NCBI RefSeq assembly: GCF_001456115.1
Contig: NZ_CP013264.1
Coordinates: 372,001-436,000, forward strand
DNA: 64,000 nt
From: Sphingobium baderi
GTDB taxonomy: Bacteria > Pseudomonadota > Alphaproteobacteria > Sphingomonadales > Sphingomonadaceae
Reading direction: 5' to 3'
A program made the position numbers and the translations under genes. The notes under the pieces are model-generated. The model had not been told where the DNA came from and did not search any database. It worked only from the letters and a program-made list of their open reading frames with translations. Below are positions 1-64,000 of this stretch, piece after piece (the stretch's first letter is position 1; the number at the start of each line of letters is the position of its first letter).

Positions 1-736
1 ACCACTTCGCCCACGTCCGACGCTCACCATGACGGATATGGGCATGGGCGGCATGGAACATGGTTCAATGGCTGGAATGGACCATGGTGCCATGGCCGGA
101 ATGGATCATGGTGCTATGGCCGCCGGGGCCAGCGCAGCGGCGGCAGATCATGGTAGTTCCCATTCGATGGGTAGCATGAACATGCGTGACAAATCCCTGG
201 TCCCCGACAGCGTCAAGGTCGGCGTCGGCGTGGAAGCCATCGCCATGTCGCCGGTCGATCGAACCGGCGATCCGGGCGTCGGGCTGGAAGACGTCGGCCA
301 CAAGGTACTGACCTACCGTGACCTCATGTCGCTCACTCCCAACCCTGACACGCGCCCGCCGCAACGCACGATCGAGGTTCATCTCACCGGCAACATGGAG
401 CGCTTCATGTGGTCGTTCGATGGTGAGAAATTCAGCGAGGGCGTCGAGCCGATCCGCTTCGAACGCAACGAACGCGCACGGGTCGTCCTCATCAACGATA
501 CGATGATGACCCACCCGATCCATCTGCACGGCCATTTCTTCGAGGTGGTGAACGGCCATACCGGCAGCTATCCGCGCAAGCACACCGTCAATGTGCTGCC
601 CGGCGGCAAGGTCAGCTTCGACCTGACCGCCGATGCACCAGGCGACTGGGCGTTTCACTGCCATTTGCTACTCCACATGCACGCGGGGATGTTTCGTGTC
701 GTCACCGTCCGCCCGCTTGAGGGAGAAGCAGCATGA
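1..736 (+). CDS. copA: Multicopper oxidase CopA, C-terminal part (5' end outside window)
   Basis: This is the C-terminal third of a periplasmic copper-resistance multicopper oxidase. The frame is open from the first bases of the window, so the ATG at 29 is probably internal. Seen: a Met/His-rich segment with repeated GMDHGAM units, then the type 1/type 3 copper ligands HPIHLHGHFF and, near the end, HCHLLLHMHAGM, which is the canonical HCH...H...M cluster. Known: CopA-family oxidases oxidise or sequester periplasmic Cu(I), and their Met/His repeats bind copper. The stop overlaps the copB start as ATGA (733-736), so the two are translationally coupled. The copper-ligand motifs make the family assignment firm; the exact subfamily (CopA rather than PcoA or CueO) rests on the copB neighbour. 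Confidence 0.88.
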   Translation, partial: PLRPRPTLTMTDMGMGGMEHGSMAGMDHGAMAGMDHGAMAAGASAAAADHGSSHSMGSMNMRDKSLVPDSVKVGVGVEAIAMSPVDRTGDPGVGLEDVGHKVLTYRDLMSLTPNPDTRPPQRTIEVHLTGNMERFMWSFDGEKFSEGVEPIRFERNERARVVLINDTMMTHPIHLHGHFFEVVNGHTGSYPRKHTVNVLPGGKVSFDLTADAPGDWAFHCHLLLHMHAGMFRVVTVRPLEGEAA

Positions 737-1749
737 AATCTCTCCTGGGCGTACTCCTCGTCACGATCGCAACGCCTGTCCTGGCGCAGCAGGATCATGG
801 CGTCGCCATGCAGCAGGCGACGACCGATCCGCACGCGCAGCATCCGGCGGATGAACAATCAGCCGATCCTCATGCCGGGCACGACATGCTGCCGAAGCCT
901 TCCGAGCCGACAGATCCGCACGCTGGCCACCAGATGCCTTCGGCCCCGGCAACGGACGCGCACCATGCGCATGCAGGGCATGAACCCGGCATTCCCGATC
1001 CGCCGATCGGGCCGCCCTCGGCGGCGGCATTGGGTGGCCCCGCTTATGCCGCCGACGCTATTTTCGGCACTCCGGCAATGGCTCCGGCCCGCGAAACCGT
1101 CCGCAAGGAACATGGCGATATCAAAAGCAGCATGATCCTGATCGATCAGCTCGAAACGATGATCGGTAAGGGCAAGGACGGTTATGCGTGGAACGTCCAG
1201 GGCTGGTACGGCGGCGACATCAACAGGCTGTGGGTCAAGACCGAGGGCGAGAGCAGCTTCGGCGAACGTTTGGAGAGCGTCGAGGTGCAGGCGCTCTGGA
1301 GCCGTGCGCTCGACCCGTGGTGGAACCTCCAGGCCGGCGTTCGTCACGATTTTCGCGCCGGCCGGGATCGCAGCTATGCCGTTCTGGGTGTGCAGGGCCT
1401 TGCCCCCTATTGGTTCGAAGTCGACGGAGCCCTGTTCCTCTCGGACAAGGGTGACGTCACCTGGCGGTTCGAAGCGGAATATGATCAGCGCCTGACCCAG
1501 AAGCTGATCCTCCAGCCCGCGGCCGAATTGAACTTCTCCGCGCAGGATATTCCTGAGCTAGGCATCGGCTCAGGGCTGTCCACCGCCGAACTGGGATTAC
1601 GCCTGCGCTATCAGTTCGTGCCCGAGTTCGCACCCTATGTCGGCGTGAAGTACGAACGCGCCTTTGGCGATACGGCGGATTTCCGGCGTGCCCGGGACGA
1701 GAAGGCCGGAGGCTGGAAGCTGCTGATCGGAATCCGATCCTGGTTCTAA
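733..1749 (+). CDS. copB: Copper resistance outer membrane protein CopB
   Basis: 338 aa. A Sec signal peptide ends near residue 18 (VLAQQ). A His-rich linker with repeated DPHAGH units follows (about residues 30-90), and from about residue 120 comes a region rich in alternating aromatic and charged residues that ends in Trp-Phe, typical of an outer-membrane beta barrel. Known: CopB proteins are outer-membrane partners of CopA in copABCD-type operons and are thought to bind or pass copper. The start overlaps the copA stop by four bases. No copC or copD follows; the operon ends at a hairpin 18 bases downstream. Confidence 0.9.
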   Translation: MKSLLGVLLVTIATPVLAQQDHGVAMQQATTDPHAQHPADEQSADPHAGHDMLPKPSEPTDPHAGHQMPSAPATDAHHAHAGHEPGIPDPPIGPPSAAALGGPAYAADAIFGTPAMAPARETVRKEHGDIKSSMILIDQLETMIGKGKDGYAWNVQGWYGGDINRLWVKTEGESSFGERLESVEVQALWSRALDPWWNLQAGVRHDFRAGRDRSYAVLGVQGLAPYWFEVDGALFLSDKGDVTWRFEAEYDQRLTQKLILQPAAELNFSAQDIPELGIGSGLSTAELGLRLRYQFVPEFAPYVGVKYERAFGDTADFRRARDEKAGGWKLLIGIRSWF

Positions 1750-1767
1750 CGAAGATATAATTTAAGG

Positions 1768-1795
1768 ACCGGCCTGCTCATTGAGGCAGGCCGGT
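1768..1795 (+). terminator. Hairpin after copB
   Basis: A perfect 10-bp stem (ACCGGCCTGC, 1768-1777, with GCAGGCCGGT, 1786-1795) and an 8-base loop lie 18 bases after the copB stop. No T-tract follows, so termination may be weak or Rho-assisted. Confidence 0.55.
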
Positions 1796-2155
1796 AACCC
1801 TACATTTCGCATGACACGCTGTTTTTGAACTGAGAAAAGACTGAGGGCAACCGAACGACGGGGCCGGTCCTTCCAGCGGCGTTCACGCGAAGCATGATCG
1901 TGAGCTAGCGCGCAAAGTAACTGCCCAATGGCATCCGGCAGGCATGCATCGGGCGATTACAGGTTCAGGCAAAAAGGTTCGCCACAACTTCGCCGCTGGA
2001 TGTACCGGTCTGCCACGCCTGCCACTGGAAGCGCTTGGGATTTAGCTTTTTATTACCAAGTACGATGGCAACGGCCGCATCAGGCAGTCTTTCACTGTCC
2101 GTCGTCAGAACATTCGGCACAACTCGCGGCGTAGATTAGCGGAGTGCGGACCTCG
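1796..2155. other. Gene-free stretch between copB and the IS
   Basis: I see no convincing gene here. The short open frames have no ribosome binding site and no recognisable domain. The stretch is bounded by the copB hairpin and the putative left end of the IS3-family element, so it may hold debris from older rearrangements. Confidence 0.4.
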
Positions 2156-2169
2156 TCAGGGGGTTGATG

Positions 2170-3150
2170 TTAGGCGGCGAACTTGCGGTGCTGCAAGCGC
2201 CGATGTTCGATGGTCTGTCGCTTGATCCTTTCGCGCAGTTTGATGATTGCCGGAGCCCTGCCGAAGTAGGCGTCGGCAGGCGTCACGTTGGCCAGGCTCT
2301 CGTGGTATCGCTGGTGATTGTAGTGCTCGACGAAGGCCTCGATGTGGGCTTCGAGGTCGCCGGGCAGGAAGTAGTTTTCCAGCAAGATGCGGTTTTTCAG
2401 GGTCTGGTGCCAGCGCTCGATCTTGCCCTGGGTTTGGGGATGACACGGGGCGCCGCGGACATGGCTCATCTTCCGGGCCTCGATGTATTCCGCCAGCTCA
2501 CCCGCGATGTAGCTGGGGCCATTATCGCTGAGTAGCCGGGGTTTGTGCAGCACCGTGGCGCTGTCGCAACCAGAAGCCGCCAGGGCGAGGTCCAGCGTGT
2601 CGGTGACGTCCTCGGCTCGCATGTTGGTGCACAGCTTCCAGGCGATGATGTAGCGTGAGAAGTCGTCGAGCACGGTCGACAGATACATCCAGCCCCACCC
2701 GATGATCTTGAAGTAGGTGAAGTCGGTCTGCCACATCTCGTTCGGCCGCGTGGTTTTCGTGTGGAACTGATCGGCAGCCTTGATCACGACATAGGCCGGG
2801 CTGGTGATCAGGTCGTGGGCCTTCAACAGGCGGTAAACCGTGGATTCCGACACGAAGTAGCGCTGCCCATCGGTGAAGCGCACGGCCAGTTCCCGGGGGC
2901 TCAGCTCAGACTGTTCCAGCGCCAGCTCGATGATCTGGTCGTGGATGCCCGCCGGGATGCGGTTCCACACCCGGCTCGGCGCCGATGGCCGATCTTCCAA
3001 CGCCTCCGGCCCGCCTTCGAGGTAGCGATCATACCAGCGGTAGAATGTCCGACGAGGGATGCCGAGTTGGTCCAGCGTGCGCTTGGCCGACAGGTGCGAC
3101 TGCTCGACGGTTCTGATGATCTCGAGCTTCTCGGATGCGGGATACCTCAT
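2170..3150 (-). CDS. IS3-family transposase OrfB (DDE integrase core)
   Basis: 326 aa from the ATG at 3150, which overlaps the orfA stop as ATGA. An N-terminal helix-turn-helix segment (PRRTFYRWYDRYLEGG) is followed by an rve-type DDE core: the first Asp in MWQTDFTYFKI, the second in LLSDNGPSY, and the Glu in QGKIERWHQTLK, in the usual DD(35)E arrangement. It acts as the catalytic part of the transposase, either alone or as an OrfAB fusion. The frame stays open upstream through the end of orfA, as expected if a -1 frameshift makes the fusion. Confidence 0.92.
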   Translation of the reverse strand: MRYPASEKLEIIRTVEQSHLSAKRTLDQLGIPRRTFYRWYDRYLEGGPEALEDRPSAPSRVWNRIPAGIHDQIIELALEQSELSPRELAVRFTDGQRYFVSESTVYRLLKAHDLITSPAYVVIKAADQFHTKTTRPNEMWQTDFTYFKIIGWGWMYLSTVLDDFSRYIIAWKLCTNMRAEDVTDTLDLALAASGCDSATVLHKPRLLSDNGPSYIAGELAEYIEARKMSHVRGAPCHPQTQGKIERWHQTLKNRILLENYFLPGDLEAHIEAFVEHYNHQRYHESLANVTPADAYFGRAPAIIKLRERIKRQTIEHRRLQHRKFAA

Positions 3151-3533
3151 TCGTCGTTGCCCCCATCCGCGACCATGCTTTTTTTGAGCAGACGGTTTTC
3201 CAGTGTCAGATCGGCCACGCATTCCTTCAGGGCCCGGGCTTCGCGGCGCAGGTCCTGGACCTCTCCGGTGGTCGCGGCACGGGCGGTGTCGCCGGCCAGG
3301 CGGCGCTTGCCAGCTTCCATGAACTCCTTCGACCAGGTGTAATACAGGCTCTGGGCAATGCCTTCCTTGCGGCATAGCTCGGCGATGCTGTCTTCCCCGC
3401 GCAGGCCATCCAGCACGATGCGGATCTTGTCCTCGGCCGAAAAGTGGCGCCGGGTCTGTCGGCGGATGTCCTTCACTACCCGCTCTGCTGGGGCCTTGGC
3501 GGGCGATTTTACATTGGAGGATCTGGGCTTCAT
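3147..3533 (-). CDS. IS3-family OrfA (helix-turn-helix, leucine-zipper)
   Basis: 128 aa. The helix-turn-helix of the transposase_8 type spans about residues 28-75 (FSAEDKIRIVLDGLRGEDSI then AELCRKEGIAQSLYYTWSKE). A coiled-coil/leucine-zipper segment (about 90-120, LRREARALKECVADLTLENR) follows. It binds the IS ends and multimerises the transposase. The start codon lies at the edge of a 16-bp inverted repeat. Near the 3' end the minus strand has a run of seven A (3179-3185), placed where IS3 elements shift frame by -1 into orfB. Confidence 0.9.
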   Translation of the reverse strand: MKPRSSNVKSPAKAPAERVVKDIRRQTRRHFSAEDKIRIVLDGLRGEDSIAELCRKEGIAQSLYYTWSKEFMEAGKRRLAGDTARAATTGEVQDLRREARALKECVADLTLENRLLKKSMVADGGNDE

Positions 3534-3572
3534 CTTCGTTCCTTCGTCACTACGACGAAGCCCAGATCCTCC
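3516..3572 (-). promoter_or_regulatory. 16-bp inverted repeat spanning the orfA start
   Basis: Perfect arms GGAGGATCTGGGCTTC (3516-3531) and its reverse complement (3557-3572) enclose the orfA ribosome binding region, and the downstream arm overlaps the last base of the ATG (3531-3533). A competing 7-bp hairpin (CTTCGTC/GACGAAG on the minus strand) lies inside. By analogy with other ISs, a read-through transcript could fold and hide the start. This is inference. Confidence 0.55.
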
Positions 3573-3588
3573 TTAAATCACAACCTCA

Positions 3589-3746
3589 AATCTGTGCCAT
3601 CGGTGCTGACGGCGGACATCGCCATGCTGCTGATCGTGCGCACGGCTTGGTGGCGGCGGCTGTTGTTGTCGGCGACGCTGTTCCAGCGCGGCGCGCCACC
3701 GGAGCCGATCGAGATCATCGACGGCGCGAAGGGGAACCAGACGTGA
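3589..3746 (+). pseudogene. 3' remnant of an unrecognised gene upstream of the SAVED gene
   Basis: An open frame runs from the IS end to the TGA at 3744-3746, encoding about 50 residues, including ADIAMLLIVRTAWWRRLLL and ending IEIIDGAKGNQT. It shares a GTGA stop/start overlap with the SAVED gene, as genes of one operon do. I do not recognise the family. By position it could be the CD-NTase or an ancillary gene of a CBASS operon, cut by the IS; the surviving piece is too short to decide. Confidence 0.45.
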
Positions 3747-4819
3747 AAAAGCATTTCGACTATTTCATTCGCTCCTGGATCGATTTCATCTTCCTGCGCC
3801 CGCTGCCGGGCATGCGGCTCATCAAATGGGGCGTGACGCTGATCCTCGCGACCTTTGCCGGGTTCGCGCTGACGGTTGGCATCCCGACCGAGAACGGCCG
3901 GATTGATGTGTCCTTCGATTCCGGTGCCGGCATACCGGCCTTTGTTTTGGCGCTTGTCCTCACGCTCGCCTCCCTAATGATTATCGGTGGAGCACTATGG
4001 CTGATTGTCGATCTGCGACGCGAGAGCCGCAAGCAAGTGCTGGCGATCGAGCTGCGAGGGCTACGGGACATGAGTGGACAACCGCTCATCTCCGCGGTCC
4101 CCACGGGGATTATGGACCGGCGCGTCTCACTCCTACTCGATATCCGGCAGGGTGCGGACGGCGTTTTGCTTTCGCCCGAGCAGGCGTTGGCCAGGCTCGA
4201 GAGCCTACCGCACATGATCCATCAGAACTCGACAGGCCGGGACCGTCGCGACCTCACGGTCGTTGCCGGCGGCATGGCCGCGGTGCCGTTCGCCTTTCTG
4301 ATGGGGGTTCTTCTAGATGATGAGGGCCGTGTGACCCTGCTGGACTGGGATCGGGCCCAAGAATGCTGGCGCGGTCTCGACGAACCAGACGACGGCGAGC
4401 GATTGGTGCTGACCGGGCTCGAGACGGTCGGTGATGCCAGCGAAGTTGTGGTCGCGGTCTCGGTGTCTTACCCGGAGGATCGGGTTGCTATCGCACATCG
4501 CTTCCCAGGCCTGCCGGTCATTCGGCTAGGGCTACCTGCTCCGACAATCGATCATCATTGGTCAGCGGCGAAACAGGCGGCATGGGCGCAGCAATTCTTC
4601 GACTTGGCGCGCCAGCTTTGTGCGACTAATGTCCGGCAAGTTCACCTTGTGCTTGTTGCGCCGACCAGCGTGGTGATCAGCTTCGGCCGCAGCTACGACA
4701 AGCGCAATCTGCCGGCACTCACCGTCTATCAATATGAGAATGGATCGCCAGCGACCTACCCATGGGGTATCAAGATGCCCGTCGCGAACGCGCCAGGCGC
4801 AACGCTTGTTCGCTCATGA
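3743..4819 (+). CDS. Two-TM SAVED-domain protein (CBASS effector-like)
   Basis: 358 aa from the GTG at 3743, chosen over the in-frame ATG at 3647 because a good SD (GAAGGGGA) lies 8 bases upstream and the GTG overlaps the previous stop. Two membrane helices (about residues 28-47 and 66-90) precede a C-terminal SAVED domain (about 165-346) with the hallmark strand HLVLVAPTSVVISFGRSYD and the following LPALTVYQYENG. Known: SAVED domains bind cyclic oligonucleotides made by CD-NTases, and 2TM-SAVED effectors (Cap14 type) are thought to disrupt membranes on phage infection. No cyclase or ancillary gene is present in the window, so the protein is probably orphaned by the IS. Family confidence is good; in vivo function is doubtful. 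Confidence 0.8.
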   Translation: MKKHFDYFIRSWIDFIFLRPLPGMRLIKWGVTLILATFAGFALTVGIPTENGRIDVSFDSGAGIPAFVLALVLTLASLMIIGGALWLIVDLRRESRKQVLAIELRGLRDMSGQPLISAVPTGIMDRRVSLLLDIRQGADGVLLSPEQALARLESLPHMIHQNSTGRDRRDLTVVAGGMAAVPFAFLMGVLLDDEGRVTLLDWDRAQECWRGLDEPDDGERLVLTGLETVGDASEVVVAVSVSYPEDRVAIAHRFPGLPVIRLGLPAPTIDHHWSAAKQAAWAQQFFDLARQLCATNVRQVHLVLVAPTSVVISFGRSYDKRNLPALTVYQYENGSPATYPWGIKMPVANAPGATLVRS

Positions 4820-5042
4820 ATTTGAAATCTTCGGCTCGTCGAGTGCCACAAGGGCGAAACCGGAAGATGGTGTAGAGCAGCGAATTGGATGTCCGCTTTG
4901 GGGCAGAGTCGAGGGGCCCTTGGACGTCTGATAAGAGGGCGCGAAGCTGACTCCCGAACTTGCGGCGAAAAACGTCCGCTATCCCGATTTACCTTCCTAT
5001 GAGCTGCCGTTCCGGATCGTCCGCAACGCCAGTCATTGCCCC

Positions 5043-7034
5043 TTATGAAATCGATGGCCCACCACGCTGGCGACCGATGGTCCAGTTAATGGCATCGCCA
5101 CGCACAATGCCGGATACCTCTTTGCCGATATGGCGTTCGAGCACCGGCCGCCACGGCACGAGGGTAAATTCGCGGCTCTTTTCGATCAGCGCGTAGCGGC
5201 CCGACGCGAGTTCGACCGGCCGGCGATATAGGCCCTCGATGCGCTCGCCGTTTCGGGCTTCGGCATAGCCCAGCCCGAGTTCGCTGGAGAGCTGCCCGGC
5301 AACGCGGGCAAGTTCTCGCCGCCGCAGGGTGGCAAGCAGGTTCGTGCGGATAACGGTGCGCCCCTGTTCTTCCCGTGCCAGTCCTTGCGCTATCAGCCAT
5401 TGGCGCCGCCGGTCGAGCGCCTCCCTCACTTCCCTGCCGAAGCCGGCATCGCGCGGGGGTTCCACTTCCGCGCCGACAAGCTGGCGATCGAGCCAGGTCG
5501 CGCCGTCACTGAACACCTGCCGGTCGAGCGGGAGCGCGGAGAGTGTATCGACGATTACCGGTGCAGTCTTCGCCCGCTGGGCCTCGAACGCGGCAGCGCG
5601 CTCGATATGATCGGGTGCAATGATCCATGTGCCATCCGCCTCGCGCTCGACCCCGCTTCCCTCTCTGGCCAGGCCCCTGCGCATTGCCTCCAGCCGCCGG
5701 ACATGGGTTTCGGCAAAGGTCTGCGTCGCATTGGGATCGTGGCTCAGGTGGATGTCGATGCTGTAGTGCCCGCCATGGGCGGAGGCGATCTCGGTCACGG
5801 TGCGATCCACGGCGCGGGCGACCGTCGATTTCGGGTCGATCCGTACCAGCGCACCCGCCGGGATAGGATCGGTCGCATCCCCCTTGCCGATATCGACATA
5901 ATGGCTGCGCCCATCGGTCGCATCGACGATCAGATAATGGCGGTCGTTGATCTCGTCGGACAGGCCTCGCTCGACCACCTGCCCGACGATTGGTATCATG
6001 GTCGCGGGATCGGCGATCGCATAGTCGGCTGCCACGCGCTCCAGCCCATGGTCGGTGAAGGCCCGCTGCATGGTGCGAATGATGTCGCCGCGCTCGCCCA
6101 TCCGGCGCAGCACATCGTCCGTACCTTCGGCGAGCCGCCAGCGACCCGGTGCGATCTCGCCCGCAAGACCCAGCCGGCCAAGCTTTTGCAATCGCCCGGC
6201 GCGCAATGATTGCTGGACAGGATCGCGGTCGACAGCTTCTACGATCCGCTCTCGATCCATGTCGCGCAGCAGACGCCGGTCGATGCTCGTCAACCGTTCC
6301 TGCTCCATCTCGCGATGCAGCCGGTCGCTGATTTCCATATCGGTGCGCGGCCCCAGATCGAGCGAGACCAGTTCAGCGGCGCGTTCGCGGATGCCGCCTG
6401 TCAAATATTCGCGACCGATGACAAGATCGCGACCCCGCTCGTCCTTACCACGCACGACGATATGGCTATGGGGATGGCCGGTGTTGAAGTGATCGACCGC
6501 CACCCAGTCCAGCTTCGTGCCCAGATCCTGCTCCATTTGTGTCATCATGCGGCGAGTCAGCGACTTGAGATCGCCGTAGCTTTGACCATCCTCGGCTGAG
6601 ACGATGAAGCGGAACTGATGCTTGTCGCCATCCGCGCGTTCGAGGAAGGCGCGGCCATCCGCCTTTTCCTGTTCGGCGGTGTAGAGCTGGCCCGGCGTGC
6701 CTTCACGAGTGACGCCGTCGCGCTGGATATAGCGCAGATGCGCGCGGGCGGCATTCATTCCCTTTGCCCGATCGAGCCGGACGATGCGCGATTTCACCAT
6801 GACGCGGCGCTGACGGAAAGCGGCGAAACGATCGCGCGAGGCGAGCACGCGGCCGACGCCCACGCCGACACCCGAGCGGTTGCCGTGGAACCGGCCCCGG
6901 CTTCCTCCGCCGGACTTGATGCCGCCGGCGAGATTGGCGGCCTGCAAGACCTGGCTCATATAGCTGCGCCCGCGCCGGATCGGGGTGCTGCGCTGCTTGC
7001 CAAGACGTGGTTCGATCTCGTCGTCATCGGACAT
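5043..7034 (-). CDS. Conjugative relaxase / mobilisation nuclease (DUF3363 type)
   Basis: 663 aa from the ATG at 7034 (GGAGGG seven bases upstream); the longer frame to 7133 lacks a ribosome site. It nicks DNA at oriT and pilots the strand during conjugation. Seen: a basic N-terminus; relaxase motif I region around GMNAARAHLRYIQRDG (about residues 92-107) with candidate tyrosines; the three-histidine metal motif DHFNTGHPHSHIVVRG (H182, H187, H189/H191); then a long C-terminal region of the DUF3363 type found in proteobacterial relaxases. It is followed downstream only by the boundary region at 4.8-5.0 kb. The upstream 300 bases look like oriT. Its small downstream-oriented neighbours (transglycosylase, TraF) fit a transfer region. 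Confidence 0.9.
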   Translation of the reverse strand: MSDDDEIEPRLGKQRSTPIRRGRSYMSQVLQAANLAGGIKSGGGSRGRFHGNRSGVGVGVGRVLASRDRFAAFRQRRVMVKSRIVRLDRAKGMNAARAHLRYIQRDGVTREGTPGQLYTAEQEKADGRAFLERADGDKHQFRFIVSAEDGQSYGDLKSLTRRMMTQMEQDLGTKLDWVAVDHFNTGHPHSHIVVRGKDERGRDLVIGREYLTGGIRERAAELVSLDLGPRTDMEISDRLHREMEQERLTSIDRRLLRDMDRERIVEAVDRDPVQQSLRAGRLQKLGRLGLAGEIAPGRWRLAEGTDDVLRRMGERGDIIRTMQRAFTDHGLERVAADYAIADPATMIPIVGQVVERGLSDEINDRHYLIVDATDGRSHYVDIGKGDATDPIPAGALVRIDPKSTVARAVDRTVTEIASAHGGHYSIDIHLSHDPNATQTFAETHVRRLEAMRRGLAREGSGVEREADGTWIIAPDHIERAAAFEAQRAKTAPVIVDTLSALPLDRQVFSDGATWLDRQLVGAEVEPPRDAGFGREVREALDRRRQWLIAQGLAREEQGRTVIRTNLLATLRRRELARVAGQLSSELGLGYAEARNGERIEGLYRRPVELASGRYALIEKSREFTLVPWRPVLERHIGKEVSGIVRGDAINWTIGRQRGGPSIS

Positions 7035-7325
7035 GGCGCATCCCTCCGGCTTCCGTCGATGGCGCCATGGGAAAGCCCAGAAATCCGGGGGCTTTGACGG
7101 GGTGTGGCGCCATAGCCTCCCGGATGGCGCCATCGGCGATCATCCAGAAAATGATGTGCAGACAATAAGTTATGGCGGAGTGCCCGAAGGGCATGGTGCC
7201 ATTTCTTTGATCTTGCCTTACCCTTTCTCCCCTCGGAAACGCTCCCGTCCTTCCTCTTCCTGCCTTTGCCGCGATCATAGAAAAGGCCGGGAACGACGCC
7301 GGGCGACGCCGTTCCCCAAACCCCG
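7035..7325. other. Candidate oriT / regulatory region upstream of the relaxase
   Basis: Gene-free stretch. It contains perfect palindromes ATGGCGCCAT (7059-7068), TGGCGCCA (7105-7112) and ATGGCGCCAT (7124-7133), a degenerate fourth copy ATGGTGCCAT (7193-7202), and a small hairpin TGCCC-GAA-GGGCA (7181-7193) next to an AT-rich ACAATAAGTTAT (7162-7173). Repeats beside an AT-rich patch directly upstream of a relaxase gene are what an origin of transfer looks like. No nic site could be identified. Confidence 0.5.
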
Positions 7326-7460
7326 TCAATCCTCCTGTCGCTGCCGTTCCAGTTCTGCCAGTGCAGCTTGCAATTCGGTCTCGATCTGTCGGATTTCGGC
7401 CGGATCGTCGTTCCATGACAGTTCCGCCTGAAGCTCGTCGATATGCTGCTGAATGGTCAT
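7326..7460 (-). CDS. Small coiled-coil hypothetical protein
   Basis: 44 aa from the ATG at 7460, which has GGAGG five bases upstream (a tandem ATG at 7463 sits too close to it). The sequence begins MTIQQHIDELQAELSWND and is almost entirely amphipathic helix with heptad-like leucines, ending QRQED. Function is unknown. Its position between the relaxase and the transglycosylase suggests a conserved accessory protein of this transfer module. Confidence 0.6.
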   Translation of the reverse strand: MTIQQHIDELQAELSWNDDPAEIRQIETELQAALAELERQRQED

Positions 7461-7715
7461 CATCGCCTCCTGATCTTCGAAAGATGGAGGCTGCGCCCGG
7501 TATGGAGCGGGCCGGGTCAAGGACCGCGAAGCGGCCGCGCGAGCGGCGATGCCGGGCGCGATTTTTTCCGGCCTGGCGCCCAATCAATGAGGAGGGAACC
7601 GGCCTTGCCAAGCCGGGAAAAATCGTGTCCGGCGTCGTCCTTGAGGCGGCCCGTTCCATGCCGGATACTGGGCAATCTCGAGCGGATATCCTCCTCTCCC
7701 CAAACGCCGGGCCTC

Positions 7716-8372
7716 TCATTTCTGGTCCTCCCGCGACTGTTCCAGCGTCACGAACAGCGGGTTTTCTGGTGGCGCTTCGGTGGCTGGTGGGTCCGACTTG
7801 CTCACCATTCCTAGTGCGAAGAAGAGCCGCTTCCCCGACAGGATCTCAGGCGGCATCGTGGACGTGGCCGGTTCTCGCGCGAGCTGGGAGATATAGGCGC
7901 GCGTCTCGCCGGGAAGCGGCCTTCCTGTGCGCAAATGCTCGGCGTAACGTCCAGGACCGGCATTATAGGCGGCGAACAGACCGGGATATCCGAAGCGATC
8001 ATACATGGCACCCAGGTAAGCCGTGCCCGCCAGGATATTGTCGCGCGGATCATGCGGATCGGGGCCAAGCCCGTGCCGGCGGCGCAGGCTTTCCCATGTG
8101 CCGGGCATGATCTGCATCAGTCCCATCGCACCGGCGCTGGAGGTGATCGGACGGCCATGGAGATGTGTCCGGCCACGGCTTTCGGCCTGCATGACGGCGG
8201 CGATCCAGGCCTGCGGCACGCCGAACCGGCGCGAAGCTTCGGCGATGAATGAACGCCAGCGTTCGACGGCCGGGGAGGTATGTTCCACCATTGGCGTGGA
8301 ATTCGCGAATGTCGCGGACGGTATCGCGAGCGCCAGCAGCAGCGGCGTGAAGGGGCGGATCAGCGCAGCCAT
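7716..8372 (-). CDS. Lytic transglycosylase (SLT), conjugation-associated
   Basis: 218 aa. A signal peptide (cleavage near ATFANS) is followed by a soluble-lytic-transglycosylase fold with the catalytic Glu in AVMQAESRG (E64), then GAMGLMQIMPGTW (about 81-93) and AAYNAGPGRY. It cuts peptidoglycan to open a path for the transfer apparatus (VirB1/TrbN-like role). The ATG overlaps the end of the TraF-like gene by 13 bases, so the two are co-translated. Confidence 0.9.
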   Translation of the reverse strand: MAALIRPFTPLLLALAIPSATFANSTPMVEHTSPAVERWRSFIAEASRRFGVPQAWIAAVMQAESRGRTHLHGRPITSSAGAMGLMQIMPGTWESLRRRHGLGPDPHDPRDNILAGTAYLGAMYDRFGYPGLFAAYNAGPGRYAEHLRTGRPLPGETRAYISQLAREPATSTMPPEILSGKRLFFALGMVSKSDPPATEAPPENPLFVTLEQSREDQK

Positions 8373-8947
8373 AATGGCACCGCCTTTCCGATCAGCGCGT
8401 CCTCATCGATCGGCCCGAAATAGCGACCATCGAACGAGTCCGGCGCATCCATCAGCAGGAGCACGCGCCCGCCCCGGAGCAATTCGCATCCGTTCCACCA
8501 GGGCAGCGGGCGGCCCTGCCGGTCGGCGGTGCGGCGATCCGAGACCTTCACGCCGTTGACGAAAATCTCGTAACCGAGCGCGCAGACATCATCGCCATCG
8601 CGCGCGGCGATCCGCTTCAGGAGCGGCACATTGGCGGGCAGATAATGGCGCGCGGCGGCAAGCGAGCGGACGCTTTCGGGCGTGTGCGCCAACACCATGT
8701 CGCCAGCGCGGAAACGGGCATAGGGATCAACCCGCCACAGCCCGATGGGGGCGCTCGCCGACGCATTCCAGATCAGGCGCGGGGCTGGCCGGATGGCGAA
8801 GTCGAGCGTCGTGGCAAGCCCGATCAGGGCCAAGCCGATGCTGCTTGCGATCAGGACCGGTCGGCGGCGCGCCCGAAGCTGGCGGGCGAGTGGCGGATGC
8901 CATTCGAGCAGCGGTGCGGGCGTGGGTTTCGGGAGCCGTTTACGCAT
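8360..8947 (-). CDS. traF: TraF-like S26 signal peptidase
   Basis: 195 aa from the ATG at 8947; the upstream extension of this frame is a shadow of the preceding HTH gene. A single N-terminal membrane helix (about 31-50) is followed by the peptidase S26 boxes: Ser nucleophile in SASAPIGLWRV (S65) and the Lys general base in PLLKRIAARDG (K111), then FDGRYFGPID. Known: TraF of IncP-type systems processes and cyclises the conjugative pilin. It overlaps both neighbours by a few bases (HTH gene upstream, transglycosylase downstream). Confidence 0.9.
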   Translation of the reverse strand: MRKRLPKPTPAPLLEWHPPLARQLRARRRPVLIASSIGLALIGLATTLDFAIRPAPRLIWNASASAPIGLWRVDPYARFRAGDMVLAHTPESVRSLAAARHYLPANVPLLKRIAARDGDDVCALGYEIFVNGVKVSDRRTADRQGRPLPWWNGCELLRGGRVLLLMDAPDSFDGRYFGPIDEDALIGKAVPLWLR

Positions 8948-9185
8948 CGCGGCCTCCCGTCGCCGGGGGTATTTGGCCGTTGGTGCGCGACCACTCGTCG
9001 AGGTCGTCGATATGGTAGCGGATGAAACGGCCATGGCGGCGGAAGCGCGGGCCGAGCCCTTTCCACCGCATCTGTTCGAGCGTCCGCCAGTTGAGGCCGA
9101 TATAGAAGGCGGCCTGTGCGGTGTTGAGGAACGGGCTGCCCTTTCGCGCCCGCGCAGCGCGGGCGTTCGGATCGTCGTCGTCCAT
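8940..9185 (-). CDS. AlpA/excisionase-like helix-turn-helix protein
   Basis: 81 aa from the ATG at 9185 (AAAGGAG eight bases upstream). An acidic start (MDDDDPN) leads into a winged-helix DNA-binding domain, FLNTAQAAFYIGLNWRTLEQ, followed by the wing FRRHGRFIRYHIDDLDEW, as in MerR-like excisionases and helix_turn_helix_17 proteins. It is the first gene of the run HTH-traF-SLT, with an 8-base overlap to traF. The likely role is regulation of the transfer operon, or excision; the sequence does not tell which. Confidence 0.8.
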   Translation of the reverse strand: MDDDDPNARAARARKGSPFLNTAQAAFYIGLNWRTLEQMRWKGLGPRFRRHGRFIRYHIDDLDEWSRTNGQIPPATGGRDA

Positions 9186-9329
9186 GTCTGATGCTCCTTT
9201 TTCGGGCATGGAAGCGACGGGTTCATCGCCTCGGATGCCGGAGAGCATTTGGACGCGCCGGGGTGCGCTCGGGCAGGCCCGGTTCAGCCAACCCCCGGAT
9301 TCGGGCGATCCAGGAATTGGATACGCAAA

Positions 9330-9357
9330 GCCCCCGCGCTGGAGAGGACGCGGGGGC
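9330..9357 (-). terminator. Rho-independent terminator of the DUF736 gene
   Basis: Perfect 9-bp stem (GCCCCCGCG, 9330-9338, with CGCGGGGGC, 9349-9357). On the minus strand it is followed by CTTTGC. It lies 12 bases after the DUF736 stop. Confidence 0.75.
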
Positions 9358-9368
9358 CTGCGAGCCGG

Positions 9369-9701
9369 TCAGGCGGCTTCGTTGACGATCACGGCAAGCA
9401 CGTCGTCATCGTCCTGTCCGGCAGCGCGGCCGAGATTGGCGTAGATCGGCCACTGCGCGATCTGCGGGTGGAAGATGCGCAGCGAGATATAGGGCTTTCC
9501 GGTCTCGCGACTGACCTTGATCCAGCCAGCGCCGAGTTCGTTCGCACCGCTGTAGATGCGGAAATCGGGCTGGCGTTCGCTCGCCTTGGCGGGGTTGGGA
9601 ACGATCTCGATGCCGACCGGATTGCGGCGGCCGAGGAGCGCGATGCTCCCGCGCATTTCGTTGGTTTCAGGGTTGCGCGAGACGATACCGAGAGTGGACA
9701 T
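9369..9701 (-). CDS. DUF736 family protein
   Basis: 110 aa from the ATG at 9701 (AAAGGAG eight bases upstream). The sequence MSTLGIVSRNPETNEMRGSI, a central DFRIYSGANELGAGW and the end DDDVLAVIVNEAA are typical of DUF736, a small beta-rich family common on conjugative plasmids and ICEs of alphaproteobacteria. Function is unknown. It stands alone between its own terminator and a long gene-free stretch. Confidence 0.88.
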   Translation of the reverse strand: MSTLGIVSRNPETNEMRGSIALLGRRNPVGIEIVPNPAKASERQPDFRIYSGANELGAGWIKVSRETGKPYISLRIFHPQIAQWPIYANLGRAAGQDDDDVLAVIVNEAA

Positions 9702-10234
9702 GACATAAGCTCCTTTGCTGTCCGCCGGAGCCGATCCCCGGCGATGCATGGACCGCGATGGGCTGGCTGGGACGCACGCACCCGAGAGGGCCGGAGCGTA
9801 AGCGAAGGACCGGGTGCGCGGATTATTTTGGAGCGTAGCGGCCGCGAGGAGCCGGAAGCGCAGCGACGGCGGGGAAAATAGTTCGTGCTCCCGGTTGCGG
9901 GCGTCCAGGACCGCCCATAGGTCCGACATGCAGCCGGGATCGCGCCCGGTGTGAGAGGCGAAACGGGGCTGGTTTTCTGCCCAAGAACGCTCTTTCGCTT
10001 CCCCGAAGCCTGTCGACATATGAGCGCAGGATCGCCGATCCGCACTCCGTAGACATGGGCAATTGCGCCTGTCACTTGCGCTCGCTCACCATGCTGATAG
10101 CATCGGCGGCGGTCGATCCGACCGGACCTGTCGCCGGGTCAAAACGGACCGGAAATACCCATCGACGCGCACCGATCCCTTTCGGGCCGTCACGTAATCG
10201 GCGACTGACGGCTAGCTATGAAAGGAACGGTCGC
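9702..10234. other. Gene-free GC-rich stretch
   Basis: Separates the leftward DUF736 gene from a rightward hypothetical gene. It has GC-rich imperfect repeats of the GGAGCG(T)AGCG kind (about 9795-9870), open frames without ribosome sites, and probably the promoters of both divergent genes. I see no RNA gene or origin that I can name. Confidence 0.4.
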
Positions 10235-10876
10235 ATGGCCGCGATTCTGCTGACGCCTGCCAATCTTCATCACCTCAAAAGCTGCCTGCGCGTGGCGCTC
10301 CCGTACGTCAAATCCAGCTACATAAGCGAGGGGCTGGCCGCTGCGCTCGGCTATCGCACCCACGCCGCGCTGCTGGCCGATATGAAGGCCTCGCCCGAAA
10401 AATATCCGCCGCTCGGGCGGGCTAGCGATGTGAAACTGGCCGAGCGGCTAAGTGATTTTAAAGTAACCGATTGTGTGGCGAGCGTGGAAGGCGTGGCCCG
10501 TGATGCCGTCCCCGACCCGATCTGGTGTGTCGCTAAAAGAGCGGATCGGGAGGCGAACAGCCGGTGGCACCAGCAATGTCGAAGGCGAGGATTTCCGCTC
10601 ATCTTCGTCTATGTGACGGGGAAGTCGGCCCAGCTCGATTGGGATTACATTACGCTTGATCCGAAGAGGGAAGCACATCTCCACGATGAAGCAGGACTGG
10701 CATTGGAAGATCGGATGATCGCCAGTTTCCAGAAGAGAGCGGCCAACGATTTAGGTAATCCATCTTTCCGGGGAACGTCCTGCGTTGGGAGGATTGTGAG
10801 ACTCGCTCCGGCGACCGCCCGCGCTCTGGCCGATGATTTTTTCGAGATGCTGTATACGCCGGTGCGCGCGGCATAG
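10235..10876 (+). CDS. Hypothetical protein of the mobile-element backbone
   Basis: 213 aa. The ATG at 10235 has AAAGGA eight bases upstream, while the frame's earlier ATG at 10055 has none. The protein starts MAAILLTPANLHHLKSCLRV, with a predicted helical N-terminal half containing AAALGYRTHAALLADM, then a mixed region WHQQCRRRGFPLIFVYVTGK and a basic C-terminus. I recognise no domain. It is the only rightward gene in this part of the backbone and shares a bidirectional terminator with the ParB-like gene. Confidence 0.65.
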   Translation: MAAILLTPANLHHLKSCLRVALPYVKSSYISEGLAAALGYRTHAALLADMKASPEKYPPLGRASDVKLAERLSDFKVTDCVASVEGVARDAVPDPIWCVAKRADREANSRWHQQCRRRGFPLIFVYVTGKSAQLDWDYITLDPKREAHLHDEAGLALEDRMIASFQKRAANDLGNPSFRGTSCVGRIVRLAPATARALADDFFEMLYTPVRAA

Positions 10877-10915
10877 CCGCGTGTACCGGCGCGATTTTTC
10901 AGGCCAGACATGATG

Positions 10916-10941
10916 AAAGGGACGGCGGTTGCCGTCCCTTT
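10916..10941. terminator. Bidirectional terminator
   Basis: Perfect 11-bp stem AAAGGGACGGC/GCCGTCCCTTT (10916-10926, 10931-10941) with a GGTT loop; A and T runs sit at the stem ends. It serves the convergent genes ending at 10876 and 10948. Confidence 0.85.
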
Positions 10942-10947
10942 CTTAAT

Positions 10948-12753
10948 TCACTCTGCTGCGACGGCGTAGGGATCGACTGGCCCGATCTCGACGGGAAGCG
11001 GCGCGGGCAGCCCCTTGATATGCGGCTCGACCTGCTTCCACTTGGCGAGCGAAGCGAAAGGCCGGGCAGTATAGCTGGCGGCGGGGAAACGCAGCCAGCG
11101 GGGAACCCAGCCCTCGACCTTCCTGCGGTCATTGCTGCCGGTCAGGCAGTCGCGGACAATGGCTTTCTGCGTCTTCACCTTCTCCGCGATATTGCCGTCC
11201 GCAACCTTTTTGCCCGCCACTTCGCGTAGCATGGCATTCGCCATCTGCCGGTCACGGACAAGATCGAACAGCGCATCGTCGGGAGTCCATAGCGCGCCCA
11301 TATCGACCTTGAGATAGCTGCCCACGGCCTCGACCACGGCGCTGCCTGCTTCCATCGTCTCGCCCATGACCACGGCAAGAATGGCGAGCACATCGCCGTC
11401 GCCAAGGGCGAGCAGCCGGGCGAAGATCGCGGCGGTTCCTTCGCTCCTGCCATTCCCGCCCGTGACGGTCGGTTCGTCGTGTGAGAAGTCCAGCAGCGCC
11501 AGAGCCGCGCGGCGTCTGGCATCGAATAAAGCTTCCGCCGTGCTGGTTTCAACGCTCTCGGCGGTCGCCTCATTGCGGCAATAGGACTTCTCGGTCTTTA
11601 TGGTCCAGAGCGGCGATCCGGTGATGGCATGGGCGACCATCAGGCGCAGCGCCGCGCCGGGATGATCGGTCAGCACGGCGCGGGCGGCGGCATGGCGGTG
11701 GAGGTCGATATAGGTCTGCAAGCTGCTCGTCGTCTCGCTGCGCTGGTCGCGCGCTGCCTGTTTGTCGGCCTCGGTCTGACCCGATCTGGCTTCCTGCGCG
11801 CGGGCCTTCTTCGCCTCTTTGCCCGACAAGTAGCCCTCGTGGATTTCGACTTCGCCGCCATGGGTGATGCTGATGAACACCTTGCCGCCCTTGGTCTTGG
11901 GCGTCCGTTCATATTCCCACGCATGGAAATAGCGCCCCGGTTCCATGATTTCGACATCGGCCCAGTCATCGGAGAGAAGCTCGTCGCGCCTGACGGCGAT
12001 GGCTTCATTCTGTGCGCGCCAGAACTGATCGGCATCGGCGAAAATGCCGTCCTCGCCGAACAGGTCCGCGACGATCTTGCTCTTATATCCGTCGAGCGGA
12101 AAGATCGCGTGTCTGGTGGAAATGGATGCGCCGCCGAACAGCCATGATTTGAGTTGCTGGCCGGTGGGGACATATTCGTCCGGGCTGTCGAACAGGGCTA
12201 GCCATTCCTTCTGCTGCGCCTTGGTCGCAAGGGTCAGATGGCGGACGCTCGCAACATTGATCTCGCCATCACGATAGAGGTTGCGGATACGGGGCAGCAG
12301 ATTGCCGAGCGCAAGGATGCGGCGGACGTAGAGGTCGGTGAGGCCGAAGGTCTGCCCGATCTGTTCGGGCGTCCGGCCTTCCTTCTGCACGAGGCGGGTG
12401 AAGGTGTCCCATTGGGTGACTTCGTCGGGATCGAGCCTGCCGATATTTTCGATCAGCGAGGCTTCCAGCGCGGCGGCATCGTCGCCCGGCTCCATGATCG
12501 CGCATGGCAAGGCGTCCGCTTCGCCGTTTTCCTGCGCGGCGAGACTGGCGGCATGGAACCGGCGCGCGCCTGCGATGATGCCGAACATATCAGGCTTGCC
12601 CTCGTCCTCGCCGGGACGCACGATCAGCGGTACGATGACGCCGCGCGCCTTCACGGTGGGGAGAATGTCGGAAACGTCCGGAGCCTTGTCGGCATGGCGC
12701 ATATTGGTCTTGCTGACGAACAGCTTGCCAAGTTCGATATTTGCGAGTTGCAT
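10948..12753 (-). CDS. ParB/RepB/Spo0J-like partition protein
   Basis: 601 aa, with AAGGAG upstream of the ATG. The N-terminal ParB nuclease-like domain (about residues 1-110) begins ANIELGKLFVSKTNMRHADK and has the IIAGARRFHAASLA box and the LEASLIENIGRLDPDEVTQW box; an HTH follows (EQIGQTFGLTDLYVRRILAL, about 145-165). The remaining 400 residues are long and charged. Known: such long ParB-like proteins are standard on alphaproteobacterial plasmids and ICEs, where they act in partition or regulation. No ParA partner lies next to it in this window. Confidence 0.88.
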   Translation of the reverse strand: MQLANIELGKLFVSKTNMRHADKAPDVSDILPTVKARGVIVPLIVRPGEDEGKPDMFGIIAGARRFHAASLAAQENGEADALPCAIMEPGDDAAALEASLIENIGRLDPDEVTQWDTFTRLVQKEGRTPEQIGQTFGLTDLYVRRILALGNLLPRIRNLYRDGEINVASVRHLTLATKAQQKEWLALFDSPDEYVPTGQQLKSWLFGGASISTRHAIFPLDGYKSKIVADLFGEDGIFADADQFWRAQNEAIAVRRDELLSDDWADVEIMEPGRYFHAWEYERTPKTKGGKVFISITHGGEVEIHEGYLSGKEAKKARAQEARSGQTEADKQAARDQRSETTSSLQTYIDLHRHAAARAVLTDHPGAALRLMVAHAITGSPLWTIKTEKSYCRNEATAESVETSTAEALFDARRRAALALLDFSHDEPTVTGGNGRSEGTAAIFARLLALGDGDVLAILAVVMGETMEAGSAVVEAVGSYLKVDMGALWTPDDALFDLVRDRQMANAMLREVAGKKVADGNIAEKVKTQKAIVRDCLTGSNDRRKVEGWVPRWLRFPAASYTARPFASLAKWKQVEPHIKGLPAPLPVEIGPVDPYAVAAE

Positions 12754-12851
12754 GGGTCTTCACTCCTTCTTGGGGTGGACCGGCTCCGTTCACTGTTATG
12801 GGAATTGCGGCGGACGGAGCCGGACAAACGCGGAGAAGAGTCCGCGCGGGC

Positions 12852-13259
12852 TCATCCGTCCGGGTCGGGCGGAATCTCGGTGTTTCGGTTCAATTCACGC
12901 GCGCGCGCCGCCGTCGCCGGTAGCCGCTCGTCCTCAGTGACGCGGCTTACGATACGCGCGGCATCGGCATAGACGGTGAGGCCGAAGCGGGCGCGAAAAT
13001 ACAGGTCACGCTCGATCCGCAGGCCATAGGGAAGCCGGACCGATACGATTTCGGTGAGGCTGAAGGTGCCCATTTCCGGGCATCCGAAACCAAGGTCGGC
13101 CAGCCCGAACAGAGTGTCGCCGTCCTCATAGAGTTCCGATGCAAGCCATGTCGCCGCGCCGATGGGATTGAACAGCTTCAAGAGCGGCGCATGGTCGGGA
13201 CCACATTCGGCCCCGTTCGCCAGCAGCTTCGCGCGGATGTCGGGAGGAAGCAGGATCAT
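12852..13259 (-). CDS. DUF2958 family protein
   Basis: 135 aa, with blocks MILLPPDIRAKLLANG, then HAPLLKLFNPIGAATWLASE and LFGLADLGFGCPEMGTFSL, which are characteristic of DUF2958, a plasmid/ICE family usually encoded beside ardC. Function is unknown. Its ATG overlaps the ardC stop (ATGA, 13256-13259), so it was translationally coupled to ardC and may be poorly translated now that ardC is interrupted. Confidence 0.87.
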   Translation of the reverse strand: MILLPPDIRAKLLANGAECGPDHAPLLKLFNPIGAATWLASELYEDGDTLFGLADLGFGCPEMGTFSLTEIVSVRLPYGLRIERDLYFRARFGLTVYADAARIVSRVTEDERLPATAARARELNRNTEIPPDPDG

Positions 13260-13541
13260 GCCGCCTGCCTCCCGTTTTGGTCTTCGCCATAAGCGAGGAT
13301 ATAATCTGCGGCCTTGCTGGCCTGGCCCGCTGCACGGAAGATCGCGCGGTTATCCTCGCGCATGACTTCGAGCCATGAGCCGACATAATCGGAATGGCGA
13401 ACGGTCGGCGCGATGCCCAAGGCCGCGCAGATGAACGCGGCTGAAATCTCGGCGCATAATTCTTCGCGGGCATAGGGTTTGGACCCGAAGCGGCCGGTCT
13501 GGTCGCGGTCCAGCCGGGCGCGGTGGCCAGTCCAGTGGGTC
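13256..13541 (-). pseudogene. ardC: ardC 3' fragment (antirestriction protein, C-terminal zincin part)
   Basis: In frame this reads HWTGHRARLDRDQTGRFGSK, then YAREELCAEISAAFICAALG, and SWLEVMREDNRAIFRAAGQA to the stop. These are the C-terminal half of the ArdC metallopeptidase domain, including the downstream acidic zinc ligand region (EELCAE). It continues directly from the HELSH motif encoded at about 16.9 kb. The two halves are separated by the RIT element, so the gene is disrupted. Confidence 0.88.
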
Positions 13542-13561
13542 TTATGCCGATATCGGCATAA
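13542..13561. repeat. 20-bp palindrome at the left outer end of the RIT element
   Basis: TTATGCCGATATCGGCATAA is a perfect palindrome. It lies between the ardC 3' fragment and the left 30-bp inverted repeat. It shares the TTATGCC/GGCATAA core with the other terminal boxes and has no counterpart at the right end. Confidence 0.85.
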
Positions 13562-13565
13562 ATGT

Positions 13566-13595
13566 CATAATGCCGTGATCCGGATTATGCCGCAT
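13566..13595 (+). repeat. RIT left 30-bp inverted repeat
   Basis: The 30 bases from CATAATGCCG to TTATGCCGCAT are the exact reverse complement of 16879-16908. A matching inner 12-bp pair (TTCGGCATAATC, 13640-13651) lies 44 bases further in. Confidence 0.95.
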
Positions 13596-13684
13596 CTGGT
13601 CGGCAGCGCGCGGTTGGCAGTATGATCGCGCCAATCCCATTCGGCATAATCTTCGTCGCTCCAACAACATGGAGCACGACGATC

Positions 13685-14896
13685 ATGCCTGAATATTTGC
13701 AGACCAGCATCGAGCCTTATCTGGACTCGTTCGCCGAGAGTTTTGCGGCGGAGAACTACACGCCCGCCACGATCAATGCCTATCGATTGATCCTGCGGAA
13801 AGTGGGCCGCGTGATGGATGCTGAGGGTATCAGTCCTTCGGCGTTGACGCTCGATATGGCCGAGCAGGTGGGCCGCCAGGTGCCGCGCAAGCATGCGGGC
13901 ACGGCATGGCCGTATAAGTTGGCCCGTCGCTTCGCGCAGCATCTGCTCGATATCGGCGTGACGCAGCCGGTGCCGTTGACCGAGGTGCAGCAGGCGCGCG
14001 CGACACTGCTGGCGGACTTCGAGACCTATCTCGTCAAACAGCGCGGCCTCAGTCCGCGGAGCATCCCCCATACGATAGGCTTCGCGCGCCGCTTCCTCGA
14101 CTATCGCTTCGGCGAGACGATCATCGATCCGGGCAGCCTGCGTCCCGCTGACGTGATCGGCTTCATGGAGCATGTGCTGACCAGCGCCCGTCGCGACAAG
14201 ACGGTCGCCACCCATGTCCGTATCTTCCTTCAATATCTGTTCGGCTGCGGGGCCACGGCGACCAATCTGGCGCTGAGCGTGCCGAAGACGGCGAAGGTCT
14301 GGGGAGCGCGACTGCCGCGCCACCTGTCGCCGGAAGGCGTCGAGGCGGTGCTGGCTTGCGTGCGCGACAATCCCCGACATGGCGCGCGGGACTATGCGAT
14401 GCTGCTGCTCATGGCCCGGCTTGGCCTGCGCGCGGCCGAGGTCATCGCGATCCAGCTCGATGATATCGACTGGCGCTCGGGCGAGCTTACGGTGCGTGGC
14501 AAGGGCCAACTGCACGACCGCGTGCCGATCACCGTGGAGGTCGGCGACGCGCTGAGCCGCTATCTTCGCGAGGAGCGAGGACCGGCGGCTTGCCGCACGA
14601 TGTTCGTCACCCATCGCGCGCCTCATCGCCCGTTCAAGGATGGGCAGATCGTCAACGCCATCCTCAAGGATGCCCTCAAGGCGACCGGCCAGAAGCCGGC
14701 GACGCCCTATGTGGGATCGCACCTTCTGCGTCATAGCCTTGCCACCCAGCTCGTGAATACGGGCGCGTCGCTCGACGAGGTGGGCGACGTGCTGCGGCAC
14801 CGCTCCCGATCATCGACAATGATATATGCCCGGCTCGACATCGACGGACTGCGATCGGTCGCGCTGCCCTGGCCGGTGGCGGGAGGCGCGCAATGA
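13685..14896 (+). CDS. RIT tyrosine recombinase A
   Basis: 403 aa from the ATG at 13685 (GGAG about 10 bases upstream), which gives the natural N-terminus MPEYLQTSIEPYLDSF; an earlier in-frame ATG at 13622 lies inside the terminal repeat region. The N-terminal SAM-like core-binding domain (to about 190) is followed by the catalytic domain with Arg I in GLRAAEVIAI, the HxxR box SHLLRHSLATQL, LRHRS and the Tyr nucleophile in MIYARLDIDG. First of three recombinases thought to act together in moving the element. Confidence 0.9.
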   Translation: MPEYLQTSIEPYLDSFAESFAAENYTPATINAYRLILRKVGRVMDAEGISPSALTLDMAEQVGRQVPRKHAGTAWPYKLARRFAQHLLDIGVTQPVPLTEVQQARATLLADFETYLVKQRGLSPRSIPHTIGFARRFLDYRFGETIIDPGSLRPADVIGFMEHVLTSARRDKTVATHVRIFLQYLFGCGATATNLALSVPKTAKVWGARLPRHLSPEGVEAVLACVRDNPRHGARDYAMLLLMARLGLRAAEVIAIQLDDIDWRSGELTVRGKGQLHDRVPITVEVGDALSRYLREERGPAACRTMFVTHRAPHRPFKDGQIVNAILKDALKATGQKPATPYVGSHLLRHSLATQLVNTGASLDEVGDVLRHRSRSSTMIYARLDIDGLRSVALPWPVAGGAQ

Positions 14897-15834
14897 GCCT
14901 CGCCTCCCAGCTCGACCGCTATCTGAGCGTTCGCCGCAGCCTCGGCTACGACCTTGGCACCAGCGAGCGCATCTTGCGTCGCTTCACCCGGTTCGCCGAC
15001 CACGAGGGCGCCGCCCATATCGATACGGCGCTGTTCCTGCGCTGGCACGCCACGCTGGCCGAAGCCTGCCCATCGACGCGAGCGGCGAGGCTCAGCATCG
15101 TGCGGCTGTTCGCGCAGTGGCTGAGCAGCTTCGATCCGGGGCACGAACCGCCGCCGCGCGGCCTCTTGCCGGGAGGCTTCCAGCGGTCGCGCCCGCATAT
15201 CTACACCGATGCCGAGATCGGGTCGATCATCGCAGCGGCCGAGACGCTGCCATCGATCTACGGCCTGCGCGGGCTGACCTGCTCGACGTTGTTCGGGCTG
15301 ATCGCGGTCACGGGCCTGAGGATCAACGAGGCGCTCGGGCTTGATCGTGATGACCTCGATACCGATCATGGCGTGCTGCGCGTCCGGCAAGGCAAGCTCG
15401 GCAAAGAGCGGTTGTTGCCGCTCGATCCGAGCGTCGTCGCGACGTTGATCGACTATCTTGCCGAACGCGACCGGCTGCTCGGCCATCCGGCCAAGCCGCT
15501 GTTCGTCACAGACAAGGGGACGAGGCTCACTGACTGCGCGGCCCGCTACAACTTCGCGCGGGCTTGCCAGCAGATCGGGCTTCGGACTCCACAGCCATAC
15601 TGCAAGCATGGCCGGGGGCCGCGCATCCACGACCTTCGCCACACCTTCGCGGTGAAGACGATGATCGGTTGGTATCGCACAGGCAAAGACCCGGCGCGCG
15701 AGATGATCCGGCTGACGACCTATCTGGGCCATAGCGATCCCTCCAACACATACTGGTATCTGGAAGCGGTCCCGGAACTGCTCGATCTGGCGATGGCGCG
15801 AGCAACGGCCGATGGCCGGGAGGCAGTCCAATGA
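14893..15834 (+). CDS. RIT tyrosine recombinase B
   Basis: 313 aa, starting in the ATGA overlap with gene A. Catalytic motifs: Arg in VTGLRINEALGL, HDLRHTFAVKTM, LGHSDPSNTYWYLE with the Tyr nucleophile near the C-terminus. The core-binding domain is shorter than in A. The stop overlaps gene C by ATGA. The three proteins are divergent from each other, as in other RIT elements. Confidence 0.9.
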   Translation: MSLASQLDRYLSVRRSLGYDLGTSERILRRFTRFADHEGAAHIDTALFLRWHATLAEACPSTRAARLSIVRLFAQWLSSFDPGHEPPPRGLLPGGFQRSRPHIYTDAEIGSIIAAAETLPSIYGLRGLTCSTLFGLIAVTGLRINEALGLDRDDLDTDHGVLRVRQGKLGKERLLPLDPSVVATLIDYLAERDRLLGHPAKPLFVTDKGTRLTDCAARYNFARACQQIGLRTPQPYCKHGRGPRIHDLRHTFAVKTMIGWYRTGKDPAREMIRLTTYLGHSDPSNTYWYLEAVPELLDLAMARATADGREAVQ

Positions 15835-16823
15835 GCGCGGTTGCCTTGCCTGCGCTGATCCAGCGCTTCTTCACCGACCGGCTGTGCGTCCAGATGGAGG
15901 CGAGCCGTCATACGGTCGCAGGCTATCGCGACACGTTCCGGCTGTTGCTCCGGTATGCGAGCGCCCACCACGGCAAGCCGCCGGTCAGGCTCACGGTCGA
16001 GGATATCGACGCCGATCTGGTCGCCGACTTCCTCGTCCATACCGAGACGGCGCGTGGCAACAGCGCGCGCAGCCGCAACACCCGGCTCGCCGCGATCCGC
16101 TCGTTCTTCCGCTACGTGGCGATGAGCGATCCGACCTGGCTGCTGCACTGCCAGCGCATCCTCGCGATGCCCAACAAACGCTATGTGAAGCGCACGGTGA
16201 CGTTCCTCGACGCCGACGAGATCGCGGCGTTGCTGGCAGCGCCGGACCGCACGACATGGGCAGGGCGGCGCGATCATGCGCTGCTGCTGCTCGCGGTCCA
16301 GACGGGCCTTCGGGCATCCGAACTGGTTGGCCTCACGCGCGGGGATGTCGTGCTCGGAAGTGGCGCACACATCCGTTGCATGGGCAAGGGCCGGAAGGAG
16401 CGCGCCACACCGCTTCGTCGCGAGACTGCCAAGCTGCTGGCGGCGTGGATCGGCAACGACAAGGACGAGAGCAGACCGCTGTTCCCGTCGATCCGGGGCG
16501 AACGGCTGAGCCGCGACGCACTCGAACATCTGGTCCGCAAGCACTGCCTCACGGCATCGCGCGCGTGTCCGAGCATCGGCGCCAAGCGGGTCACGCCGCA
16601 TACGCTGCGCCACAGCACGGCGATGGACTTGCTTCACCACGGCGTCGATCCTGCGGTGATCGCGCTCTGGCTTGGTCACGAGAACGTCGAGACAACCCAG
16701 ATCTACATCCACGCCGACATGCGGATGAAGGAGAAGGCGCTCGCTCGCGTCGCGGCTCCGCCCACCCCGTCAGGCCGGTTCCGGCCCGACGATCAACTCC
16801 TCGCGTTCTTGGAAGGGCTCTGA
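15831..16823 (+). CDS. RIT tyrosine recombinase C
   Basis: 330 aa with the full set of motifs: QTGLRASELVGL, the HTLRHSTAMDLL box, WLGHENVETTQIYIHADM with the nucleophilic Tyr. It is the most XerD-like of the three. The stop at 16823 is immediately followed by the inner terminal repeat (GATTATGCCGAA, 16822-16833) and then 45 bases before the right 30-bp repeat. Confidence 0.9.
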   Translation: MSAVALPALIQRFFTDRLCVQMEASRHTVAGYRDTFRLLLRYASAHHGKPPVRLTVEDIDADLVADFLVHTETARGNSARSRNTRLAAIRSFFRYVAMSDPTWLLHCQRILAMPNKRYVKRTVTFLDADEIAALLAAPDRTTWAGRRDHALLLLAVQTGLRASELVGLTRGDVVLGSGAHIRCMGKGRKERATPLRRETAKLLAAWIGNDKDESRPLFPSIRGERLSRDALEHLVRKHCLTASRACPSIGAKRVTPHTLRHSTAMDLLHHGVDPAVIALWLGHENVETTQIYIHADMRMKEKALARVAAPPTPSGRFRPDDQLLAFLEGL

Positions 16824-16833
16824 TTATGCCGAA
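16822..16833 (+). repeat. RIT inner inverted repeat, right copy
   Basis: GATTATGCCGAA is the exact reverse complement of 13640-13651. It overlaps the last bases of the third recombinase gene. Confidence 0.8.
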
Positions 16834-16878
16834 CAGACGCATGGCCGATGCCCGGAAATCCAGCTTCCAGCGGAACCC

Positions 16879-16908
16879 ATGCGGCATAATCCGGATCACG
16901 GCATTATG
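16879..16908 (-). repeat. RIT right 30-bp inverted repeat
   Basis: Exact reverse complement of 13566-13595, abutting the ardC 5' fragment right after the codons for HELS. Confidence 0.95.
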
Positions 16909-17589
16909 CGATAGCTCATGGAAGGCCGTCCGGTAGAAATTGATCTGGTCGCGGAAGGCCGGTTGCGGCGGCACGGCCACGAAATCGCCGCCGGGCGCAT
17001 AATATGCCTTGTCGCCGCCGATGCGGAAATCCGCGCCCGTCGCCCGGATCAGTGCCTCAGCGTGTGGCACGATCTCGCGTTCCGGCAAGGGCGCAGCTTG
17101 CGTGGCCAGCGCGTTCAGGGCTTCTGGGCGCAGCCCTTCGCATTGGGCCACGTTGAAGACGGTGAACCTTTTCAGGAATGGGACGGCACGGGCGTCTTTG
17201 CCGGTTTCTCGTACCTTGGCCTTTTCGGCCTCGGGAATGAAGCGGTCGGCATAGACAACACAAGTTCCGCGCTCGCCCTTGCGGACGCTGCCGCCTGCTT
17301 CCAACGCCTGTTTGAAAGTGAGCCAGCATTGTGAGGGATAGTCCCCTTCGATGGCCGCACCCCAAAGCAAGAGAACATTGATCCCGGAATAGCGCCGGGC
17401 GGTGAGCGCGTTCATGGGCAGGCCAGGACCGCCTGCGACATGAGAATCCCACGGCTGAACCCACGGGAAGCGTTCTGCCTCCAGTTCGGAAATGATCTTG
17501 CGCGTCACCTCGTCACAGAGGCTCGCGCGGGGCTGCATCTTGTCCTCGCTGCCCTCTCCACGCGCGCGCCGTCTGCGGGAAAAGCCCAT
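16909..17589 (-). pseudogene. ardC: ardC 5' fragment (antirestriction protein ArdC, N-terminal part)
   Basis: The start at 17589 has GAAGGAGG upstream. The fragment encodes the ssDNA-binding N-terminal domain (LCDEVTRKIISELEAERFPW, then NALTARRYSGINVLLLWGAA) and runs to the zincin motif in FYRTAFHELSH. There the reading frame enters the RIT element and continues with foreign residues for about 100 codons. Known: ArdC proteins protect incoming plasmid DNA from restriction, and the intact motif would be HELSHWTGH. A truncated protein could keep ssDNA binding but lacks the third zinc ligand, so it is probably inactive as a protease. Confidence 0.9.
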
Positions 17590-18005
17590 GCCTAGCCTCC
17601 TTCACTGGCCCAAAACCGACCGCAAACCCGCCGGGCGTGGGGGGTGGGCGGCAGGAGCGACCAGAAAGGCCCGCGCCCAAGCGGCGGGCGGCACCCGAGG
17701 CGGGGCGAAACGAAGAGAAGCAGCCAAGCGGAGCGCAGGCTTGCCGCCCGCCGCTGCGGGCCTATCAGGGCGCGCCGACCACCCTCCGCGCCCAAGGGGT
17801 TGCAAACCCGAAAACGCCGGCGCGCAGCGGCGCGCCGGGCAACCGACCGGGGGCGGGCACGCCCCCGGCACGCGTCAGCGATCGTGACCGAATGGCCGGG
17901 ACGCGTGACACGCGGCCCGGTGGAGCATGGCGACGTCAGGAGCCTGGCGGAATAGAGCGCGACCGTCCGCGAGCGGACGGGACGCCACGGAAATCAGACT
18001 TCCCG
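17590..18005. other. Gene-free, very GC-rich stretch with two strong hairpins
   Basis: No gene is convincing here. Two perfect 9-bp hairpins stand in tandem: CCGGCGCGC/GCGCGCCGG (17817-17825, 17830-17838, loop AGCG) and CCGGGGGCG/CGCCCCCGG (17847-17855, 17860-17868, loop GGCA). They lie between two leftward genes and could terminate the DUF2285 transcript. The ardC promoter must also be here. Confidence 0.5.
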
Positions 18006-18804
18006 CTACCAATCTCCATCCAACAGGAATCTTCGATATCCAATCTCGACACGCTGTTCGGCCAGTTTCAGCAGCCGTCCGATTTTCTTGCGCGAAGAAT
18101 CAAAGCTCACCGCATCGGCCATTTTCGGTCCCAGAACGGCGATGACGGTTTCCCGCTGCCCCGCCCCGGCTCGGCGCGCATCGAGCACCTGCAAAGCCTG
18201 GACCCTTCGGGCCACGACCGGGTCGGCAGGGAACAGCGGACGCGGCAAGCGCCGAAGGCGCCAGAGAGCGGATAATCGCCGGAGCCCGAGAATCTGGGGA
18301 ATAACATGCCGCAGCGACGGAACCGTGAAGGAGAGCCGCACCGGCCCGTTCAGGATCGTCGCACCGTGCAGTTGCAGCCGCACATGACGAAGTCCATCAG
18401 CGATCAGCACATGCTCTGTCCCGCCATCCCGCAGGACAGCAATGCTGAGCGGCAAGTCGCGAAAATCGAGCGCGTTGGCGTCACCGGCGACAGCCTTGCG
18501 TGCCCTGGCCTCCAGCACTGTCGGGTCCCTATCCGCGCGCCAGAAGGCAAGGCCGGTATCGGCGTCCTCGGCGAAATCGAAGCCCCCGTGACGCGGGCTC
18601 GCCGCCGGTCAGAGTCAAAACACGGATCGGCGGATCCGGGCGCAGAATATGTTCATGAACAGGCGATGCCGGCATATCGGCCATTTCGGCATGGCGGCGG
18701 GCAAACGCGAAATCGACGGCTGCGCGGCCTAGCTGGAAGAGCGGACGATAGGTCGACCCGTCTCTCCAGTCGCGTGCTGGCGCATCCGGCGTTTCTGCCC
18801 GCAT
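18006..18804 (-). pseudogene. DUF6499-DUF2285 protein, frameshifted
   Basis: Two frames join into one backbone protein of about 265 aa. The N-terminal part (18804 leftward) reads DAPARDWRDGSTYRPLFQLG, then HEHILRPDPPIRVLTLTGGE (DUF6499-like). The C-terminal part reads FWRADRDPTVLEARARKAVA and later GLRHVRLQLHGATI (DUF2285). The switch falls at a run of five C on the plus strand (18583-18587): one base fewer restores a continuous reading. This is either a real inactivation, a sequencing error in a homopolymer, or programmed slippage. Known: these proteins are DNA-binding regulators of ICEs. Confidence 0.75.
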
Positions 18805-18967
18805 GTGCGCGGTCCTCCCCTTGCGTCCCTGACGGACGGATCGGATTGAGGGCAGCCATCGTGGTGAACCGCGACTACCTCAAGACACGGCGAGACACCG
18901 TGAAGAACAAAGGTGCTCCTCCCCGTAAATCCGGTGATTGTTCAGATAGATTGGCAGTGGAGTGCGG

Positions 18968-19627
18968 CTATCGGCGGAGAGCTTTTTCATGCCGCCAGCC
19001 TTCGTTGGTCAAAATCAGTGAAGCCTTGTCTTCACCCTGCCGGACATCCACTGCCTTCGCCATTCTGGGGAAGGCCGCGCGCAGGCCGGGGTCGGCGCTC
19101 CAGGGCGCAATATCGTCGAGCCGGTAGTTGTAGCGGACCTGCGAAACACGCAGGCCCATCAACTCACCGGGCTGCGTCCAGGACATGACTTCGGTAATAT
19201 GGCGCCGGGCGAAGCAGAGTTCATTGCGACCAAGAGAGGCGTCGGCCGCCTTGCTGATGACTTTGGCGCCTTCGCGGGTCGGCCGGTAGACGAGATAGTC
19301 GTCGACTCGATGCTTGCCGGAATAGGACGGCTGTTCCTCCTGCTTCTTCTCGATCGTCAGCAAGCCCGCCGCGACCATGGCCTCATAGCCTGTCCTGCTG
19401 CGGGAATGTGTGCCGACACGGATTTTCGCGGGCATGTCGCCGACGTTCACGCATTCGCCATGTTCGTCGAACCAGCTTTGCAGGGCCGCACGGAAATTGT
19501 CCTCGGTCGCATCCTGGACGCTACCGCAACTCGCCAGCAGGGCGGTCATCGCGGCCAATCCCCACCGCCGGCGGCCGGTCGATTGATGGGAATTATCCCG
19601 CTCCTCGAACCCTTCGCGTAAGTTCAT
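18968..19627 (-). CDS. Lipoprotein of the heme operon, unknown family
   Basis: 219 aa. The ATG at 19627 overlaps the tonB stop (ATGA). A basic segment RRRWGLAAMTALLASCGSV contains a lipobox (LASC), so the mature protein would be a lipoprotein beginning at Cys near residue 34; a later ATG just before ALLAS could also start it. The mature part has no motif I know. It is the last gene of the heme-uptake operon, sitting after its TonB, and might be an outer-membrane or periplasmic accessory to receptor, hemophore or TonB. Function not assigned. Confidence 0.7.
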   Translation of the reverse strand: MNLREGFEERDNSHQSTGRRRWGLAAMTALLASCGSVQDATEDNFRAALQSWFDEHGECVNVGDMPAKIRVGTHSRSRTGYEAMVAAGLLTIEKKQEEQPSYSGKHRVDDYLVYRPTREGAKVISKAADASLGRNELCFARRHITEVMSWTQPGELMGLRVSQVRYNYRLDDIAPWSADPGLRAAFPRMAKAVDVRQGEDKASLILTNEGWRHEKALRR

Positions 19628-20481
19628 CGGCGTGAACCGAGATAGAATTCGACCGGGATGGTGAGTTCGACTTCGTCGGGCATGTCCTTGGGAATGGCAG
19701 GCAAGGGCTGCGCGCGCTTCAATGTGTCGAGAGCCGCCTGATCCAATGTCGTGAAGCCGGAGCTTCGCAGCACCGATACGCTGAGGACGAAACCGGCCCG
19801 GTTCATCCGAAACCGGATCTGCACCGTGCCTTGCTGACGCGCCGCGCGAGCGCGCGACGGAAAACGGCGATAGTGTTCCAGATGCGCCAGCAACCGTGCT
19901 TCCCAGTTCTGCTTTGCATCGCTGGAAAGTTTGGCCGCGGCAGGCGCTGCGAGACTTTTGGGCGCTGTGGTTTCGGGAACGGGCGGACCCGGGTCGATCA
20001 CCGCTTCCACTGGCTCGCGCACTTCACGCACTAACGACGTGGTCTGGGGAAGCTGCACCATGGGCGGCGGTGCCACTATTGCGGGCTCTGGCTTGGGTCG
20101 ATCTTCCTGCCGTTCAACCTGCTTTGGACCAGTGGCAACCTCACGAGGCGGCTCCGGAGGGGCTGCGAGAGGCCGCAATTCCACGACCAGCGGAGCGGAT
20201 GGAGAAACGACCATCGGACGCACGACCCGCCATGTAAAGAACACGCATCCCAAGACCAGCGCGGTGATCATGGAGGTGCCGGCGATTCCGAACAGCCGCG
20301 TCCGCCAGTCCATCGGCTGATCGCAATAGCGGCTATGGCTCGGAGCGACAAAAATGGCCTGGGTCGGATCGTCCCTGTCGCCTTCGGCGGTACGTTGATC
20401 AAATCGATAGGAAACTATGACGGTGTTGCTGGCGAGCAGTCCATCTTCATCGTCCGGCACCCGTTGCAGATTATCCCTCAT
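19624..20481 (-). CDS. tonB: TonB family protein dedicated to heme uptake
   Basis: 285 aa with an unusually long cytoplasmic N-terminus of about 58 residues, one membrane helix (FGIAGTSMITALVLGCVFFT, about 64-83), a Pro/Glu-rich periplasmic spacer (PPEPPREVATGPKQVERQED and on), and a C-terminal TonB domain (about 190-285) with RFPSRARAARQQGTVQIRFR and VLRSSGFTTLDQAALD. It couples the proton-motive force to an outer-membrane receptor. The start overlaps the DUF454 stop and the stop overlaps the lipoprotein start. No exbB or exbD is present, so it must borrow the chromosomal pair. Confidence 0.9.
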   Translation of the reverse strand: MRDNLQRVPDDEDGLLASNTVIVSYRFDQRTAEGDRDDPTQAIFVAPSHSRYCDQPMDWRTRLFGIAGTSMITALVLGCVFFTWRVVRPMVVSPSAPLVVELRPLAAPPEPPREVATGPKQVERQEDRPKPEPAIVAPPPMVQLPQTTSLVREVREPVEAVIDPGPPVPETTAPKSLAAPAAAKLSSDAKQNWEARLLAHLEHYRRFPSRARAARQQGTVQIRFRMNRAGFVLSVSVLRSSGFTTLDQAALDTLKRAQPLPAIPKDMPDEVELTIPVEFYLGSRR

Positions 20482-20935
20482 TGCTGATCCCCGGCGTCGG
20501 ACGGCGGATGATCCATATGGCGGCAGCCAGCATCCCCGCCGCCACGGCGAGGGCCAGACCCATATTCGGCCTTACGTGGAGCCAGAACAGCCCGTAACCG
20601 GCCGTCATGCCGATGCAGGCCGCAACCTTGGCATGACGAGGAACGGCGCCTGTTTCCCGCCAGGCGCGAAGGCCGGGGCCGAAGCGGGGGTGACCCAGAA
20701 GCCAGGCTTCCAACCGAGGTGAAGATCTCGCAAAACAGGGCAGCGCCAGCAGCATGAAGTCCGTGGTGGGGAGGAGTGGCACGAAGATGCCGACAAATCC
20801 CACTGCCACCAACGACAGCCCAAGCACCAGCCAGCTGGATCGGGCTACAGGCCCGCGCCGGAGCAGGGCTTCGGTCGCGGGCTTGGTGCCGGGTTCAGCC
20901 CCAGGCTCAGCCCCAAGTTCAGCCAACGCGGGCAT
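20471..20935 (-). CDS. DUF454 (YbaN-like) inner membrane protein
   Basis: 154 aa from the ATG at 20935, inside the last codons of the heme oxygenase gene (17-base overlap). Sequence features: SWLVLGLSLVAVGFVGIFVP, LLPTTDFMLLALPCFARSSP, LEAWLLGHPRFGPGLRAWRE, the YbaN/DUF454 signature, with three to four membrane helices. Known: DUF454 genes repeatedly neighbour heme oxygenase and heme-uptake genes, but their role is undefined. The N-terminal leader has short repeats (GAEPGAEPGTKP). Confidence 0.85.
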   Translation of the reverse strand: MPALAELGAEPGAEPGTKPATEALLRRGPVARSSWLVLGLSLVAVGFVGIFVPLLPTTDFMLLALPCFARSSPRLEAWLLGHPRFGPGLRAWRETGAVPRHAKVAACIGMTAGYGLFWLHVRPNMGLALAVAAGMLAAAIWIIRRPTPGISNEG

Positions 20936-21512
20936 CGACCAATGCCTGTACACGCGCGAATGCAGCATTCGCACCTGCCACCGCGCGGGCGTCTTCCTCG
21001 GCAGACAGTTGCGCCGTATCGAGAGCGGCGGTGAACGCGCGCCAATGTGCGGCCGGCCCATCGGAGGCAGGCGCGAGATGCCGCGCGCCATGGTCGTCGG
21101 AAAGCCCGATCCTGGCCGCTTCCTTGCGGAGTAGGGCCGCGCCCATGTTCGACCCTTCGGCCACATAGAGCCAACCCAGCGCCGCAGAAATATCTATGAC
21201 ATCGGTCGCCGAAAACGCCGGAGGCGTGTCGTCATGAGGATGGGGTAGGCCGAGGTCAGCAAGGTCGGCGGCGATCAGCGGCAGGCGTCGCCGTTCCATC
21301 AAGCCGGGCAGAAGCGCCTGCAAGGCTGCATTGTCATACAGCGCGTCGATGTCCCGATGGAAAAGATACTGGACCGTGACGAAACGGCCATAGCCTTCAA
21401 CGGTAGCGAAGGAGGCGGCCGCCATGATCGACTTGTCGAGCCGGTCATGGGTTTCGTGGGTAAGCGCCTTCAAACGCTTGGCGCGGGAAGGTTCGAGAAT
21501 ATCAGTCTTCAT
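20919..21512 (-). CDS. Biliverdin-producing heme oxygenase
   Basis: 197 aa, with GAGGAG five bases before the ATG. It is an HmuO/PigA/BphO-type fold: the proximal heme-ligand His in RLKALTHETHDRLDK (probably H22) and the distal helix GWLYVAEGSNMGAALL with its Gly-rich kink. It degrades heme to biliverdin, CO and free iron in the cytoplasm. It follows the Slam gene in the same operon, so imported heme would be used as an iron source. A light-sensing role (BphO) is unlikely because no phytochrome is near. Confidence 0.9.
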   Translation of the reverse strand: MKTDILEPSRAKRLKALTHETHDRLDKSIMAAASFATVEGYGRFVTVQYLFHRDIDALYDNAALQALLPGLMERRRLPLIAADLADLGLPHPHDDTPPAFSATDVIDISAALGWLYVAEGSNMGAALLRKEAARIGLSDDHGARHLAPASDGPAAHWRAFTAALDTAQLSAEEDARAVAGANAAFARVQALVDARVG

Positions 21513-21592
21513 AGATGCTCCTCTTGCGATGAAAAAAGGGGGTTTGGGGCAAGCAGTCCGAAGGCAGGACGCGCGGCCAGGTTGGCGGAACG

Positions 21593-23158
21593 CTAGAAGG
21601 CATAATCCATCCTCACGGCCAGGCTGGTTTTCCGGTAGGAGTAAAGCCAGTCGACGGTGCTGCTGACGCGGCTATGTTGGACAAGAAGACTGGGCGTCAG
21701 GCCGGCAAAACGCAGCGCAGGAAACCGGACATTGGCGACGTAGTTCTGTTCGCGATCGCGGCGCTTGGCCTCCAGCAGTTCGCTGTAGGCGCGATAATCG
21801 CGCTGCCGCAGCGAAGCGAAGGCGAGCAGGCTGACGGCCTGCCCGAACTGCTTGTTCACGCCGAGCCGCAAGCCATATTGGCGGTAGGCATTGACCGGAT
21901 CATCGGCATCCTTGGCGGAGAAGTCTGGCCCTGCGAACACCGTCCAGCCGTGCGGGAGCACTTTCCAACCAGTCAGCAGCACCTCGATCAATGCACCGTC
22001 ATGATCTTGGTAGGACGGTAGACGGTAGGTGAACCAGCGACGGCTGGCCTCGATCTGGATCGCGGTCGTCGCGGAAGGATTGACCATCGTTTCCGCCCGG
22101 ATGCCAACGGCATCGTAAAGGATATCCGGCCCAAGCGATCCTATGTCGAACGTTGGCGACAGCGTGAAACTGGTCCGGGCGGTGCGGTAATCATAGCCCA
22201 GTTGCGTCGTCAGCGTGGTCTGGCTGTACCTGCCATGGTCGGGATAGATATCGCCGTAGAACAGCACGCGCCCGGTAATGCCGCTGTGTCCGCGAAGCGG
22301 AATGCGGCGGCTGATGCTGCTCTCGAAATTGATGCCCGTCGCCTCAATCGGATCCGGCACCTTGCGGTCGATGAGGCAAGTACCGTCCTCTCCTGTGAGC
22401 AGGCAGGTATAGCTGGCCGAAGACTGGTTGAGATTGCTGCTGTAACCCGGACCCAAGGCGATCGAGCCCTGCCAGCCGCGCCGATTGGCGAGAGCTTGCG
22501 TAAAGCTGTCGATGGTCCGAAGGACGCCTGCCGCCTTGTCGCCGTCGTCCGAAAGGGCGGCGCGGGCGGCTTCGAACAGACGGCGCGCCTCGCGATCCTT
22601 GTGGTTCTCGAACAGCACGCGCGCCAGCTCAAGTTGGCCAGGCACGAAATCGGGCTGCAGGCCAAGAAGTGTCCGGTACTGGCGTTCGGCCTCACGCAGT
22701 TTGCCGGCAATCCGCGCAAGCGCCCCCCGCGCATAAGCGACAAGCATCGGGTCACGATCTTCGAATGCCAGATAGGCTTGGAGAAAGCGCCGGACGTCTG
22801 GCCATTGCCTGCGTGCAACGGCGACATAGAGCGCCTCACCAACCTCGCTGACCGTATTGGCGACCGCGTACGTCTTGCCGTCGATCTCGATGGTCGATGG
22901 AACGCCGTCCAGATCGTCGGCATCCTTCAGCAATTGCCGTTCGACCTCGGCGTTCTGATTATCGAGGCTCTGGTCGAGGCGCAGCCGGGTATCGGCATTG
23001 CCCGAAGTCTGCGCCGCCGCGGTGCCAGCAAAGGTGCTAGCCATGGCAAGGCTCCAAGCAAGCCGGTACAGAAATTGGGCGCGATAAATCGTCACGAAAT
23101 GCGGGAGCCCTGATGGAAGAAAGGGGAATGGCCGGGAAACAGAGGCGCCATGCGGCAC
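21593..23158 (-). CDS. Slam-type outer membrane translocon (type XI secretion)
   Basis: 521 aa. A signal-like segment (LAWSLAMASTFAGTAAAQ) ends near residue 50, then a TPR-like periplasmic domain (about 100-220, with LVAYARGALARIAGKLREAE and LELARVLFENHKDREARRLF), then a C-terminal DUF560-type beta barrel (from about 240, GWQGSIALGPGYSSNLNQSS) ending in aromatic Phe. This is the architecture of surface lipoprotein assembly modulators, which move client proteins across the outer membrane. The client is almost certainly the hemophilin-like protein encoded 32 bases upstream. The start at 23158 is the best ATG (GGGG six bases before) but not certain. Confidence 0.85.
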   Translation of the reverse strand: MPHGASVSRPFPFLPSGLPHFVTIYRAQFLYRLAWSLAMASTFAGTAAAQTSGNADTRLRLDQSLDNQNAEVERQLLKDADDLDGVPSTIEIDGKTYAVANTVSEVGEALYVAVARRQWPDVRRFLQAYLAFEDRDPMLVAYARGALARIAGKLREAERQYRTLLGLQPDFVPGQLELARVLFENHKDREARRLFEAARAALSDDGDKAAGVLRTIDSFTQALANRRGWQGSIALGPGYSSNLNQSSASYTCLLTGEDGTCLIDRKVPDPIEATGINFESSISRRIPLRGHSGITGRVLFYGDIYPDHGRYSQTTLTTQLGYDYRTARTSFTLSPTFDIGSLGPDILYDAVGIRAETMVNPSATTAIQIEASRRWFTYRLPSYQDHDGALIEVLLTGWKVLPHGWTVFAGPDFSAKDADDPVNAYRQYGLRLGVNKQFGQAVSLLAFASLRQRDYRAYSELLEAKRRDREQNYVANVRFPALRFAGLTPSLLVQHSRVSSTVDWLYSYRKTSLAVRMDYAF

Positions 23159-23190
23159 CCCTGTCCCATTGCCGTGTCGGCTGCGAAGGT

Positions 23191-23967
23191 TCAGTTCTTT
23201 GTGCCACCGAACGCGGTGTTGTATTGGCGCGCGGAAGAGAAGTTCACGATGCCGGCCAGAGCGGCCGCGTTTGCGCCGAAGAAGCGGCCCGAAACGATGC
23301 CACTCGACGCCACGGTACTACCCGACTGCGTCGCTGTTGCGCCGGTGCCCGCAAAGTTGGTGCCAGCGATCGTCGCCGTGCCGATGTTGACGGCATAGCC
23401 CGAGCCGGAATTGGCGATGCTGCCGGTCAGCGTCCCCGACGTGCCCGACCCGAAGTTGGCTGTGAAGGTGCCGGTCAGCAGGCCCTTGTTGGCATAATCG
23501 CTGACGCCCTTGACGGAATAGGTCGCCGAACCACTGGTCGGAACGGTGGTCGTGCCGCCATCATCACCCGCATAATAAACGGTGTGCGTACCGTCCCCGA
23601 CACTCGACGTCTGCGACCATTCGCCGAAGTAGAGGTTGGCGCTGCCAACCTTGGCGAAATGAAAGACGCCAAGATTGCTGTGATCGGTGGGGACGCTGGT
23701 CCCGGCGTTAATGGTGCTGACTCCATTGCCATCGGTCCCGACCGAGGATTGCAGGCCCTGGAAATCTACGAGGTTGCTGAGCCCCGTGGCCGGAACCGCG
23801 ATGCCTGGTCGTCCGGATACGTGTGGCCCGCCGTTTACGGTACTGGTGCCGACCACGACTTCGCTGGTATCGCTGGAGGCCCCATAGATGCCGGCATGGG
23901 CAGTCCCGGCGAAGAATGCCGATGCGGCGAGCGCAATGGCAATCCGGTTGAGATTCGAGAGTTTCAT
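23191..23967 (-). CDS. Hemophilin-like secreted hemophore with TbpB-like barrel
   Basis: 258 aa from the ATG at 23967 (AGGAGAA five bases upstream). A clear Sec signal peptide ends THAHAG-like at AHA|G (about residue 26), and there is no lipobox Cys, so it should be released rather than anchored. The N-terminal half (about 27-150) is a probable heme-binding domain with scattered His; the C-terminal half is a Gly/Ser/Thr-rich eight-stranded barrel of the TbpB/Lipoprotein-5 type (GTFTANFGSGTSGTLTGSIA; GIVSGRFFGANAAALAGIV; ending AFGGTKN). This matches the design of Slam-dependent hemophilins (HphA type), whose barrel is the translocation signal. Heme binding itself is inferred from neighbours. 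Confidence 0.82.
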   Translation of the reverse strand: MKLSNLNRIAIALAASAFFAGTAHAGIYGASSDTSEVVVGTSTVNGGPHVSGRPGIAVPATGLSNLVDFQGLQSSVGTDGNGVSTINAGTSVPTDHSNLGVFHFAKVGSANLYFGEWSQTSSVGDGTHTVYYAGDDGGTTTVPTSGSATYSVKGVSDYANKGLLTGTFTANFGSGTSGTLTGSIANSGSGYAVNIGTATIAGTNFAGTGATATQSGSTVASSGIVSGRFFGANAAALAGIVNFSSARQYNTAFGGTKN

Positions 23968-24082
23968 GCTAGTTCTCCTACGTTCGAGTTGCCTGCGAGC
24001 AGGCGCTTGCACCCAGGGTTCGCCACCGCATCCATGTCTTTGTGAGGGATCGGGATGTGGCGGCGGCCCTGAATTTCCATGA

Positions 24083-27000
24083 TCAGAACCGGCCAGTCAG
24101 GCTGAGGCGGACCGTGCGACCCGGAGCGGGATTGAGCGCGCGCGTCAGCGGATCGGCATAATATTTGTCGGTGAGGTTGGTGCCGACGAGTTCGGCGGAA
24201 AACCGCTCGTTCAACCGAAACTGCACATAGGCATCGAGGGTCAGCGTCTCGCCCCAGGCATATGGAACGTTGAGCGCATAGCCGTCGATCGGGTCGTCGC
24301 CGCCAACCAGTTCGGCCAAAAGCGGATTGTCATATTTGCTGTACCAGGTGAGCCTGCCACCGACTTCAAGCCGCCGTTGAAGGAAACGCCCACCGACGGT
24401 CCAATTGACAGTGTCTTCCGGAGTTGCCTGGGTGAGCAGATAGCCGCCGAAAAAGCCATATTTGACGCAATCCGGTACCCGGCCCGATCCGCTGTCCATC
24501 TGGACGGCGACGCTTTCGTCGCAGACCTTGTTGGTGGTCATGTGGCCCGCCTCGATCTCGGTGAAGAACGTGCCATTGTCGTAACGGGCTTGAAGCTCGA
24601 AACCGGCGATGACCTGCTTGTCGATGTTGTTGAACATCAGCCGGGTGGTGCGTTCGATCACGTTGTGCGTGGTGTTGCGATACCAGGTGAACTTGATGTC
24701 GGCAGCCTGATCGGCGCCATGTAAGCCGAAGAGGTCTCGAAGATCCTGGACGTAAGCTGCTTCCCAAGAGTAGAGATGTTCCGGCTTCAAATCTTCGAGC
24801 GGGTTGAAGGACGCCGAAAAGCCGAGCGTGCTCTCGAACATGCTGGGGAAGCGATAGGCTTCGGCATATCGCAGATAGGCTCGGCTGCTGCCGCTAAGAT
24901 AGACGGTGGCCGACGCCATCGGCGCCCAGCCATGGCCTGACTTGCGCTTGGATTCGCTGGGAGTGAAGGCCTGCTGATTGGCGAGCGCCTGACAAAAGCC
25001 ATTATAATTGGCAAGACTATCGACGAAGCCATTGGCGCAGAGATTATCGGCGCGATGGTAGTTGCCGTTGGCATCCGCTTCCCAGGGCGACGTGTGATCG
25101 ACCGTGAAAGGATAGGGGTTGGCGGCATAGGCCTGGGCTTCGCTCGCCGCGAGCATGTCCGCGAGTTCAGATGGAAAGCCGAACCCTTCCCAGACCGCTT
25201 TCCGATAGGCCGTATAGGCGTCTACACTGGTTTCTTCCGTCTGGTAGGTAATCGCATAGCTGGTGGGAACATAGGCCGTGAACTGGTCGGCATTGCCCGC
25301 AGCGATCTGTTCGCGCAGAAAATCGTCTACCGCCCAATAGCCGGAATAAGTGAACCCCGCGTTGAACTTGAGGAAGCTCGCTGGGCGCCATTCGGCCTTG
25401 AGGTCAATCCGATATTCCTCACGCCGCCCTGCACGCGGGTATTGCCGCCAGCCGTCGAAGACGCCGTTCCATTCGTCCATCGACCGCAATTTTTCATGTT
25501 GCCAATTGCCCTCCAGCAGCAAGTCGAGATGCGAAGACAGTTTCATCTGGTTGCTGGCAGAAAATCCGATCCGGTTGTTCTGCGAATTGGCGATCGCCGT
25601 GTTGCGCAGGATGGGATCGTCATAGGTGGCGTAATTCGGAAAACCGCCGGCGCTGTAGGTGTGGCTGGCCGTGCGGGTCACCCAGAGATTCGCCTTCAGG
25701 TCGATCCACCGGCTTTCCGGCTGCCATTTATATTCCGCATTATAGGCCTGGGCATGGATGCGGCTCAGCGGCCACTGGATCGCTCCGAAATCGTCGGCGG
25801 AAAGGATGCGCGAAGGCATGATCTCGCCATAGTTGGACTTGCTGTCGCGGAAGCCGAACTGGAGATACTGGTCATCGGCAATGTGCCAAGTGCCCTTGAA
25901 TAACCAGGATCTGGTTTCAGACGAGGTATTCGGTACCTCGTTGCCGGGCTCATAGCTGAGCGCCATGCGCTGCATGTAGGTCGCGGCGGATTGCTCAAGG
26001 TCGTCCTGCGAATAATAGCCCGCGCCATTTTTCCCCGAGAAATAGTTGCCGCGCTTGCGCCAGGCGTAGGCGCCAAACAAGTCTATGTCGCCGATACGGC
26101 CGGCGACTGCCAAGCGCGCCGCCTTGTCGCCCATGGAAAAGAAGTCGTTGTCGTCCGCCGTGCGCAGATTTACGCGCAGCGAAGGGTCATTATAGGGCGA
26201 GGTCGGATAGCCCGCTGTTCCGGGAGAGCCGGGAAAGCCCTCCACGTCGCGATAATCCTGCCCCGTCAACAACGTCGGCAGGCGCGGCGAGGTGGAATTA
26301 TTGCCACCCTCCAGCTTCAGTTCGAAACCGAATGTCTGGTCCGGTTGCAATATGTCGTCGGCATCGAGCGTGTTGATGACGACCGCGCCGCCGGTCGATC
26401 CGTTGACATCGCGCGTCGAGACCGGTCCTTTTAGTACCTGAACGCCAGCGATCAGGCTGGGATCGATATAGCTGCGGTTACTCGCGCCATTATAGCCGCG
26501 CCAGACCGTCAGCGCCTGTTCGGTCCCGTCGATGATGACCGGCACGCGCCCCGGCCCCTGCGTGCCGCGAATGCTAGGATCGATCGCGCCACTATTGCGC
26601 GCGTCCCCGCTGAAGACATTGACCATGCCCTTCAGCACGTCGGCGGGATTGGTGCCCTTATAGCGCTCGACTTCCTCCTTGCCCATGTAGGTGGAGGAAA
26701 GGTCCTGATCGTAGACGGCGTCCTTTTGTCGTTGGTCACGCTCCGCGCCGGTTTCACCGGCCGGCATGGCGCTGCCCTCCACGCGCAGGGAACCCAGCGC
26801 GATCGTATCGGACGCTGTCGGGTCCGCTGACGCGATGGATGCGGAGCGCAGCGACACGATGTTGCCGTCGATCCGCGCCACAAGGCCGGTGGAGGCAAGC
26901 AGGCGGTCCAGTGCCTGCGACGCGCTCATCGTACCTTTGACGCCCCGAGAGGAAAGCCCCCGGACCTGATCGGCGTCCATGCTGACTTGGAGACCAGATT

Positions 27001-27193
27001 GCCGGCCAAAATCTGCCAGTGCGTCCGCGACCGATTGCGGCGCGATGTCGAACGAGCGCACTTCTTCAGCAACGGTTACCTGCGCCCGTACAGCCATTGA
27101 GATACTCAAGCCACCAATGGCGACCGAAGCGAGCAGCGCCCGCACCCAGAGTTGACGCCTCCCAAACTCCCGGAAAATACCCCCCGAATTCAC
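24083..27193 (-). CDS. TonB-dependent heme/hemophore receptor with STN signalling domain
   Basis: 1036 aa from the GTG at 27193 (AAGGAA eight bases upstream); an ATG at 27232 is possible but has no ribosome site. Order: signal peptide (VRALLASVAIGGLSISMAVRAQ), STN domain (about 40-105: RSFDIAPQSVADALADFGRQ... ASQALDRLLASTGL), plug (about 150-300, with VPVIIDGTEQ and GVQVLKGPVS), large barrel ending in SLTGRF. Known: STN domains relay substrate binding to a FecR-type anti-sigma factor. Adjacent hemophore and heme oxygenase genes identify heme or heme-hemophore as the likely ligand. Confidence 0.9.
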   Translation of the reverse strand: MNSGGIFREFGRRQLWVRALLASVAIGGLSISMAVRAQVTVAEEVRSFDIAPQSVADALADFGRQSGLQVSMDADQVRGLSSRGVKGTMSASQALDRLLASTGLVARIDGNIVSLRSASIASADPTASDTIALGSLRVEGSAMPAGETGAERDQRQKDAVYDQDLSSTYMGKEEVERYKGTNPADVLKGMVNVFSGDARNSGAIDPSIRGTQGPGRVPVIIDGTEQALTVWRGYNGASNRSYIDPSLIAGVQVLKGPVSTRDVNGSTGGAVVINTLDADDILQPDQTFGFELKLEGGNNSTSPRLPTLLTGQDYRDVEGFPGSPGTAGYPTSPYNDPSLRVNLRTADDNDFFSMGDKAARLAVAGRIGDIDLFGAYAWRKRGNYFSGKNGAGYYSQDDLEQSAATYMQRMALSYEPGNEVPNTSSETRSWLFKGTWHIADDQYLQFGFRDSKSNYGEIMPSRILSADDFGAIQWPLSRIHAQAYNAEYKWQPESRWIDLKANLWVTRTASHTYSAGGFPNYATYDDPILRNTAIANSQNNRIGFSASNQMKLSSHLDLLLEGNWQHEKLRSMDEWNGVFDGWRQYPRAGRREEYRIDLKAEWRPASFLKFNAGFTYSGYWAVDDFLREQIAAGNADQFTAYVPTSYAITYQTEETSVDAYTAYRKAVWEGFGFPSELADMLAASEAQAYAANPYPFTVDHTSPWEADANGNYHRADNLCANGFVDSLANYNGFCQALANQQAFTPSESKRKSGHGWAPMASATVYLSGSSRAYLRYAEAYRFPSMFESTLGFSASFNPLEDLKPEHLYSWEAAYVQDLRDLFGLHGADQAADIKFTWYRNTTHNVIERTTRLMFNNIDKQVIAGFELQARYDNGTFFTEIEAGHMTTNKVCDESVAVQMDSGSGRVPDCVKYGFFGGYLLTQATPEDTVNWTVGGRFLQRRLEVGGRLTWYSKYDNPLLAELVGGDDPIDGYALNVPYAWGETLTLDAYVQFRLNERFSAELVGTNLTDKYYADPLTRALNPAPGRTVRLSLTGRF

Positions 27194-27240
27194 TTGACCA
27201 ATTCCTTCCGTCACAGTTCGATGACTGACCATATTCGCTA

Positions 27241-27293
27241 ATGCGAGTCAGTCGCATAAACTTAACGTTGGAACGCCGATGAATTCCGGAAAA
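27241..27293 (-). promoter_or_regulatory. ECF-type promoter and iron-box operator of the receptor gene
   Basis: Minus strand: TTTTCCGGAAT (27283-27293), 15 bases, CGTTAA (27262-27267), then the palindrome ATGCGA-N5-TCGCAT (27241-27257) where transcription would start. The same promoter layout recurs before fecR. The palindrome resembles Fur sites of this group. Confidence 0.6.
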
Positions 27294-27326
27294 ATCTGAA
27301 GAACAGAGCAAAAAGTGATGTCGCGC

Positions 27327-28310
27327 CTAGCGGACAGTCACGATCCGCAGCCACGGCGAGACATGGGAAACCGAAACCTTATGCGCTCGCGCCAGTGCCT
27401 TCAGCGCAAGATCGGGATCGCGCAGATCATAGATCCCGCTCACGTGCCGGTCACTCAGTCCCGGGCCTCTGGCGATGATATAGCCTTTGTACCAGGGACG
27501 GATACGATCGATCACGTCGCCAACTGGCAGATCATTGACGATAGCGATCCCATCGCGCCAACTCGCCACGCGGTCGGGACGGACAGTGCCCCGTGTAACC
27601 ACGGTTCCATCCGTCGACACTGACTGGCCCGCCACCAGTTCCACGCGATCCGATCGCATCCCGTCCGACGCAGTCACGGCGACACGACCGCGCTGAACGG
27701 CAACATCCGTACCGCTGCCCGTTTTGCGCACCGAGAAGGCCGTGCCGAGAACGGTGACGGTGTTGTCTCCGGCTATGACCTTGAATGGATGTGCTTCGTC
27801 GTGCGTGACGTCAAACCAGGCTTCGCCGCGAAGCAGTTTCAACCTGCGGCCCGCGGCATCGTTGGAAAAGGCAATTGCCGTGGCCGGCGCCAGTTGCACC
27901 CTGCTCCCATCGTCAAGCGTCACCTGACGGAGTTCTCCGGCCCCGGTGGTCGCATCAGATTGAAGCTGAAGCGCGACATAGGGCACTGCAATCCAGACAA
28001 AGCAGGCGGCCACGGCAAGCGAGGCGAGCGCACGCACGGGACGGATGGTCCGGAACCAGGCAGGTTTGCTCGATCCCTCGGGCAGGTCGGTCATGTTCTG
28101 AGGCAGAGGGCCCGCAAGCACTATCATGTCGGAGACCCTCGCAGTTTCCTCCCAGGCGGCGAGGTGAGCCGGACTGGTCGCGAGCCAATCCATGAATTCC
28201 GCGCGCAGTGTATCGTCTTCCGGGGCATCCTCAAGTTGCACCAGCCACGCGGAGGCTTGGCGGCTGAGATCGCCGCGCTGGCTATGATTCTTGTCAGGCC
28301 TCGTTTTCAT
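27327..28310 (-). CDS. FecR-type anti-sigma factor
   Basis: 327 aa from the ATG at 28310 (GGAAG five bases upstream). An earlier ATG at 28373 overlaps the proposed -10 box and lacks a ribosome site. The N-terminal DUF4880 domain (LSRQASAWLVQLEDAPEDDT... WLATSPAHLAAWEE) is followed by one membrane helix (ASLAVAACFVWIAVPYVAL, about 95-115) and a periplasmic FecR domain (LDDGSRVQLAPATAIAF... GTAFSVRKTG) with a C-terminal STN-interaction region. It holds the sigma factor until the receptor's STN domain signals. Encoded between its sigma factor and its receptor. Confidence 0.9.
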   Translation of the reverse strand: MKTRPDKNHSQRGDLSRQASAWLVQLEDAPEDDTLRAEFMDWLATSPAHLAAWEETARVSDMIVLAGPLPQNMTDLPEGSSKPAWFRTIRPVRALASLAVAACFVWIAVPYVALQLQSDATTGAGELRQVTLDDGSRVQLAPATAIAFSNDAAGRRLKLLRGEAWFDVTHDEAHPFKVIAGDNTVTVLGTAFSVRKTGSGTDVAVQRGRVAVTASDGMRSDRVELVAGQSVSTDGTVVTRGTVRPDRVASWRDGIAIVNDLPVGDVIDRIRPWYKGYIIARGPGLSDRHVSGIYDLRDPDLALKALARAHKVSVSHVSPWLRIVTVR

Positions 28311-28373
28311 CCCCGCTTCCGCATACCGTTCTGCACTGTCCCACTGACGAATGTTCTGAATGGTTTCATGCAT

Positions 28374-28408
28374 TGAACGAACGGGACGCCAAGCATTCCG
28401 GAAAATTC
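28374..28408 (-). promoter_or_regulatory. ECF-type promoter upstream of fecR
   Basis: Minus strand: GAATTTTCCGGAAT (28395-28408), 15 bases, CGTTCA (28374-28379). It matches the receptor promoter in both boxes and in spacing, and lies right after the sigma-factor stop. It would let the released sigma factor amplify fecR. Confidence 0.55.
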
Positions 28409-28417
28409 AGCAGAAGG

Positions 28418-28918
28418 TCAATCACGGCGCCGCAGAGCCTTCTTGCAATGTTCTACGCCATCCATCACCAGTTCCTGCGCCAAGCTTTTCGAGATGCCGA
28501 GTTCAGCGGCGATCTCCACCAGTTTCATCTCCTCGAAACGGTGCATTTCGAAAGCTCGCCGGGTCCGAACGGGCAGTTGCGCCATGGCCTTGTGAAGCAG
28601 CGCCAGTTCGTCCTTCGCTTCCAAATGCTTCTGCTGAGAGGGTTCATCGCTCGCTACCAATGCGGCGGCGATGGTCGCATCTGATGCGAAGACCTGATTT
28701 TCGCGCGCCCGGCGCCTGTGCCGATCCAAAACAAGGTTATGGACGATGCGGAAAAGATAGCCTTTGGGTTCGTCAAGCACGCGCGCACTGGCCGCTGCAC
28801 GGAAACGCAGCCAGGCTTCCTGCACCACATCCTCAGCCTCGGTCGAATCCCCCGTAAGTCTTGCCGCGTAACGGAGAAGCTCCGCCTGAGCGGCGACGAA
28901 GACCTGGAGGGAATCCAT
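28418..28918 (-). CDS. FecI-type ECF sigma factor
   Basis: 166 aa from the ATG at 28918, giving MDSLQVFVAAQAELLRYAAR; a GTG at 28978 lies only 8 bases from the iron box and has no ribosome site. Region 2: STEAEDVVQEAWLRFRAAAS and GYLFRIVHNLVLDRHRRR; region 4: LPVRTRRAFEMHRFEEMKLV and IAAELGISKSLAQELVMDGV. Known: FecI-like sigma factors transcribe the cognate TonB receptor when the ligand binds. It heads the heme operon, downstream of a palindromic iron box. Confidence 0.92.
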   Translation of the reverse strand: MDSLQVFVAAQAELLRYAARLTGDSTEAEDVVQEAWLRFRAAASARVLDEPKGYLFRIVHNLVLDRHRRRARENQVFASDATIAAALVASDEPSQQKHLEAKDELALLHKAMAQLPVRTRRAFEMHRFEEMKLVEIAAELGISKSLAQELVMDGVEHCKKALRRRD

Positions 28919-28986
28919 CTTGGACACCCGCACCGGCTCCCCTTGTTTATCAATGACAACCAGCGAGATGCGTAGCACTTCACTTA

Positions 28987-29003
28987 TTGCGAACCAATCG
29001 CAA
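28987..29003 (-). promoter_or_regulatory. Fur-like box before the sigma factor gene
   Basis: TTGCGA-N5-TCGCAA, a perfect 6+5+6 palindrome about 70 bases upstream of the sigma-factor start. Same half-sites as the operator at 27241-27257. Suggests iron repression of the signalling cascade. Confidence 0.6.
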
Positions 29004-29095
29004 AAATTCTCGCAAGCTCATGATCCGACGATGTCCAGTGCCATGCACGCCACAACGGAAGGAAGGGCGCTTGGTCATTTTCGCATGGAATGCGT

Positions 29096-29350
29096 TCAGA
29101 TTTCCTCGGTCTGACGCGCGCTCAGATAAGTGCCCAGCAAGTCGCCCGGATCGAGATCAAGTGCTCTTGCCACCGCTACGAACTCGACCACATCCACTCG
29201 GCGCTCCCCCAACTCATATTTGGCAACAAAGGATTGGTGGCGTCCCAGCCGTGTCGCCAATTCGGTTTGCGTCAGCCTGGCGTTCTTGCGGGCATCGATC
29301 AGGATTTCCCGAAGTTTCTGTTGTTGTGGTGTGCGAAGTGAACTGGGCAT
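29096..29350 (-). CDS. XRE-family transcriptional regulator
   Basis: 84 aa from the ATG at 29350. A compact HTH_3 domain: [60 protein letters not shown]. This protein type is common in ICE backbones next to DUF2285 genes, usually as a regulator of excision or transfer. It is divergent from the next small gene. It marks the resumption of element backbone after the heme operon. Confidence 0.85.
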
Positions 29351-29453
29351 CGGGTCCGGCAAGTTGAAGGGGCCGGAATTTCCTTTGATCCCAAATTCGG
29401 ATTATCCCATAACGGGATTAGAAGGGCCTGTGTCCAATATCGGAATGCCAGAA

Positions 29454-29738
29454 ATGGTCGAAATCGAACCTGCGGTCGCTGATCTCGCTCCTACGGCAGA
29501 TCAACTCACACCGTATGATGAGGCAAGGCTGCGCTTGTATCTGCGGCTCCTCGACGCCGAAGCCGAAGGTGCGGACTGGCGGGAAGTTGCTCGAATTGTG
29601 CTGAAGCGCGATCCCGCCCGAGAACCGGGGCGGAGCCGCCTGTGTTGGTCCACCCATTTGAGCCGTGCCCGGTGGATCGCTGGGAGGTGCTTCGGCGAAG
29701 CAATCAGCCCTGGAACAAGAAAATCGAGAAGAAAATAG
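29454..29738 (+). CDS. Short DUF2285-associated protein, possibly truncated
   Basis: 94 aa in this frame. The stretch TPYDEARLRLYLRLLDAEAE, GADWREVARIVLKRDPAREP, RLCWSTHLSRARWIA matches a short family that accompanies DUF2285/XRE genes in alphaproteobacterial elements. After RARWIA the sequence departs from what I expect of that family (normally a TEXGYRXLL-like end), so the 3' end may be frameshifted or replaced. The ribosome site is weak. Role unknown, probably regulatory. Confidence 0.5.
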   Translation: MVEIEPAVADLAPTADQLTPYDEARLRLYLRLLDAEAEGADWREVARIVLKRDPAREPGRSRLCWSTHLSRARWIAGRCFGEAISPGTRKSRRK

Positions 29739-30058
29739 TTGTCATCGCTGATCGCGATAATGGGCCTTGCTTCATTCTGATCCGAAGAAATGTAAGCAGT
29801 GAAAAAGCCATTGGCCTAATAGGCGATGACAACATTGCGTCATGCGCCGACTTCAAGGCAATAGCACGCTTTTAGTCCGCTTCGGTACATCTCCGTAGTC
29901 TGCGGAAGCGATGCAATTTGGGACGCCGGTATCGGCTCTCACAACCCACTCCCTCTTGCAAATGAGAATGATTCTTATTAGCGAGTCGTTTGCGAGGTGC
30001 GCGACGGTCGAACGTGACACGGCGTCGGTCGGATTTTTATGAAAGCTGAAGGGGTCAG
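29739..30058. other. Intergenic stretch upstream of the siderophore receptor pair
   Basis: No gene is seen. It holds an iron box (29961-29979) and the presumed promoter of the receptor operon. Confidence 0.5.
29961..29979 (+). promoter_or_regulatory. Fur box
   Basis: AATGAGAATGATTCTTATT, close to the classical Fur consensus with repeated (G)A(G)AAT-ATTCT(T)ATT symmetry, 80 bases upstream of the first siderophore receptor gene. Confidence 0.7.
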
Positions 30059-32200
30059 ATGAGGGATTGTCTATTTTGGAGTGCGGCCATCATGGCGATG
30101 GCCACGGCGCAAACGGCCTGGGCCGATGATGCGGATGGTGCCGCCGCCGAACGCCGCAGCGACATCATCGTGACCGGGATTGCCCAACGGGTGGACGCTG
30201 CCGCCACCGGCCTGCCACTCACGCTGCGCGAAACACCGCAATCGGTCACGATCATCGACCGCGAGCGGATCGACGATTTCGCGCTCACCAACGTCAATGA
30301 CCTGCTTGACCAGGTGGTCGGCATCAACGTCGAGCGGACCGAGACCGATCGCACCGAATATGACAGCCGTGGCTTCGACATCACCAATTTCCAGGTGGAC
30401 GGCATCGGCCTGCCGCTGCGCTGGGGCATCCAGTTTGGCGATCTCGATACCGCGCTGTTCGAGACGGTGGAGGCGGTGCGCGGCGCCAATGCCATCATGA
30501 CCGGGGTGGGCAATCCCTCGGCGACGATCAACTATGCCCGCAAGCGGCCGACGAAGGATCTCCAAATCTCGGCATCGACGATGCTCGGAAGCTGGGATCA
30601 CAAACGCTTCGAGGCGGACGTCTCGGGGCCGCTCAATGCCACAGGTACGGTGTCAGCGCGGCTGATCTACGCGCATGACGATCATGACAGCTATCTCGAC
30701 AACTATCACGTCAATCGCAACGTCTATGGCGCGATCGTCGTGTGGGACATCACGCCGCAGCTGACCGCTACGACGGGCTACACCCGGCAGGAGAATGACG
30801 CCGACGGTGTGCTTTGGGGCGCCTTGCCTCTCCTCTATTCCAATGGCGAACGGGTCGCATATCCTTCGTCCGCGTCGACGGCGGCACCCTGGACCTATTG
30901 GAACGTCCACGACCAAAGCGCCTATGGCGAACTCGCTTATGCCGCCGAAGGCGGATGGAATGCCAAGGCGCGCTTCACCTATAACCGGCGCGATTCGGTC
31001 GCCAACTTGCTCTACGCCTATGGCTACCCCGATGAGGCAACGGGGCTGGGCGTAAGCGGCGTGACCGGCATCTACACCTCGCCGTCCAATCAATATCTCT
31101 ACGACGCCTATGCCTCCGGCCCGGTGACGCTGTTCGGTCGGCGTCACCAACTGGCGTTCGGCCTGTCGACCGCGAAAATGGACAGCCGGGAATATGAAGA
31201 CTTCTCGAGTACGGTTCTCGATTATCCCGCTGTCAGCGACTGGGCGTTCAATGGCGTCGATCTCGCCCGGCCGTCATATCCCGGCGCTTATCGTGCAGAG
31301 AATGTGACCGACCGGCTGACGCGGGCCTATGGCGCCATGCACCTCAACCTGGCCGACCGTCTCAAGGCCGTGGTCGGTGCGAGCGCAATGTGGCTGAAGA
31401 CGACCGGGGATTCCTATTTCGTCGATCAGTACCGCAAGGACAGCAAGGTCAGCCCTTATGCCGGGCTGGTGTTCGATGTAACGGGCAATGTCTCGCTCTA
31501 CGCAAGCTACACCGACATCTTCAATCCGCAGAAGGAAGCGGACGCCACCGGTCGTCGCCTCGCGCCCGCCAAGGGTACCAGCATCGAAAGCGGCATCAAG
31601 AGCGAATGGTTCGACAAGAAGCTCTACGTCAGTGCGGCGCTGTTCAAGGCAAAACAGGACGGGCTTGCCGATGCCATCGGCGTGTTCGGCGATGCCACCT
31701 GCGGCAGTACCGGGCCGATCGGCGATGCCTGCTATGCCGGCGTCGATACGACCTCGGAAGGCTTCGAGATTGAGGTGACGGGCCGCGTGACCGAAAATTG
31801 GTCGATCAGCGGCGGCTATACCGGGCTCAGGGTCAAGGATCAGGACGGCAATCCCACCCGTACTTTCGTGCCGCGCCGGTCACTGAAACTCGCAACCACT
31901 TATGAAATTCCTGAATTGCGCGATCTCAAGCTTGGCGCGCAGTTTCGCTGGCAGAGCAAGACCAGCATCGTCGATGCGGGTGTCGTCGATTACGGCATCG
32001 TCACCGACCCGGTCACCATCACCCAGAGCAGCTATGCCGTGCTCGATCTGATGGCCGGTATCCGTCTGGTCGATCACCTGCGCGCCAGCGTCAATGTGCG
32101 CAACGTCACCGGCTCCAAATATCTCGGTAGCCTCAAATGGGGGCAGGCCTTCTACGCCGCCCCGCGCAGCGTGCTGGCGACGCTCAGCTTCAGCTATTGA
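30059..32200 (+). CDS. TonB-dependent siderophore receptor (FpvA/FhuE-like)
   Basis: 713 aa. The ATG has AAGGGG close upstream. Signal peptide to about residue 22 (TAQTAWADD). The TonB box region (DIIVTGIAQR) and plug (TPQSVTIIDRERIDDFALTN; FDITNFQVDGIGLP; EAVRGANAIMTGVGNPSATI) are typical of ferric siderophore receptors, with a barrel to a terminal aromatic (LATLSFSY). It lacks an STN domain, so it does not signal through a FecR. First gene of an operon with a second receptor, a PepSY protein and a small membrane protein. The substrate cannot be read from sequence; hydroxamates are the usual ligands of near relatives. Confidence 0.88.
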   Translation: MRDCLFWSAAIMAMATAQTAWADDADGAAAERRSDIIVTGIAQRVDAAATGLPLTLRETPQSVTIIDRERIDDFALTNVNDLLDQVVGINVERTETDRTEYDSRGFDITNFQVDGIGLPLRWGIQFGDLDTALFETVEAVRGANAIMTGVGNPSATINYARKRPTKDLQISASTMLGSWDHKRFEADVSGPLNATGTVSARLIYAHDDHDSYLDNYHVNRNVYGAIVVWDITPQLTATTGYTRQENDADGVLWGALPLLYSNGERVAYPSSASTAAPWTYWNVHDQSAYGELAYAAEGGWNAKARFTYNRRDSVANLLYAYGYPDEATGLGVSGVTGIYTSPSNQYLYDAYASGPVTLFGRRHQLAFGLSTAKMDSREYEDFSSTVLDYPAVSDWAFNGVDLARPSYPGAYRAENVTDRLTRAYGAMHLNLADRLKAVVGASAMWLKTTGDSYFVDQYRKDSKVSPYAGLVFDVTGNVSLYASYTDIFNPQKEADATGRRLAPAKGTSIESGIKSEWFDKKLYVSAALFKAKQDGLADAIGVFGDATCGSTGPIGDACYAGVDTTSEGFEIEVTGRVTENWSISGGYTGLRVKDQDGNPTRTFVPRRSLKLATTYEIPELRDLKLGAQFRWQSKTSIVDAGVVDYGIVTDPVTITQSSYAVLDLMAGIRLVDHLRASVNVRNVTGSKYLGSLKWGQAFYAAPRSVLATLSFSY

Positions 32201-32220
32201 TCAGATCCGGGGGGAAACGA

Positions 32221-34359
32221 ATGCACTACCGGCTGCTGTCCAGCGCCATCTGCCTGGCTTCGCTTCTTCCAGCATCCGCCGCCTTTGCCGACACGGATGC
32301 GGGTGCGGATGCGGACAATCCCGGCACCATTGTCGTGACCGGGCAGCCTTTCGTCGAAGGCGAGATCAGCAAGTCTGACGTGCCGCTGATCGAGACTCCG
32401 CAGGCCATCTCGGTGGTCTCGGCCGACACGATCCGTGATCAGGGGATCGTCGATCTCAACGATGCCCTGCGTTCGGTCGCGGGCGTCTCGCGCAGCTCGA
32501 CTTACGGCTATTATGACGCCTACACGATCCGTGGTTACGACACCGCCTATGACAGCCTTTATCTCGACGGACTGATCACTCACAGTGCGGCGGGCACCAA
32601 TTACGAGCTTTCGGGGCTGGAACGGGTCGAGGTACTCAAGGGCCCCGCGTCCTCGCTCTACGGTGCGGCCCCGATTGGAGGCGTGGTCAACCTTGTCAGC
32701 AAGCGGCCGCAGGAGGACAGCTTCCTACGCGCCCAGTTGGCAACGGGCTCCTATAACCTGATCGAGGGCAGTATCGACGCCAATGCGCCGCTCGATAGCA
32801 GCGGCACCTTGCTGTTCCGGCTTAATGCGCTGTTTCGCGATTCTGACGATTTCGTCAAATATTCGGGCAAGAACCGGATCTTCGTCGCGCCTGCGCTGAC
32901 CTGGGTTATGGGATCGGATACGCACCTGACGCTGCTCGGGCGCTGGCAACGCGACCACGACAATCCATGGAGTCCACTTCCCGCCGAAGGCACCGTGCTG
33001 CCCAACGCCAACGGTCCGATCCCCTATGCCTTCGCCATTGGATTTCCTGGCGACCAGAAGGCCATTGCCAATCAGGATCGCTGGTCTGTCGGCTATCTGT
33101 TCGACCACAAGTTCACCGACTGGCTGAGCTTCAACCAGACGCTGCGCTATACCCACGCCAAGACCTACTGGAACAACTGGATGTTCGCCGATGGCTATGT
33201 CGACAGCGACTATGCGGGCGGCGTGCAGCAGGGCCATGTCTTCGGCTACGACACCTATGGCCCCTTCTACGAGACAGACAAGCATTTCGGGGTGGACAAC
33301 CGGCTGACGGCGAAGGTCTCTACAGGCTCCTTCAGCCACAATGTACTGGCGGGTATCGATTACCGCAGCGCGGATACCAGCTATCATGAGGATGGCGGCG
33401 AATATACCTTCGTCAACACGCTGGACTATCTCGATCCCGACTACACGGTTCGCCTGATCCATGATCCGGCTCAGGCCTATACCGGCGGCGGCAAGTCGCA
33501 TCAGACCGGTGTCTACGTGCAGGACCATATCGGCTATGCCGACAAGATATTCCTGACGCTCGGCGGCCGGTGGGACTGGCTGCACAACGAAGGCGGCACG
33601 GTGACCGCGTTCAGCCCACGTGTCGGCCTGAACTACATGCTCTCGCCAAGGGCGTCGCTCTATGCGAGTTGGTCGCGCTCCTTCGCACCGCAGTTCGATT
33701 ATATCACCAGCTATGACGGCACGCCCCTGCCCAATGGCGAGGGCCGCAATCTCGAAGCGGGCGTCAAGCTCGGCAGCCCCGGCGGCAAGCTGAGCGCGTC
33801 GGCGGCGGTGTTCCAGCTTACCCGCACCAATGTGGCGACGGGCGACGCGCTCCATCCCAGTTTCTACGTCGTTACCGGTGAGCAGCGCAGTCGGGGCTTC
33901 GAGATCGAAGGGGCATGGCGCCCGGCGGCGGGATGGGACATCTCCCTCGCCTACACCTATATCGATGCCAAGGTGACGAAGGACAATGACATCCCGGTCG
34001 GCACTCGCTTGGGTAATGTGCCGCGCAACAATCTTTATGTTCGCGGCGGCTATGAAGTGCAGGAAGGGCCGCTGGCGGGACTCGGCGCCAGCCTTGCCGT
34101 GCTGTGGAACAGCCGCAAGGTCGCCGACACATCCTATGTCTATGACGCGAACGGGGATGGCATCAATGACGCCGGCTTCACGCTGCCAAGCTATGTGCTC
34201 GTCGATGGAGGGCTGAGTTACCGGACCGGCGACTGGCGCTTCGCGCTCAATGTCAACAATCTGCTGAACAAGCATTATTTCCCCGACGCGAGCTACTACA
34301 CCCGTGTCAACATCGGCGAGCCACGCAACTGGCGGTTCTCCGTGTCGCGCGACTTCTGA
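32221..34359 (+). CDS. TonB-dependent siderophore receptor
   Basis: 712 aa from the ATG at 32221 (GGGGGGAA five bases upstream); the frame extends further back but that is the coding shadow of the previous receptor. Signal peptide ends ASAAFADTDA. TonB box GTIVVTGQPF, plug with TPQAISVVSADTIRDQGIVD, YTIRGYDTAYDSLYLDG and VEVLKGPASSLYGAAPIGGV, then a barrel closing with RNWRFSVSRDF. FhuA/FhuE-like. It lies 20 bases after the first receptor, so both would be expressed together and may take different chelates of one siderophore class. Confidence 0.88.
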   Translation: MHYRLLSSAICLASLLPASAAFADTDAGADADNPGTIVVTGQPFVEGEISKSDVPLIETPQAISVVSADTIRDQGIVDLNDALRSVAGVSRSSTYGYYDAYTIRGYDTAYDSLYLDGLITHSAAGTNYELSGLERVEVLKGPASSLYGAAPIGGVVNLVSKRPQEDSFLRAQLATGSYNLIEGSIDANAPLDSSGTLLFRLNALFRDSDDFVKYSGKNRIFVAPALTWVMGSDTHLTLLGRWQRDHDNPWSPLPAEGTVLPNANGPIPYAFAIGFPGDQKAIANQDRWSVGYLFDHKFTDWLSFNQTLRYTHAKTYWNNWMFADGYVDSDYAGGVQQGHVFGYDTYGPFYETDKHFGVDNRLTAKVSTGSFSHNVLAGIDYRSADTSYHEDGGEYTFVNTLDYLDPDYTVRLIHDPAQAYTGGGKSHQTGVYVQDHIGYADKIFLTLGGRWDWLHNEGGTVTAFSPRVGLNYMLSPRASLYASWSRSFAPQFDYITSYDGTPLPNGEGRNLEAGVKLGSPGGKLSASAAVFQLTRTNVATGDALHPSFYVVTGEQRSRGFEIEGAWRPAAGWDISLAYTYIDAKVTKDNDIPVGTRLGNVPRNNLYVRGGYEVQEGPLAGLGASLAVLWNSRKVADTSYVYDANGDGINDAGFTLPSYVLVDGGLSYRTGDWRFALNVNNLLNKHYFPDASYYTRVNIGEPRNWRFSVSRDF

Positions 34360-34376
34360 GTGCGGAGACGAAGCAT

Positions 34377-35525
34377 ATGGCGCTTTCGCAAACCGGCATC
34401 AGGCGGTGGTATCTGGTCCATAAGTGGACGAGCCTCGTCTCCACCCTGTTCCTGCTGATGTTCTGCATCACCGGATTGCCGCTGATCTTCTATCACGAGA
34501 TCGACGAACTGACGCGCGCGCCAGTCCTTGCGGAGACTGTGGCGGCAGGGCAGGCGAATCTGGATACCATCGCGGCGCGTGCGGTCGCGGGCGAACCGGG
34601 CTGGAAGACGCTCTACCTGTCGTGGGACGATGAAAAGCCGCTGATCTATGCGACGATCGCGCCCACATATGACGCGACCGATAAGGCGATGAAGTTCCTG
34701 CTGTTCGACGCGCGGACGGGCGACAAGGTGGATGCGCCGCCGCTCGACGAAGGCGTCATGCACTTCCTGCTGGAACTGCACGCCGAACTGTTACTGGGGC
34801 TTCCCGGGCAGCTCTTCCTTGGCCTGGTCGGAATCGTGTTTGTCGTCGCGCTGGTGTCGGGCGTCGTCGTCTATGCGCCGTTCATGCGCAAGCTCGCCTT
34901 CGGAACCGTGCGCAAACACCGCACCAAACGGATCAAGTGGCTCGACACGCACAACATGATCGGCATCGTGACGCTGGGCTGGGTGAGCGTGGTAGGGCTG
35001 ACCGGGGTCATCATTACCATGAGCACGCCGATCACGATGATCTGGCAGCGCGATCAGCTCGCCGAGATGTCCGCGCCCTACAAGGACGCGAAGCCGCCCG
35101 AAAAGCTGGCCTCGGTCGACAAGGCGGTGGCGACTGTGCGCGCCGCCGTTCCCGATGCCAAGGTGAGCTTCATCGCCTGGCCGGGCACGGAGTTCAGCAC
35201 GAAGCATCACTATATGGTGGCGCTGGCTGGCGACACGCCGCTGACCGAGCGCCTGATCAATCCCGCCATGGTCGATGCGGAGACCGGAAAGCTCGTCGCC
35301 GTCGAGCAGATGCCCTGGTATGTGAAGACGCTCTTTCTCTCGTCGCCGCTTCATTTCGGGGACTATGGCGGGCTGCCGCTCAAGATCATCTGGGCGCTGC
35401 TCGACATCGCCACGATCGTCGTGCTCGTGACCGGCCTCTATCTCTGGCTCGGCAAACGACGCGTCCCGATAGAGAAGCGCATCGCGGAACTACGCTCCGG
35501 CGGTACGCTGGAGCCGGCGGAATGA
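34377..35525 (+). CDS. PepSY-domain membrane protein (iron-uptake associated)
   Basis: 382 aa with four membrane helices: WTSLVSTLFLLMFCITGLPL (about 18-37), a large periplasmic loop, LFLGLVGIVFVVALVSGVVV (about 143-162), TLGWVSVVGLTGVIITM (about 198-214), and IIWALLDIATIVVLVTGLYL near the C-terminus. PepSY_TM proteins are regularly encoded beside siderophore receptors; some are proposed to reduce ferric siderophores at the inner membrane through bound heme. The paired His in RRWYLVHKW and in the loop helices fit that, but reduction is inference here. Overlaps the next gene by ATGA. Confidence 0.85.
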   Translation: MALSQTGIRRWYLVHKWTSLVSTLFLLMFCITGLPLIFYHEIDELTRAPVLAETVAAGQANLDTIAARAVAGEPGWKTLYLSWDDEKPLIYATIAPTYDATDKAMKFLLFDARTGDKVDAPPLDEGVMHFLLELHAELLLGLPGQLFLGLVGIVFVVALVSGVVVYAPFMRKLAFGTVRKHRTKRIKWLDTHNMIGIVTLGWVSVVGLTGVIITMSTPITMIWQRDQLAEMSAPYKDAKPPEKLASVDKAVATVRAAVPDAKVSFIAWPGTEFSTKHHYMVALAGDTPLTERLINPAMVDAETGKLVAVEQMPWYVKTLFLSSPLHFGDYGGLPLKIIWALLDIATIVVLVTGLYLWLGKRRVPIEKRIAELRSGGTLEPAE

Positions 35526-35719
35526 AAGTGCAAGCGAATCGACCACGCGGCGCGTGGCGGATATTCCGCTGGCCGCTGGTCCTGGCGCTCGTCAGCATCA
35601 TCGGGCTTACCGCTGCCCTTATTGGCGACGGGTGGCTTGATTTGGTGTCATGGCTAGCCTTGGGGGTGACGCTAGTGGTGATGGTGGCTGCGTGGTGGGG
35701 ACGACCGCGCCGACTTTAG
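35522..35719 (+). CDS. Small two-helix membrane protein
   Basis: 65 aa starting in the ATGA overlap with the PepSY gene. A basic N-terminus (VQANRPRGAWRIFRW) is followed by two hydrophobic segments (PLVLALVSIIGLTAALIGDG and LVSWLALGVTLVVMVAAWWG) and a basic tail. Known: short DUF-type membrane proteins of this kind often follow PepSY_TM genes. It probably partners the PepSY protein; function not known. Confidence 0.75.
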   Translation: MKVQANRPRGAWRIFRWPLVLALVSIIGLTAALIGDGWLDLVSWLALGVTLVVMVAAWWGRPRRL

Positions 35720-35930
35720 CAGGCCGCAAGATTGCTCACCAAGCCACTGGCAGTCATCCAACTGCAAGCGATAACCGATTTATGGATCGTTGAGCAGCAA
35801 TGAGCGCGGGTCCGGGTTTGCTTCCAGTTTGCCGCGATGCGCGTGGTGATTCGCAGATACACCGCACCGCCTTCCTGTCGACAGCCATCGTGGAGCGGTC
35901 GCCATGGCATCTTCGGCTTGCGCACGATAC

Positions 35931-36956
35931 CTATGCATCAAGCCGGGCGGCGAGATCGGCCGGGGTCGGCTTGTAGTAGATTTGAAGCATCGAGAGAGAC
36001 TTGTGCCCCGTGATCGCCGCCAACTCGAGCACGTTGGACAGCTTCGGGGCCATTGTCGTGGCGGCCTCTCGCCGGCTGTCGTGAAAGTGGATGTGGGACA
36101 GGCCAGCCTCGCGCTTTGCATCGCGAAACAGCTTGTCGAAGTGCCCCGTCTGCACAGGGACGATCGGTGCCGCCGGCTCCGGCTCCTTCACGATTCGCAG
36201 CAGCGTCATCGCGGCCTTGGACAACGGCACGTCGCGTTCGTCACCGTTCTTTGTCATGTCGAGGTGCGCATGTCGGGCGTCGAAGTCGATGTCCGACCAT
36301 CGCAGCGAGAGGATTTCGCCCTTCCGCATCGCGGTTTCGAGCGCGAGGTAGAACGCAAAGGCTACCCATTGCGCCGATGTGGTAGGCTCCGACGTTTCAT
36401 TCCAACCAAGCTGCGTGATGATGGCCTTGCGATCTGCTATCGTGACCCGCTGTGTGCGCGGCCGTGGCTTGCGCGGTTTGGTGATCAGGGCGCAAGGATT
36501 GCAGGTCAGGCCCACGCGCCATTCCTTCATGGCATGAGTGAACATGCTTGAGATCAAGCAGAGTTCGCGGTTCACGGTCGAGGCGGACACCTTGCACAGC
36601 CGCTTGTCGCGCCACTCGGCCATGTCAGGACCGGTGATTGCGGTGATCGGCCGGTCGAACAGGCGGCTTCGGCGGATGAGCATCTTGATGCGAATCTCTT
36701 CCCAGCGCCCACCTCTTTTTCCGGGCGACACTTCCTTGGCATAGCGCGTAAACACATCCTTGGCCGCTTTTCCGGCGATGGGTGCGATCGGTTCCTGAAC
36801 GATGTTCTCGACACCGTTGCCCGCGAGGATCTTCGCTTCGGTCGCGATTGCCCAGGCTTCGGCTTCGGCCTTTGTGTCGAAGGTGGCAGACATAGTCCCG
36901 CCCTTGCGGCGAACCTGAACGCGCCACGATTTCTTTCGCTTCTGAATGGTCGCCAT
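35931..36956 (-). CDS. Site-specific tyrosine integrase
   Basis: 341 aa. An arm-binding N-terminus (MATIQKRKKSWRVQVRRKGG), a core-binding domain with VSASTVNRELCLISSMFTHA, and a catalytic domain with Arg I in ALETAMRKGEILSLRW, the HxxR box HFHDSRREAATTM, the TGHKSLSMLQ box and the nucleophile Tyr in IYYKPTPADL. Phage/ICE type, unrelated in layout to the RIT trio. It is the last mobile-type gene before chromosomal-looking content, reads leftward into the island, and has clustered repeats at its start. It is the likely integrase of the island or of a nested element. Confidence 0.9.
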   Translation of the reverse strand: MATIQKRKKSWRVQVRRKGGTMSATFDTKAEAEAWAIATEAKILAGNGVENIVQEPIAPIAGKAAKDVFTRYAKEVSPGKRGGRWEEIRIKMLIRRSRLFDRPITAITGPDMAEWRDKRLCKVSASTVNRELCLISSMFTHAMKEWRVGLTCNPCALITKPRKPRPRTQRVTIADRKAIITQLGWNETSEPTTSAQWVAFAFYLALETAMRKGEILSLRWSDIDFDARHAHLDMTKNGDERDVPLSKAAMTLLRIVKEPEPAAPIVPVQTGHFDKLFRDAKREAGLSHIHFHDSRREAATTMAPKLSNVLELAAITGHKSLSMLQIYYKPTPADLAARLDA

Positions 36957-37046
36957 TGTGCCAAATCCTGCTATTTTTGTGCCACGCTACCGAATGGGTG
37001 CGGTTCGCCTGACTCGGCATAGGCCGCTTGGCACAAATGGCACAAG
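36955..37046. repeat. Fourfold TTGTGCCA / TGGCACAA repeats at the integrase promoter
   Basis: Two direct copies (36956-36963, 36977-36984) and two inverted copies (37030-37037, 37039-37046) of an 8-base motif, the first overlapping the integrase start codon. They are candidate arm-type binding sites of the integrase, or operators. A core attachment sequence was not found. Confidence 0.6.
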
Positions 37047-37475
37047 GGGCGGTCAAAACAGGTCATTCTGAGTAAAAATTTCTCAGAACAAATATATTGA
37101 AAACAATAGGTTATAGGGAAATCTGGGCGCGGAACGGCATCTCGACCGCACCATTCAATCTTCATGGGAACGGGAGCTTCGCCTTCGGGCGATGTGAGGG
37201 CGCGCATGGAGCGTTGAGCCGGTCGGCCGGATCGGCAACCCAATCCAGCGCCAGATGGCGCCGCATGATATGGCGGAGGGGATCGGCTTAGGCCTGGTTC
37301 ACAACCGGCCTGCGGTTCTCGACATCATAGCCCCATGGCTGGATCAGCGCCCGAATTCCCGCCCCTCCTGAACAGCCTGCCTTGGGGTAGGCAGCGCACG
37401 GGGCATTTCAGCCGAGAAATATGCTATAGCTCAATGCAAGGACGCGACGAGAGCGGCCGCCGAGGAGAGAGCGTT
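37047..37475. other. Intergenic stretch, possible island boundary
   Basis: No gene is seen. An inverted repeat TTCTGAG/CTCAGAA (37067-37073, 37083-37089) with an AT loop lies at the left. The rest carries the promoter of the molybdopterin enzyme. I found no tRNA gene here that could serve as attachment site. Confidence 0.4.
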
Positions 37476-39653
37476 ATGCGAGAGGTCAAGTCCTTCTGCC
37501 GGTTCTGCATGCCGTTTTGCGGCACGCGCGTGACGCTCGACGACGAGGATCATGTCGTCCAGGTGCGTGGCGACCGGGATGACCTGATGACCACGGGCTA
37601 TGCCTGCATCAAGGGTCTGGAGGCTTCCGCCGCCTATTACGCGCCCGATCGCGTGCTGCGACCGCTCAAGCGGCAACCGGATGGCTCGTTCGCGCCGATC
37701 GCCTGGGAAACCGCGCTGGACGAGATTGCCGCGACGATCCGGGCAACCGTAGCGCAATATGGCGGGGAATCCATCGGTGGCTTCCGGGGCACGGGCGCCT
37801 TTCTCAACGCATCCGCGACCAGCATGTTGCCCGCATTTCTGACGGCGATCGGATCGCACAAGCATTTCACCACCTATACGATCGATCAATCCGCCAAATC
37901 GGTAACGGCGGGGCGGATGGGCTTTTGGAACGCGCCGCGCCATCCGCTGCGCGACAGCGACGTACGCATGATGTTCGGCGCCAACCCGCTCGTGTCGCTG
38001 ACCAACAGCTATTTCGACATGACCAATCCGACCAAGCGGATGAAAGAGGCGCGCGCGCGCGGCATGAAACTGATCGTGATCGATCCGCGCCGGACCGAGA
38101 CGGCGGCGTTCGCCGATATATTCCTCCAGCCCTATCCCGGCGAAGATCCGACGATCGCGGCAGGATTGATCCGCATCATCCTGCACGAAGGCTGGGAAGA
38201 CGCGGCCTTCTGCCGGGATCATGTCGCGGATCTCGAAATCCTGCGGACGGCCGTGGACCCGTTCACCCCCGATTATGTGGCCACGCGCGCAGGAATCGAT
38301 CCTGCCGATCTGCGCGCGGCGGCGCGGCTGTTCGCGGTCGAATGCCAGCGTGGCGGAGCCTATGCCGGCACAGGGCCGAGCATGGCGCCGCATTCCAACC
38401 TGTCCGATCATCTGATCGAGGCGCTGAATGTGATCTGCGGGCGGTATCAGCGGGAGGGCGAGCGCGTCGTGAACCCCGGCGTGCTCCGCGCGCGCGGCGA
38501 TCCGCGCGCCCAGGTAATCCCTGCCGGGCGCAGCTGGGAGCAGGGCTTCAAGAGCCGGGTGGGTGGCTATGGAATGCTCGGAGACGAGATGATGGGCGGC
38601 ATCATGGCCGACGAGATCCTGGCGCCTGGCGCCGATCAGGTCCGGTGCTTCATCAGCCACGGCTCCAATCTGGTGAATGTCATTCCTGATCAGCAAAAAA
38701 TGCTCCGCGCGATCGAGACGCTCGATCTGCTCGTCAACATCGAGCCTTTCATGAATGAGACTTCAAGACTGGCCCATTACATCCTGCCGCCAAAAATGGG
38801 GTATGAGCGCGAGGATCTGACGATGTTCCTCTATGAGAGCCTGTATGCCGAACCCTATGCTCGTTACACGCCCGCGATCGCGGCGCCACCGGCGGGTTCG
38901 GACCTGATCGACGAGTGGGAGATTTATTGGGGGCTGGCCAAGCGGCTGGGGCTCGATCTCGTCTATGACGGCGTGCCACTCGACATGGCCACCAAGCCTA
39001 CAACCGACAGGCTGCTCGCTATCGTCGCGCGCCATGCGCCCGTCCCCTTCGCGCAGCTCAAGGCGGATGAAATGGGCGGCATTTACGAAGGCACGCCGCA
39101 ATATGTCGGGCCAGCATCGGACGGGCATAGCGGCCGCTTTACGGTGGCGCCGGATGACATCGTCGCCGAACTTCGCCAGATTCTCGACGAACGGGACAGT
39201 CATGGCGCCTATCACAGCCATGGCGCCATCTTCAGCCACAGATTGACATCGCGCCGCATCCGCGACGTGCAGAATTCCGCGCACCGCAACATCCCGGCGA
39301 TACGCAAGCGGATGCCATACAACTTCGCTTATCTGAACCCCGCCGATCTCGCCGCGATGGACCTCGTCAATGGCGACCGGATCGAAATCAGTTCGGACGC
39401 GGGCATGATCCCTGCCGCGGTCGAGGCGGACGCCGGGGTAAAGCCGGGCGTCATACAGATGACGCACGGTTGGGGCGGGCTTCCCGGCGACACCAGCTAT
39501 GATCGCGACGGCGCCAATACCGGATTGTTGATCAGCACGGATCGCAATCTCGAACCGATCAATGCAATGCCGCGCATGTCCGCCGTTCCCGTCAACATCC
39601 GGCCGGTTCGGGCGCGGGTGGCGGAAGAGACCGATCATGCAGGGGGCAGCTGA
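37476..39653 (+). CDS. Molybdopterin-dependent oxidoreductase
   Basis: 725 aa from the ATG at 37476 (AGGAGAG just upstream). An N-terminal [4Fe-4S] motif (FCRFCMPFCGTRV with the fourth Cys in GYACIKGLE) is followed by the DMSO-reductase-family catalytic domain (IGGFRGTGAFLNASATSMLP; VIDPRRTETAAFADIFLQPY; MNETSRLAHYILPPKMGYER) and a C-terminal molydopterin-dinucleotide-binding domain (VNGDRIEISSDAG). It transfers electrons to or from an unknown small substrate. It stands alone: no Fe-S subunit, membrane anchor, chaperone or Tat-like signal. A cytoplasmic single-subunit enzyme is therefore likely. Substrate not predictable from this sequence. Confidence 0.85.
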   Translation: MREVKSFCRFCMPFCGTRVTLDDEDHVVQVRGDRDDLMTTGYACIKGLEASAAYYAPDRVLRPLKRQPDGSFAPIAWETALDEIAATIRATVAQYGGESIGGFRGTGAFLNASATSMLPAFLTAIGSHKHFTTYTIDQSAKSVTAGRMGFWNAPRHPLRDSDVRMMFGANPLVSLTNSYFDMTNPTKRMKEARARGMKLIVIDPRRTETAAFADIFLQPYPGEDPTIAAGLIRIILHEGWEDAAFCRDHVADLEILRTAVDPFTPDYVATRAGIDPADLRAAARLFAVECQRGGAYAGTGPSMAPHSNLSDHLIEALNVICGRYQREGERVVNPGVLRARGDPRAQVIPAGRSWEQGFKSRVGGYGMLGDEMMGGIMADEILAPGADQVRCFISHGSNLVNVIPDQQKMLRAIETLDLLVNIEPFMNETSRLAHYILPPKMGYEREDLTMFLYESLYAEPYARYTPAIAAPPAGSDLIDEWEIYWGLAKRLGLDLVYDGVPLDMATKPTTDRLLAIVARHAPVPFAQLKADEMGGIYEGTPQYVGPASDGHSGRFTVAPDDIVAELRQILDERDSHGAYHSHGAIFSHRLTSRRIRDVQNSAHRNIPAIRKRMPYNFAYLNPADLAAMDLVNGDRIEISSDAGMIPAAVEADAGVKPGVIQMTHGWGGLPGDTSYDRDGANTGLLISTDRNLEPINAMPRMSAVPVNIRPVRARVAEETDHAGGS

Positions 39654-39690
39654 AGCGTCTCGCTCCTCTGGAATAGCGAATAATAGTATA

Positions 39691-39706
39691 TTGCGAATCA
39701 TTTGCA
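39691..39706 (+). promoter_or_regulatory. Fur box
   Basis: TTGCGAATCATTTGCA, near-palindromic and close to the TGCGAATNATTCGCA form of this group, 55 bases upstream of the receptor start. Confidence 0.65.
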
Positions 39707-39760
39707 TATTGAGGTAGGTGCCCGCCGATTGTCACATTGGAGACATTCGAAGGGGGCATC

Positions 39761-41911
39761 GTGGTTCGTTCTGTTATTCCGGCTTTTCGGTTCGCTTTGC
39801 TGACGGCAAGTTTTCTTTCAGCGCCGGCTTTCGCGCAGGAGAGCGCGGAGAATCGCAACGAAAGCGGGTCTGGAGACGGCACCATCATCGTTTATGGCAG
39901 CGGAACGGACAGGAATGCCGCTGCTACCGGGCTTGACCTGACCCCGCGTGAAACGCCGCAGTCGCTCACGATCATCACGCGCGAGCAGATTGACGACCAG
40001 GCGGCATCGACCGTTGCCGATGTGCTGGAATATACCACCGGCCTATCCGTCAAGCGCGTCGACCGGGGCCGCAACCTGCTGTCGGCCCGTGGCTTCGACA
40101 TTACCAATTTTCAGCTCGACGGTTTGCCCTTCGCCACAGGGAATATCGGGCTGGAGGAAAGCAGCACGGTGATCTACGATCGCATCGAAGTCATTCGCGG
40201 GTCGGTCGGCCTGCTGCAGGGCGCGGGTGAGCCATCGGCCTCCATCAACATGGTGCGCCGACAGGCTGACGCACGCGAATTGACAGGTACCGTGACGCTT
40301 GAAGCGGCATCGTGGGACCATTTCTCGGCAACGGCGGATGTCAGCACACCGCTGACCGGCGACGGATCGGTGCGCGTCCGTTTCGCGGCTGAAGTGTACC
40401 AGCAGGATGCCTTCGTAGACCTGGAAAGCAGCAAGGGTTTCACTCTGTACGGCGTGATCGGCGCGGATCTGGGGCCGAACACGCGGCTGCGCGCGGGGGC
40501 GAGTTACCAGAAGGATGAGCGCAACGGCGTGATGTGGGCGCAACTGCCCTATTGGTATGCCGATGGCACGGTCGCAAAATGGTCCCGCTCGAAGACCACG
40601 GGCGCGGATTGGAACGCCTGGGACACGGCCGAAACCTCTGCCTTCCTGACGATCGAACAGGATCTGGCGACCGGCTGGTCGTTGAAGGGCGATGTCTCCT
40701 ATTTCCAGCAGACCGAAGATTCCAAACTTATCTGGCTATGGGGCAGCCCGGATCAGGCCACAGGCATCGGCATGAATGTCTGGCCCTACTGGTATCTCAC
40801 CAAGCCCAAGCAGTGGAACCTCAACCTCCAGCTGAAAGGCCATTACAGCCTGTTCGGTCGCCAGCATGAACTGGTTGTGGGCGCGATGTATAATCACCTG
40901 AAGACGGGCTGGACCAACCGTGATCCAGATCCCGCCACAGTCGCGCCGGTCGGCGATTTCAACGCATGGGACGGCAGCTATCCTGAGCCGACATGGGGAC
41001 CGCGCTTCCGGATGAGTGGCATCGGCACGACAAAGCAGACTGCCCTCTACGGCGTGACGCGGTTCCAGCTGTTGGACCCGGTAAAGCTGATTATCGGCGG
41101 CCGACTCAGCACCTGGGTGCGAGACGAGGAAGAAGCGCTCTACACGGCCGAGCCATACCGCCTGAAGAAAAAGAATGTGTTCACGCCCTATGCCGGGGTG
41201 ATTGTGGACCTGAACGATTTCCTGTCCGCTTATGCGAGCTACACCAGCATCTTCAATCCGCAGACCGCACGCGACCGCAACGGACGCTATCTCGATCCGC
41301 TGGAAGGCGCCAACTACGAGGCGGGACTGAAGGCGGACCTGATAAACGGTCGGCTGCGCCTGTCGGGAGCTGTGTTCCGCATCGAGCAGGATAATTTCGC
41401 CGTTCCCGACATCGGCTATTTCGTGCCGGGCACCACGGATGTGGCGTCCAAGCCCGCGATGGGCACGGTGTCGAAGGGCTATGAATTCGAAATGCAAGGT
41501 GAGGTGCTGCCGGGCTGGGACATCAGCGCGGGCTGGAGCCACTTCAAGGCAACGGACGCGGATGGCAATGACGTACAGGCACATCAGCCGCGCAAGGTGT
41601 TCCGCATGGCAACGAAATATGAGCTTGGCGGCGCGTTGCGCGGTTTCAGCCTCGGCGGCTCGGTTCGCTGGGAAAGCCGCCCGCCCCAGACGGCGGAAAA
41701 TCCTGGCACTGGGGAGACGGAAAAGGTGGGGCAGAAGGCATATTGGCTTGTCAATCTGATGGGCGCCTACGACATCACCGAACAGCTATCGCTCCAGATC
41801 AATGTGAACAACGTCTTCGACAAGCGTTACTACAACACGAACAGCTGGTTCGGGGGCTATATTTATGGCGAGCCGCGCAATGTCCGCGCGACTTTGAAGT
41901 ACGGCTTCTAA
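39761..41911 (+). CDS. TonB-dependent siderophore receptor
   Basis: 716 aa from the GTG at 39761, which has GGGGG just upstream; a TTG at 39737 is the alternative. Signal peptide FALLTASFLSAPAFAQE. TonB box GTIIVYGSGT, plug with TPQSLTIITREQIDDQAAST, FDITNFQLDGLPFATGN, VIRGSVGLLQGAGEPSASIN, and a barrel ending RATLKYGF. The plug closely resembles that of the receptor at 30.1 kb (both TPQS(V/L)TII...FDITNFQ), so the two are paralogues of the FpvA/FhuE group. A Fur box precedes it and a strong terminator follows, so it is a single-gene unit. Confidence 0.88.
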   Translation: MVRSVIPAFRFALLTASFLSAPAFAQESAENRNESGSGDGTIIVYGSGTDRNAAATGLDLTPRETPQSLTIITREQIDDQAASTVADVLEYTTGLSVKRVDRGRNLLSARGFDITNFQLDGLPFATGNIGLEESSTVIYDRIEVIRGSVGLLQGAGEPSASINMVRRQADARELTGTVTLEAASWDHFSATADVSTPLTGDGSVRVRFAAEVYQQDAFVDLESSKGFTLYGVIGADLGPNTRLRAGASYQKDERNGVMWAQLPYWYADGTVAKWSRSKTTGADWNAWDTAETSAFLTIEQDLATGWSLKGDVSYFQQTEDSKLIWLWGSPDQATGIGMNVWPYWYLTKPKQWNLNLQLKGHYSLFGRQHELVVGAMYNHLKTGWTNRDPDPATVAPVGDFNAWDGSYPEPTWGPRFRMSGIGTTKQTALYGVTRFQLLDPVKLIIGGRLSTWVRDEEEALYTAEPYRLKKKNVFTPYAGVIVDLNDFLSAYASYTSIFNPQTARDRNGRYLDPLEGANYEAGLKADLINGRLRLSGAVFRIEQDNFAVPDIGYFVPGTTDVASKPAMGTVSKGYEFEMQGEVLPGWDISAGWSHFKATDADGNDVQAHQPRKVFRMATKYELGGALRGFSLGGSVRWESRPPQTAENPGTGETEKVGQKAYWLVNLMGAYDITEQLSLQINVNNVFDKRYYNTNSWFGGYIYGEPRNVRATLKYGF

Positions 41912-41920
41912 CCTGCAAGA

Positions 41921-41954
41921 CCGATCCGGGCGGGAGCCTACCTGCCCGGATCGG
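41921..41954 (+). terminator. Rho-independent terminator after the receptor
   Basis: Perfect 11-bp stem CCGATCCGGGC/GCCCGGATCGG (41921-41931, 41944-41954), followed by CTGTTT, 9 bases after the stop. Confidence 0.85.
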
Positions 41955-42279
41955 CTGTTTGGCCATGCATGGTCTTAATGGACTCTGAAGTGGCTATTCC
42001 GGCCATCAGCGATGCCGCCGTTCAACGATGCGCCCGCCCTTTCGAGCGCGAGCAGACCTGAGACGCCGCTGTCGAGCGATCCGATGGCGATCGATCCTGA
42101 TCCGGCTGGCGAATATTGCCGCCACCGATGCCGGTGATGCCTGTAAGCGGTATCCGCCCGTTCCCCACCTTATCCGGGCGCTGGGCCGGACCGCGAAGAT
42201 GGGCCTGCGCGCTTGACGTCGGAACGCGCCAACCATAGCGTCCGTCCCAAGTTTGTGTGGCAGCCGGAGACCTATCCTC

Positions 42280-43287
42280 ATGGAAGAGATCGCCAATGAG
42301 CGTCCTCCCGGATATCGATATTCGCGGCGTGGCACGTTGGCGCTGATCCGGGAGCTTTCCGTGATCGACAACCGCCGTAACGCACTGCTGCTCGTCCTGC
42401 AGTGGGTGATAATGATCGCAGCCGGCGCGATCGCGATCCATGTCGATCGGATTCCGGTTTACCTGCTGGCCGGTTTCGTCATCGGATCGCGCATTCAATG
42501 CCTGGCGGTGATGATGCACGACGCATGTCACGGAATGCTGTTCAGCAATCGCCGCCTCAACGATCTGATTGGCGACATTTTCGTCGCTTATCCGCTCGGC
42601 TTCAGCATCGATCTGTACCGCGCCAACCACATGCACCACCATCGCTACACCAACACCCTGCGTGATCGCGACTATCGCGTCCAGCGGAGGGACCCCGACC
42701 AGCATTTTCCGAAAACTGGCGCCGCCATGACCTGGTTGCTGGTCCGCAGTGTGATCGGTCTCAATTTTTATCGCATGGCGCGCGACAGCCGGGTCTGGGC
42801 ACCCTTCGCCAATTTTCACAATCCGAAACGCTTCGGTTTCGATTTTCGCCTGGCTCTGCGTATCCGCTATGTGGTCTGGGCCGTGCTGTTTTACGGGTTG
42901 ATCCTGTGGTCGCCCTTTCGCTGGCAAATACTGGGCCTTTTGATGATCCCGCTTTTCATCTGGGCCAATGTCTTCAATCGGATTCGGGCAATGGCCGAAC
43001 ATAATGGCGTCGCCGACGAACGGGAACTCAACGGCACGCGCACCGTCATCCCCACATTCCTCGACCGGTTTCTGATCGCGCCCTTCAACGTGAGCTATCA
43101 TCTGGAACATCATCTGTTCCCGTCAGTGCCCTGGACCAATCTGCGCCGACTGCACGCCCATTTGATGACCGACCCGGCCTATGCGGCGGACGCGCATGTT
43201 ACGCGGGGCTATTGGGGCGTGATCAGGGAGTTGATGCCACCATCCGCATCGAACGGGTTGGTCACGCGCTCTGAGGTAAAGCCGTAA
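42280..43287 (+). CDS. Membrane fatty acid desaturase
   Basis: 335 aa from the ATG at 42280 (GGAG ten bases upstream). The three diiron His boxes are present: HDACH (H80-H84), HMHHH (H117-H121) and HLEHH near residue 278, between hydrophobic pairs of helices (LLLVLQWVIMIAAGAIAI; YVVWAVLFYGLILW; ILGLLMIPLFIWANVF). It inserts a double bond into an acyl chain using O2. The PF00487 family is clear, but the position specificity is not. It has no operon partner; 370 bases upstream, apart from the preceding terminator, show no gene. Confidence 0.88.
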   Translation: MEEIANERPPGYRYSRRGTLALIRELSVIDNRRNALLLVLQWVIMIAAGAIAIHVDRIPVYLLAGFVIGSRIQCLAVMMHDACHGMLFSNRRLNDLIGDIFVAYPLGFSIDLYRANHMHHHRYTNTLRDRDYRVQRRDPDQHFPKTGAAMTWLLVRSVIGLNFYRMARDSRVWAPFANFHNPKRFGFDFRLALRIRYVVWAVLFYGLILWSPFRWQILGLLMIPLFIWANVFNRIRAMAEHNGVADERELNGTRTVIPTFLDRFLIAPFNVSYHLEHHLFPSVPWTNLRRLHAHLMTDPAYAADAHVTRGYWGVIRELMPPSASNGLVTRSEVKP

Positions 43288-43860
43288 CATCAGGCGTTCA
43301 ATGCATGGCCCGGGCTGCCGAATGCGGCAGGATTGTCCGTGGTCGCGAATGGCGATGCGCGACCCTTGCGCGCGAACACCCAGATCGAGCGGCTGAAAAC
43401 CCCTCAACACGATGCGCGCGCCAGATGAGATCGGCGCGCAGCGAGCGGATCGCCGCGGCAGATCGGCCACGAAGCGCCGTTCCGGTCATTCAGGACCGGT
43501 CCGGGGTTCGCCGAAGCAGATCCGAAGATGCACCGGCGAATGTTTGGGACCGGGAAGCATAGTTTCCATTTTCCTTGTGCGCTGAGGCCATTCGTGTGGC
43601 GCAATCTACATCAGTTCGCCGCAAGAGGTGCTCCAATTACCCCCGCGGCGCCCGGCGTTACTGGCGGCGTTCATGCGCTAGAAAGGTTGGTCCGAACACG
43701 CAGGAAATCCAGGTCGTTCAAGTGCGGCATCGATGCGGCGCATCGTACGCAGCAAGGGTCAAAGGGAGTCTGAGAGTTGGACACGCCATCGCGGGAACGA
43801 CGGTCGGACGAGAACGGCGATCATGCAGGCACGGCCGGTCGAGTTTGAAGGAGTATCGCA
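43288..43860. other. Gene-free stretch
   Basis: 573 bases without a convincing gene. The short open frames are arginine-rich shadows. It must hold the promoter of the OmpA-like gene. I see no hairpin, iron box or stress promoter here. Confidence 0.4.
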
Positions 43861-44745
43861 ATGATTGTCGTTTCCAAGACCCCAAGGGCTCTCTTGTCGC
43901 TGGCCATGCTTACCGCCACGGCGTCCGCCAGCCTGGCCGCGCAGGAATCGCAGGACCAGTCCCAGGCCGACCTTTCGGCGACGGTCCATATGCCGCCTTC
44001 GCCTGAAACGGCTGAGTTGGCCGAAGGGCCGGAGATCGAAGGCATTATCTCCGCGCGCAGCGGCGACAGCATACAAGTCACCGCCTCTGACGGCACCAAC
44101 ACGGCTATCGCCGTTAATGATGCCACCCGGATCAAGGCCAGCGGGGGATTCCTGGGCCTCCATCGCAGCAAGCTTGCCGCGGAATCGCTGCTCAACGGCC
44201 TGCCGGTCACCATCAAGACGGTGCAATCGGGCAGTGGCCTGCTGGCAAGCCAGATCGATCTTAAGAACAAGGATCTCAAGACCGCATCCATGATCCATAA
44301 CGGCACCGCACAGGGTTTTGCGGAACAGACCGCGGCGACAGAGGCGCTGCGCGGTCGCGTGGGCGACATCGATCAATATAATATCAAAAGCACGACCAAT
44401 GTGAACTTCGATACTGGCAAGGCCGTGCTGTCTGCTCAGGCGAAAAATGATCTCTGCGCCACGGCAACCGCTGCTGAGGGGATGGACAACGCCCTGCTGC
44501 TTGTCGTGGGTTACACTGATTCTACCGGAAGCTCCGACTTCAACCAGGAACTGAGCGAAAAGCGAGCCGGTCGCGTCGTCAATTATCTTCAGCAGGTGTG
44601 CGGCTGGAAGCCCTATCGCATGCTTACCCCGTCCGGGATGTCCGAAGCGGACCCGTTGGCGAGCAATGATACCGTCGAAGGCAAGTCGCAAAACCGCCGT
44701 GTTGCGGTGAATGTCCTGGTCAGCAAGGGCCTTGACGGTCTGTAA
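43861..44745 (+). CDS. OmpA-family outer membrane protein
   Basis: 294 aa, with GAAGGAG eight bases before the ATG. The signal peptide ends SASLAAQE. The middle region (about 60-150) is a small beta domain (IEGIISARSGDSIQVTASDG; NTAIAVNDATRIKA), like DUF5666-type repeats. The C-terminal OmpA peptidoglycan-binding domain (about 180-290) has VNFDTGKAVLSAQAKNDL, LLVVGYTDSTGSSDFNQELS and SQNRRVAVNVLV. It anchors the envelope to peptidoglycan. No N-terminal OmpA barrel is present, so this is a soluble periplasmic or peripheral form. Confidence 0.85.
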   Translation: MIVVSKTPRALLSLAMLTATASASLAAQESQDQSQADLSATVHMPPSPETAELAEGPEIEGIISARSGDSIQVTASDGTNTAIAVNDATRIKASGGFLGLHRSKLAAESLLNGLPVTIKTVQSGSGLLASQIDLKNKDLKTASMIHNGTAQGFAEQTAATEALRGRVGDIDQYNIKSTTNVNFDTGKAVLSAQAKNDLCATATAAEGMDNALLLVVGYTDSTGSSDFNQELSEKRAGRVVNYLQQVCGWKPYRMLTPSGMSEADPLASNDTVEGKSQNRRVAVNVLVSKGLDGL

Positions 44746-44824
44746 AATCGCCAGACGGGTGGGTCAGGCTGGAAGCGGCCTGTTCCACCCGGGCCGATCC
44801 CGCGCCTTCGCCCCCCATGTAGAT

Positions 44825-44862
44825 TCGTGCATGCCTCCTTTCGCGAAAAGGGGCATGCACGA
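44825..44862. terminator. Hairpin between convergent genes
   Basis: Perfect 11-bp arms TCGTGCATGCC/GGCATGCACGA (44825-44835, 44852-44862) with an inner TTTCGCGAAA palindrome in the loop. Lies between the OmpA-like and Sel1-repeat genes. No T-tract. Confidence 0.5.
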
Positions 44863-44905
44863 GGCGAATAATCTCACGGCAGCTAATGCAAATGATCCGG
44901 GAAGG

Positions 44906-45637
44906 CTATCGCGCCTGCATGCTGCTTAACGCCTGCTGCCAGACGGGATCGGATTGAGCAGCCATCCATATTTTCGTCTTGGCCAGGAAAGCGGGCGTGG
45001 CCGTCTCCGACATTTTCGCAAGCCAGAGCCGCGCGCCCGCGATGTCGCCACCATCGATCAACATGCGGGCATGATTGAACTGGCCGCGAAAATCGCCGCC
45101 CTTGGCCGCCATTTCATAATAGCGGGCGGCCTGCCGGATATCGCGCTCGACGACCCAGCCATCCTCATGAAAGCTGCCGATCATGTTCATGGATTTGGCA
45201 TGGCCGAGCGCGGCCGCCTGCTCGAAGAGACGCAGGGCTTCCGGCCTGTCTTCGCTGACGCCTTCGCCCAGCGAATACAGCGTCGCGAGATTGTACATGG
45301 CCCAGTCCAGACCGCGTTCCGCTGCGGACCCATACCATTGAGCGGCCAGGCTCTTGTCTATGGCGGCGCCCCAGCCATGCTCGCAACAGCGCCCCACCAT
45401 GTTCATGGCCATGACGTTGCCGTCCTTGGCCGCGATGCCGAACCATCGAAGCGCCTCGACCGGATTGCGGTCCACGCCTTTGCCATCGAGATAAAGCTGC
45501 CCGATGAGCAACTGCGCCTCCGCATGGCCCGCCTCGGCCGCCTCCAGCAGCAGGGCGGCCACCTCTTCCGGCGGCCCGGCGAGCGCGGCGGCGCGATCCG
45601 CTTCGTTCATGGCGATCAGTTTCGAATGGGGCGACAT
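44906..45637 (-). CDS. Sel1-repeat protein linked to the siderophore receptor
   Basis: 243 aa from the ATG at 45637 (GGGAG seven bases upstream); the frame upstream of that is receptor shadow. At least four Sel1 (TPR-like) repeats: AQLLIGQLYLDGKGVDRNPV, AMNMVGRCCEHGWGAAIDKS, AMYNLATLYSLGEGVSEDRP and KSMNMIGSFHEDGWVVERDI. No signal peptide. In pseudomonads and relatives a Sel1-repeat gene follows piuA-type receptors with the dioxygenase piuC; here the piuC gene is missing. Probably a scaffold protein of unknown partner. Confidence 0.85.
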   Translation of the reverse strand: MSPHSKLIAMNEADRAAALAGPPEEVAALLLEAAEAGHAEAQLLIGQLYLDGKGVDRNPVEALRWFGIAAKDGNVMAMNMVGRCCEHGWGAAIDKSLAAQWYGSAAERGLDWAMYNLATLYSLGEGVSEDRPEALRLFEQAAALGHAKSMNMIGSFHEDGWVVERDIRQAARYYEMAAKGGDFRGQFNHARMLIDGGDIAGARLWLAKMSETATPAFLAKTKIWMAAQSDPVWQQALSSMQAR

Positions 45638-45655
45638 GCATTGACTCCCGTGAAT

Positions 45656-45683
45656 ATGGCCCACCCCTTGCGGGGTGGGCCAT
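45656..45683 (-). terminator. Intercistronic hairpin between receptor and Sel1 genes
   Basis: Perfect 12-bp stem ATGGCCCACCCC/GGGGTGGGCCAT (45656-45667, 45672-45683), loop of four. No T-run follows in the minus direction, so it may stabilise the receptor mRNA end or attenuate Sel1 expression. Confidence 0.55.
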
Positions 45684-45710
45684 CTTGCCTTCCGAGGAGA
45701 GCAGGCAAGC

Positions 45711-48194
45711 TCAATATTTGATGTTGAGCGTCGCGATGGCGGTGCGGCCCGCTGCCTGATTGGCATAGTGCGCCGCATAAGCCTTGTCATAATAACGCTT
45801 GTTGAAGACGTTGTTGACGTTGACCTGAAGGCTGACCGCATCATTGAAGCTGTAGGATGCGTTCGCGTCGAACCGCCAGTAGCTGGGCACCATGCGCGCC
45901 AGCGACTTGGTGATGACCACCGCGTTGTTCTGAATGGTGCGGGTGTCGGAATAGCCGCCATAGACCTTGCTCATATAGATCGCGCCGCCGCCGACAGTGA
46001 AGGCAGGCGTGATCTTGTAGTTGGTGAAGGCCGTCAGGCTGTGCTTGGGCGTGTTCGGGAACTGCCGGCCCGTGCTGGCGGCGGGCGCGTAGAGCGTGAC
46101 GCCGCCGACCGTCGTGGCGGTATAGCCCGCGTCCACGATCCTGGAGTCCATATAGGTGTAGCCGCCGAACACGTTCCATTCCGGCGTGATGTTGCCGTTG
46201 AAGCCGAATTCGATGCCCTTGATCCGCCGTTCGCCGATGAACGTGACCAAGCCGTTTTCGGCGGTCGCGCGGGCATTTTTCGTCGTGGTGCGGAAGGCGG
46301 CGAGCGTCAGTGCCAGACTGTCGCCGAACAGATCCCACTTGGTGCCGATTTCATAGGAGCGGGTCTTTTCAACCTTCAGGTCGTCAAGGCTCGCCAGCAC
46401 TTCCGAGCGACCCGCTGTCAGGCCGTTCGATTCGCTGCCCTGACCCAGAAAGGAGCCGGGCGGCGTGGCGGCAGTCGACGTCGAAACATAGATGCTGCCA
46501 TTCGAAGCGGGCTTGAACACAAGGCCCGCCTGATAGGTCCACAGATCGTCCTTGCGCGAGATCCAGCTACGGTTGTCGGTCGAATCCACGGCAAGGCCGG
46601 GGCTTAGCTTCGTTTCATAATGGTCATAGCGGCCGCCCAGATTGATGAGCAGCGCGTCGGTGATCGTGATCGTATCGAACAACGACACCGCCTTGGTGGT
46701 CGTTTCGCCGATGGTGCGCGTCTTGGGCAGGCTCTTCTCGATCGTGGCGAGCACGCCCGACGTGTCGCTGGCATAGCTGACCCACGGGTCCGACGCGTTC
46801 GGCGCGTCGACCGTCGTGCAATTATAGCGCGCGATCATCTCCACCGAGCAGCGCGGCGTCAGAGTGGAGCCGGTGGCGATCGGCGCGCCGGTGGCGGCGT
46901 TCGAGACATAGCTGCCATAGGCGGTCTTTTCGGTGCTGAATTCGACACTCGCCGCGAAGCTGTGCTTGATACCGCCGGTGTTGAAGGTGCCGAACAGGTC
47001 TGTCTGGTTGATCAGACCTTCCGCATAACCATTGCGCGTGTTCGTGCGCCGCCACACATAGCCGCCCGCCGTCGCCGGATTGGCGGCGTCAGTGCCGTAG
47101 ACATTGCCCTGCTGATCGTCAGGCTGGGTCCAGACATAGCCCTGCGTGCTGCGGCCATAGCGCGACGTGTTGCGAAGCGTCACGCCGCCGAAGTCATGTT
47201 CCGCGCGGATGGTGAAATTATCGACATCCGTCTTGCGGAAATCGCGGGACTTGAGGCCGTAATAAGCGCCGCGCGGCACGCTGATCTCCCGGCCGCCGAT
47301 CGTCGTGAAATCGCGCGCCGGTCCGGTTTCGGTGACGCCAGCGGGCGCGTTTCCGTTGGTATAGAGATAGGGGATGCCCGAATCCGGCAATTCGCTGGTG
47401 TGCAGATGATAATAGCTGAAGGTCAGGCGGGTCGGACCGTTCAGGCCAAGGGTTAGCGAGGGCGCGACGCCCCAGCGCTTCGACCAGATGTCGTCGCGGC
47501 CCGCAACATCCTGATCGTGCCACATGGCGTTCAGCCGGACGCCCACGAAATCGCTGAGCGGCTGGTTGATGTCGATGGTGGCGCGCTTGTAATCGGCATT
47601 GCCGACGCTGCCACTCGCCGCGATAAAGCGGTCGGCCTTGGGCGTCTTCGATACCAGGTTCAGCGAACCGCCCGCGCCGCCACGACCGCCGGTCGTGCTG
47701 TCGGAACCCTTCACCACCTCGATCTGCTCGATCGCGAATATTTCGCGGCTCTGCGCGCCAAGGTCGCGTACGCCGTCAAGATAGGTGCTCGCCTGACTAT
47801 CGAAGCCGCGGATGAAGGGGCGGTCGCCCAGCGGGTTGCCGCCCTCGCCCGCGCCCAGCGTGATGCCCGGCACCGTCCGCAGCGCTTCGGTCAGCGACGC
47901 CGAGGCCGTGTCCTTGATGACGGAAGCCGGGATGACGGTGATGGACCGGGGCGTGTCGACCAGCGGCGCGGTGTATTTGGGCGAGTCCGGCTTGTCGACC
48001 TTATAGCCCTGCTCATCGATCGCCGTGTCGGTGACGACCATCCCGCCCAGCTTGCGGCTCTGGCCGTCATCGGACGAAGCCTGATCGACGGACTGAGCAA
48101 TAGCCGGCGCAGCGGAAACGAATAGTCCCACGCAGCTCAAGGCCAGAAAGCTGCTGGCAGTAGACGCGCGATGGCGCGGTTCATTCAGATTCAC
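45711..48194 (-). CDS. TonB-dependent catecholate-type siderophore receptor (PiuA/Fiu-like)
   Basis: 827 aa from the GTG at 48194 (AAGGGG eight bases upstream); no good ATG exists nearby. Signal peptide FLALSCVGLFVSAAPAIAQS. Plug with TPRSITVIPASVIKDTASAS, FIRGFDSQASTYLDGVRDLG, IEVVKGSDSTTGGRGGAGGS, and a barrel ending IATLNIKY. The GRGGAGGSLNLVSK plug end and the long loops are typical of Fiu/PiuA receptors, which import iron-catecholate monomers. A Sel1-repeat gene follows, and a divergent two-component system lies upstream, as for PirA/PfeA receptors. Confidence 0.87.
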   Translation of the reverse strand: MNLNEPRHRASTASSFLALSCVGLFVSAAPAIAQSVDQASSDDGQSRKLGGMVVTDTAIDEQGYKVDKPDSPKYTAPLVDTPRSITVIPASVIKDTASASLTEALRTVPGITLGAGEGGNPLGDRPFIRGFDSQASTYLDGVRDLGAQSREIFAIEQIEVVKGSDSTTGGRGGAGGSLNLVSKTPKADRFIAASGSVGNADYKRATIDINQPLSDFVGVRLNAMWHDQDVAGRDDIWSKRWGVAPSLTLGLNGPTRLTFSYYHLHTSELPDSGIPYLYTNGNAPAGVTETGPARDFTTIGGREISVPRGAYYGLKSRDFRKTDVDNFTIRAEHDFGGVTLRNTSRYGRSTQGYVWTQPDDQQGNVYGTDAANPATAGGYVWRRTNTRNGYAEGLINQTDLFGTFNTGGIKHSFAASVEFSTEKTAYGSYVSNAATGAPIATGSTLTPRCSVEMIARYNCTTVDAPNASDPWVSYASDTSGVLATIEKSLPKTRTIGETTTKAVSLFDTITITDALLINLGGRYDHYETKLSPGLAVDSTDNRSWISRKDDLWTYQAGLVFKPASNGSIYVSTSTAATPPGSFLGQGSESNGLTAGRSEVLASLDDLKVEKTRSYEIGTKWDLFGDSLALTLAAFRTTTKNARATAENGLVTFIGERRIKGIEFGFNGNITPEWNVFGGYTYMDSRIVDAGYTATTVGGVTLYAPAASTGRQFPNTPKHSLTAFTNYKITPAFTVGGGAIYMSKVYGGYSDTRTIQNNAVVITKSLARMVPSYWRFDANASYSFNDAVSLQVNVNNVFNKRYYDKAYAAHYANQAAGRTAIATLNIKY

Positions 48195-48253
48195 GATGTT
48201 TGCCCCTTTTCGGCATGATGAGGAGGCCGGTTGCTTCCGGCCCCGTTGAATAT

Positions 48254-48859
48254 TTATGCGCGTGCGTAGCGATCGGCCGCGAAGCCGCGATCCGAAACGG
48301 GCGCCGCGCGATACCAGCCATATCGAACACGTTCGAGATAGCCGTTCTTGCACAACTGACTGACATATTGACGGGAAACGCCAACCGCCGCGAATTCTTC
48401 CGTGCTGGCGACCTGACGCGATCGGGCAAGCGACAAGGCCCGCGCCCGCACCGCCTCACCCTTTGCGAACCGATGGCGCGCCAACGCCCCACGCTCGGGC
48501 TGCCGACGCGAACCGCCCGCCGATGCCGCCAACGGCAGCCAGATGCCGGCCTCGCGCAGCACCGTCGCGCAGCGCAGCAGCGCATCGCATTCCATGCCAC
48601 CCCCATGCGAGGGAGCCCGCCTTCCCAAGCGCTGGGCAGCGGCGATCCGTGTCAGAATTTCGATCTCCGCATCGCCGACAAAGGGCGATTCACGGGCAAA
48701 GATGACCGCGCCGCGGCGCTGCGCCATGTCGGCCAGATTGGAAAAGGCGTCCTTCGCATCGGGAATGTCGCGCAATTCGAAGGTGAGGCCACCGCGCAGG
48801 CACGCAATCACCTGCCGCTCATGCACATTGCGCCGCGCGAGGATATGTCCGGACTTCAT
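48254..48859 (-). CDS. AbiEi-like winged-helix protein
   Basis: 201 aa with GGAGG ten bases before the ATG. The C-terminal part carries a DNA-binding segment of the AbiEi_4/DUF4095 type (LSLARSRQVASTEEFAAVGV, SRQYVSQLCKNGYLERVRYG, WYRAAP). The N-terminal part (ECDALLRCATVLREAGIWLP etc.) is not recognised. It lies 60 bases upstream of the siderophore receptor in the same direction, so it could be its transcription factor. The toxin partner of an AbiE system is absent, so a toxin-antitoxin role is unlikely. Confidence 0.5.
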   Translation of the reverse strand: MKSGHILARRNVHERQVIACLRGGLTFELRDIPDAKDAFSNLADMAQRRGAVIFARESPFVGDAEIEILTRIAAAQRLGRRAPSHGGGMECDALLRCATVLREAGIWLPLAASAGGSRRQPERGALARHRFAKGEAVRARALSLARSRQVASTEEFAAVGVSRQYVSQLCKNGYLERVRYGWYRAAPVSDRGFAADRYARA

Positions 48860-49109
48860 GACAGGCCAGCCTCCATGAAGGCAGCCGGACCAGCCGCATG
48901 GCGCATATAGCGATCAGGCCCATCCATGATTTCCGCCATTTTTGCCCCTTAATGAGAAAGCTAATAATAATGACTCGCAGCTTCGGCGTGTTTACTGATA
49001 CGCGGCACAAGGTCCATCAAATCGAACAACATTGGGAAATGGTATAGAAATGCCAATGTTACACGGGGGTCGTTGCAGCATGGAGGACGGAAATGTACGG
49101 TCGGATGCG

Positions 49110-49799
49110 ATGCGGATATTGCTGCTGGAAGATGACAAGGAGACGCGCGACTATCTGGTGCGCGGGCTGACGGAATTGGGGCATCAGGTGGTGGCCGAGA
49201 GCGAGGGGAAAGCCGCGCTCGCGCGGACCTTGGCCGAAGCCTTCGACATTCTCGTCCTCGACAGAATGGTGCCGGGCCTTGATGGCCTCACCATGCTCAG
49301 GCTGGCGCGCGAAGCGGGATGCCAGTCCCCCGCCATCATCCTGTCCGCCATGGCGGGAATCGAGGATCGTGTCGCCGGGCTGGAAGAAGGTGCGGATGAC
49401 TATCTGATCAAACCCTTCGCCTTTGCGGAGCTGGCGGCGCGCCTTGGCGCATTGGCGCGGCGGCCGCCACCCGGCGAACGAGGCGATGCACAGACCCTGC
49501 TGCGCGTCGGGGGTATCGAAATGGATCTCGTGCGGCGCACCGTGAAGCGCGATGGTCGCACGGTCGACCTGCAACCGCGCGAATTCAGCCTGCTGGAATA
49601 TCTGCTTCGCAATGCCGATCGGCTCGTCACGCGGACCATGTTGCTCGACCGGGTCTGGAATTTCGGCTTCGATCCCAAAACCAACATCGTCGAAACGCAT
49701 ATGAGCCGGCTACGCACCAAGCTGAACGAGGGCGGGGCCGACAATGTCATCCGGACCATTCGCGGATCGGGCTACATGATCGTCAGCGGCGGACAATGA
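49110..49799 (+). CDS. OmpR-family response regulator
   Basis: 229 aa from the ATG at 49110 (MRILLLEDD); earlier in-frame ATGs at 49080 and 49062 cannot be excluded. Receiver domain: acidic pair in LEDDKE, the phospho-acceptor Asp in ILVLDRMVPG (D51), Lys in YLIKPF (K101). The C-terminal winged helix has LQPREFSLLEYLLRNADRLV and VIRTIRGSGYMI. It is paired with the next histidine kinase (4-base gap). Divergent from the receptor operon, in the manner of PfeR/PirR regulators of catecholate uptake; that link is inference. Confidence 0.9.
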   Translation: MRILLLEDDKETRDYLVRGLTELGHQVVAESEGKAALARTLAEAFDILVLDRMVPGLDGLTMLRLAREAGCQSPAIILSAMAGIEDRVAGLEEGADDYLIKPFAFAELAARLGALARRPPPGERGDAQTLLRVGGIEMDLVRRTVKRDGRTVDLQPREFSLLEYLLRNADRLVTRTMLLDRVWNFGFDPKTNIVETHMSRLRTKLNEGGADNVIRTIRGSGYMIVSGGQ

Positions 49800-49803
49800 C
49801 TGC

Positions 49804-51186
49804 ATGATCGTCCCCCGCACCATAAAGGGCCTGTCCATCCTGACCGCCAGCATATCAGGATTGGTCATATCGGCGCTGGGTGCTGCCGCGATCTTCATTT
49901 CCCACCGCGAAATCGAGGCGCAGATCGATCATCGGATCGAACTGGAGATGGATGCGCTGCTTGAATATCATGCATCGCACGGCACGGCGGCGCTGGCGCA
50001 ATTCGTGGACATGCGCGATGGCGGGACAACCGGCGGAACGGGCTATCTCGCCGGGGCGGGCGGCGAAGGGCGCATGATGCTCTATGCCTTGTCCGATGCG
50101 AAGGGGAACAGGATCGCCGGATCGCTGATCCCCAGGCTTCCGCCGGACGGGTGGACCGAGTTTCTGCCCATCCGCCGTCCCGATGGCTCGACCGGAAAAG
50201 CGCAAGCGCTGGGCCGGAGCCTGCCGGATGGCGGACAGATCGTCGTTGCCGGCGATCGCGATGCGCTTAGCCGCGCCGACGACCGCATCCTGCTGGTGGC
50301 GCTGGCAGGGCTGGGCGTGATCCTGCTCACCGGGACCGTCAGCACCATCGCCTTGGGACGGCTGATCCGCCGGCGGCTTGTGCTGATCAGCGGAGCCGCG
50401 CAGGGCATCATCGAAGGCGACTATACGCGCCGTGTTCCCATCGACGGTTCGGGCAGCGAGTTCGATCGCATCTCCATGATCCTCAACGCCATGCTGGGCC
50501 GCATCGAAACATTGATGCTGTCGCTGCGTCAGGTTTCCAGCGACATCGCGCATGACATGCGTACGCCTCTGGGCCGTATCCGGCAGGACATGGAAGCCCT
50601 GATGCGGGCAGCGCCCGATGAGGCGACGGCCGACAGGATTGAACGAACGATCGCCGACATGGACGCGCTGCTGGACCTTTTCGCAGGCTTGCTCGGCATT
50701 TCGGAAGTGCAGGGCCTGGCCGTCCGCAAGCGCTTCATCCTCCTGCCGTTCGCGGAGATCGTCGCGGACATCGTCGAAGCCTATCGCCCGGCGTTCGACG
50801 ACGAAGGCCGCACCATCACCGCTATGCTGGACGACGTCACCATCCGCGGCGATGCACAATTGCTCAAGCGCGCCATCGCCAATATGCTGGAAAATATTCT
50901 CGTCCATGCAGGCGATGGAGCCAACGCCATCATCACGCTCGCCGTTGAACAGGGCGCGGCGGTTCTGACGGTAGCGGACGACGGCCCCGGTATTCCCGCA
51001 AATGGCGGGGAAAAGATTTTCGAGCGCCTTGTCCGGCTGGACCCGACCCGCTCGAAACCAGGTCACGGACTGGGCCTCAGCATGGTGCGGGCGATTGTCC
51101 ATGCTCATCAGGGCATGATCAAAATTGTCCCGTCAAGCTCGGGACTGCATCTGGCGATCCGATTGCCCGGCGTGAGAGCGGGATAG
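49804..51186 (+). CDS. Membrane sensor histidine kinase
   Basis: 460 aa. Two membrane helices (about 12-33 and 160-184) flank a 125-residue periplasmic sensor. A HAMP domain (about 185-235) follows. The phospho-acceptor is H250 in SSDIAHDMRTPLGRIRQ, the N box NMLENILVHA, G1 DDGPGIP and G2 GHGLGLSMV. The periplasmic domain is short and glycine-rich (GGTTGGTGYLAGAGGEGRMM). It is the partner of the upstream OmpR-type regulator and probably senses a ferric chelate or envelope iron status, judging from the neighbouring receptor. Confidence 0.9.
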   Translation: MIVPRTIKGLSILTASISGLVISALGAAAIFISHREIEAQIDHRIELEMDALLEYHASHGTAALAQFVDMRDGGTTGGTGYLAGAGGEGRMMLYALSDAKGNRIAGSLIPRLPPDGWTEFLPIRRPDGSTGKAQALGRSLPDGGQIVVAGDRDALSRADDRILLVALAGLGVILLTGTVSTIALGRLIRRRLVLISGAAQGIIEGDYTRRVPIDGSGSEFDRISMILNAMLGRIETLMLSLRQVSSDIAHDMRTPLGRIRQDMEALMRAAPDEATADRIERTIADMDALLDLFAGLLGISEVQGLAVRKRFILLPFAEIVADIVEAYRPAFDDEGRTITAMLDDVTIRGDAQLLKRAIANMLENILVHAGDGANAIITLAVEQGAAVLTVADDGPGIPANGGEKIFERLVRLDPTRSKPGHGLGLSMVRAIVHAHQGMIKIVPSSSGLHLAIRLPGVRAG

Positions 51187-51209
51187 GGAAGTCCGCGCCT
51201 CAAGGGCGT

Positions 51210-51800
51210 TCAGAATTTCACCGTGTCCGCGAGTTTGTGGAAATCTTCCACATTCCGGTCGTAGAAATGGAGCGCAGGCGCTTCATAGAGCATCATGTAC
51301 AGCTTGCCCCCGACCAGTGCCGCCCTGCCCTCGCCCTTCCGCCGAAGCTCGTCATTCTGACGGGTGTAGCTATAGGAGAAACGCAGCCCGTCATGGCCGC
51401 CGACGGACGCGGGCGCCATGGCGTCGACCTGGAACAGGGCGGTGTCCATGACGATGCGATAGCTGCTTTCCAGCAGCACCGGGATGTCCGTGGCCAGCAT
51501 GGCGGCGGAAACGGTGGGCAGCGGCCGGTTCTTCCGGTCAATCTCGCGGAACAGGGGCGATCCGGCGGGCACGCCCGAGAAGAAAACGACCTTGTTGAGC
51601 CTGTCGCCGTCCAGCGTCCATGTCTCCGCGAACTTGCCGGGCCGCAGGCCGAGCCGGTTCCAGTCGATCGGCGGGGTGACGGACAGCGGCGTGCCCGCGA
51701 TCTGTGCGGGCGTGCCCGCAGGCATGAGGCGATTGCCGGCATGAGCGGGCGCGCTCGTCACGACAAGGACAGCGGCGGCGAAGCGATATGGGATTTTCAT
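51210..51800 (-). CDS. Secreted hypothetical protein
   Basis: 196 aa with a signal peptide (AAAVLVVTSAPAHAGN). No recognised domain. It has the segment LGLRPGKFAETWTLDGDRLN, a central SYRIVMDTALFQVDAMAPAS and an end ALHFYDRNVEDFHKLADTVK. It is the last gene of a three-gene operon after an M48 metalloprotease, 9 bases from its stop. The operon suggests an envelope-quality role. Function not known. Confidence 0.75.
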   Translation of the reverse strand: MKIPYRFAAAVLVVTSAPAHAGNRLMPAGTPAQIAGTPLSVTPPIDWNRLGLRPGKFAETWTLDGDRLNKVVFFSGVPAGSPLFREIDRKNRPLPTVSAAMLATDIPVLLESSYRIVMDTALFQVDAMAPASVGGHDGLRFSYSYTRQNDELRRKGEGRAALVGGKLYMMLYEAPALHFYDRNVEDFHKLADTVKF

Positions 51801-51809
51801 GATTTTACC

Positions 51810-52961
51810 CTAATTCCCGATCAGCGAGGAGATGAGACTGGCATCGCTGGCGTCGGGCGATTGCTGAAGATATTGGCGCAAGGACGCCTTGCCCTGTTCG
51901 GTCTGCTGGGTCCGCAATTGCGCCAGACCCAGCCCGCGCAGAGCCTTTGGCGCGGCATAGCCCTTTTCAATAGCCTGCGCGTAAAATTGCGCGGCGGTTA
52001 CATAGTCGCGGGGATTGCCGCGCTGGCTGTAGAGTTCCGCGCGCGCGAACAGCAGCGAGCCGGTCCAGCCGTCCGAAGCGAGTTGATCGAGGATGAAATC
52101 GGACCCGCCGAAATCATTCCGCTTAATCTGGTCGCCCAGAAATTCGGGCAGCCATTCCCTGAGCGCCTGAGCATAGGCAGCGCGGCCTTCGTCGCCCTCA
52201 TCCCCATAGCGGACGGCGGCAGCCTCCAAAGTAGTGGCGCGGGAGAGTTCGCTGGGGTGGCTGGCGAAATAGCCCGCCGCATAACCATGCTTCGCCTTGC
52301 GGCCCCGCGCGGAGGCCGAGGCGTCCTGTTCGGCCATCAGCCGCCGCCAGACCCGCGCCGCCGCCGAGGAAGGATAATCGGAGGCGGCGAGATATTGCAC
52401 GCCGATCATGTCCGCTTCCCTCTCCTGCTCCCGGTTGAAGGCATAGACCTGCCCCAGAAGCGAATATTGAAAGCCCGCCGATTGCGGCGCGGCCACCCCG
52501 ATCCACGCCATAACGTCGGACATGGTGCGCTTGTTTTTGAAGCCGAAAACGCCATGGCGCTTTTCGAAATGGCCGAATTCATGGCCCAGCACCGCGCCAA
52601 GCTCCGCTTCGCTCTGGACGCGCAACAGCAGGCCGGACCAGACGGTCATCATGCCGTTGGGATACATGGTCGCGTTGAATTCCGGCATCCGCATCACATA
52701 GATGCGGACATTGGCGCACCGATCCTGCCCGACAGTCCGGCAGAACACGCCCCGGACATAATGGTTCAGCCCATCGTCCCTGATGACGAATTTCGAGGAT
52801 CGCAGCAGCCTTTCCTGCTCATCCGCCATCATCCACGCGCCGCGCTCATCCACGCCTTGCGGTTCATAGGCCTGCGTGAAAGGCGGAAGCGTGAAGGTTT
52901 CGGCGTGGCCCGTGCCCGGCAGGCCTAGCGCCATGGCCAGCGCCAGCAGCGCCCTTTTCAC
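51810..52961 (-). CDS. M48-family zinc metalloprotease
   Basis: 383 aa from a GTG at 52961 (GTGA overlap with the preceding gene). Signal peptide ends GTGHAETF. The zincin motif is in VLGHEFGHFEKRH (H127, E128, H131), with the third ligand in the QEREADMIG segment. C-terminal TPR-like helices (ALRGLGLAQLRTQQTEQGKA) follow. Resembles periplasmic BepA/LoiP-type proteases that police outer-membrane protein assembly. The neighbours on both sides are secreted proteins of unknown function. Confidence 0.87.
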   Translation of the reverse strand: MKRALLALAMALGLPGTGHAETFTLPPFTQAYEPQGVDERGAWMMADEQERLLRSSKFVIRDDGLNHYVRGVFCRTVGQDRCANVRIYVMRMPEFNATMYPNGMMTVWSGLLLRVQSEAELGAVLGHEFGHFEKRHGVFGFKNKRTMSDVMAWIGVAAPQSAGFQYSLLGQVYAFNREQEREADMIGVQYLAASDYPSSAAARVWRRLMAEQDASASARGRKAKHGYAAGYFASHPSELSRATTLEAAAVRYGDEGDEGRAAYAQALREWLPEFLGDQIKRNDFGGSDFILDQLASDGWTGSLLFARAELYSQRGNPRDYVTAAQFYAQAIEKGYAAPKALRGLGLAQLRTQQTEQGKASLRQYLQQSPDASDASLISSLIGN

Positions 52962-53716
52962 GGTTGCGCGAGTCCGGGCAGGGCGTTTTGGGCCAGAGGC
53001 ATGGTTCGGCCGGGAAAGCCCTCGAACAACTGGCCTACCCGTTTCTGCGCGCCGTCGGCGGTGCGGACATCCCCGCCCATCTGAAGATCGGCATTAAGCC
53101 AGACCAGTTCGCCCGTCTTGACGTCGACAAGGCCCGCATAGCCCTTGTGCAGGCCGGTGGGGACGGACACGCCGCCCATGGCCGCGAAGATCTGAAGCAT
53201 CTTGCGGCCGGTGGAGCCATAATGATCCTCGGTGGAAATGAAGAGGACATAGTCGGCGTTGCTGAGGCCCGGCAGGTCGGCCACATCGGTGCCAATGCTC
53301 CAGTCGAAGCCCTTGTCCCGCTTTTTCGTGGGCAGGCGGTTGCCGGGAAAGAACTGATATTCGCGCACGGAATCCGCGACGGAGGTGAACAGCGAGCGAT
53401 ATTCGCCGCTGAGCGCGCCCGCTTCCTCCGCTTCGCTGTCATAGGCGGCCACGCTGTTGCCAAGCTGGCCCTGAATATCCTGAATGGCGCGGTCGATATT
53501 GCGGCGCGCCTCATCCGTCCAATCGGCATTGGGTTCGAACATGCCGCCCGTCGATTGCGCGCCGACGATGACGGAAGGCCGCATCAGCACGATCCGGGCG
53601 CTGCCCGGCGGGAGGATGAAGCCTGATTTCACCCCGGTCTTTTCCTGCGCGAGGCCCGGTGACGCCATCATCAGCGCGCAGGCAGCCCATGCCGAAAGTC
53701 TTTTCCAGCCCCCCAT
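52958..53716 (-). CDS. Secreted protein of the M48 operon, unknown family
   Basis: 252 aa. The start at 53716 places GGGGGG four bases upstream; ATGs at 53719 and 53728 are closer to or beyond it. Signal peptide WAACALMMASPGLAQEK. The mature protein begins with a GSARIVLMRPSVIVG strand and contains ADYVLFISTEDHYGSTGRKM, then YAGLVDVKTGELVWLNADLQ, a fold reminiscent of CsgG/curli-type or GNA1162-like lipoproteins. No lipobox. It overlaps the protease gene by four bases. Confidence 0.75.
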   Translation of the reverse strand: MGGWKRLSAWAACALMMASPGLAQEKTGVKSGFILPPGSARIVLMRPSVIVGAQSTGGMFEPNADWTDEARRNIDRAIQDIQGQLGNSVAAYDSEAEEAGALSGEYRSLFTSVADSVREYQFFPGNRLPTKKRDKGFDWSIGTDVADLPGLSNADYVLFISTEDHYGSTGRKMLQIFAAMGGVSVPTGLHKGYAGLVDVKTGELVWLNADLQMGGDVRTADGAQKRVGQLFEGFPGRTMPLAQNALPGLAQP

Positions 53717-53984
53717 CATTCCCCCCATTGCAGGACGCCGTCCCCCGACGGCCTCCGGTCAGACCTTCAAGGTCATGTCGATGGATCATCCTGTTTAAAG
53801 GAGCTTGTCAATATGTTCAGTTGGACCATGGAAAATCCGATCCTGTCGAACCGGCCGCCCCCCGTTTCGGGAGCACGCGGCCTTTTTCTGTTTTCGGGGC
53901 CGTTCAGAAGGCGCACTACATGCAGGAGGAAGGGCGGGCGACCACACCGCCACGATCGATATGGACGATCCAAGGAGCAGATGA

Positions 53985-54458
53985 GTGAGCGCATTCGATT
54001 CCATTCCGCAACTGGGCCGGGGCGCCTATTGGCAGGAACTGGTGGTGGGGCAAAAGGGCAAGACATGGCGCCGCACCGTCACCGAAGCCGATCTGGTGAA
54101 CTTCATTTCGGCCACCGGCATGGTGGAAGTGCTGTTCACTGATGCGACCTATCAGGGGGCGGTGAAAGGGCGGCTGGTGCCCGGGGCGCTCACCTACAGC
54201 TTCATCGAAGGGCTGATCTTCCAGTCGGCGATCCAGGGCGTCGGCCTCGCGCTGCTGGATGTCCATATGAAGGTGGTGGCGCCCGTGCTGGTCAACGACA
54301 CCATCTGGGCCGTGCTGGAGACCACCGACATCCGCCCCACGAGCAAGGGTAACCGCGCCATCGTGAAATGGGACGTCACCATTTATAATCAGGATGAAAA
54401 AGTCGTGATGACCTATGAGGTTACGCGCATGGTCGCGGGCGATCCGGCGCGGGCGTGA
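53985..54458 (+). CDS. MaoC-like hotdog-fold protein
   Basis: 157 aa from a GTG at 53985 (AAGGAG eight bases before). Hot-dog dehydratase features: RTVTEADLVNFISATGMVEV, VPGALTYSFIEGLIFQSAIQ and a long C-terminal strand VLVNDTIWAVLETTDIRPTS. MaoC members hydrate enoyl-CoA, but the catalytic Asp-His pair is not obvious here (only GMVEVLFTDATY is at that place). The gene stands alone between a divergent operon and the rpoZ terminator. A non-canonical or thioesterase-like activity is possible. Confidence 0.7.
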   Translation: MSAFDSIPQLGRGAYWQELVVGQKGKTWRRTVTEADLVNFISATGMVEVLFTDATYQGAVKGRLVPGALTYSFIEGLIFQSAIQGVGLALLDVHMKVVAPVLVNDTIWAVLETTDIRPTSKGNRAIVKWDVTIYNQDEKVVMTYEVTRMVAGDPARA

Positions 54459-54505
54459 CGTGCAGGCACTGGCGGTAAGCACGCCTGCATAGCGCGCAAA
54501 AATAG

Positions 54506-54540
54506 TGAGGCCCGGTCCTGCCAGTGCAGTCCGGGCCTCA
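54506..54540 (-). terminator. rpoZ terminator
   Basis: Stem TGAGGCCCGG/CCGGGCCTCA (54506-54515, 54531-54540), followed on the minus strand by CTATTTTTG. Lies 23 bases after rpoZ. Confidence 0.88.
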
Positions 54541-54563
54541 TTCCCTCTCCGAACCGTTGAGGA

Positions 54564-54908
54564 TCAGCCGTCGTAATCGCCGCCGATATTCTGGTTGCGC
54601 GGCGGCGCGGCGGCGGTCAGGCGCAGCGCCTCCGCCGACTGGGCGATCGAACCGATTTCATCGGGCGTGTCGTCGTCATCGATCTGCACCTTTTGCAGCG
54701 AGCCGACGAGCGAATCCTGAAGATCCACGGGCAGGACGGTTTCTTCCGCGATCTCGCGCAGGGCGACGACCGGATTCTTGTCGCGGTCGCGATCAAGGGT
54801 CAGTTCCGCACCGCCGGAAATCTCGCGCGCGCGCTGCGCCGCAAGAAGGACGAGATCAAAACGGTTGGTAACCTTGTCGACGCAATCTTCGACGGTAACT
54901 CGGGCCAA
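54564..54908 (-). CDS. rpoZ: RNA polymerase omega subunit
   Basis: 114 aa. The conserved core [39 protein letters not shown] and [14 protein letters not shown] match omega, which helps assemble core polymerase and binds ppGpp with beta'. The C-terminus has an acidic, family-variable tail ([20 protein letters not shown]). It is a single gene here, with its own terminator. Not next to spoT/gmk as in enterobacteria. Confidence 0.95.
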
Positions 54909-55054
54909 CAGGGCCTCCTGAACAAGGAATGAGAGTCGTGAGACGCGCGCCTAACAGGCCGTGGCGGCAGAGTCAATGAAAGGGAATCGCCGTGTTGACG
55001 CGGCAACGTCCATGCGATGGCCGTTTGCGGACGCTTGCCGAAACATAAACGTCT

Positions 55055-55105
55055 GTTCGCCCTGAGTCGGGGCTGAGCTTATCGAAGTGGCTACTCAGGA
55101 CGAAC
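55055..55105. repeat. REP-like intergenic inverted repeat
   Basis: Arms GTTCGCCCTGAGT and ACTCAGGACGAAC (55055-55067, 55093-55105; 12 of 13 pair) with CTGAGCTTATCGAAG in the loop, a form common as dispersed intergenic repeats in sphingomonads. Confidence 0.6.
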
Positions 55106-55206
55106 GGGGAGGGAGGCGCGCAATCGCTCTTCACCCATGATCGTCACTCAGCACCGGACTTCCCGCCCCTATGGCCAAGCGCGGCGAATGAGCGCATGAA
55201 CGGGGC

Positions 55207-56409
55207 ATGGCGACCAACCAGCCCGCCCCATCGCCCGAGGAGACGGACGGCATCCGCTTCACGCTGGACGGCAATGATCTGCGCGTGATCGATCATGGCC
55301 CGGCGTTGCGCGGCGCTCTCATCCAATTGATCGACGGCGCACGCGAGAGCCTGAAGCTTTATTATTATATCTTTGCCGATGACCATAGCGGGCGGCTGGT
55401 GCTGGACCGGCTGGTCGCCGCGCGGGCGCGGGGCGTGACCGTGACGCTGATGATCGACGCCTTCGGATCGGGCAAGACGCCGGCCGGCTTCTTCGACCCG
55501 CTGATCGAGGCAGGCGGGCATTTCGGTTGGTTCGGGGCGCGGCGCTCCACCCGCTATCTGATCCGCAATCATCAGAAGATGGCGATCGCCGACGATCGGC
55601 GGCTGCTGATCGGCGGCTTCAATGTGGAGGACAGCTATTTCGGCCTGCCGGAAGATGACTGCTGGCACGATCTGGGCCTGATGATCGACGGCCCGCAGGC
55701 CGAGGCGATGACGCTGTGGTATGGTCAGCTCTGGCGATGGGTGTCGACGCGCAAGCAGAGCTTCCGCCTGCTGCGCGGGCTGGTGCGGCATTGGGGCAAA
55801 CGGTCGCGGCGCCAGGAAGGATCGCCGTTCCGCTGGCTGATCGGCGGGCCGACGCGCCGGCTCAGCCCCTGGGCGACGGTGGTGAAACGCGATCTGGAGA
55901 CGGCGCGGCGGGTGGACATGGTGGAAGCCTATTTCTCGCCGGGCCGGGGGATGCTGAAACGGATCGCCCGCGCGGCGCGGCGCAAGGGCGCGCGCATCAT
56001 CCTGCCCGCCCGGTCAGACAATGGCGCGACCGTCGCGGCGGCGCGGCTGCTCTATGGCCCCTTGCTGAAGCGGGGCGTGGAGATTTTCGAATATCAGCCG
56101 TGCAAGCTGCACATGAAGCTGATCGTGATCGACGATGCGGTCTATATCGGATCGGCCAATTTCGACATGCGTAGCCTGTTCCTCAATCTGGAAGTCATGC
56201 TGAAAGTGGAGGATGCGCCCTTTGCCGAAGCCATGCGCGCTTTCATCACGCGGCAGGCGCAGGAAAGCCGCCGGATCACGCTGGAGACTTACAAGGCGCA
56301 GCGCGGCCCGCTGACGCTGGCGAAACAGTGGATCAGCTATCTGCTGGTGGGCGTGCTCGACTATACCGTGACGCGGCGGCTCAATTTCCGTAACCCGGAC
56401 GCGGATTGA
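55207..56409 (+). CDS. Phospholipase-D-superfamily protein (cardiolipin-synthase-like)
   Basis: 400 aa with two HKD motifs: RNHQKMAIADDRRLLIGG (H122, K124, D129) and LHMKLIVIDDAVYIGSAN (second half). No N-terminal membrane helices, unlike bacterial cls, so it is a soluble or peripheral short form such as ClsB/C. Known: such enzymes make cardiolipin or transfer phosphatidyl groups. The start at 55207 has no strong ribosome site, and an upstream REP-like repeat separates it from rpoZ. Convergent with ald, only six bases apart. Confidence 0.87.
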   Translation: MATNQPAPSPEETDGIRFTLDGNDLRVIDHGPALRGALIQLIDGARESLKLYYYIFADDHSGRLVLDRLVAARARGVTVTLMIDAFGSGKTPAGFFDPLIEAGGHFGWFGARRSTRYLIRNHQKMAIADDRRLLIGGFNVEDSYFGLPEDDCWHDLGLMIDGPQAEAMTLWYGQLWRWVSTRKQSFRLLRGLVRHWGKRSRRQEGSPFRWLIGGPTRRLSPWATVVKRDLETARRVDMVEAYFSPGRGMLKRIARAARRKGARIILPARSDNGATVAAARLLYGPLLKRGVEIFEYQPCKLHMKLIVIDDAVYIGSANFDMRSLFLNLEVMLKVEDAPFAEAMRAFITRQAQESRRITLETYKAQRGPLTLAKQWISYLLVGVLDYTVTRRLNFRNPDAD

Positions 56410-56415
56410 GTAACG

Positions 56416-57531
56416 TCAGGCGATGGCCTGTTCCGCCGGAGTATAGGGAAGGTCCAGATCTTCGGCCACCGCCTGATAGGTAATCCTGCCGTCCCAGACA
56501 TTGAGACCCGCGAGCAGGTGCGGGTCGCGGCGCATCGCTTCCTTCCAGCCCAGATCCGCGATCCGCAGCGCATGGGGCAACGTCACATTGTTGAGCGCAT
56601 AGGTGCTGGTGCGGGCCACCGCGCCGGGCATGTTGGCGACGCAATAGTGGACGATGCCGTCCACGATATAGGTCGGTTCGGCATGGGTGGTCGCATGGCT
56701 GGTTTCAAAGCAGCCACCCTGATCGATCGCGACGTCGACCAAAACCGCCCCCTTCTTCATGGTCCTCAGCATTTCGGCCGTCACCAGCTTGGGCGCGGCG
56801 GCGCCGGGGATCAGCACCGCGCCGATCACAAGGTCCGCCTCCGCCACGCATTCGGCGAGGTTCGCGCGATTGGAAAAGCGTGTCTTTGCCCGCGCCTCGA
56901 AATACATGCCGAGCCGTTCGAGCGCCTGCGGATCACGGTCGAGGATGGTGACGTCCGCGCCCAGGCCCGCCGCCATCTGCGCGGCATTGAAGCCGACCAC
57001 GCCGCCGCCGATCACAGCGACCTTGGCAGGCAGCACGCCCGGCACGCCGCCCAGCAGCACGCCGCGCCCGCCATTCGCCTTTTCGAGCGCGGTCGCGCCC
57101 GCCTGGATCGACATGCGGCCCGCGACCTGGCTCATCGGCTTGAGCAACGGAAGGCCGCCGCTGTTGTCGGTCACCGTTTCATAGGCGATGCAGGTCGCGC
57201 CCGACGCGATGAGGTCGCGAGTCTGTTCGGGGTCGGGCGCGAGGTGGAGATAGGTGTAGAGGATCTGGCCGGGCCGCAGCATGGCGCGCTCCCCGGCTTG
57301 CGGCTCCTTCACCTTCACGATCATCTCCGCCGTGGCGAAGATTTCGGCGGCGGCCGGGACGATGCGCGCGCCGGCCCGCTCATAAAGTGCGTCATGCGCG
57401 CCGATCCCTTCGCCCGCGCCGCTTTCCACCAGCACGTCATGGCCATGCGCCGCCAGTTCATGCGCGCTTTCCGGCGTAAGGCCGACGCGATATTCGTGAT
57501 TCTTGATTTCCCTGACGGTACCGACAATCAT
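56416..57531 (-). CDS. ald: Alanine dehydrogenase
   Basis: 371 aa from the ATG at 57531. N-terminal catalytic domain [20 protein letters not shown], then [14 protein letters not shown] with its Lys, [13 protein letters not shown] with His; the Rossmann fold is at [20 protein letters not shown] with [14 protein letters not shown]. The end [20 protein letters not shown] is diagnostic. Converts L-alanine and NAD+ to pyruvate, ammonia and NADH. An Lrp-type regulator usually sits beside ald; none is here. Confidence 0.94.
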
Positions 57532-58028
57532 GACCTTGCTCTCCCGGTTTCCCCGGCGCGCCATGGGCACGCCCGGCCTGCCATGGTGATATTGCGGAAA
57601 TCATGACGCTTGTTCCCGCAATTGGCCAGCGGGCAATATTCTTCCAATGCCGATGAAGCTGGAATGACCGATCCGCGGGCGGCGCGTTCCTTGCCGGATG
57701 CCTGTCCTGCACGTTGATCCAGATCAGCACGATTTATGGGAACGTCTCGTCCCCCCTATCGTTATAAGAGCGTATATTTCAGCATCGTGACGAAGACGGG
57801 TGAGGGGACAATCTCCGAGCCGTGCTTTTCCCGTGCGCGAAATGGCCAGAATGAACGTTTTTCCCAGGAAACTGGTCGGAGTTGGATATCGGAAACACAA
57901 TCAGCCTGTAGACATCCATCCCCCTTCCTCCCCAGAATCGGAAACTGCTCCGATAGGGAGGGTCGTTCCGGATGATGTCGGGCCAATGACCGCTATCGAC
58001 GATGGGCCAGCCATGTGAGGATTCATGG
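57532..58028. other. Divergent intergenic stretch between ald and the glycosyltransferase
   Basis: No gene is seen. It carries the promoters of both directions, including one clear stress promoter on the plus strand at 57739-57763. The remaining bases have only shadow open frames. Confidence 0.45.
57739..57763 (+). promoter_or_regulatory. EcfG-type general stress promoter
   Basis: GGAAC (57739-57743), 16 bases, CGTT (57760-57763), the consensus of the alphaproteobacterial EcfG sigma factor. Faces the glycosyltransferase gene 265 bases downstream. Confidence 0.65.
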
Positions 58029-59123
58029 ATGAAGATTGCCCAGATTGCGCCCTTGGCGGAAAGTGTTCCTCCTAAACTTTACGGCGGCACGGAACGGATC
58101 GTATCCTATCTTACCGAGGAACTGGTCCGCCAGGGTCATGACGTCACCCTGTTCGCCAGTGGGGATTCCCGAACGAGCGCGGAACTCGTCCCCGTCACGG
58201 ACATGGCGTTGCGGCTCAATGGAAAGGTCATCGACCCGATCCCCTATCATATGATGCTGCTGGAAGCGGTCATGCGCCGCGCCGACGCATTCGATGCGCT
58301 TCATTTCCATATCGACATATTGCACATGCCCATGGTGCGGGACTGCCTGGACAGGACCGTGACGACGCTGCACGGGCGGCTCGATCTGCCCGATCTCCCC
58401 GCTTTCTATCGCGTGTTTCCGCATCATCCGCTGGTGTCTATCTCCGACCATCAGAGATTGCCGATGCCGCCCGTCACCTGGGCGGGGACCATCCATCATG
58501 GCCTGCCTGCGGACCTGCTGCCGCCGCAATTGGGGCCAGGTCAGGGCTATCTGGCGTTTCTGGGGCGCATTTCCCCCGAAAAGCGGCCGGACCGGGCCAT
58601 CCGCATCGCCGCCCGGTCGGGTATGCCGCTGCGTATCGCGGCAAAGATCGATGCGGTCGACCGGCACTATTGGGAAACGGAAATCGCGCCGCTGATCGAA
58701 CGCCATCCCAATGTCAGCTTCATCGGCGAGATCGACGAACGGCAGAAGGCGGAATTTCTGGGGCAGGCAAGCGCCCTGATCTTCCCGATAGACTGGCCCG
58801 AGCCGTTCGGGCTGGTGATGATCGAGGCCATGGCCTGCGCCACGCCGGTCATCGCCTTTCGCTGCGGATCGGTCCCGGAGATCATCGACGAGGGCGTGTC
58901 CGGCTTCATCGTCGAGAGCGAGGATGAAGCGGTGGCGGCCGTGGCAAGATTGAAGGATCTCGACCGCAGGCGGGTCCGTGCCGCATTTGATGCACGTTTC
59001 ACTGCGGAACGCATGGCGCGCGACTATATCTCGCTCTATCGTGGCCTGCCCGGCGCGCGCATGGAAGCAGCGCGCCTGCGTCGTCAGCTGGGGGAAGAAG
59101 CCGACCTGCAAATCGTTGCGTAA
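58029..59123 (+). CDS. GT4-type glycosyltransferase
   Basis: 364 aa from the ATG at 58029 (GAGG eight bases upstream). An N-terminal acceptor domain (PPKLYGGTERIVSYLTEELV) is followed by the donor domain, LAFLGRISPEKRPDRAIRIA, IFPIDWPEPFGLVMIEAMAC and ATPVIAFRCGSVPEIIDEG (E-x7-E). GT-B fold, retaining. It transfers sugar from a nucleotide donor; the acceptor is unknown. It sits in one operon with the following glucosidase-like gene, 10 bases apart, behind an EcfG-type promoter. A role in a stress-induced glycan or storage polymer fits. Confidence 0.88.
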   Translation: MKIAQIAPLAESVPPKLYGGTERIVSYLTEELVRQGHDVTLFASGDSRTSAELVPVTDMALRLNGKVIDPIPYHMMLLEAVMRRADAFDALHFHIDILHMPMVRDCLDRTVTTLHGRLDLPDLPAFYRVFPHHPLVSISDHQRLPMPPVTWAGTIHHGLPADLLPPQLGPGQGYLAFLGRISPEKRPDRAIRIAARSGMPLRIAAKIDAVDRHYWETEIAPLIERHPNVSFIGEIDERQKAEFLGQASALIFPIDWPEPFGLVMIEAMACATPVIAFRCGSVPEIIDEGVSGFIVESEDEAVAAVARLKDLDRRRVRAAFDARFTAERMARDYISLYRGLPGARMEAARLRRQLGEEADLQIVA

Positions 59124-59133
59124 AGGACAGCCC

Positions 59134-61350
59134 ATGGCATCATCCATCCAGTCGCAAACCGACCTGGCGAATGCGGACCTGGAACAGAGGCTGTCGCAGA
59201 TGAACACGCAGTTCTTCATCCCGGCAACCGCTTCGCTGCACGAACGCCGCCCGCGCACATTGAAACATGGCGACAGCTTCGCCGTGTTCGACCACAGCGG
59301 AGACGCCATTTCCGGGCCAGGCAGTCCGGAGGGGCTTTATTATCGCGACACGCGGCACCTCTCCCACCTGTTCCTGACGGTGAACGGGCAGCGCCCCATC
59401 CTGCTGAGTTCGGGCCTGCGGGACGACAACACGATGCTGACCTGCGATCTGGCCAATCCCGATTTCATAGGGGCGGACGGCCGGGTGGAGGTCGAACATG
59501 ACCTCATCCACCTTCGCCGGACCCGGTTCCTGTGGAAAAGCGCCGTTTACGAACGCATCACCATCCGCAATTTCGACAAGCAGACACGGCAGATGACGGT
59601 CGGCATCAGCTTCGATGCCGATTTCCGGGATCTGTTCGAGATCCGGGGCACCGTTCGCCTGCGGCGCGGCGCGATGATGGAACCGGAAATACAGTCCGAT
59701 ACAGTATGCCTTCGCTACAAAGGCCGGGACGATCAGGATCGCGTTACCCAGATCGAATTCGATCCGGTCCCCCGGCAACTGACGGCCACGGATGCCCTTT
59801 TCGACATCACTTTGTCCCCGGCGGAGCGGTGCACGATCTTCATGCGGATCGGCTGCGTGGCCGAACAGTCCGACGATGACCTGCCCAAGCGTTTCCTGAA
59901 ATCCCTTCGCGAAGCCATGCAGGGATCACGGCAGGCATTGGCGCGCGGCGCCACGATCCATTCTTCCAATCAGCTTTTCAACGAAGTGACCCGCCGCGCC
60001 GTCGCGGACATCGCCATGCTTTCGACCGAGACCGAATATGGTCCCTATCCCTATGCCGGCATTCCATGGTTCAGCACGATTTTCGGGCGGGACGCGCTCA
60101 TCACAGCGATGCAGACGCTCTGGCTGGATCCGGCGATCAGCCGCGGGGTGCTGGGCTATCTGGCCGCGCATCAGGCGACGGATTTCGATCCGGCGGCCGA
60201 TGCCGAGCCGGGCAAGATCCTGCACGAAGTGCGCCATGGCGAAATGGCCGAACTGGGCGAGGTTCCTTTCCGCCATTATTATGGAAGCATCGATTCAACG
60301 CCGCTTTTCGTGATGCTGGCGGGCGTCTATCTGGAACGGACGGACGACATCTCCTTTATCGCGGGGATAAGGGATAACCTCGACGCGGCCCTGAACTGGA
60401 TCGACGTCTATGGCGACAGGGACGGCGACGGGTTCGTCGAATATGGCCGTTTGACGGACGCGGGTCTGGTCAATCAGGGCTGGAAGGACAGCCACGATTC
60501 CATCTTCCATGCCGACGGGACGATTGCACAGGGGCCGATCGCGCTCGCCGAAGTGCAGGCCTATGTGTTCGGCGCATGGAACGCCGCCGCCGCGATCTTC
60601 GCCAGGCTGGGGGAAGTCGACCGGGCCAGCCATTATGTGGAGCGGGCGAACCATTTGCGCGATACATTCGACGCGGCCTTCTTCGATGAGGAGCTTGGCA
60701 CCTATGTGCTGGCTCTGGACGGACGGAAACGCCCCTGCCGCGTTCGGTCGTCCAATGCCGGCCATGTCCTCTTTGCCGGGCTGGCGCGGAAGGATCGCGC
60801 TCACGCGGTCGTGCGATCGCTCATGGCCCCGGCGTCCTTTTCCGGATGGGGCATCCGCACGGTCGCATCGACGGAAGCCCGTTATAATCCCATGAGCTAT
60901 CATAACGGGTCGATCTGGCCGCACGACAATGCGCTGATCGCGGCGGGTTTCTCCCGCTATGGCTACAGGAAGGAAGCGGCGACGGTTTTCGAGGGTCTCT
61001 TTGCCGCAGCCACCTATGTCGACCAGATGCGGTTGCCCGAACTCTTCTGCGGCTTTCCCCGCAGACGGGCGCAGGGTCCGACCTTCTATCCCGTCGCATG
61101 CAGCCCGCAGGCATGGTCGGCCGCCGCTCCGCTGTTGCTCATCCAGGCAAGCCTGGGTCTGAATTTCGACACGGACGCGCAGCGGGTCCGGCTGATCGAA
61201 CCGACCCTGCCCGACTTTCTGGACACGCTGACGCTCAGCAACCTTCCCATCGGCGAAGCCAAAATCGATATCGAGTTCGTGAACCTGGCGGGCAATGTCG
61301 TCGTCAAATCATCCCATGGTCAGGATGCGCGCGTGCTCATCCTGACCTGA
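59134..61350 (+). CDS. Amylo-alpha-1,6-glucosidase (glycogen debranching-like)
   Basis: 738 aa from the ATG at 59134 (AAAGGA six bases upstream). An N-terminal glycogen-debranching-type domain (about 40-250, GLYYRDTRHLSHLFLTVNGQ; FADADFRDLFEIRG-like) is joined to an (alpha/alpha)6 barrel with YAGIPWFSTIFGRDALITAM, LVNQGWKDSHDSIFHADG and NPMSYHNGSIWPHDNALIAA, which contain the candidate acid and base residues. Known: such proteins hydrolyse alpha-1,6 or related linkages and often accompany GT4 enzymes in stress-induced operons. No signal peptide, so cytoplasmic. Substrate not known. Confidence 0.87.
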   Translation: MASSIQSQTDLANADLEQRLSQMNTQFFIPATASLHERRPRTLKHGDSFAVFDHSGDAISGPGSPEGLYYRDTRHLSHLFLTVNGQRPILLSSGLRDDNTMLTCDLANPDFIGADGRVEVEHDLIHLRRTRFLWKSAVYERITIRNFDKQTRQMTVGISFDADFRDLFEIRGTVRLRRGAMMEPEIQSDTVCLRYKGRDDQDRVTQIEFDPVPRQLTATDALFDITLSPAERCTIFMRIGCVAEQSDDDLPKRFLKSLREAMQGSRQALARGATIHSSNQLFNEVTRRAVADIAMLSTETEYGPYPYAGIPWFSTIFGRDALITAMQTLWLDPAISRGVLGYLAAHQATDFDPAADAEPGKILHEVRHGEMAELGEVPFRHYYGSIDSTPLFVMLAGVYLERTDDISFIAGIRDNLDAALNWIDVYGDRDGDGFVEYGRLTDAGLVNQGWKDSHDSIFHADGTIAQGPIALAEVQAYVFGAWNAAAAIFARLGEVDRASHYVERANHLRDTFDAAFFDEELGTYVLALDGRKRPCRVRSSNAGHVLFAGLARKDRAHAVVRSLMAPASFSGWGIRTVASTEARYNPMSYHNGSIWPHDNALIAAGFSRYGYRKEAATVFEGLFAAATYVDQMRLPELFCGFPRRRAQGPTFYPVACSPQAWSAAAPLLLIQASLGLNFDTDAQRVRLIEPTLPDFLDTLTLSNLPIGEAKIDIEFVNLAGNVVVKSSHGQDARVLILT

Positions 61351-61465
61351 TCGACGTCCAACCGCTCCGCGTGCGCGACCAACTGGCGGGTTCATGGCAG
61401 GAAATGGCGATATGGTCGCCATCCATCGACCAAAGGTCGCGCCTCTCCTCCGCCAAAAACGCCCG

Positions 61466-62878
61466 TCAGCCTTGCCGTGTAGCCTCCCCTCGCACCAGCG
61501 GTTCCATCCGTGCCAGAAGGACATGGTCGGCGGATGCATCGGCGCCGGCGATCACCAGACATTGCCGCAACATCCGCCGGTGGAAAAAGCGCGTCAGGGC
61601 GATGTCATGCTCCGGCGTGCTGGCCGCGATGAAATGCATCAGGGCATCATCGCCGCTGGAAACGTCGTCGAAACGCTTGCCGAGCAGGTTTTCCAGATCG
61701 CGCAGATCTTCCTCCCGCAGCCAGTCGCGATAGCGGGTCTTCTGCTCAAGATAGTGCGGGATGGACGCAAGGATATTGCGCTGCCACCCTTGCAGCGCCT
61801 CACTTTCAGGGAGACGGTCGATCTCTGCCGCCAGCTTGCGGAGCGCCAGTTCGTCCCGATCCGCAGGCGCTGGAGGCGGAAGCTGGATTTCATCCAGTTC
61901 GATCTCCAATATCTCGGCCAGCGCCTCCATGCAGCGCCGTCCGATCATGGGCACCTGCACTGCCGCCTCGACCCAGTCGCCGCCGCGTCCGGTTTCGTAC
62001 AGGCCGAACAGCGGGCCATAAATGGCCTCGGCCAGAAATGCGACTGTGTGGAACGCGATCGCATCATGATCGAGCGGTACGCCCATCGCCTTTTCATAAT
62101 GACGGAACAGCGCGGGGACATCGCCCATATTCTCGATGGGATGGCGGCCCCGGAAACAGGCAAGGTCGCGCATCGGATCGCCCAGATGGCCGATCTCCAC
62201 ATCCAATATGCCGGTCACGCGCGGGCCGTCGGACAGGAACTGCCCACAATCGCCGGTGACGAAGGAAATGGATTGCCGGTTGCGCGGATAGTTACGCCGC
62301 AACCAGCGGACACAGAACTCCAGAATGGGATCGGTCACACCCTGCGCCTGCGTCATGGCATGGAACCGCTCATAATTATGCATGGCGATGTTCTGCGCGC
62401 CCTGCGGCACGTCGGCGCCCGCTTCGGCAAATTTCTGGTAGGGGATGCGGTGGACGTCAGCCAGGATTTCCATGTAGCGCAAGGACGCCGCCCAGCGGTC
62501 GTCGGTCATCACCGACGCGCTTTCGATCGCCTGCTGCACAAGGCCCGGATCGCGTCCGCCGTCGATCCATTCCATGACGATGGTGTTCGGGCGGTCGCAC
62601 ATGCCCAGAATGGCCGGGATGGGAATGCCATTTTCATGCAGCGTGCGCTGCATCCGCATTTCATAGTCCAACGGATAGGGATGGGTGGGCCAGGTCCGGT
62701 CGCCTTTCAACAGGAACTCGCGCGTCACGCCATTTTGCCGGGCGCGAGCGTGCCAGACCGGACGCCAGCGGCGTTGCTTGTCGAGAGCGATGTCGGAACA
62801 TCCCAATTCGTCCCGGAGCCAAACACTCAGCAATTCGACATTATCGGCATAGCTGTTCGCCGCTTCGGTCAGTGCCAT
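61466..62878 (-). CDS. APH-fold phosphotransferase family protein
   Basis: 470 aa, with AAGGA nine bases before the ATG. Kinase-fold motifs are modified: the Brenner motif (normally HGDxxxxN) reads VTGDCGQFLSDG, keeping Asp but replacing His by Thr and Asn by Leu; the DFG-like segment ILDVEIGHLGDPMRDLACFR is intact. The N-lobe has VMEWIDGG. A C-terminal extension of about 150 residues, unlike aminoglycoside kinases, may be regulatory. These relatives often sit with acyl-CoA enzymes. Whether it still phosphorylates is uncertain. Its start is 7 bases from the end of a small degenerate frame. Confidence 0.75.
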   Translation of the reverse strand: MALTEAANSYADNVELLSVWLRDELGCSDIALDKQRRWRPVWHARARQNGVTREFLLKGDRTWPTHPYPLDYEMRMQRTLHENGIPIPAILGMCDRPNTIVMEWIDGGRDPGLVQQAIESASVMTDDRWAASLRYMEILADVHRIPYQKFAEAGADVPQGAQNIAMHNYERFHAMTQAQGVTDPILEFCVRWLRRNYPRNRQSISFVTGDCGQFLSDGPRVTGILDVEIGHLGDPMRDLACFRGRHPIENMGDVPALFRHYEKAMGVPLDHDAIAFHTVAFLAEAIYGPLFGLYETGRGGDWVEAAVQVPMIGRRCMEALAEILEIELDEIQLPPPAPADRDELALRKLAAEIDRLPESEALQGWQRNILASIPHYLEQKTRYRDWLREEDLRDLENLLGKRFDDVSSGDDALMHFIAASTPEHDIALTRFFHRRMLRQCLVIAGADASADHVLLARMEPLVRGEATRQG

Positions 62879-62884
62879 GTCCCA

Positions 62885-63201
62885 TTATCCTTTATCGAGG
62901 GGTTCTTCATCCGTTGCCCAGCGTGTTGGCTGCGTGACGGTCGAGGTGGAAAAATGAAGGTGCTCCATCGCAAAATCCGGCGGCACCTCCAGCGTTTCGA
63001 TGACCCTGCCATCGCCATAGTCCCTTATTGCGAGCATCGCATGTTTCAGCGCGGCGATGACGAGATACCAACCGAAATCGCGGACCGGGTCAGGGTGGTG
63101 ATCGTGCCGGTGCCTTCGGGGAGCGAATTCTTCGCGAACAGGCCGGCATCAGGCCCCGAAGCGGCGACACCTTCCCAATCGGACCTTGCGTTCTTCATCA
63201 T
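62885..63201 (-). pseudogene. Possible small frameshifted gene upstream of the phosphotransferase
   Basis: A good ribosome site (GGGAGAGCG) precedes an ATG at 63201/63198 and a frame reading MKNARSDWEGVAASGPDAGL. It stops after about 50 codons. A second frame shifted by one base reads DPVRDFGWYLVIAALKHAML and ends TDEEPLDKG at 62885, seven bases before the phosphotransferase start. Together they look like one gene of about 105 aa with a frameshift near 63100. I do not recognise the family, and the join is a guess. Confidence 0.35.
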
Positions 63202-63333
63202 CGCTCTCCCTTCACGGATCGCCTGCCGCTCCCCCCGCGAGGTGCGGCGTGACGGCCCGGCTATGTCCGGGTCTCATGCAAGACATTCATGGGGCAGGCG
63301 TCCGGCCGTAAACAAGAATGGCAGCAGTTATAA

Positions 63334-64000
63334 TTAGGGTAGTTCGATAACCTGCGACATATATTTCGGCGCGGTCGGCTGACGGCTCGCGGTGCGTTCG
63401 CGTTCGCGTTCGACTTTCCGTGACAGGCTCAACAGTTTGCGAACCAGCGCAGTCGGTTTCGACACATGGACGAAACCGACCGGATGGAAACGCGGCGGAT
63501 CGAAGGGGCGGATTTCTATATCGGTCGACTGAACGGCATTGACGTCCCACATGATGGATGAAGCGATGCCGGCCTGGATACTGCTGAGAAAAGTCGTCGT
63601 GTCGCCGCTTTCCAGCACGATGTCGGGCAAGGCGCCGGCACGGGAGCAGGGATCGTCGAACAGCCGTCGGCGCTCCTCCGTCAAAGGCGGCATGACCATG
63701 GGGAGCCTGTCAAGATCGGCGAAACGGACCGCATCGGGCAAATCCGTACCGATCGGAGAAGCCAGCACGATCCCGAGCGGCCGGGTCGGCGTAATCGAAA
63801 GGCCGCGCGGCCTCTTCACAAGACCGCAATAGCCGACGTCCACATCGCCACGCCGCAACTGGTCGAACATCTCGTGATCCTGCGCCATATGCTGGATCTG
63901 GATGCGGATCAGCGGTTCTTTACGCATGAAGCGTTCCAGAACGGGCGCCATGCCCGCCGCCATCGCGCCCAGCGTCGCTATACGCAACACATGGGCCGAC
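63334..64000 (-). CDS. LysR-family transcriptional regulator, C-terminal part (cut by window end)
   Basis: The visible frame is the effector-binding domain of a LysR-type regulator: HVLRIATLGAMAAGM, IQHMAQDHEMFDQLRRGDVD, VGYCGLVKRPRGLSI, SGDTTTFLSSIQAGIASSIM. The open frame runs past the last base of the window, where the HTH domain should lie. The stop is at 63334. Its C-terminus is long and basic (SLSRKVERERERTASRQPTA). It lies upstream of, and in the same direction as, the small degenerate frame and the phosphotransferase, which could be its targets. Confidence 0.85.
   Translation of the reverse strand, partial: SAHVLRIATLGAMAAGMAPVLERFMRKEPLIRIQIQHMAQDHEMFDQLRRGDVDVGYCGLVKRPRGLSITPTRPLGIVLASPIGTDLPDAVRFADLDRLPMVMPPLTEERRRLFDDPCSRAGALPDIVLESGDTTTFLSSIQAGIASSIMWDVNAVQSTDIEIRPFDPPRFHPVGFVHVSKPTALVRKLLSLSRKVERERERTASRQPTAPKYMSQVIELP

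Follow-up and report, generated by a model that had tools for sequence, protein, structure and literature searches.

Does the run of nine closely spaced genes at positions 18968-28918 of the window (the whole 64,000-nucleotide stretch of DNA analysed) represent a new kind of heme-acquisition unit, or a relative of one already described? We favour, with a probability of about 0.92, its interpretation as a sphingomonad hemophilin (hph/hemO) heme-acquisition locus with a Has-operon-like organisation, in which a type XI secretion pair replaces HasA and its exporter. By sequence comparison, the locus is recognisable as a relative of the known A. baumannii system, not as something new in kind; what appears to be new here is the evidence for intergenus transfer, the mobile-element setting and a predicted conserved Fur-like operator.

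The open reading frame list of the window contained nine ORFs in this interval, all on the minus strand, and eight of them carried the Pfam domains that an earlier, sequence-only reading of this DNA had named. Domains were called by Pfam profile searches with curated cut-offs, and NCBIfam profiles were also searched. The first gene encodes a FecI-like ECF sigma factor (28418..28918; Sigma70_r2, 4e-14; Sigma70_r4_2, 1.7e-11), followed by a FecR-type anti-sigma/signal transducer (27327..28373; FecR, 1.1e-23; DUF4880, 2.5e-10), an HphR-type TonB-dependent heme/hemophore receptor with an STN signalling domain (24083..27232; STN, plug and barrel over the Pfam cut-offs) and an HphA-type soluble hemophore, or hemophilin (23191..23967; HphA_N, PF22828, 1.1e-39; HphA_C, PF22829, 3.6e-29; TbpB_B_D, 6e-8). 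Downstream lie the genes for a Slam/type XI secretion outer-membrane protein (21593..23158; SlipAM, PF04575, 1.3e-37; TPR_Slam, PF24575, 1.2e-22), a biliverdin-type heme oxygenase (20919..21512; Heme_oxygenase, PF01126, 7.6e-20), a small DUF454 (YbaN-like) protein, probably located in the inner membrane (20471..20935; PF04304, 2.6e-35), TonB (19624..20481; TonB_C, 5.7e-17) and a rare orphan lipoprotein without family, the gene for which overlaps the tonB stop (18968..19627). Judged by eye, GTG at 23095 is the more likely start for Slam, and ATG at 20935, overlapping the end of the heme oxygenase gene, the likelier start for DUF454. This domain content bears out the proposal that a sphingomonad carries a Slam/hemophilin heme-scavenging locus equipped with a sigma/anti-sigma pair, an STN receptor, TonB and heme oxygenase of its own. 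To call the locus “self-contained” was an overstatement, as neither ExbBD nor a recognised inner-membrane heme permease is encoded in it, and the ninth gene lies outside the conserved set.

The hemophore combines an HphA_N heme-binding domain with an HphA_C barrel, both over cut-off, and its structure model displays the clamp and eight-stranded barrel of the hemophilin fold. The TbpB-like barrel anticipated for this protein was thus recovered, and solved HphAs were its top PDB matches. Two putative axial heme ligands, His49 and His96, aligned with H43/H106, the heme ligands named for A. baumannii HphA (PMC8560813), and were kept in 119/121 and 116/121 rows, respectively, of an alignment of the window hemophore with the best 120 of 407 homologues; heme would probably be bound through these two histidines. 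The protein has a type-I-like signal peptide (AHA/G, by eye) and zero cysteines, and is therefore predicted to be soluble; its NCBIfam label, “Slam-dependent surface lipoprotein”, is at odds with this prediction. The nearest relatives of the hemophore at first suggested that the genome itself belonged to Novosphingobium. The neighbouring Slam has the N-terminal TPR domain and DUF560 barrel of a type XI secretion protein; the sequence-only reading had staked its case on the presence of this barrel, which the profile search detected. A Slam/hemophore system serving a ligand other than heme, whether tetrapyrrole or metal complex (cobalamin or chlorophyll products, for example), is improbable: a role in the uptake of cobalamin or molybdopterin has been suggested for some T11SS (PMC12282271), and heme-receptor profiles match the window receptor only below their cut-offs, but the hemophore retains its HphA_N heme-binding domain and the two heme-ligand histidines, and the operon includes a heme oxygenase.

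The genes around the receptor have the arrangement of a cell-surface signalling system, with STN on the receptor and the FecI-like and FecR-like genes adjacent; STN was also found in 6/6 other receptors scanned, five of them over Pfam's cut-off. Over 1066 aligned columns, the receptor shared 42% identity with HphR of A. baumannii. In the intergenic stretch before its gene (27233..27326, minus strand), a nine-locus alignment inspected by eye revealed a block consisting of a T-run, GGAA and GTT, with GGAA in 8/9 loci (L033 differs) and GTT in 9/9; by eye, this block is a putative ECF-like promoter of the receptor gene. Just upstream of the sigma gene lies a Fur-like palindrome, TTGCGATTGGTTCGCAA (28987..29003, minus strand), which was traced across loci by pattern matching and is similar to the Fur operator of Magnetospirillum, TTGCAAATCATTTGCAA (PMC4506495). 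With a search pattern derived from the window sequence itself, a Fur-like site with no more than two mismatches, at a similar distance, was found in 19/21 loci examined (five further loci were left out), consistent with a putative Fur-like operator conserved among these loci. The site was not found in L021 or L025 among these 21 loci; the hosts lacking it are A. baumannii and a Lysobacterales MAG, suggesting that regulation may differ there. No Fur motif term occurred in the accessible text of PMC6120978.

The closest known counterpart is the hemO locus, or heme cluster 2, of A. baumannii (CP040048.1), in which the genes for sigma factor, FecR, STN receptor, HphA, Slam, TonB, heme oxygenase and DUF454 lie on one strand, and HphA, HsmA and HphR have been studied experimentally (PMC8560813). 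All eight components occur together in the window, with the same axial histidine pair in the hemophore. Protein identities ranged from 24 to 42% (36% for Slam and HsmA), but the values for sigma, FecR and TonB were just 24-26%, which counts against the favoured interpretation. The two loci also differ in several respects: TonB precedes heme oxygenase in A. baumannii and follows DUF454 here; the window has one more gene, for a lipoprotein; a lipobox has been reported for A. baumannii HphA (PMC8560813), whereas the window hemophore is without cysteine; and mobile-element genes surround the window locus, whereas the published description of hemO has none beyond an insertion sequence at a distance of about 3 kb (PMC10483418).

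The Serratia marcescens Has operon (hasISRADEB), with the order hasI-hasS-hasR-hasA-hasD-hasE-hasB, likewise runs through sigma, anti-sigma, signalling receptor, hemophore, exporter and TonB homologue (PMC9249621), and HasR is the best PDB sequence match for the window receptor, although limited to residues 53-314. However, the window hemophore and exporter come from other families (HphA and Slam), and heme oxygenase and DUF454 lie inside the locus; in place of a HasA-type hemophore with its own exporter pair, we find an arrangement that is Has-like in working, but not Has. In the Xenorhabdus Hrp locus and Haemophilus hemophilin (T11SS-1B), too, a DUF560 protein is accompanied by a soluble TbpBBD cargo, TonB and a TonB receptor, but the accessible text names no sigma/FecR or heme oxygenase for them (PMC8406197).

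Homologues of all eight core genes were found in 19 of the 27 loci compared (L031 being a copy of L020), 16 of these 19 loci being sphingomonad, whereas the Aggregatibacter loci L023 and L024 had the receptor-HphA-Slam core only. Environmental isolates of Sphingomonadaceae largely make up one named T11SS subcluster (PMC8406197), and heme oxygenase and DUF454 have been counted beside 137/1,111 and 118/1,111 cluster 1 T11SS proteins, respectively (PMC12282271). The claim that this combination is little described is not supported, given the same eight genes in hemO, their recurrence among the loci compared and such published T11SS surveys. Among the matches listed in our literature search, which left most subscription papers outside its scope, there was no experimentally studied alphaproteobacterial hph locus. 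A survey of hemophilins reportedly appeared in J. Bacteriol. in 2024.

The ninth gene was found in only one other of the 27 loci, L008. The lipoprotein has a lipobox (LLASC, read by eye), but at E 0.1 it matched neither Pfam nor NCBIfam profiles, and the search of solved structures gave a single unconvincing chain (E 0.0044), of which no stretch passed; its homologue search yielded 10 proteins, the window's own included. It is best described as a lineage add-on, outside the predicted conserved core set. That the nine genes form a truly new architecture peculiar to alphaproteobacteria is scarcely credible: TonB follows DUF454 rather than preceding heme oxygenase, and the extra lipoprotein gene overlaps tonB, but eight of the nine genes lie in nearly the same order in A. 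baumannii, sphingomonads themselves show both placements of TonB, and 2/27 loci have the ninth gene.

The heme oxygenase has solved relatives (1sk7, 1.3e-41; 1j77, 2.4e-37), with an N-terminal histidine common to the alignments. DUF454 has a PxxPT motif and one histidine invariant in 18 aligned sequences, including the second copy of its own genome; its structure model was poor (pLDDT 65.6) and unusable. It seems unlikely that DUF454 carries heme, or helps to carry it, across the inner membrane to heme oxygenase, replacing an HmuTUV-type ABC permease. In favour of this idea, DUF454 adjoins heme oxygenase in most loci compared, and HemS occurs in 2/17 hph-bearing genomes, the two Luteibacter, which have a HemS-SBP-FecCD-ATPase cluster (L035 for one genome; read as hmu by eye); DUF454 was not found in either Luteibacter genome, one of which is a MAG. 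The Luteibacter contrast corresponds to one lineage, not to independent cases. Two or three FecCD genes were present in 7/17 hph-bearing genomes, the window's own genome has a second DUF454 outside the locus, and DUF454 is absent from the locus in L019 and L026 of the 27; we therefore set this role aside as the main reading. The single FecCD permease of the own genome adjoins a TonB receptor with vitamin B12 as its best profile (below cut-off), and the best NCBIfam profile for its ATPase was heme ABC ATPase (8.1e-70, below cut-off), just ahead of corrinoid. A Peripla_BP_2 gene adjoins this ATPase, so the system could itself carry heme, and the heme-ATPase match makes transport by DUF454 less likely. 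One SBP_bac_5 protein in the same genome makes a Dpp-like heme route possible. Also against the transport role, among 190 alphaproteobacterial genomes DUF454 was found in 62, heme oxygenase in 14 and both in six; the two genes lay side by side only in the own genome, and on different contigs in 3/6. In favour of the role, the E. coli Fur regulon includes YbaN, of unknown function (PMC7157518, PMC10164565), Fur regulation of YbaN has been predicted (PMC3136457, PMC3224099), and in Avibacterium a DUF454 gene is up under iron restriction (PMC7970244).

The surroundings agree with the island-like setting initially suggested, with recombinase, ArdC-like and integrase genes around the locus. Beside it, outside the operon, are three overlapping tyrosine-recombinase-like ORFs (13622..16823, plus strand; middle ORF searched, Phage_integrase, 3.7e-19), which we take to be a RIT (recombinase in trio). 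An ArdC-like anti-restriction gene (16591..17589, minus strand; ArdcN, 7.2e-39) falls largely inside a stretch common to the window and N. mathurense L008, and an integrase gene (35931..36956, minus strand; Phage_integrase, 2.7e-27) may mark an island edge. The locus DNA was 94% identical to that of Novosphingobium indicum over 9.4 kb, whereas glutathione synthetase, the one core protein compared, was 69% identical, suggesting recent transfer between genera; recent horizontal transfer, in either direction, is the most likely origin of the locus in this genome. Glutathione synthetase was 85-92% identical in 7/7 same-genus genomes searched and 64-69% identical in seven genomes behind Novosphingobium or Aurantiacibacter loci, and on this comparison the initial assignment of the own genome to Novosphingobium was dropped.

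For the hemophilin locus favoured here, we propose that, when iron is short, Fur would leave 28987-29003 and the sigma/FecR pair would be made. By analogy with HsmA/HphA and HrpB/HrpC, the hemophore would be exported by Sec, cross the outer membrane via the neighbouring Slam and be released, take up heme with its two histidines and pass it to the STN receptor. The receptor would import heme with the dedicated TonB and, as in HasR/FecA, signal via FecR to the sigma factor, switching on the receptor promoter; heme would then cross the inner membrane and heme oxygenase would free the iron. The heme source for the secreted hemophore becomes a testable question, as does the role of the Fur-regulated DUF454/YbaN, which is worth asking because a heme ABC permease is not clearly recognisable in some hosts of the locus. 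By all sequence signs, a hemophore/T11SS unit experimentally studied in gammaproteobacteria would be transferable cargo among sphingomonads, with its own regulators.

Nine ORFs were found on the minus strand at positions 18968-28918, encoding, from the first transcribed to the last, an ECF sigma factor, FecR, an STN-bearing TonB-dependent receptor, a soluble hemophilin, Slam, heme oxygenase, DUF454, TonB and a small lipoprotein, thus bearing out the nine single-strand genes of the sequence-only reading. All the products except the last exceeded the Pfam curated cut-offs (8/9). The profile searches recovered both Slam and the TbpB barrel, the hemophore matching HphA_N (1.1e-39), HphA_C (3.6e-29) and TbpB_B_D (6e-8), with a score of 140 bits against NCBIfam slam_lipo (cut-off 80). 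With zero cysteines in its sequence, the hemophore should be released and free, rather than lipid-anchored. The locus is real, complete and well identified.

Homologues of all eight genes other than the lipoprotein were present in 19 of the 27 loci compared (the window, L006-L028 and L031-L033), a count including L031, a copy of the Hephaestia caeni locus L020. The ninth gene was present only in the window and in L008 (N. mathurense). Two loci (L007 and L015) were truncated by contig ends, and the two Aggregatibacter loci contained only the receptor, HphA and Slam. DUF454 was missing from four loci (L016, L017, L019 and L026); in a separate locus listing, an overlap filter concealed this gene in some loci. 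ORF coordinates were taken from first starts, generating some false overlaps. TonB followed DUF454 in the window and 11 other full loci, and preceded heme oxygenase in L011-L014, L022, L025 and L028, the last of these having the full set, but spread over both strands. In the Luteibacter anthropi locus (L017, 12860-14001), ORFs resembling ExbB/ExbD by eye occupy the expected place of DUF454, flanked by heme oxygenase and TonB; the other Luteibacter locus (L016, 15203-15955) has a second HphA-like ORF.

The locus belongs to an already known kind, and the suggestion that this combination is little described was not upheld. The annotation of the A. baumannii hemO cluster (CP040048.1) lists sigma, DUF4880 (taking the place of FecR), TonB receptor, transferrin-binding-protein-like, DUF560, TonB, heme oxygenase and DUF454 genes; protein identity to the window is lowest for sigma and TonB (24%) and highest for the receptor (42%). 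The available text of PMC10483418 gives the same eight genes, the eighth as hypothetical; available portions of two further papers place type XI secretion in environmental Sphingomonadaceae (PMC8406197), and heme oxygenase and DUF454 beside its genes (PMC12282271).

The best matches of the receptor among PDB sequences were HasR structures (5e-26, residues 53-314), and the gene order repeats that of the has operon, as given in the accessible part of PMC9249621. We therefore read the locus as probably following a Has-type logic, with the type XI pair filling the hemophore and exporter slots. An STN domain was found in all six other receptors scanned, that of L028 being under the Pfam cut-off. 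Upstream of the receptor gene, all 9 aligned loci share a T-run and GTT, and 8/9 have GGAA; by eye, this block looks like an ECF promoter. The L008 receptor groups with that of Aurantiacibacter (L009), apart from that of the window (24083-27232), whereas its Slam groups with that of the window; the receptor gene therefore seems to have been exchanged by itself.

The palindrome TTGCGATTGGTTCGCAA (28987-29003) precedes the sigma gene and resembles the operator in the Magnetospirillum Fur co-crystal (PMC4506495, available text). With a search pattern drawn from the window itself, and L015, L023, L024, L028 and L032 left out, it was found at a similar position, with ≤2 mismatches, in 19 of 21 loci, being absent from L021 and L025 (the A. 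baumannii/Lysobacterales MAG pair); single-base shuffles equalled the observed match in 0-7 of 300 cases for the 19 positive loci. A second, less perfect copy (39691-39707) sits some 30 bases ahead of the 39737 ORF, which by eye reads as a TonB-dependent receptor; the scan covering this copy gave four matches, both strands counted, against 0.46 expected.

The heme oxygenase is cytoplasmic, so heme must reach that compartment. No HemS was found in the S. baderi genome, which has one SBP_bac_5 protein and one FecCD permease, located beside a receptor with vitamin B12 as its best profile and an ATPase with heme as its best profile, both below cut-off. Either ABC system or DUF454 could perform the inner-membrane step, with DUF454 a very improbable candidate.

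At the DNA level, the locus matched N. indicum at 94% identity (9.4 kb), N. mathurense at 89% (12.8 kb, 16907-29685, a span that takes in the greater part of the ArdC-like gene) and Aurantiacibacter xanthus at 83% (9.4 kb). The S. baderi glutathione synthetase was 85-92% identical to those of seven Sphingobium genomes, 72-74% to those of the four genomes from which the Sphingomonas or Hephaestia loci came, and 64-69% to those of the seven that gave the Novosphingobium or Aurantiacibacter loci. Taken together, these comparisons point to probable horizontal transfer of the locus. HphA_N was present in 4 of 100 genomes (S. baderi and relatives), all Sphingobium. Slam relatives occurred in 45 records of a plasmid collection, 25 from Klebsiella, with about 32% identity for the Klebsiella matches listed.

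Genomes G030 (L031) and G295 (Hephaestia caeni, L020) have in common an hph-bearing stretch, some 196 kb long in the former and 186 kb in the latter, with five blocks at 99.96-100% identity interrupted by four insertions in G030. One end lies ≤2 bases from a tRNA-Pro, and no direct repeat of note common to the ends was found. This sharing may reflect contamination of an assembly; the two genomes look like members of different genera, their glutathione synthetases being 90% (G030) and 73% (G295) identical to that of S. baderi. In L058, one of the loci considered with these two (L042-L069), an ORF at 14202-15827 resembles a large serine recombinase by eye.

The genes flanking the locus within the window encode a DUF3363 relaxase-like protein (the Relaxase profile itself being slightly under cut-off), an S26 peptidase, ParB-like and DUF2958 proteins, a tyrosine recombinase, ArdC and an integrase (35931-36956). 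Beside the locus, three consecutive overlapping tyrosine-recombinase-like ORFs occupy 13622-16823, and the N. mathurense contig stops near the matching point. Two ORFs resembling TonB-dependent receptors by eye and a PepSY_TM protein adjoin the locus (30059-35525), so the island may carry further iron uptake besides the hph locus; two Met/His-repeat-rich ORFs at 1-1749 resemble copper-resistance proteins by eye. An association of type XI secretion genes with transposases and tRNA genes already appears in the available text of PMC12282271. The added interest of this locus lies in its mobility among sphingomonads and in the question of DUF454.
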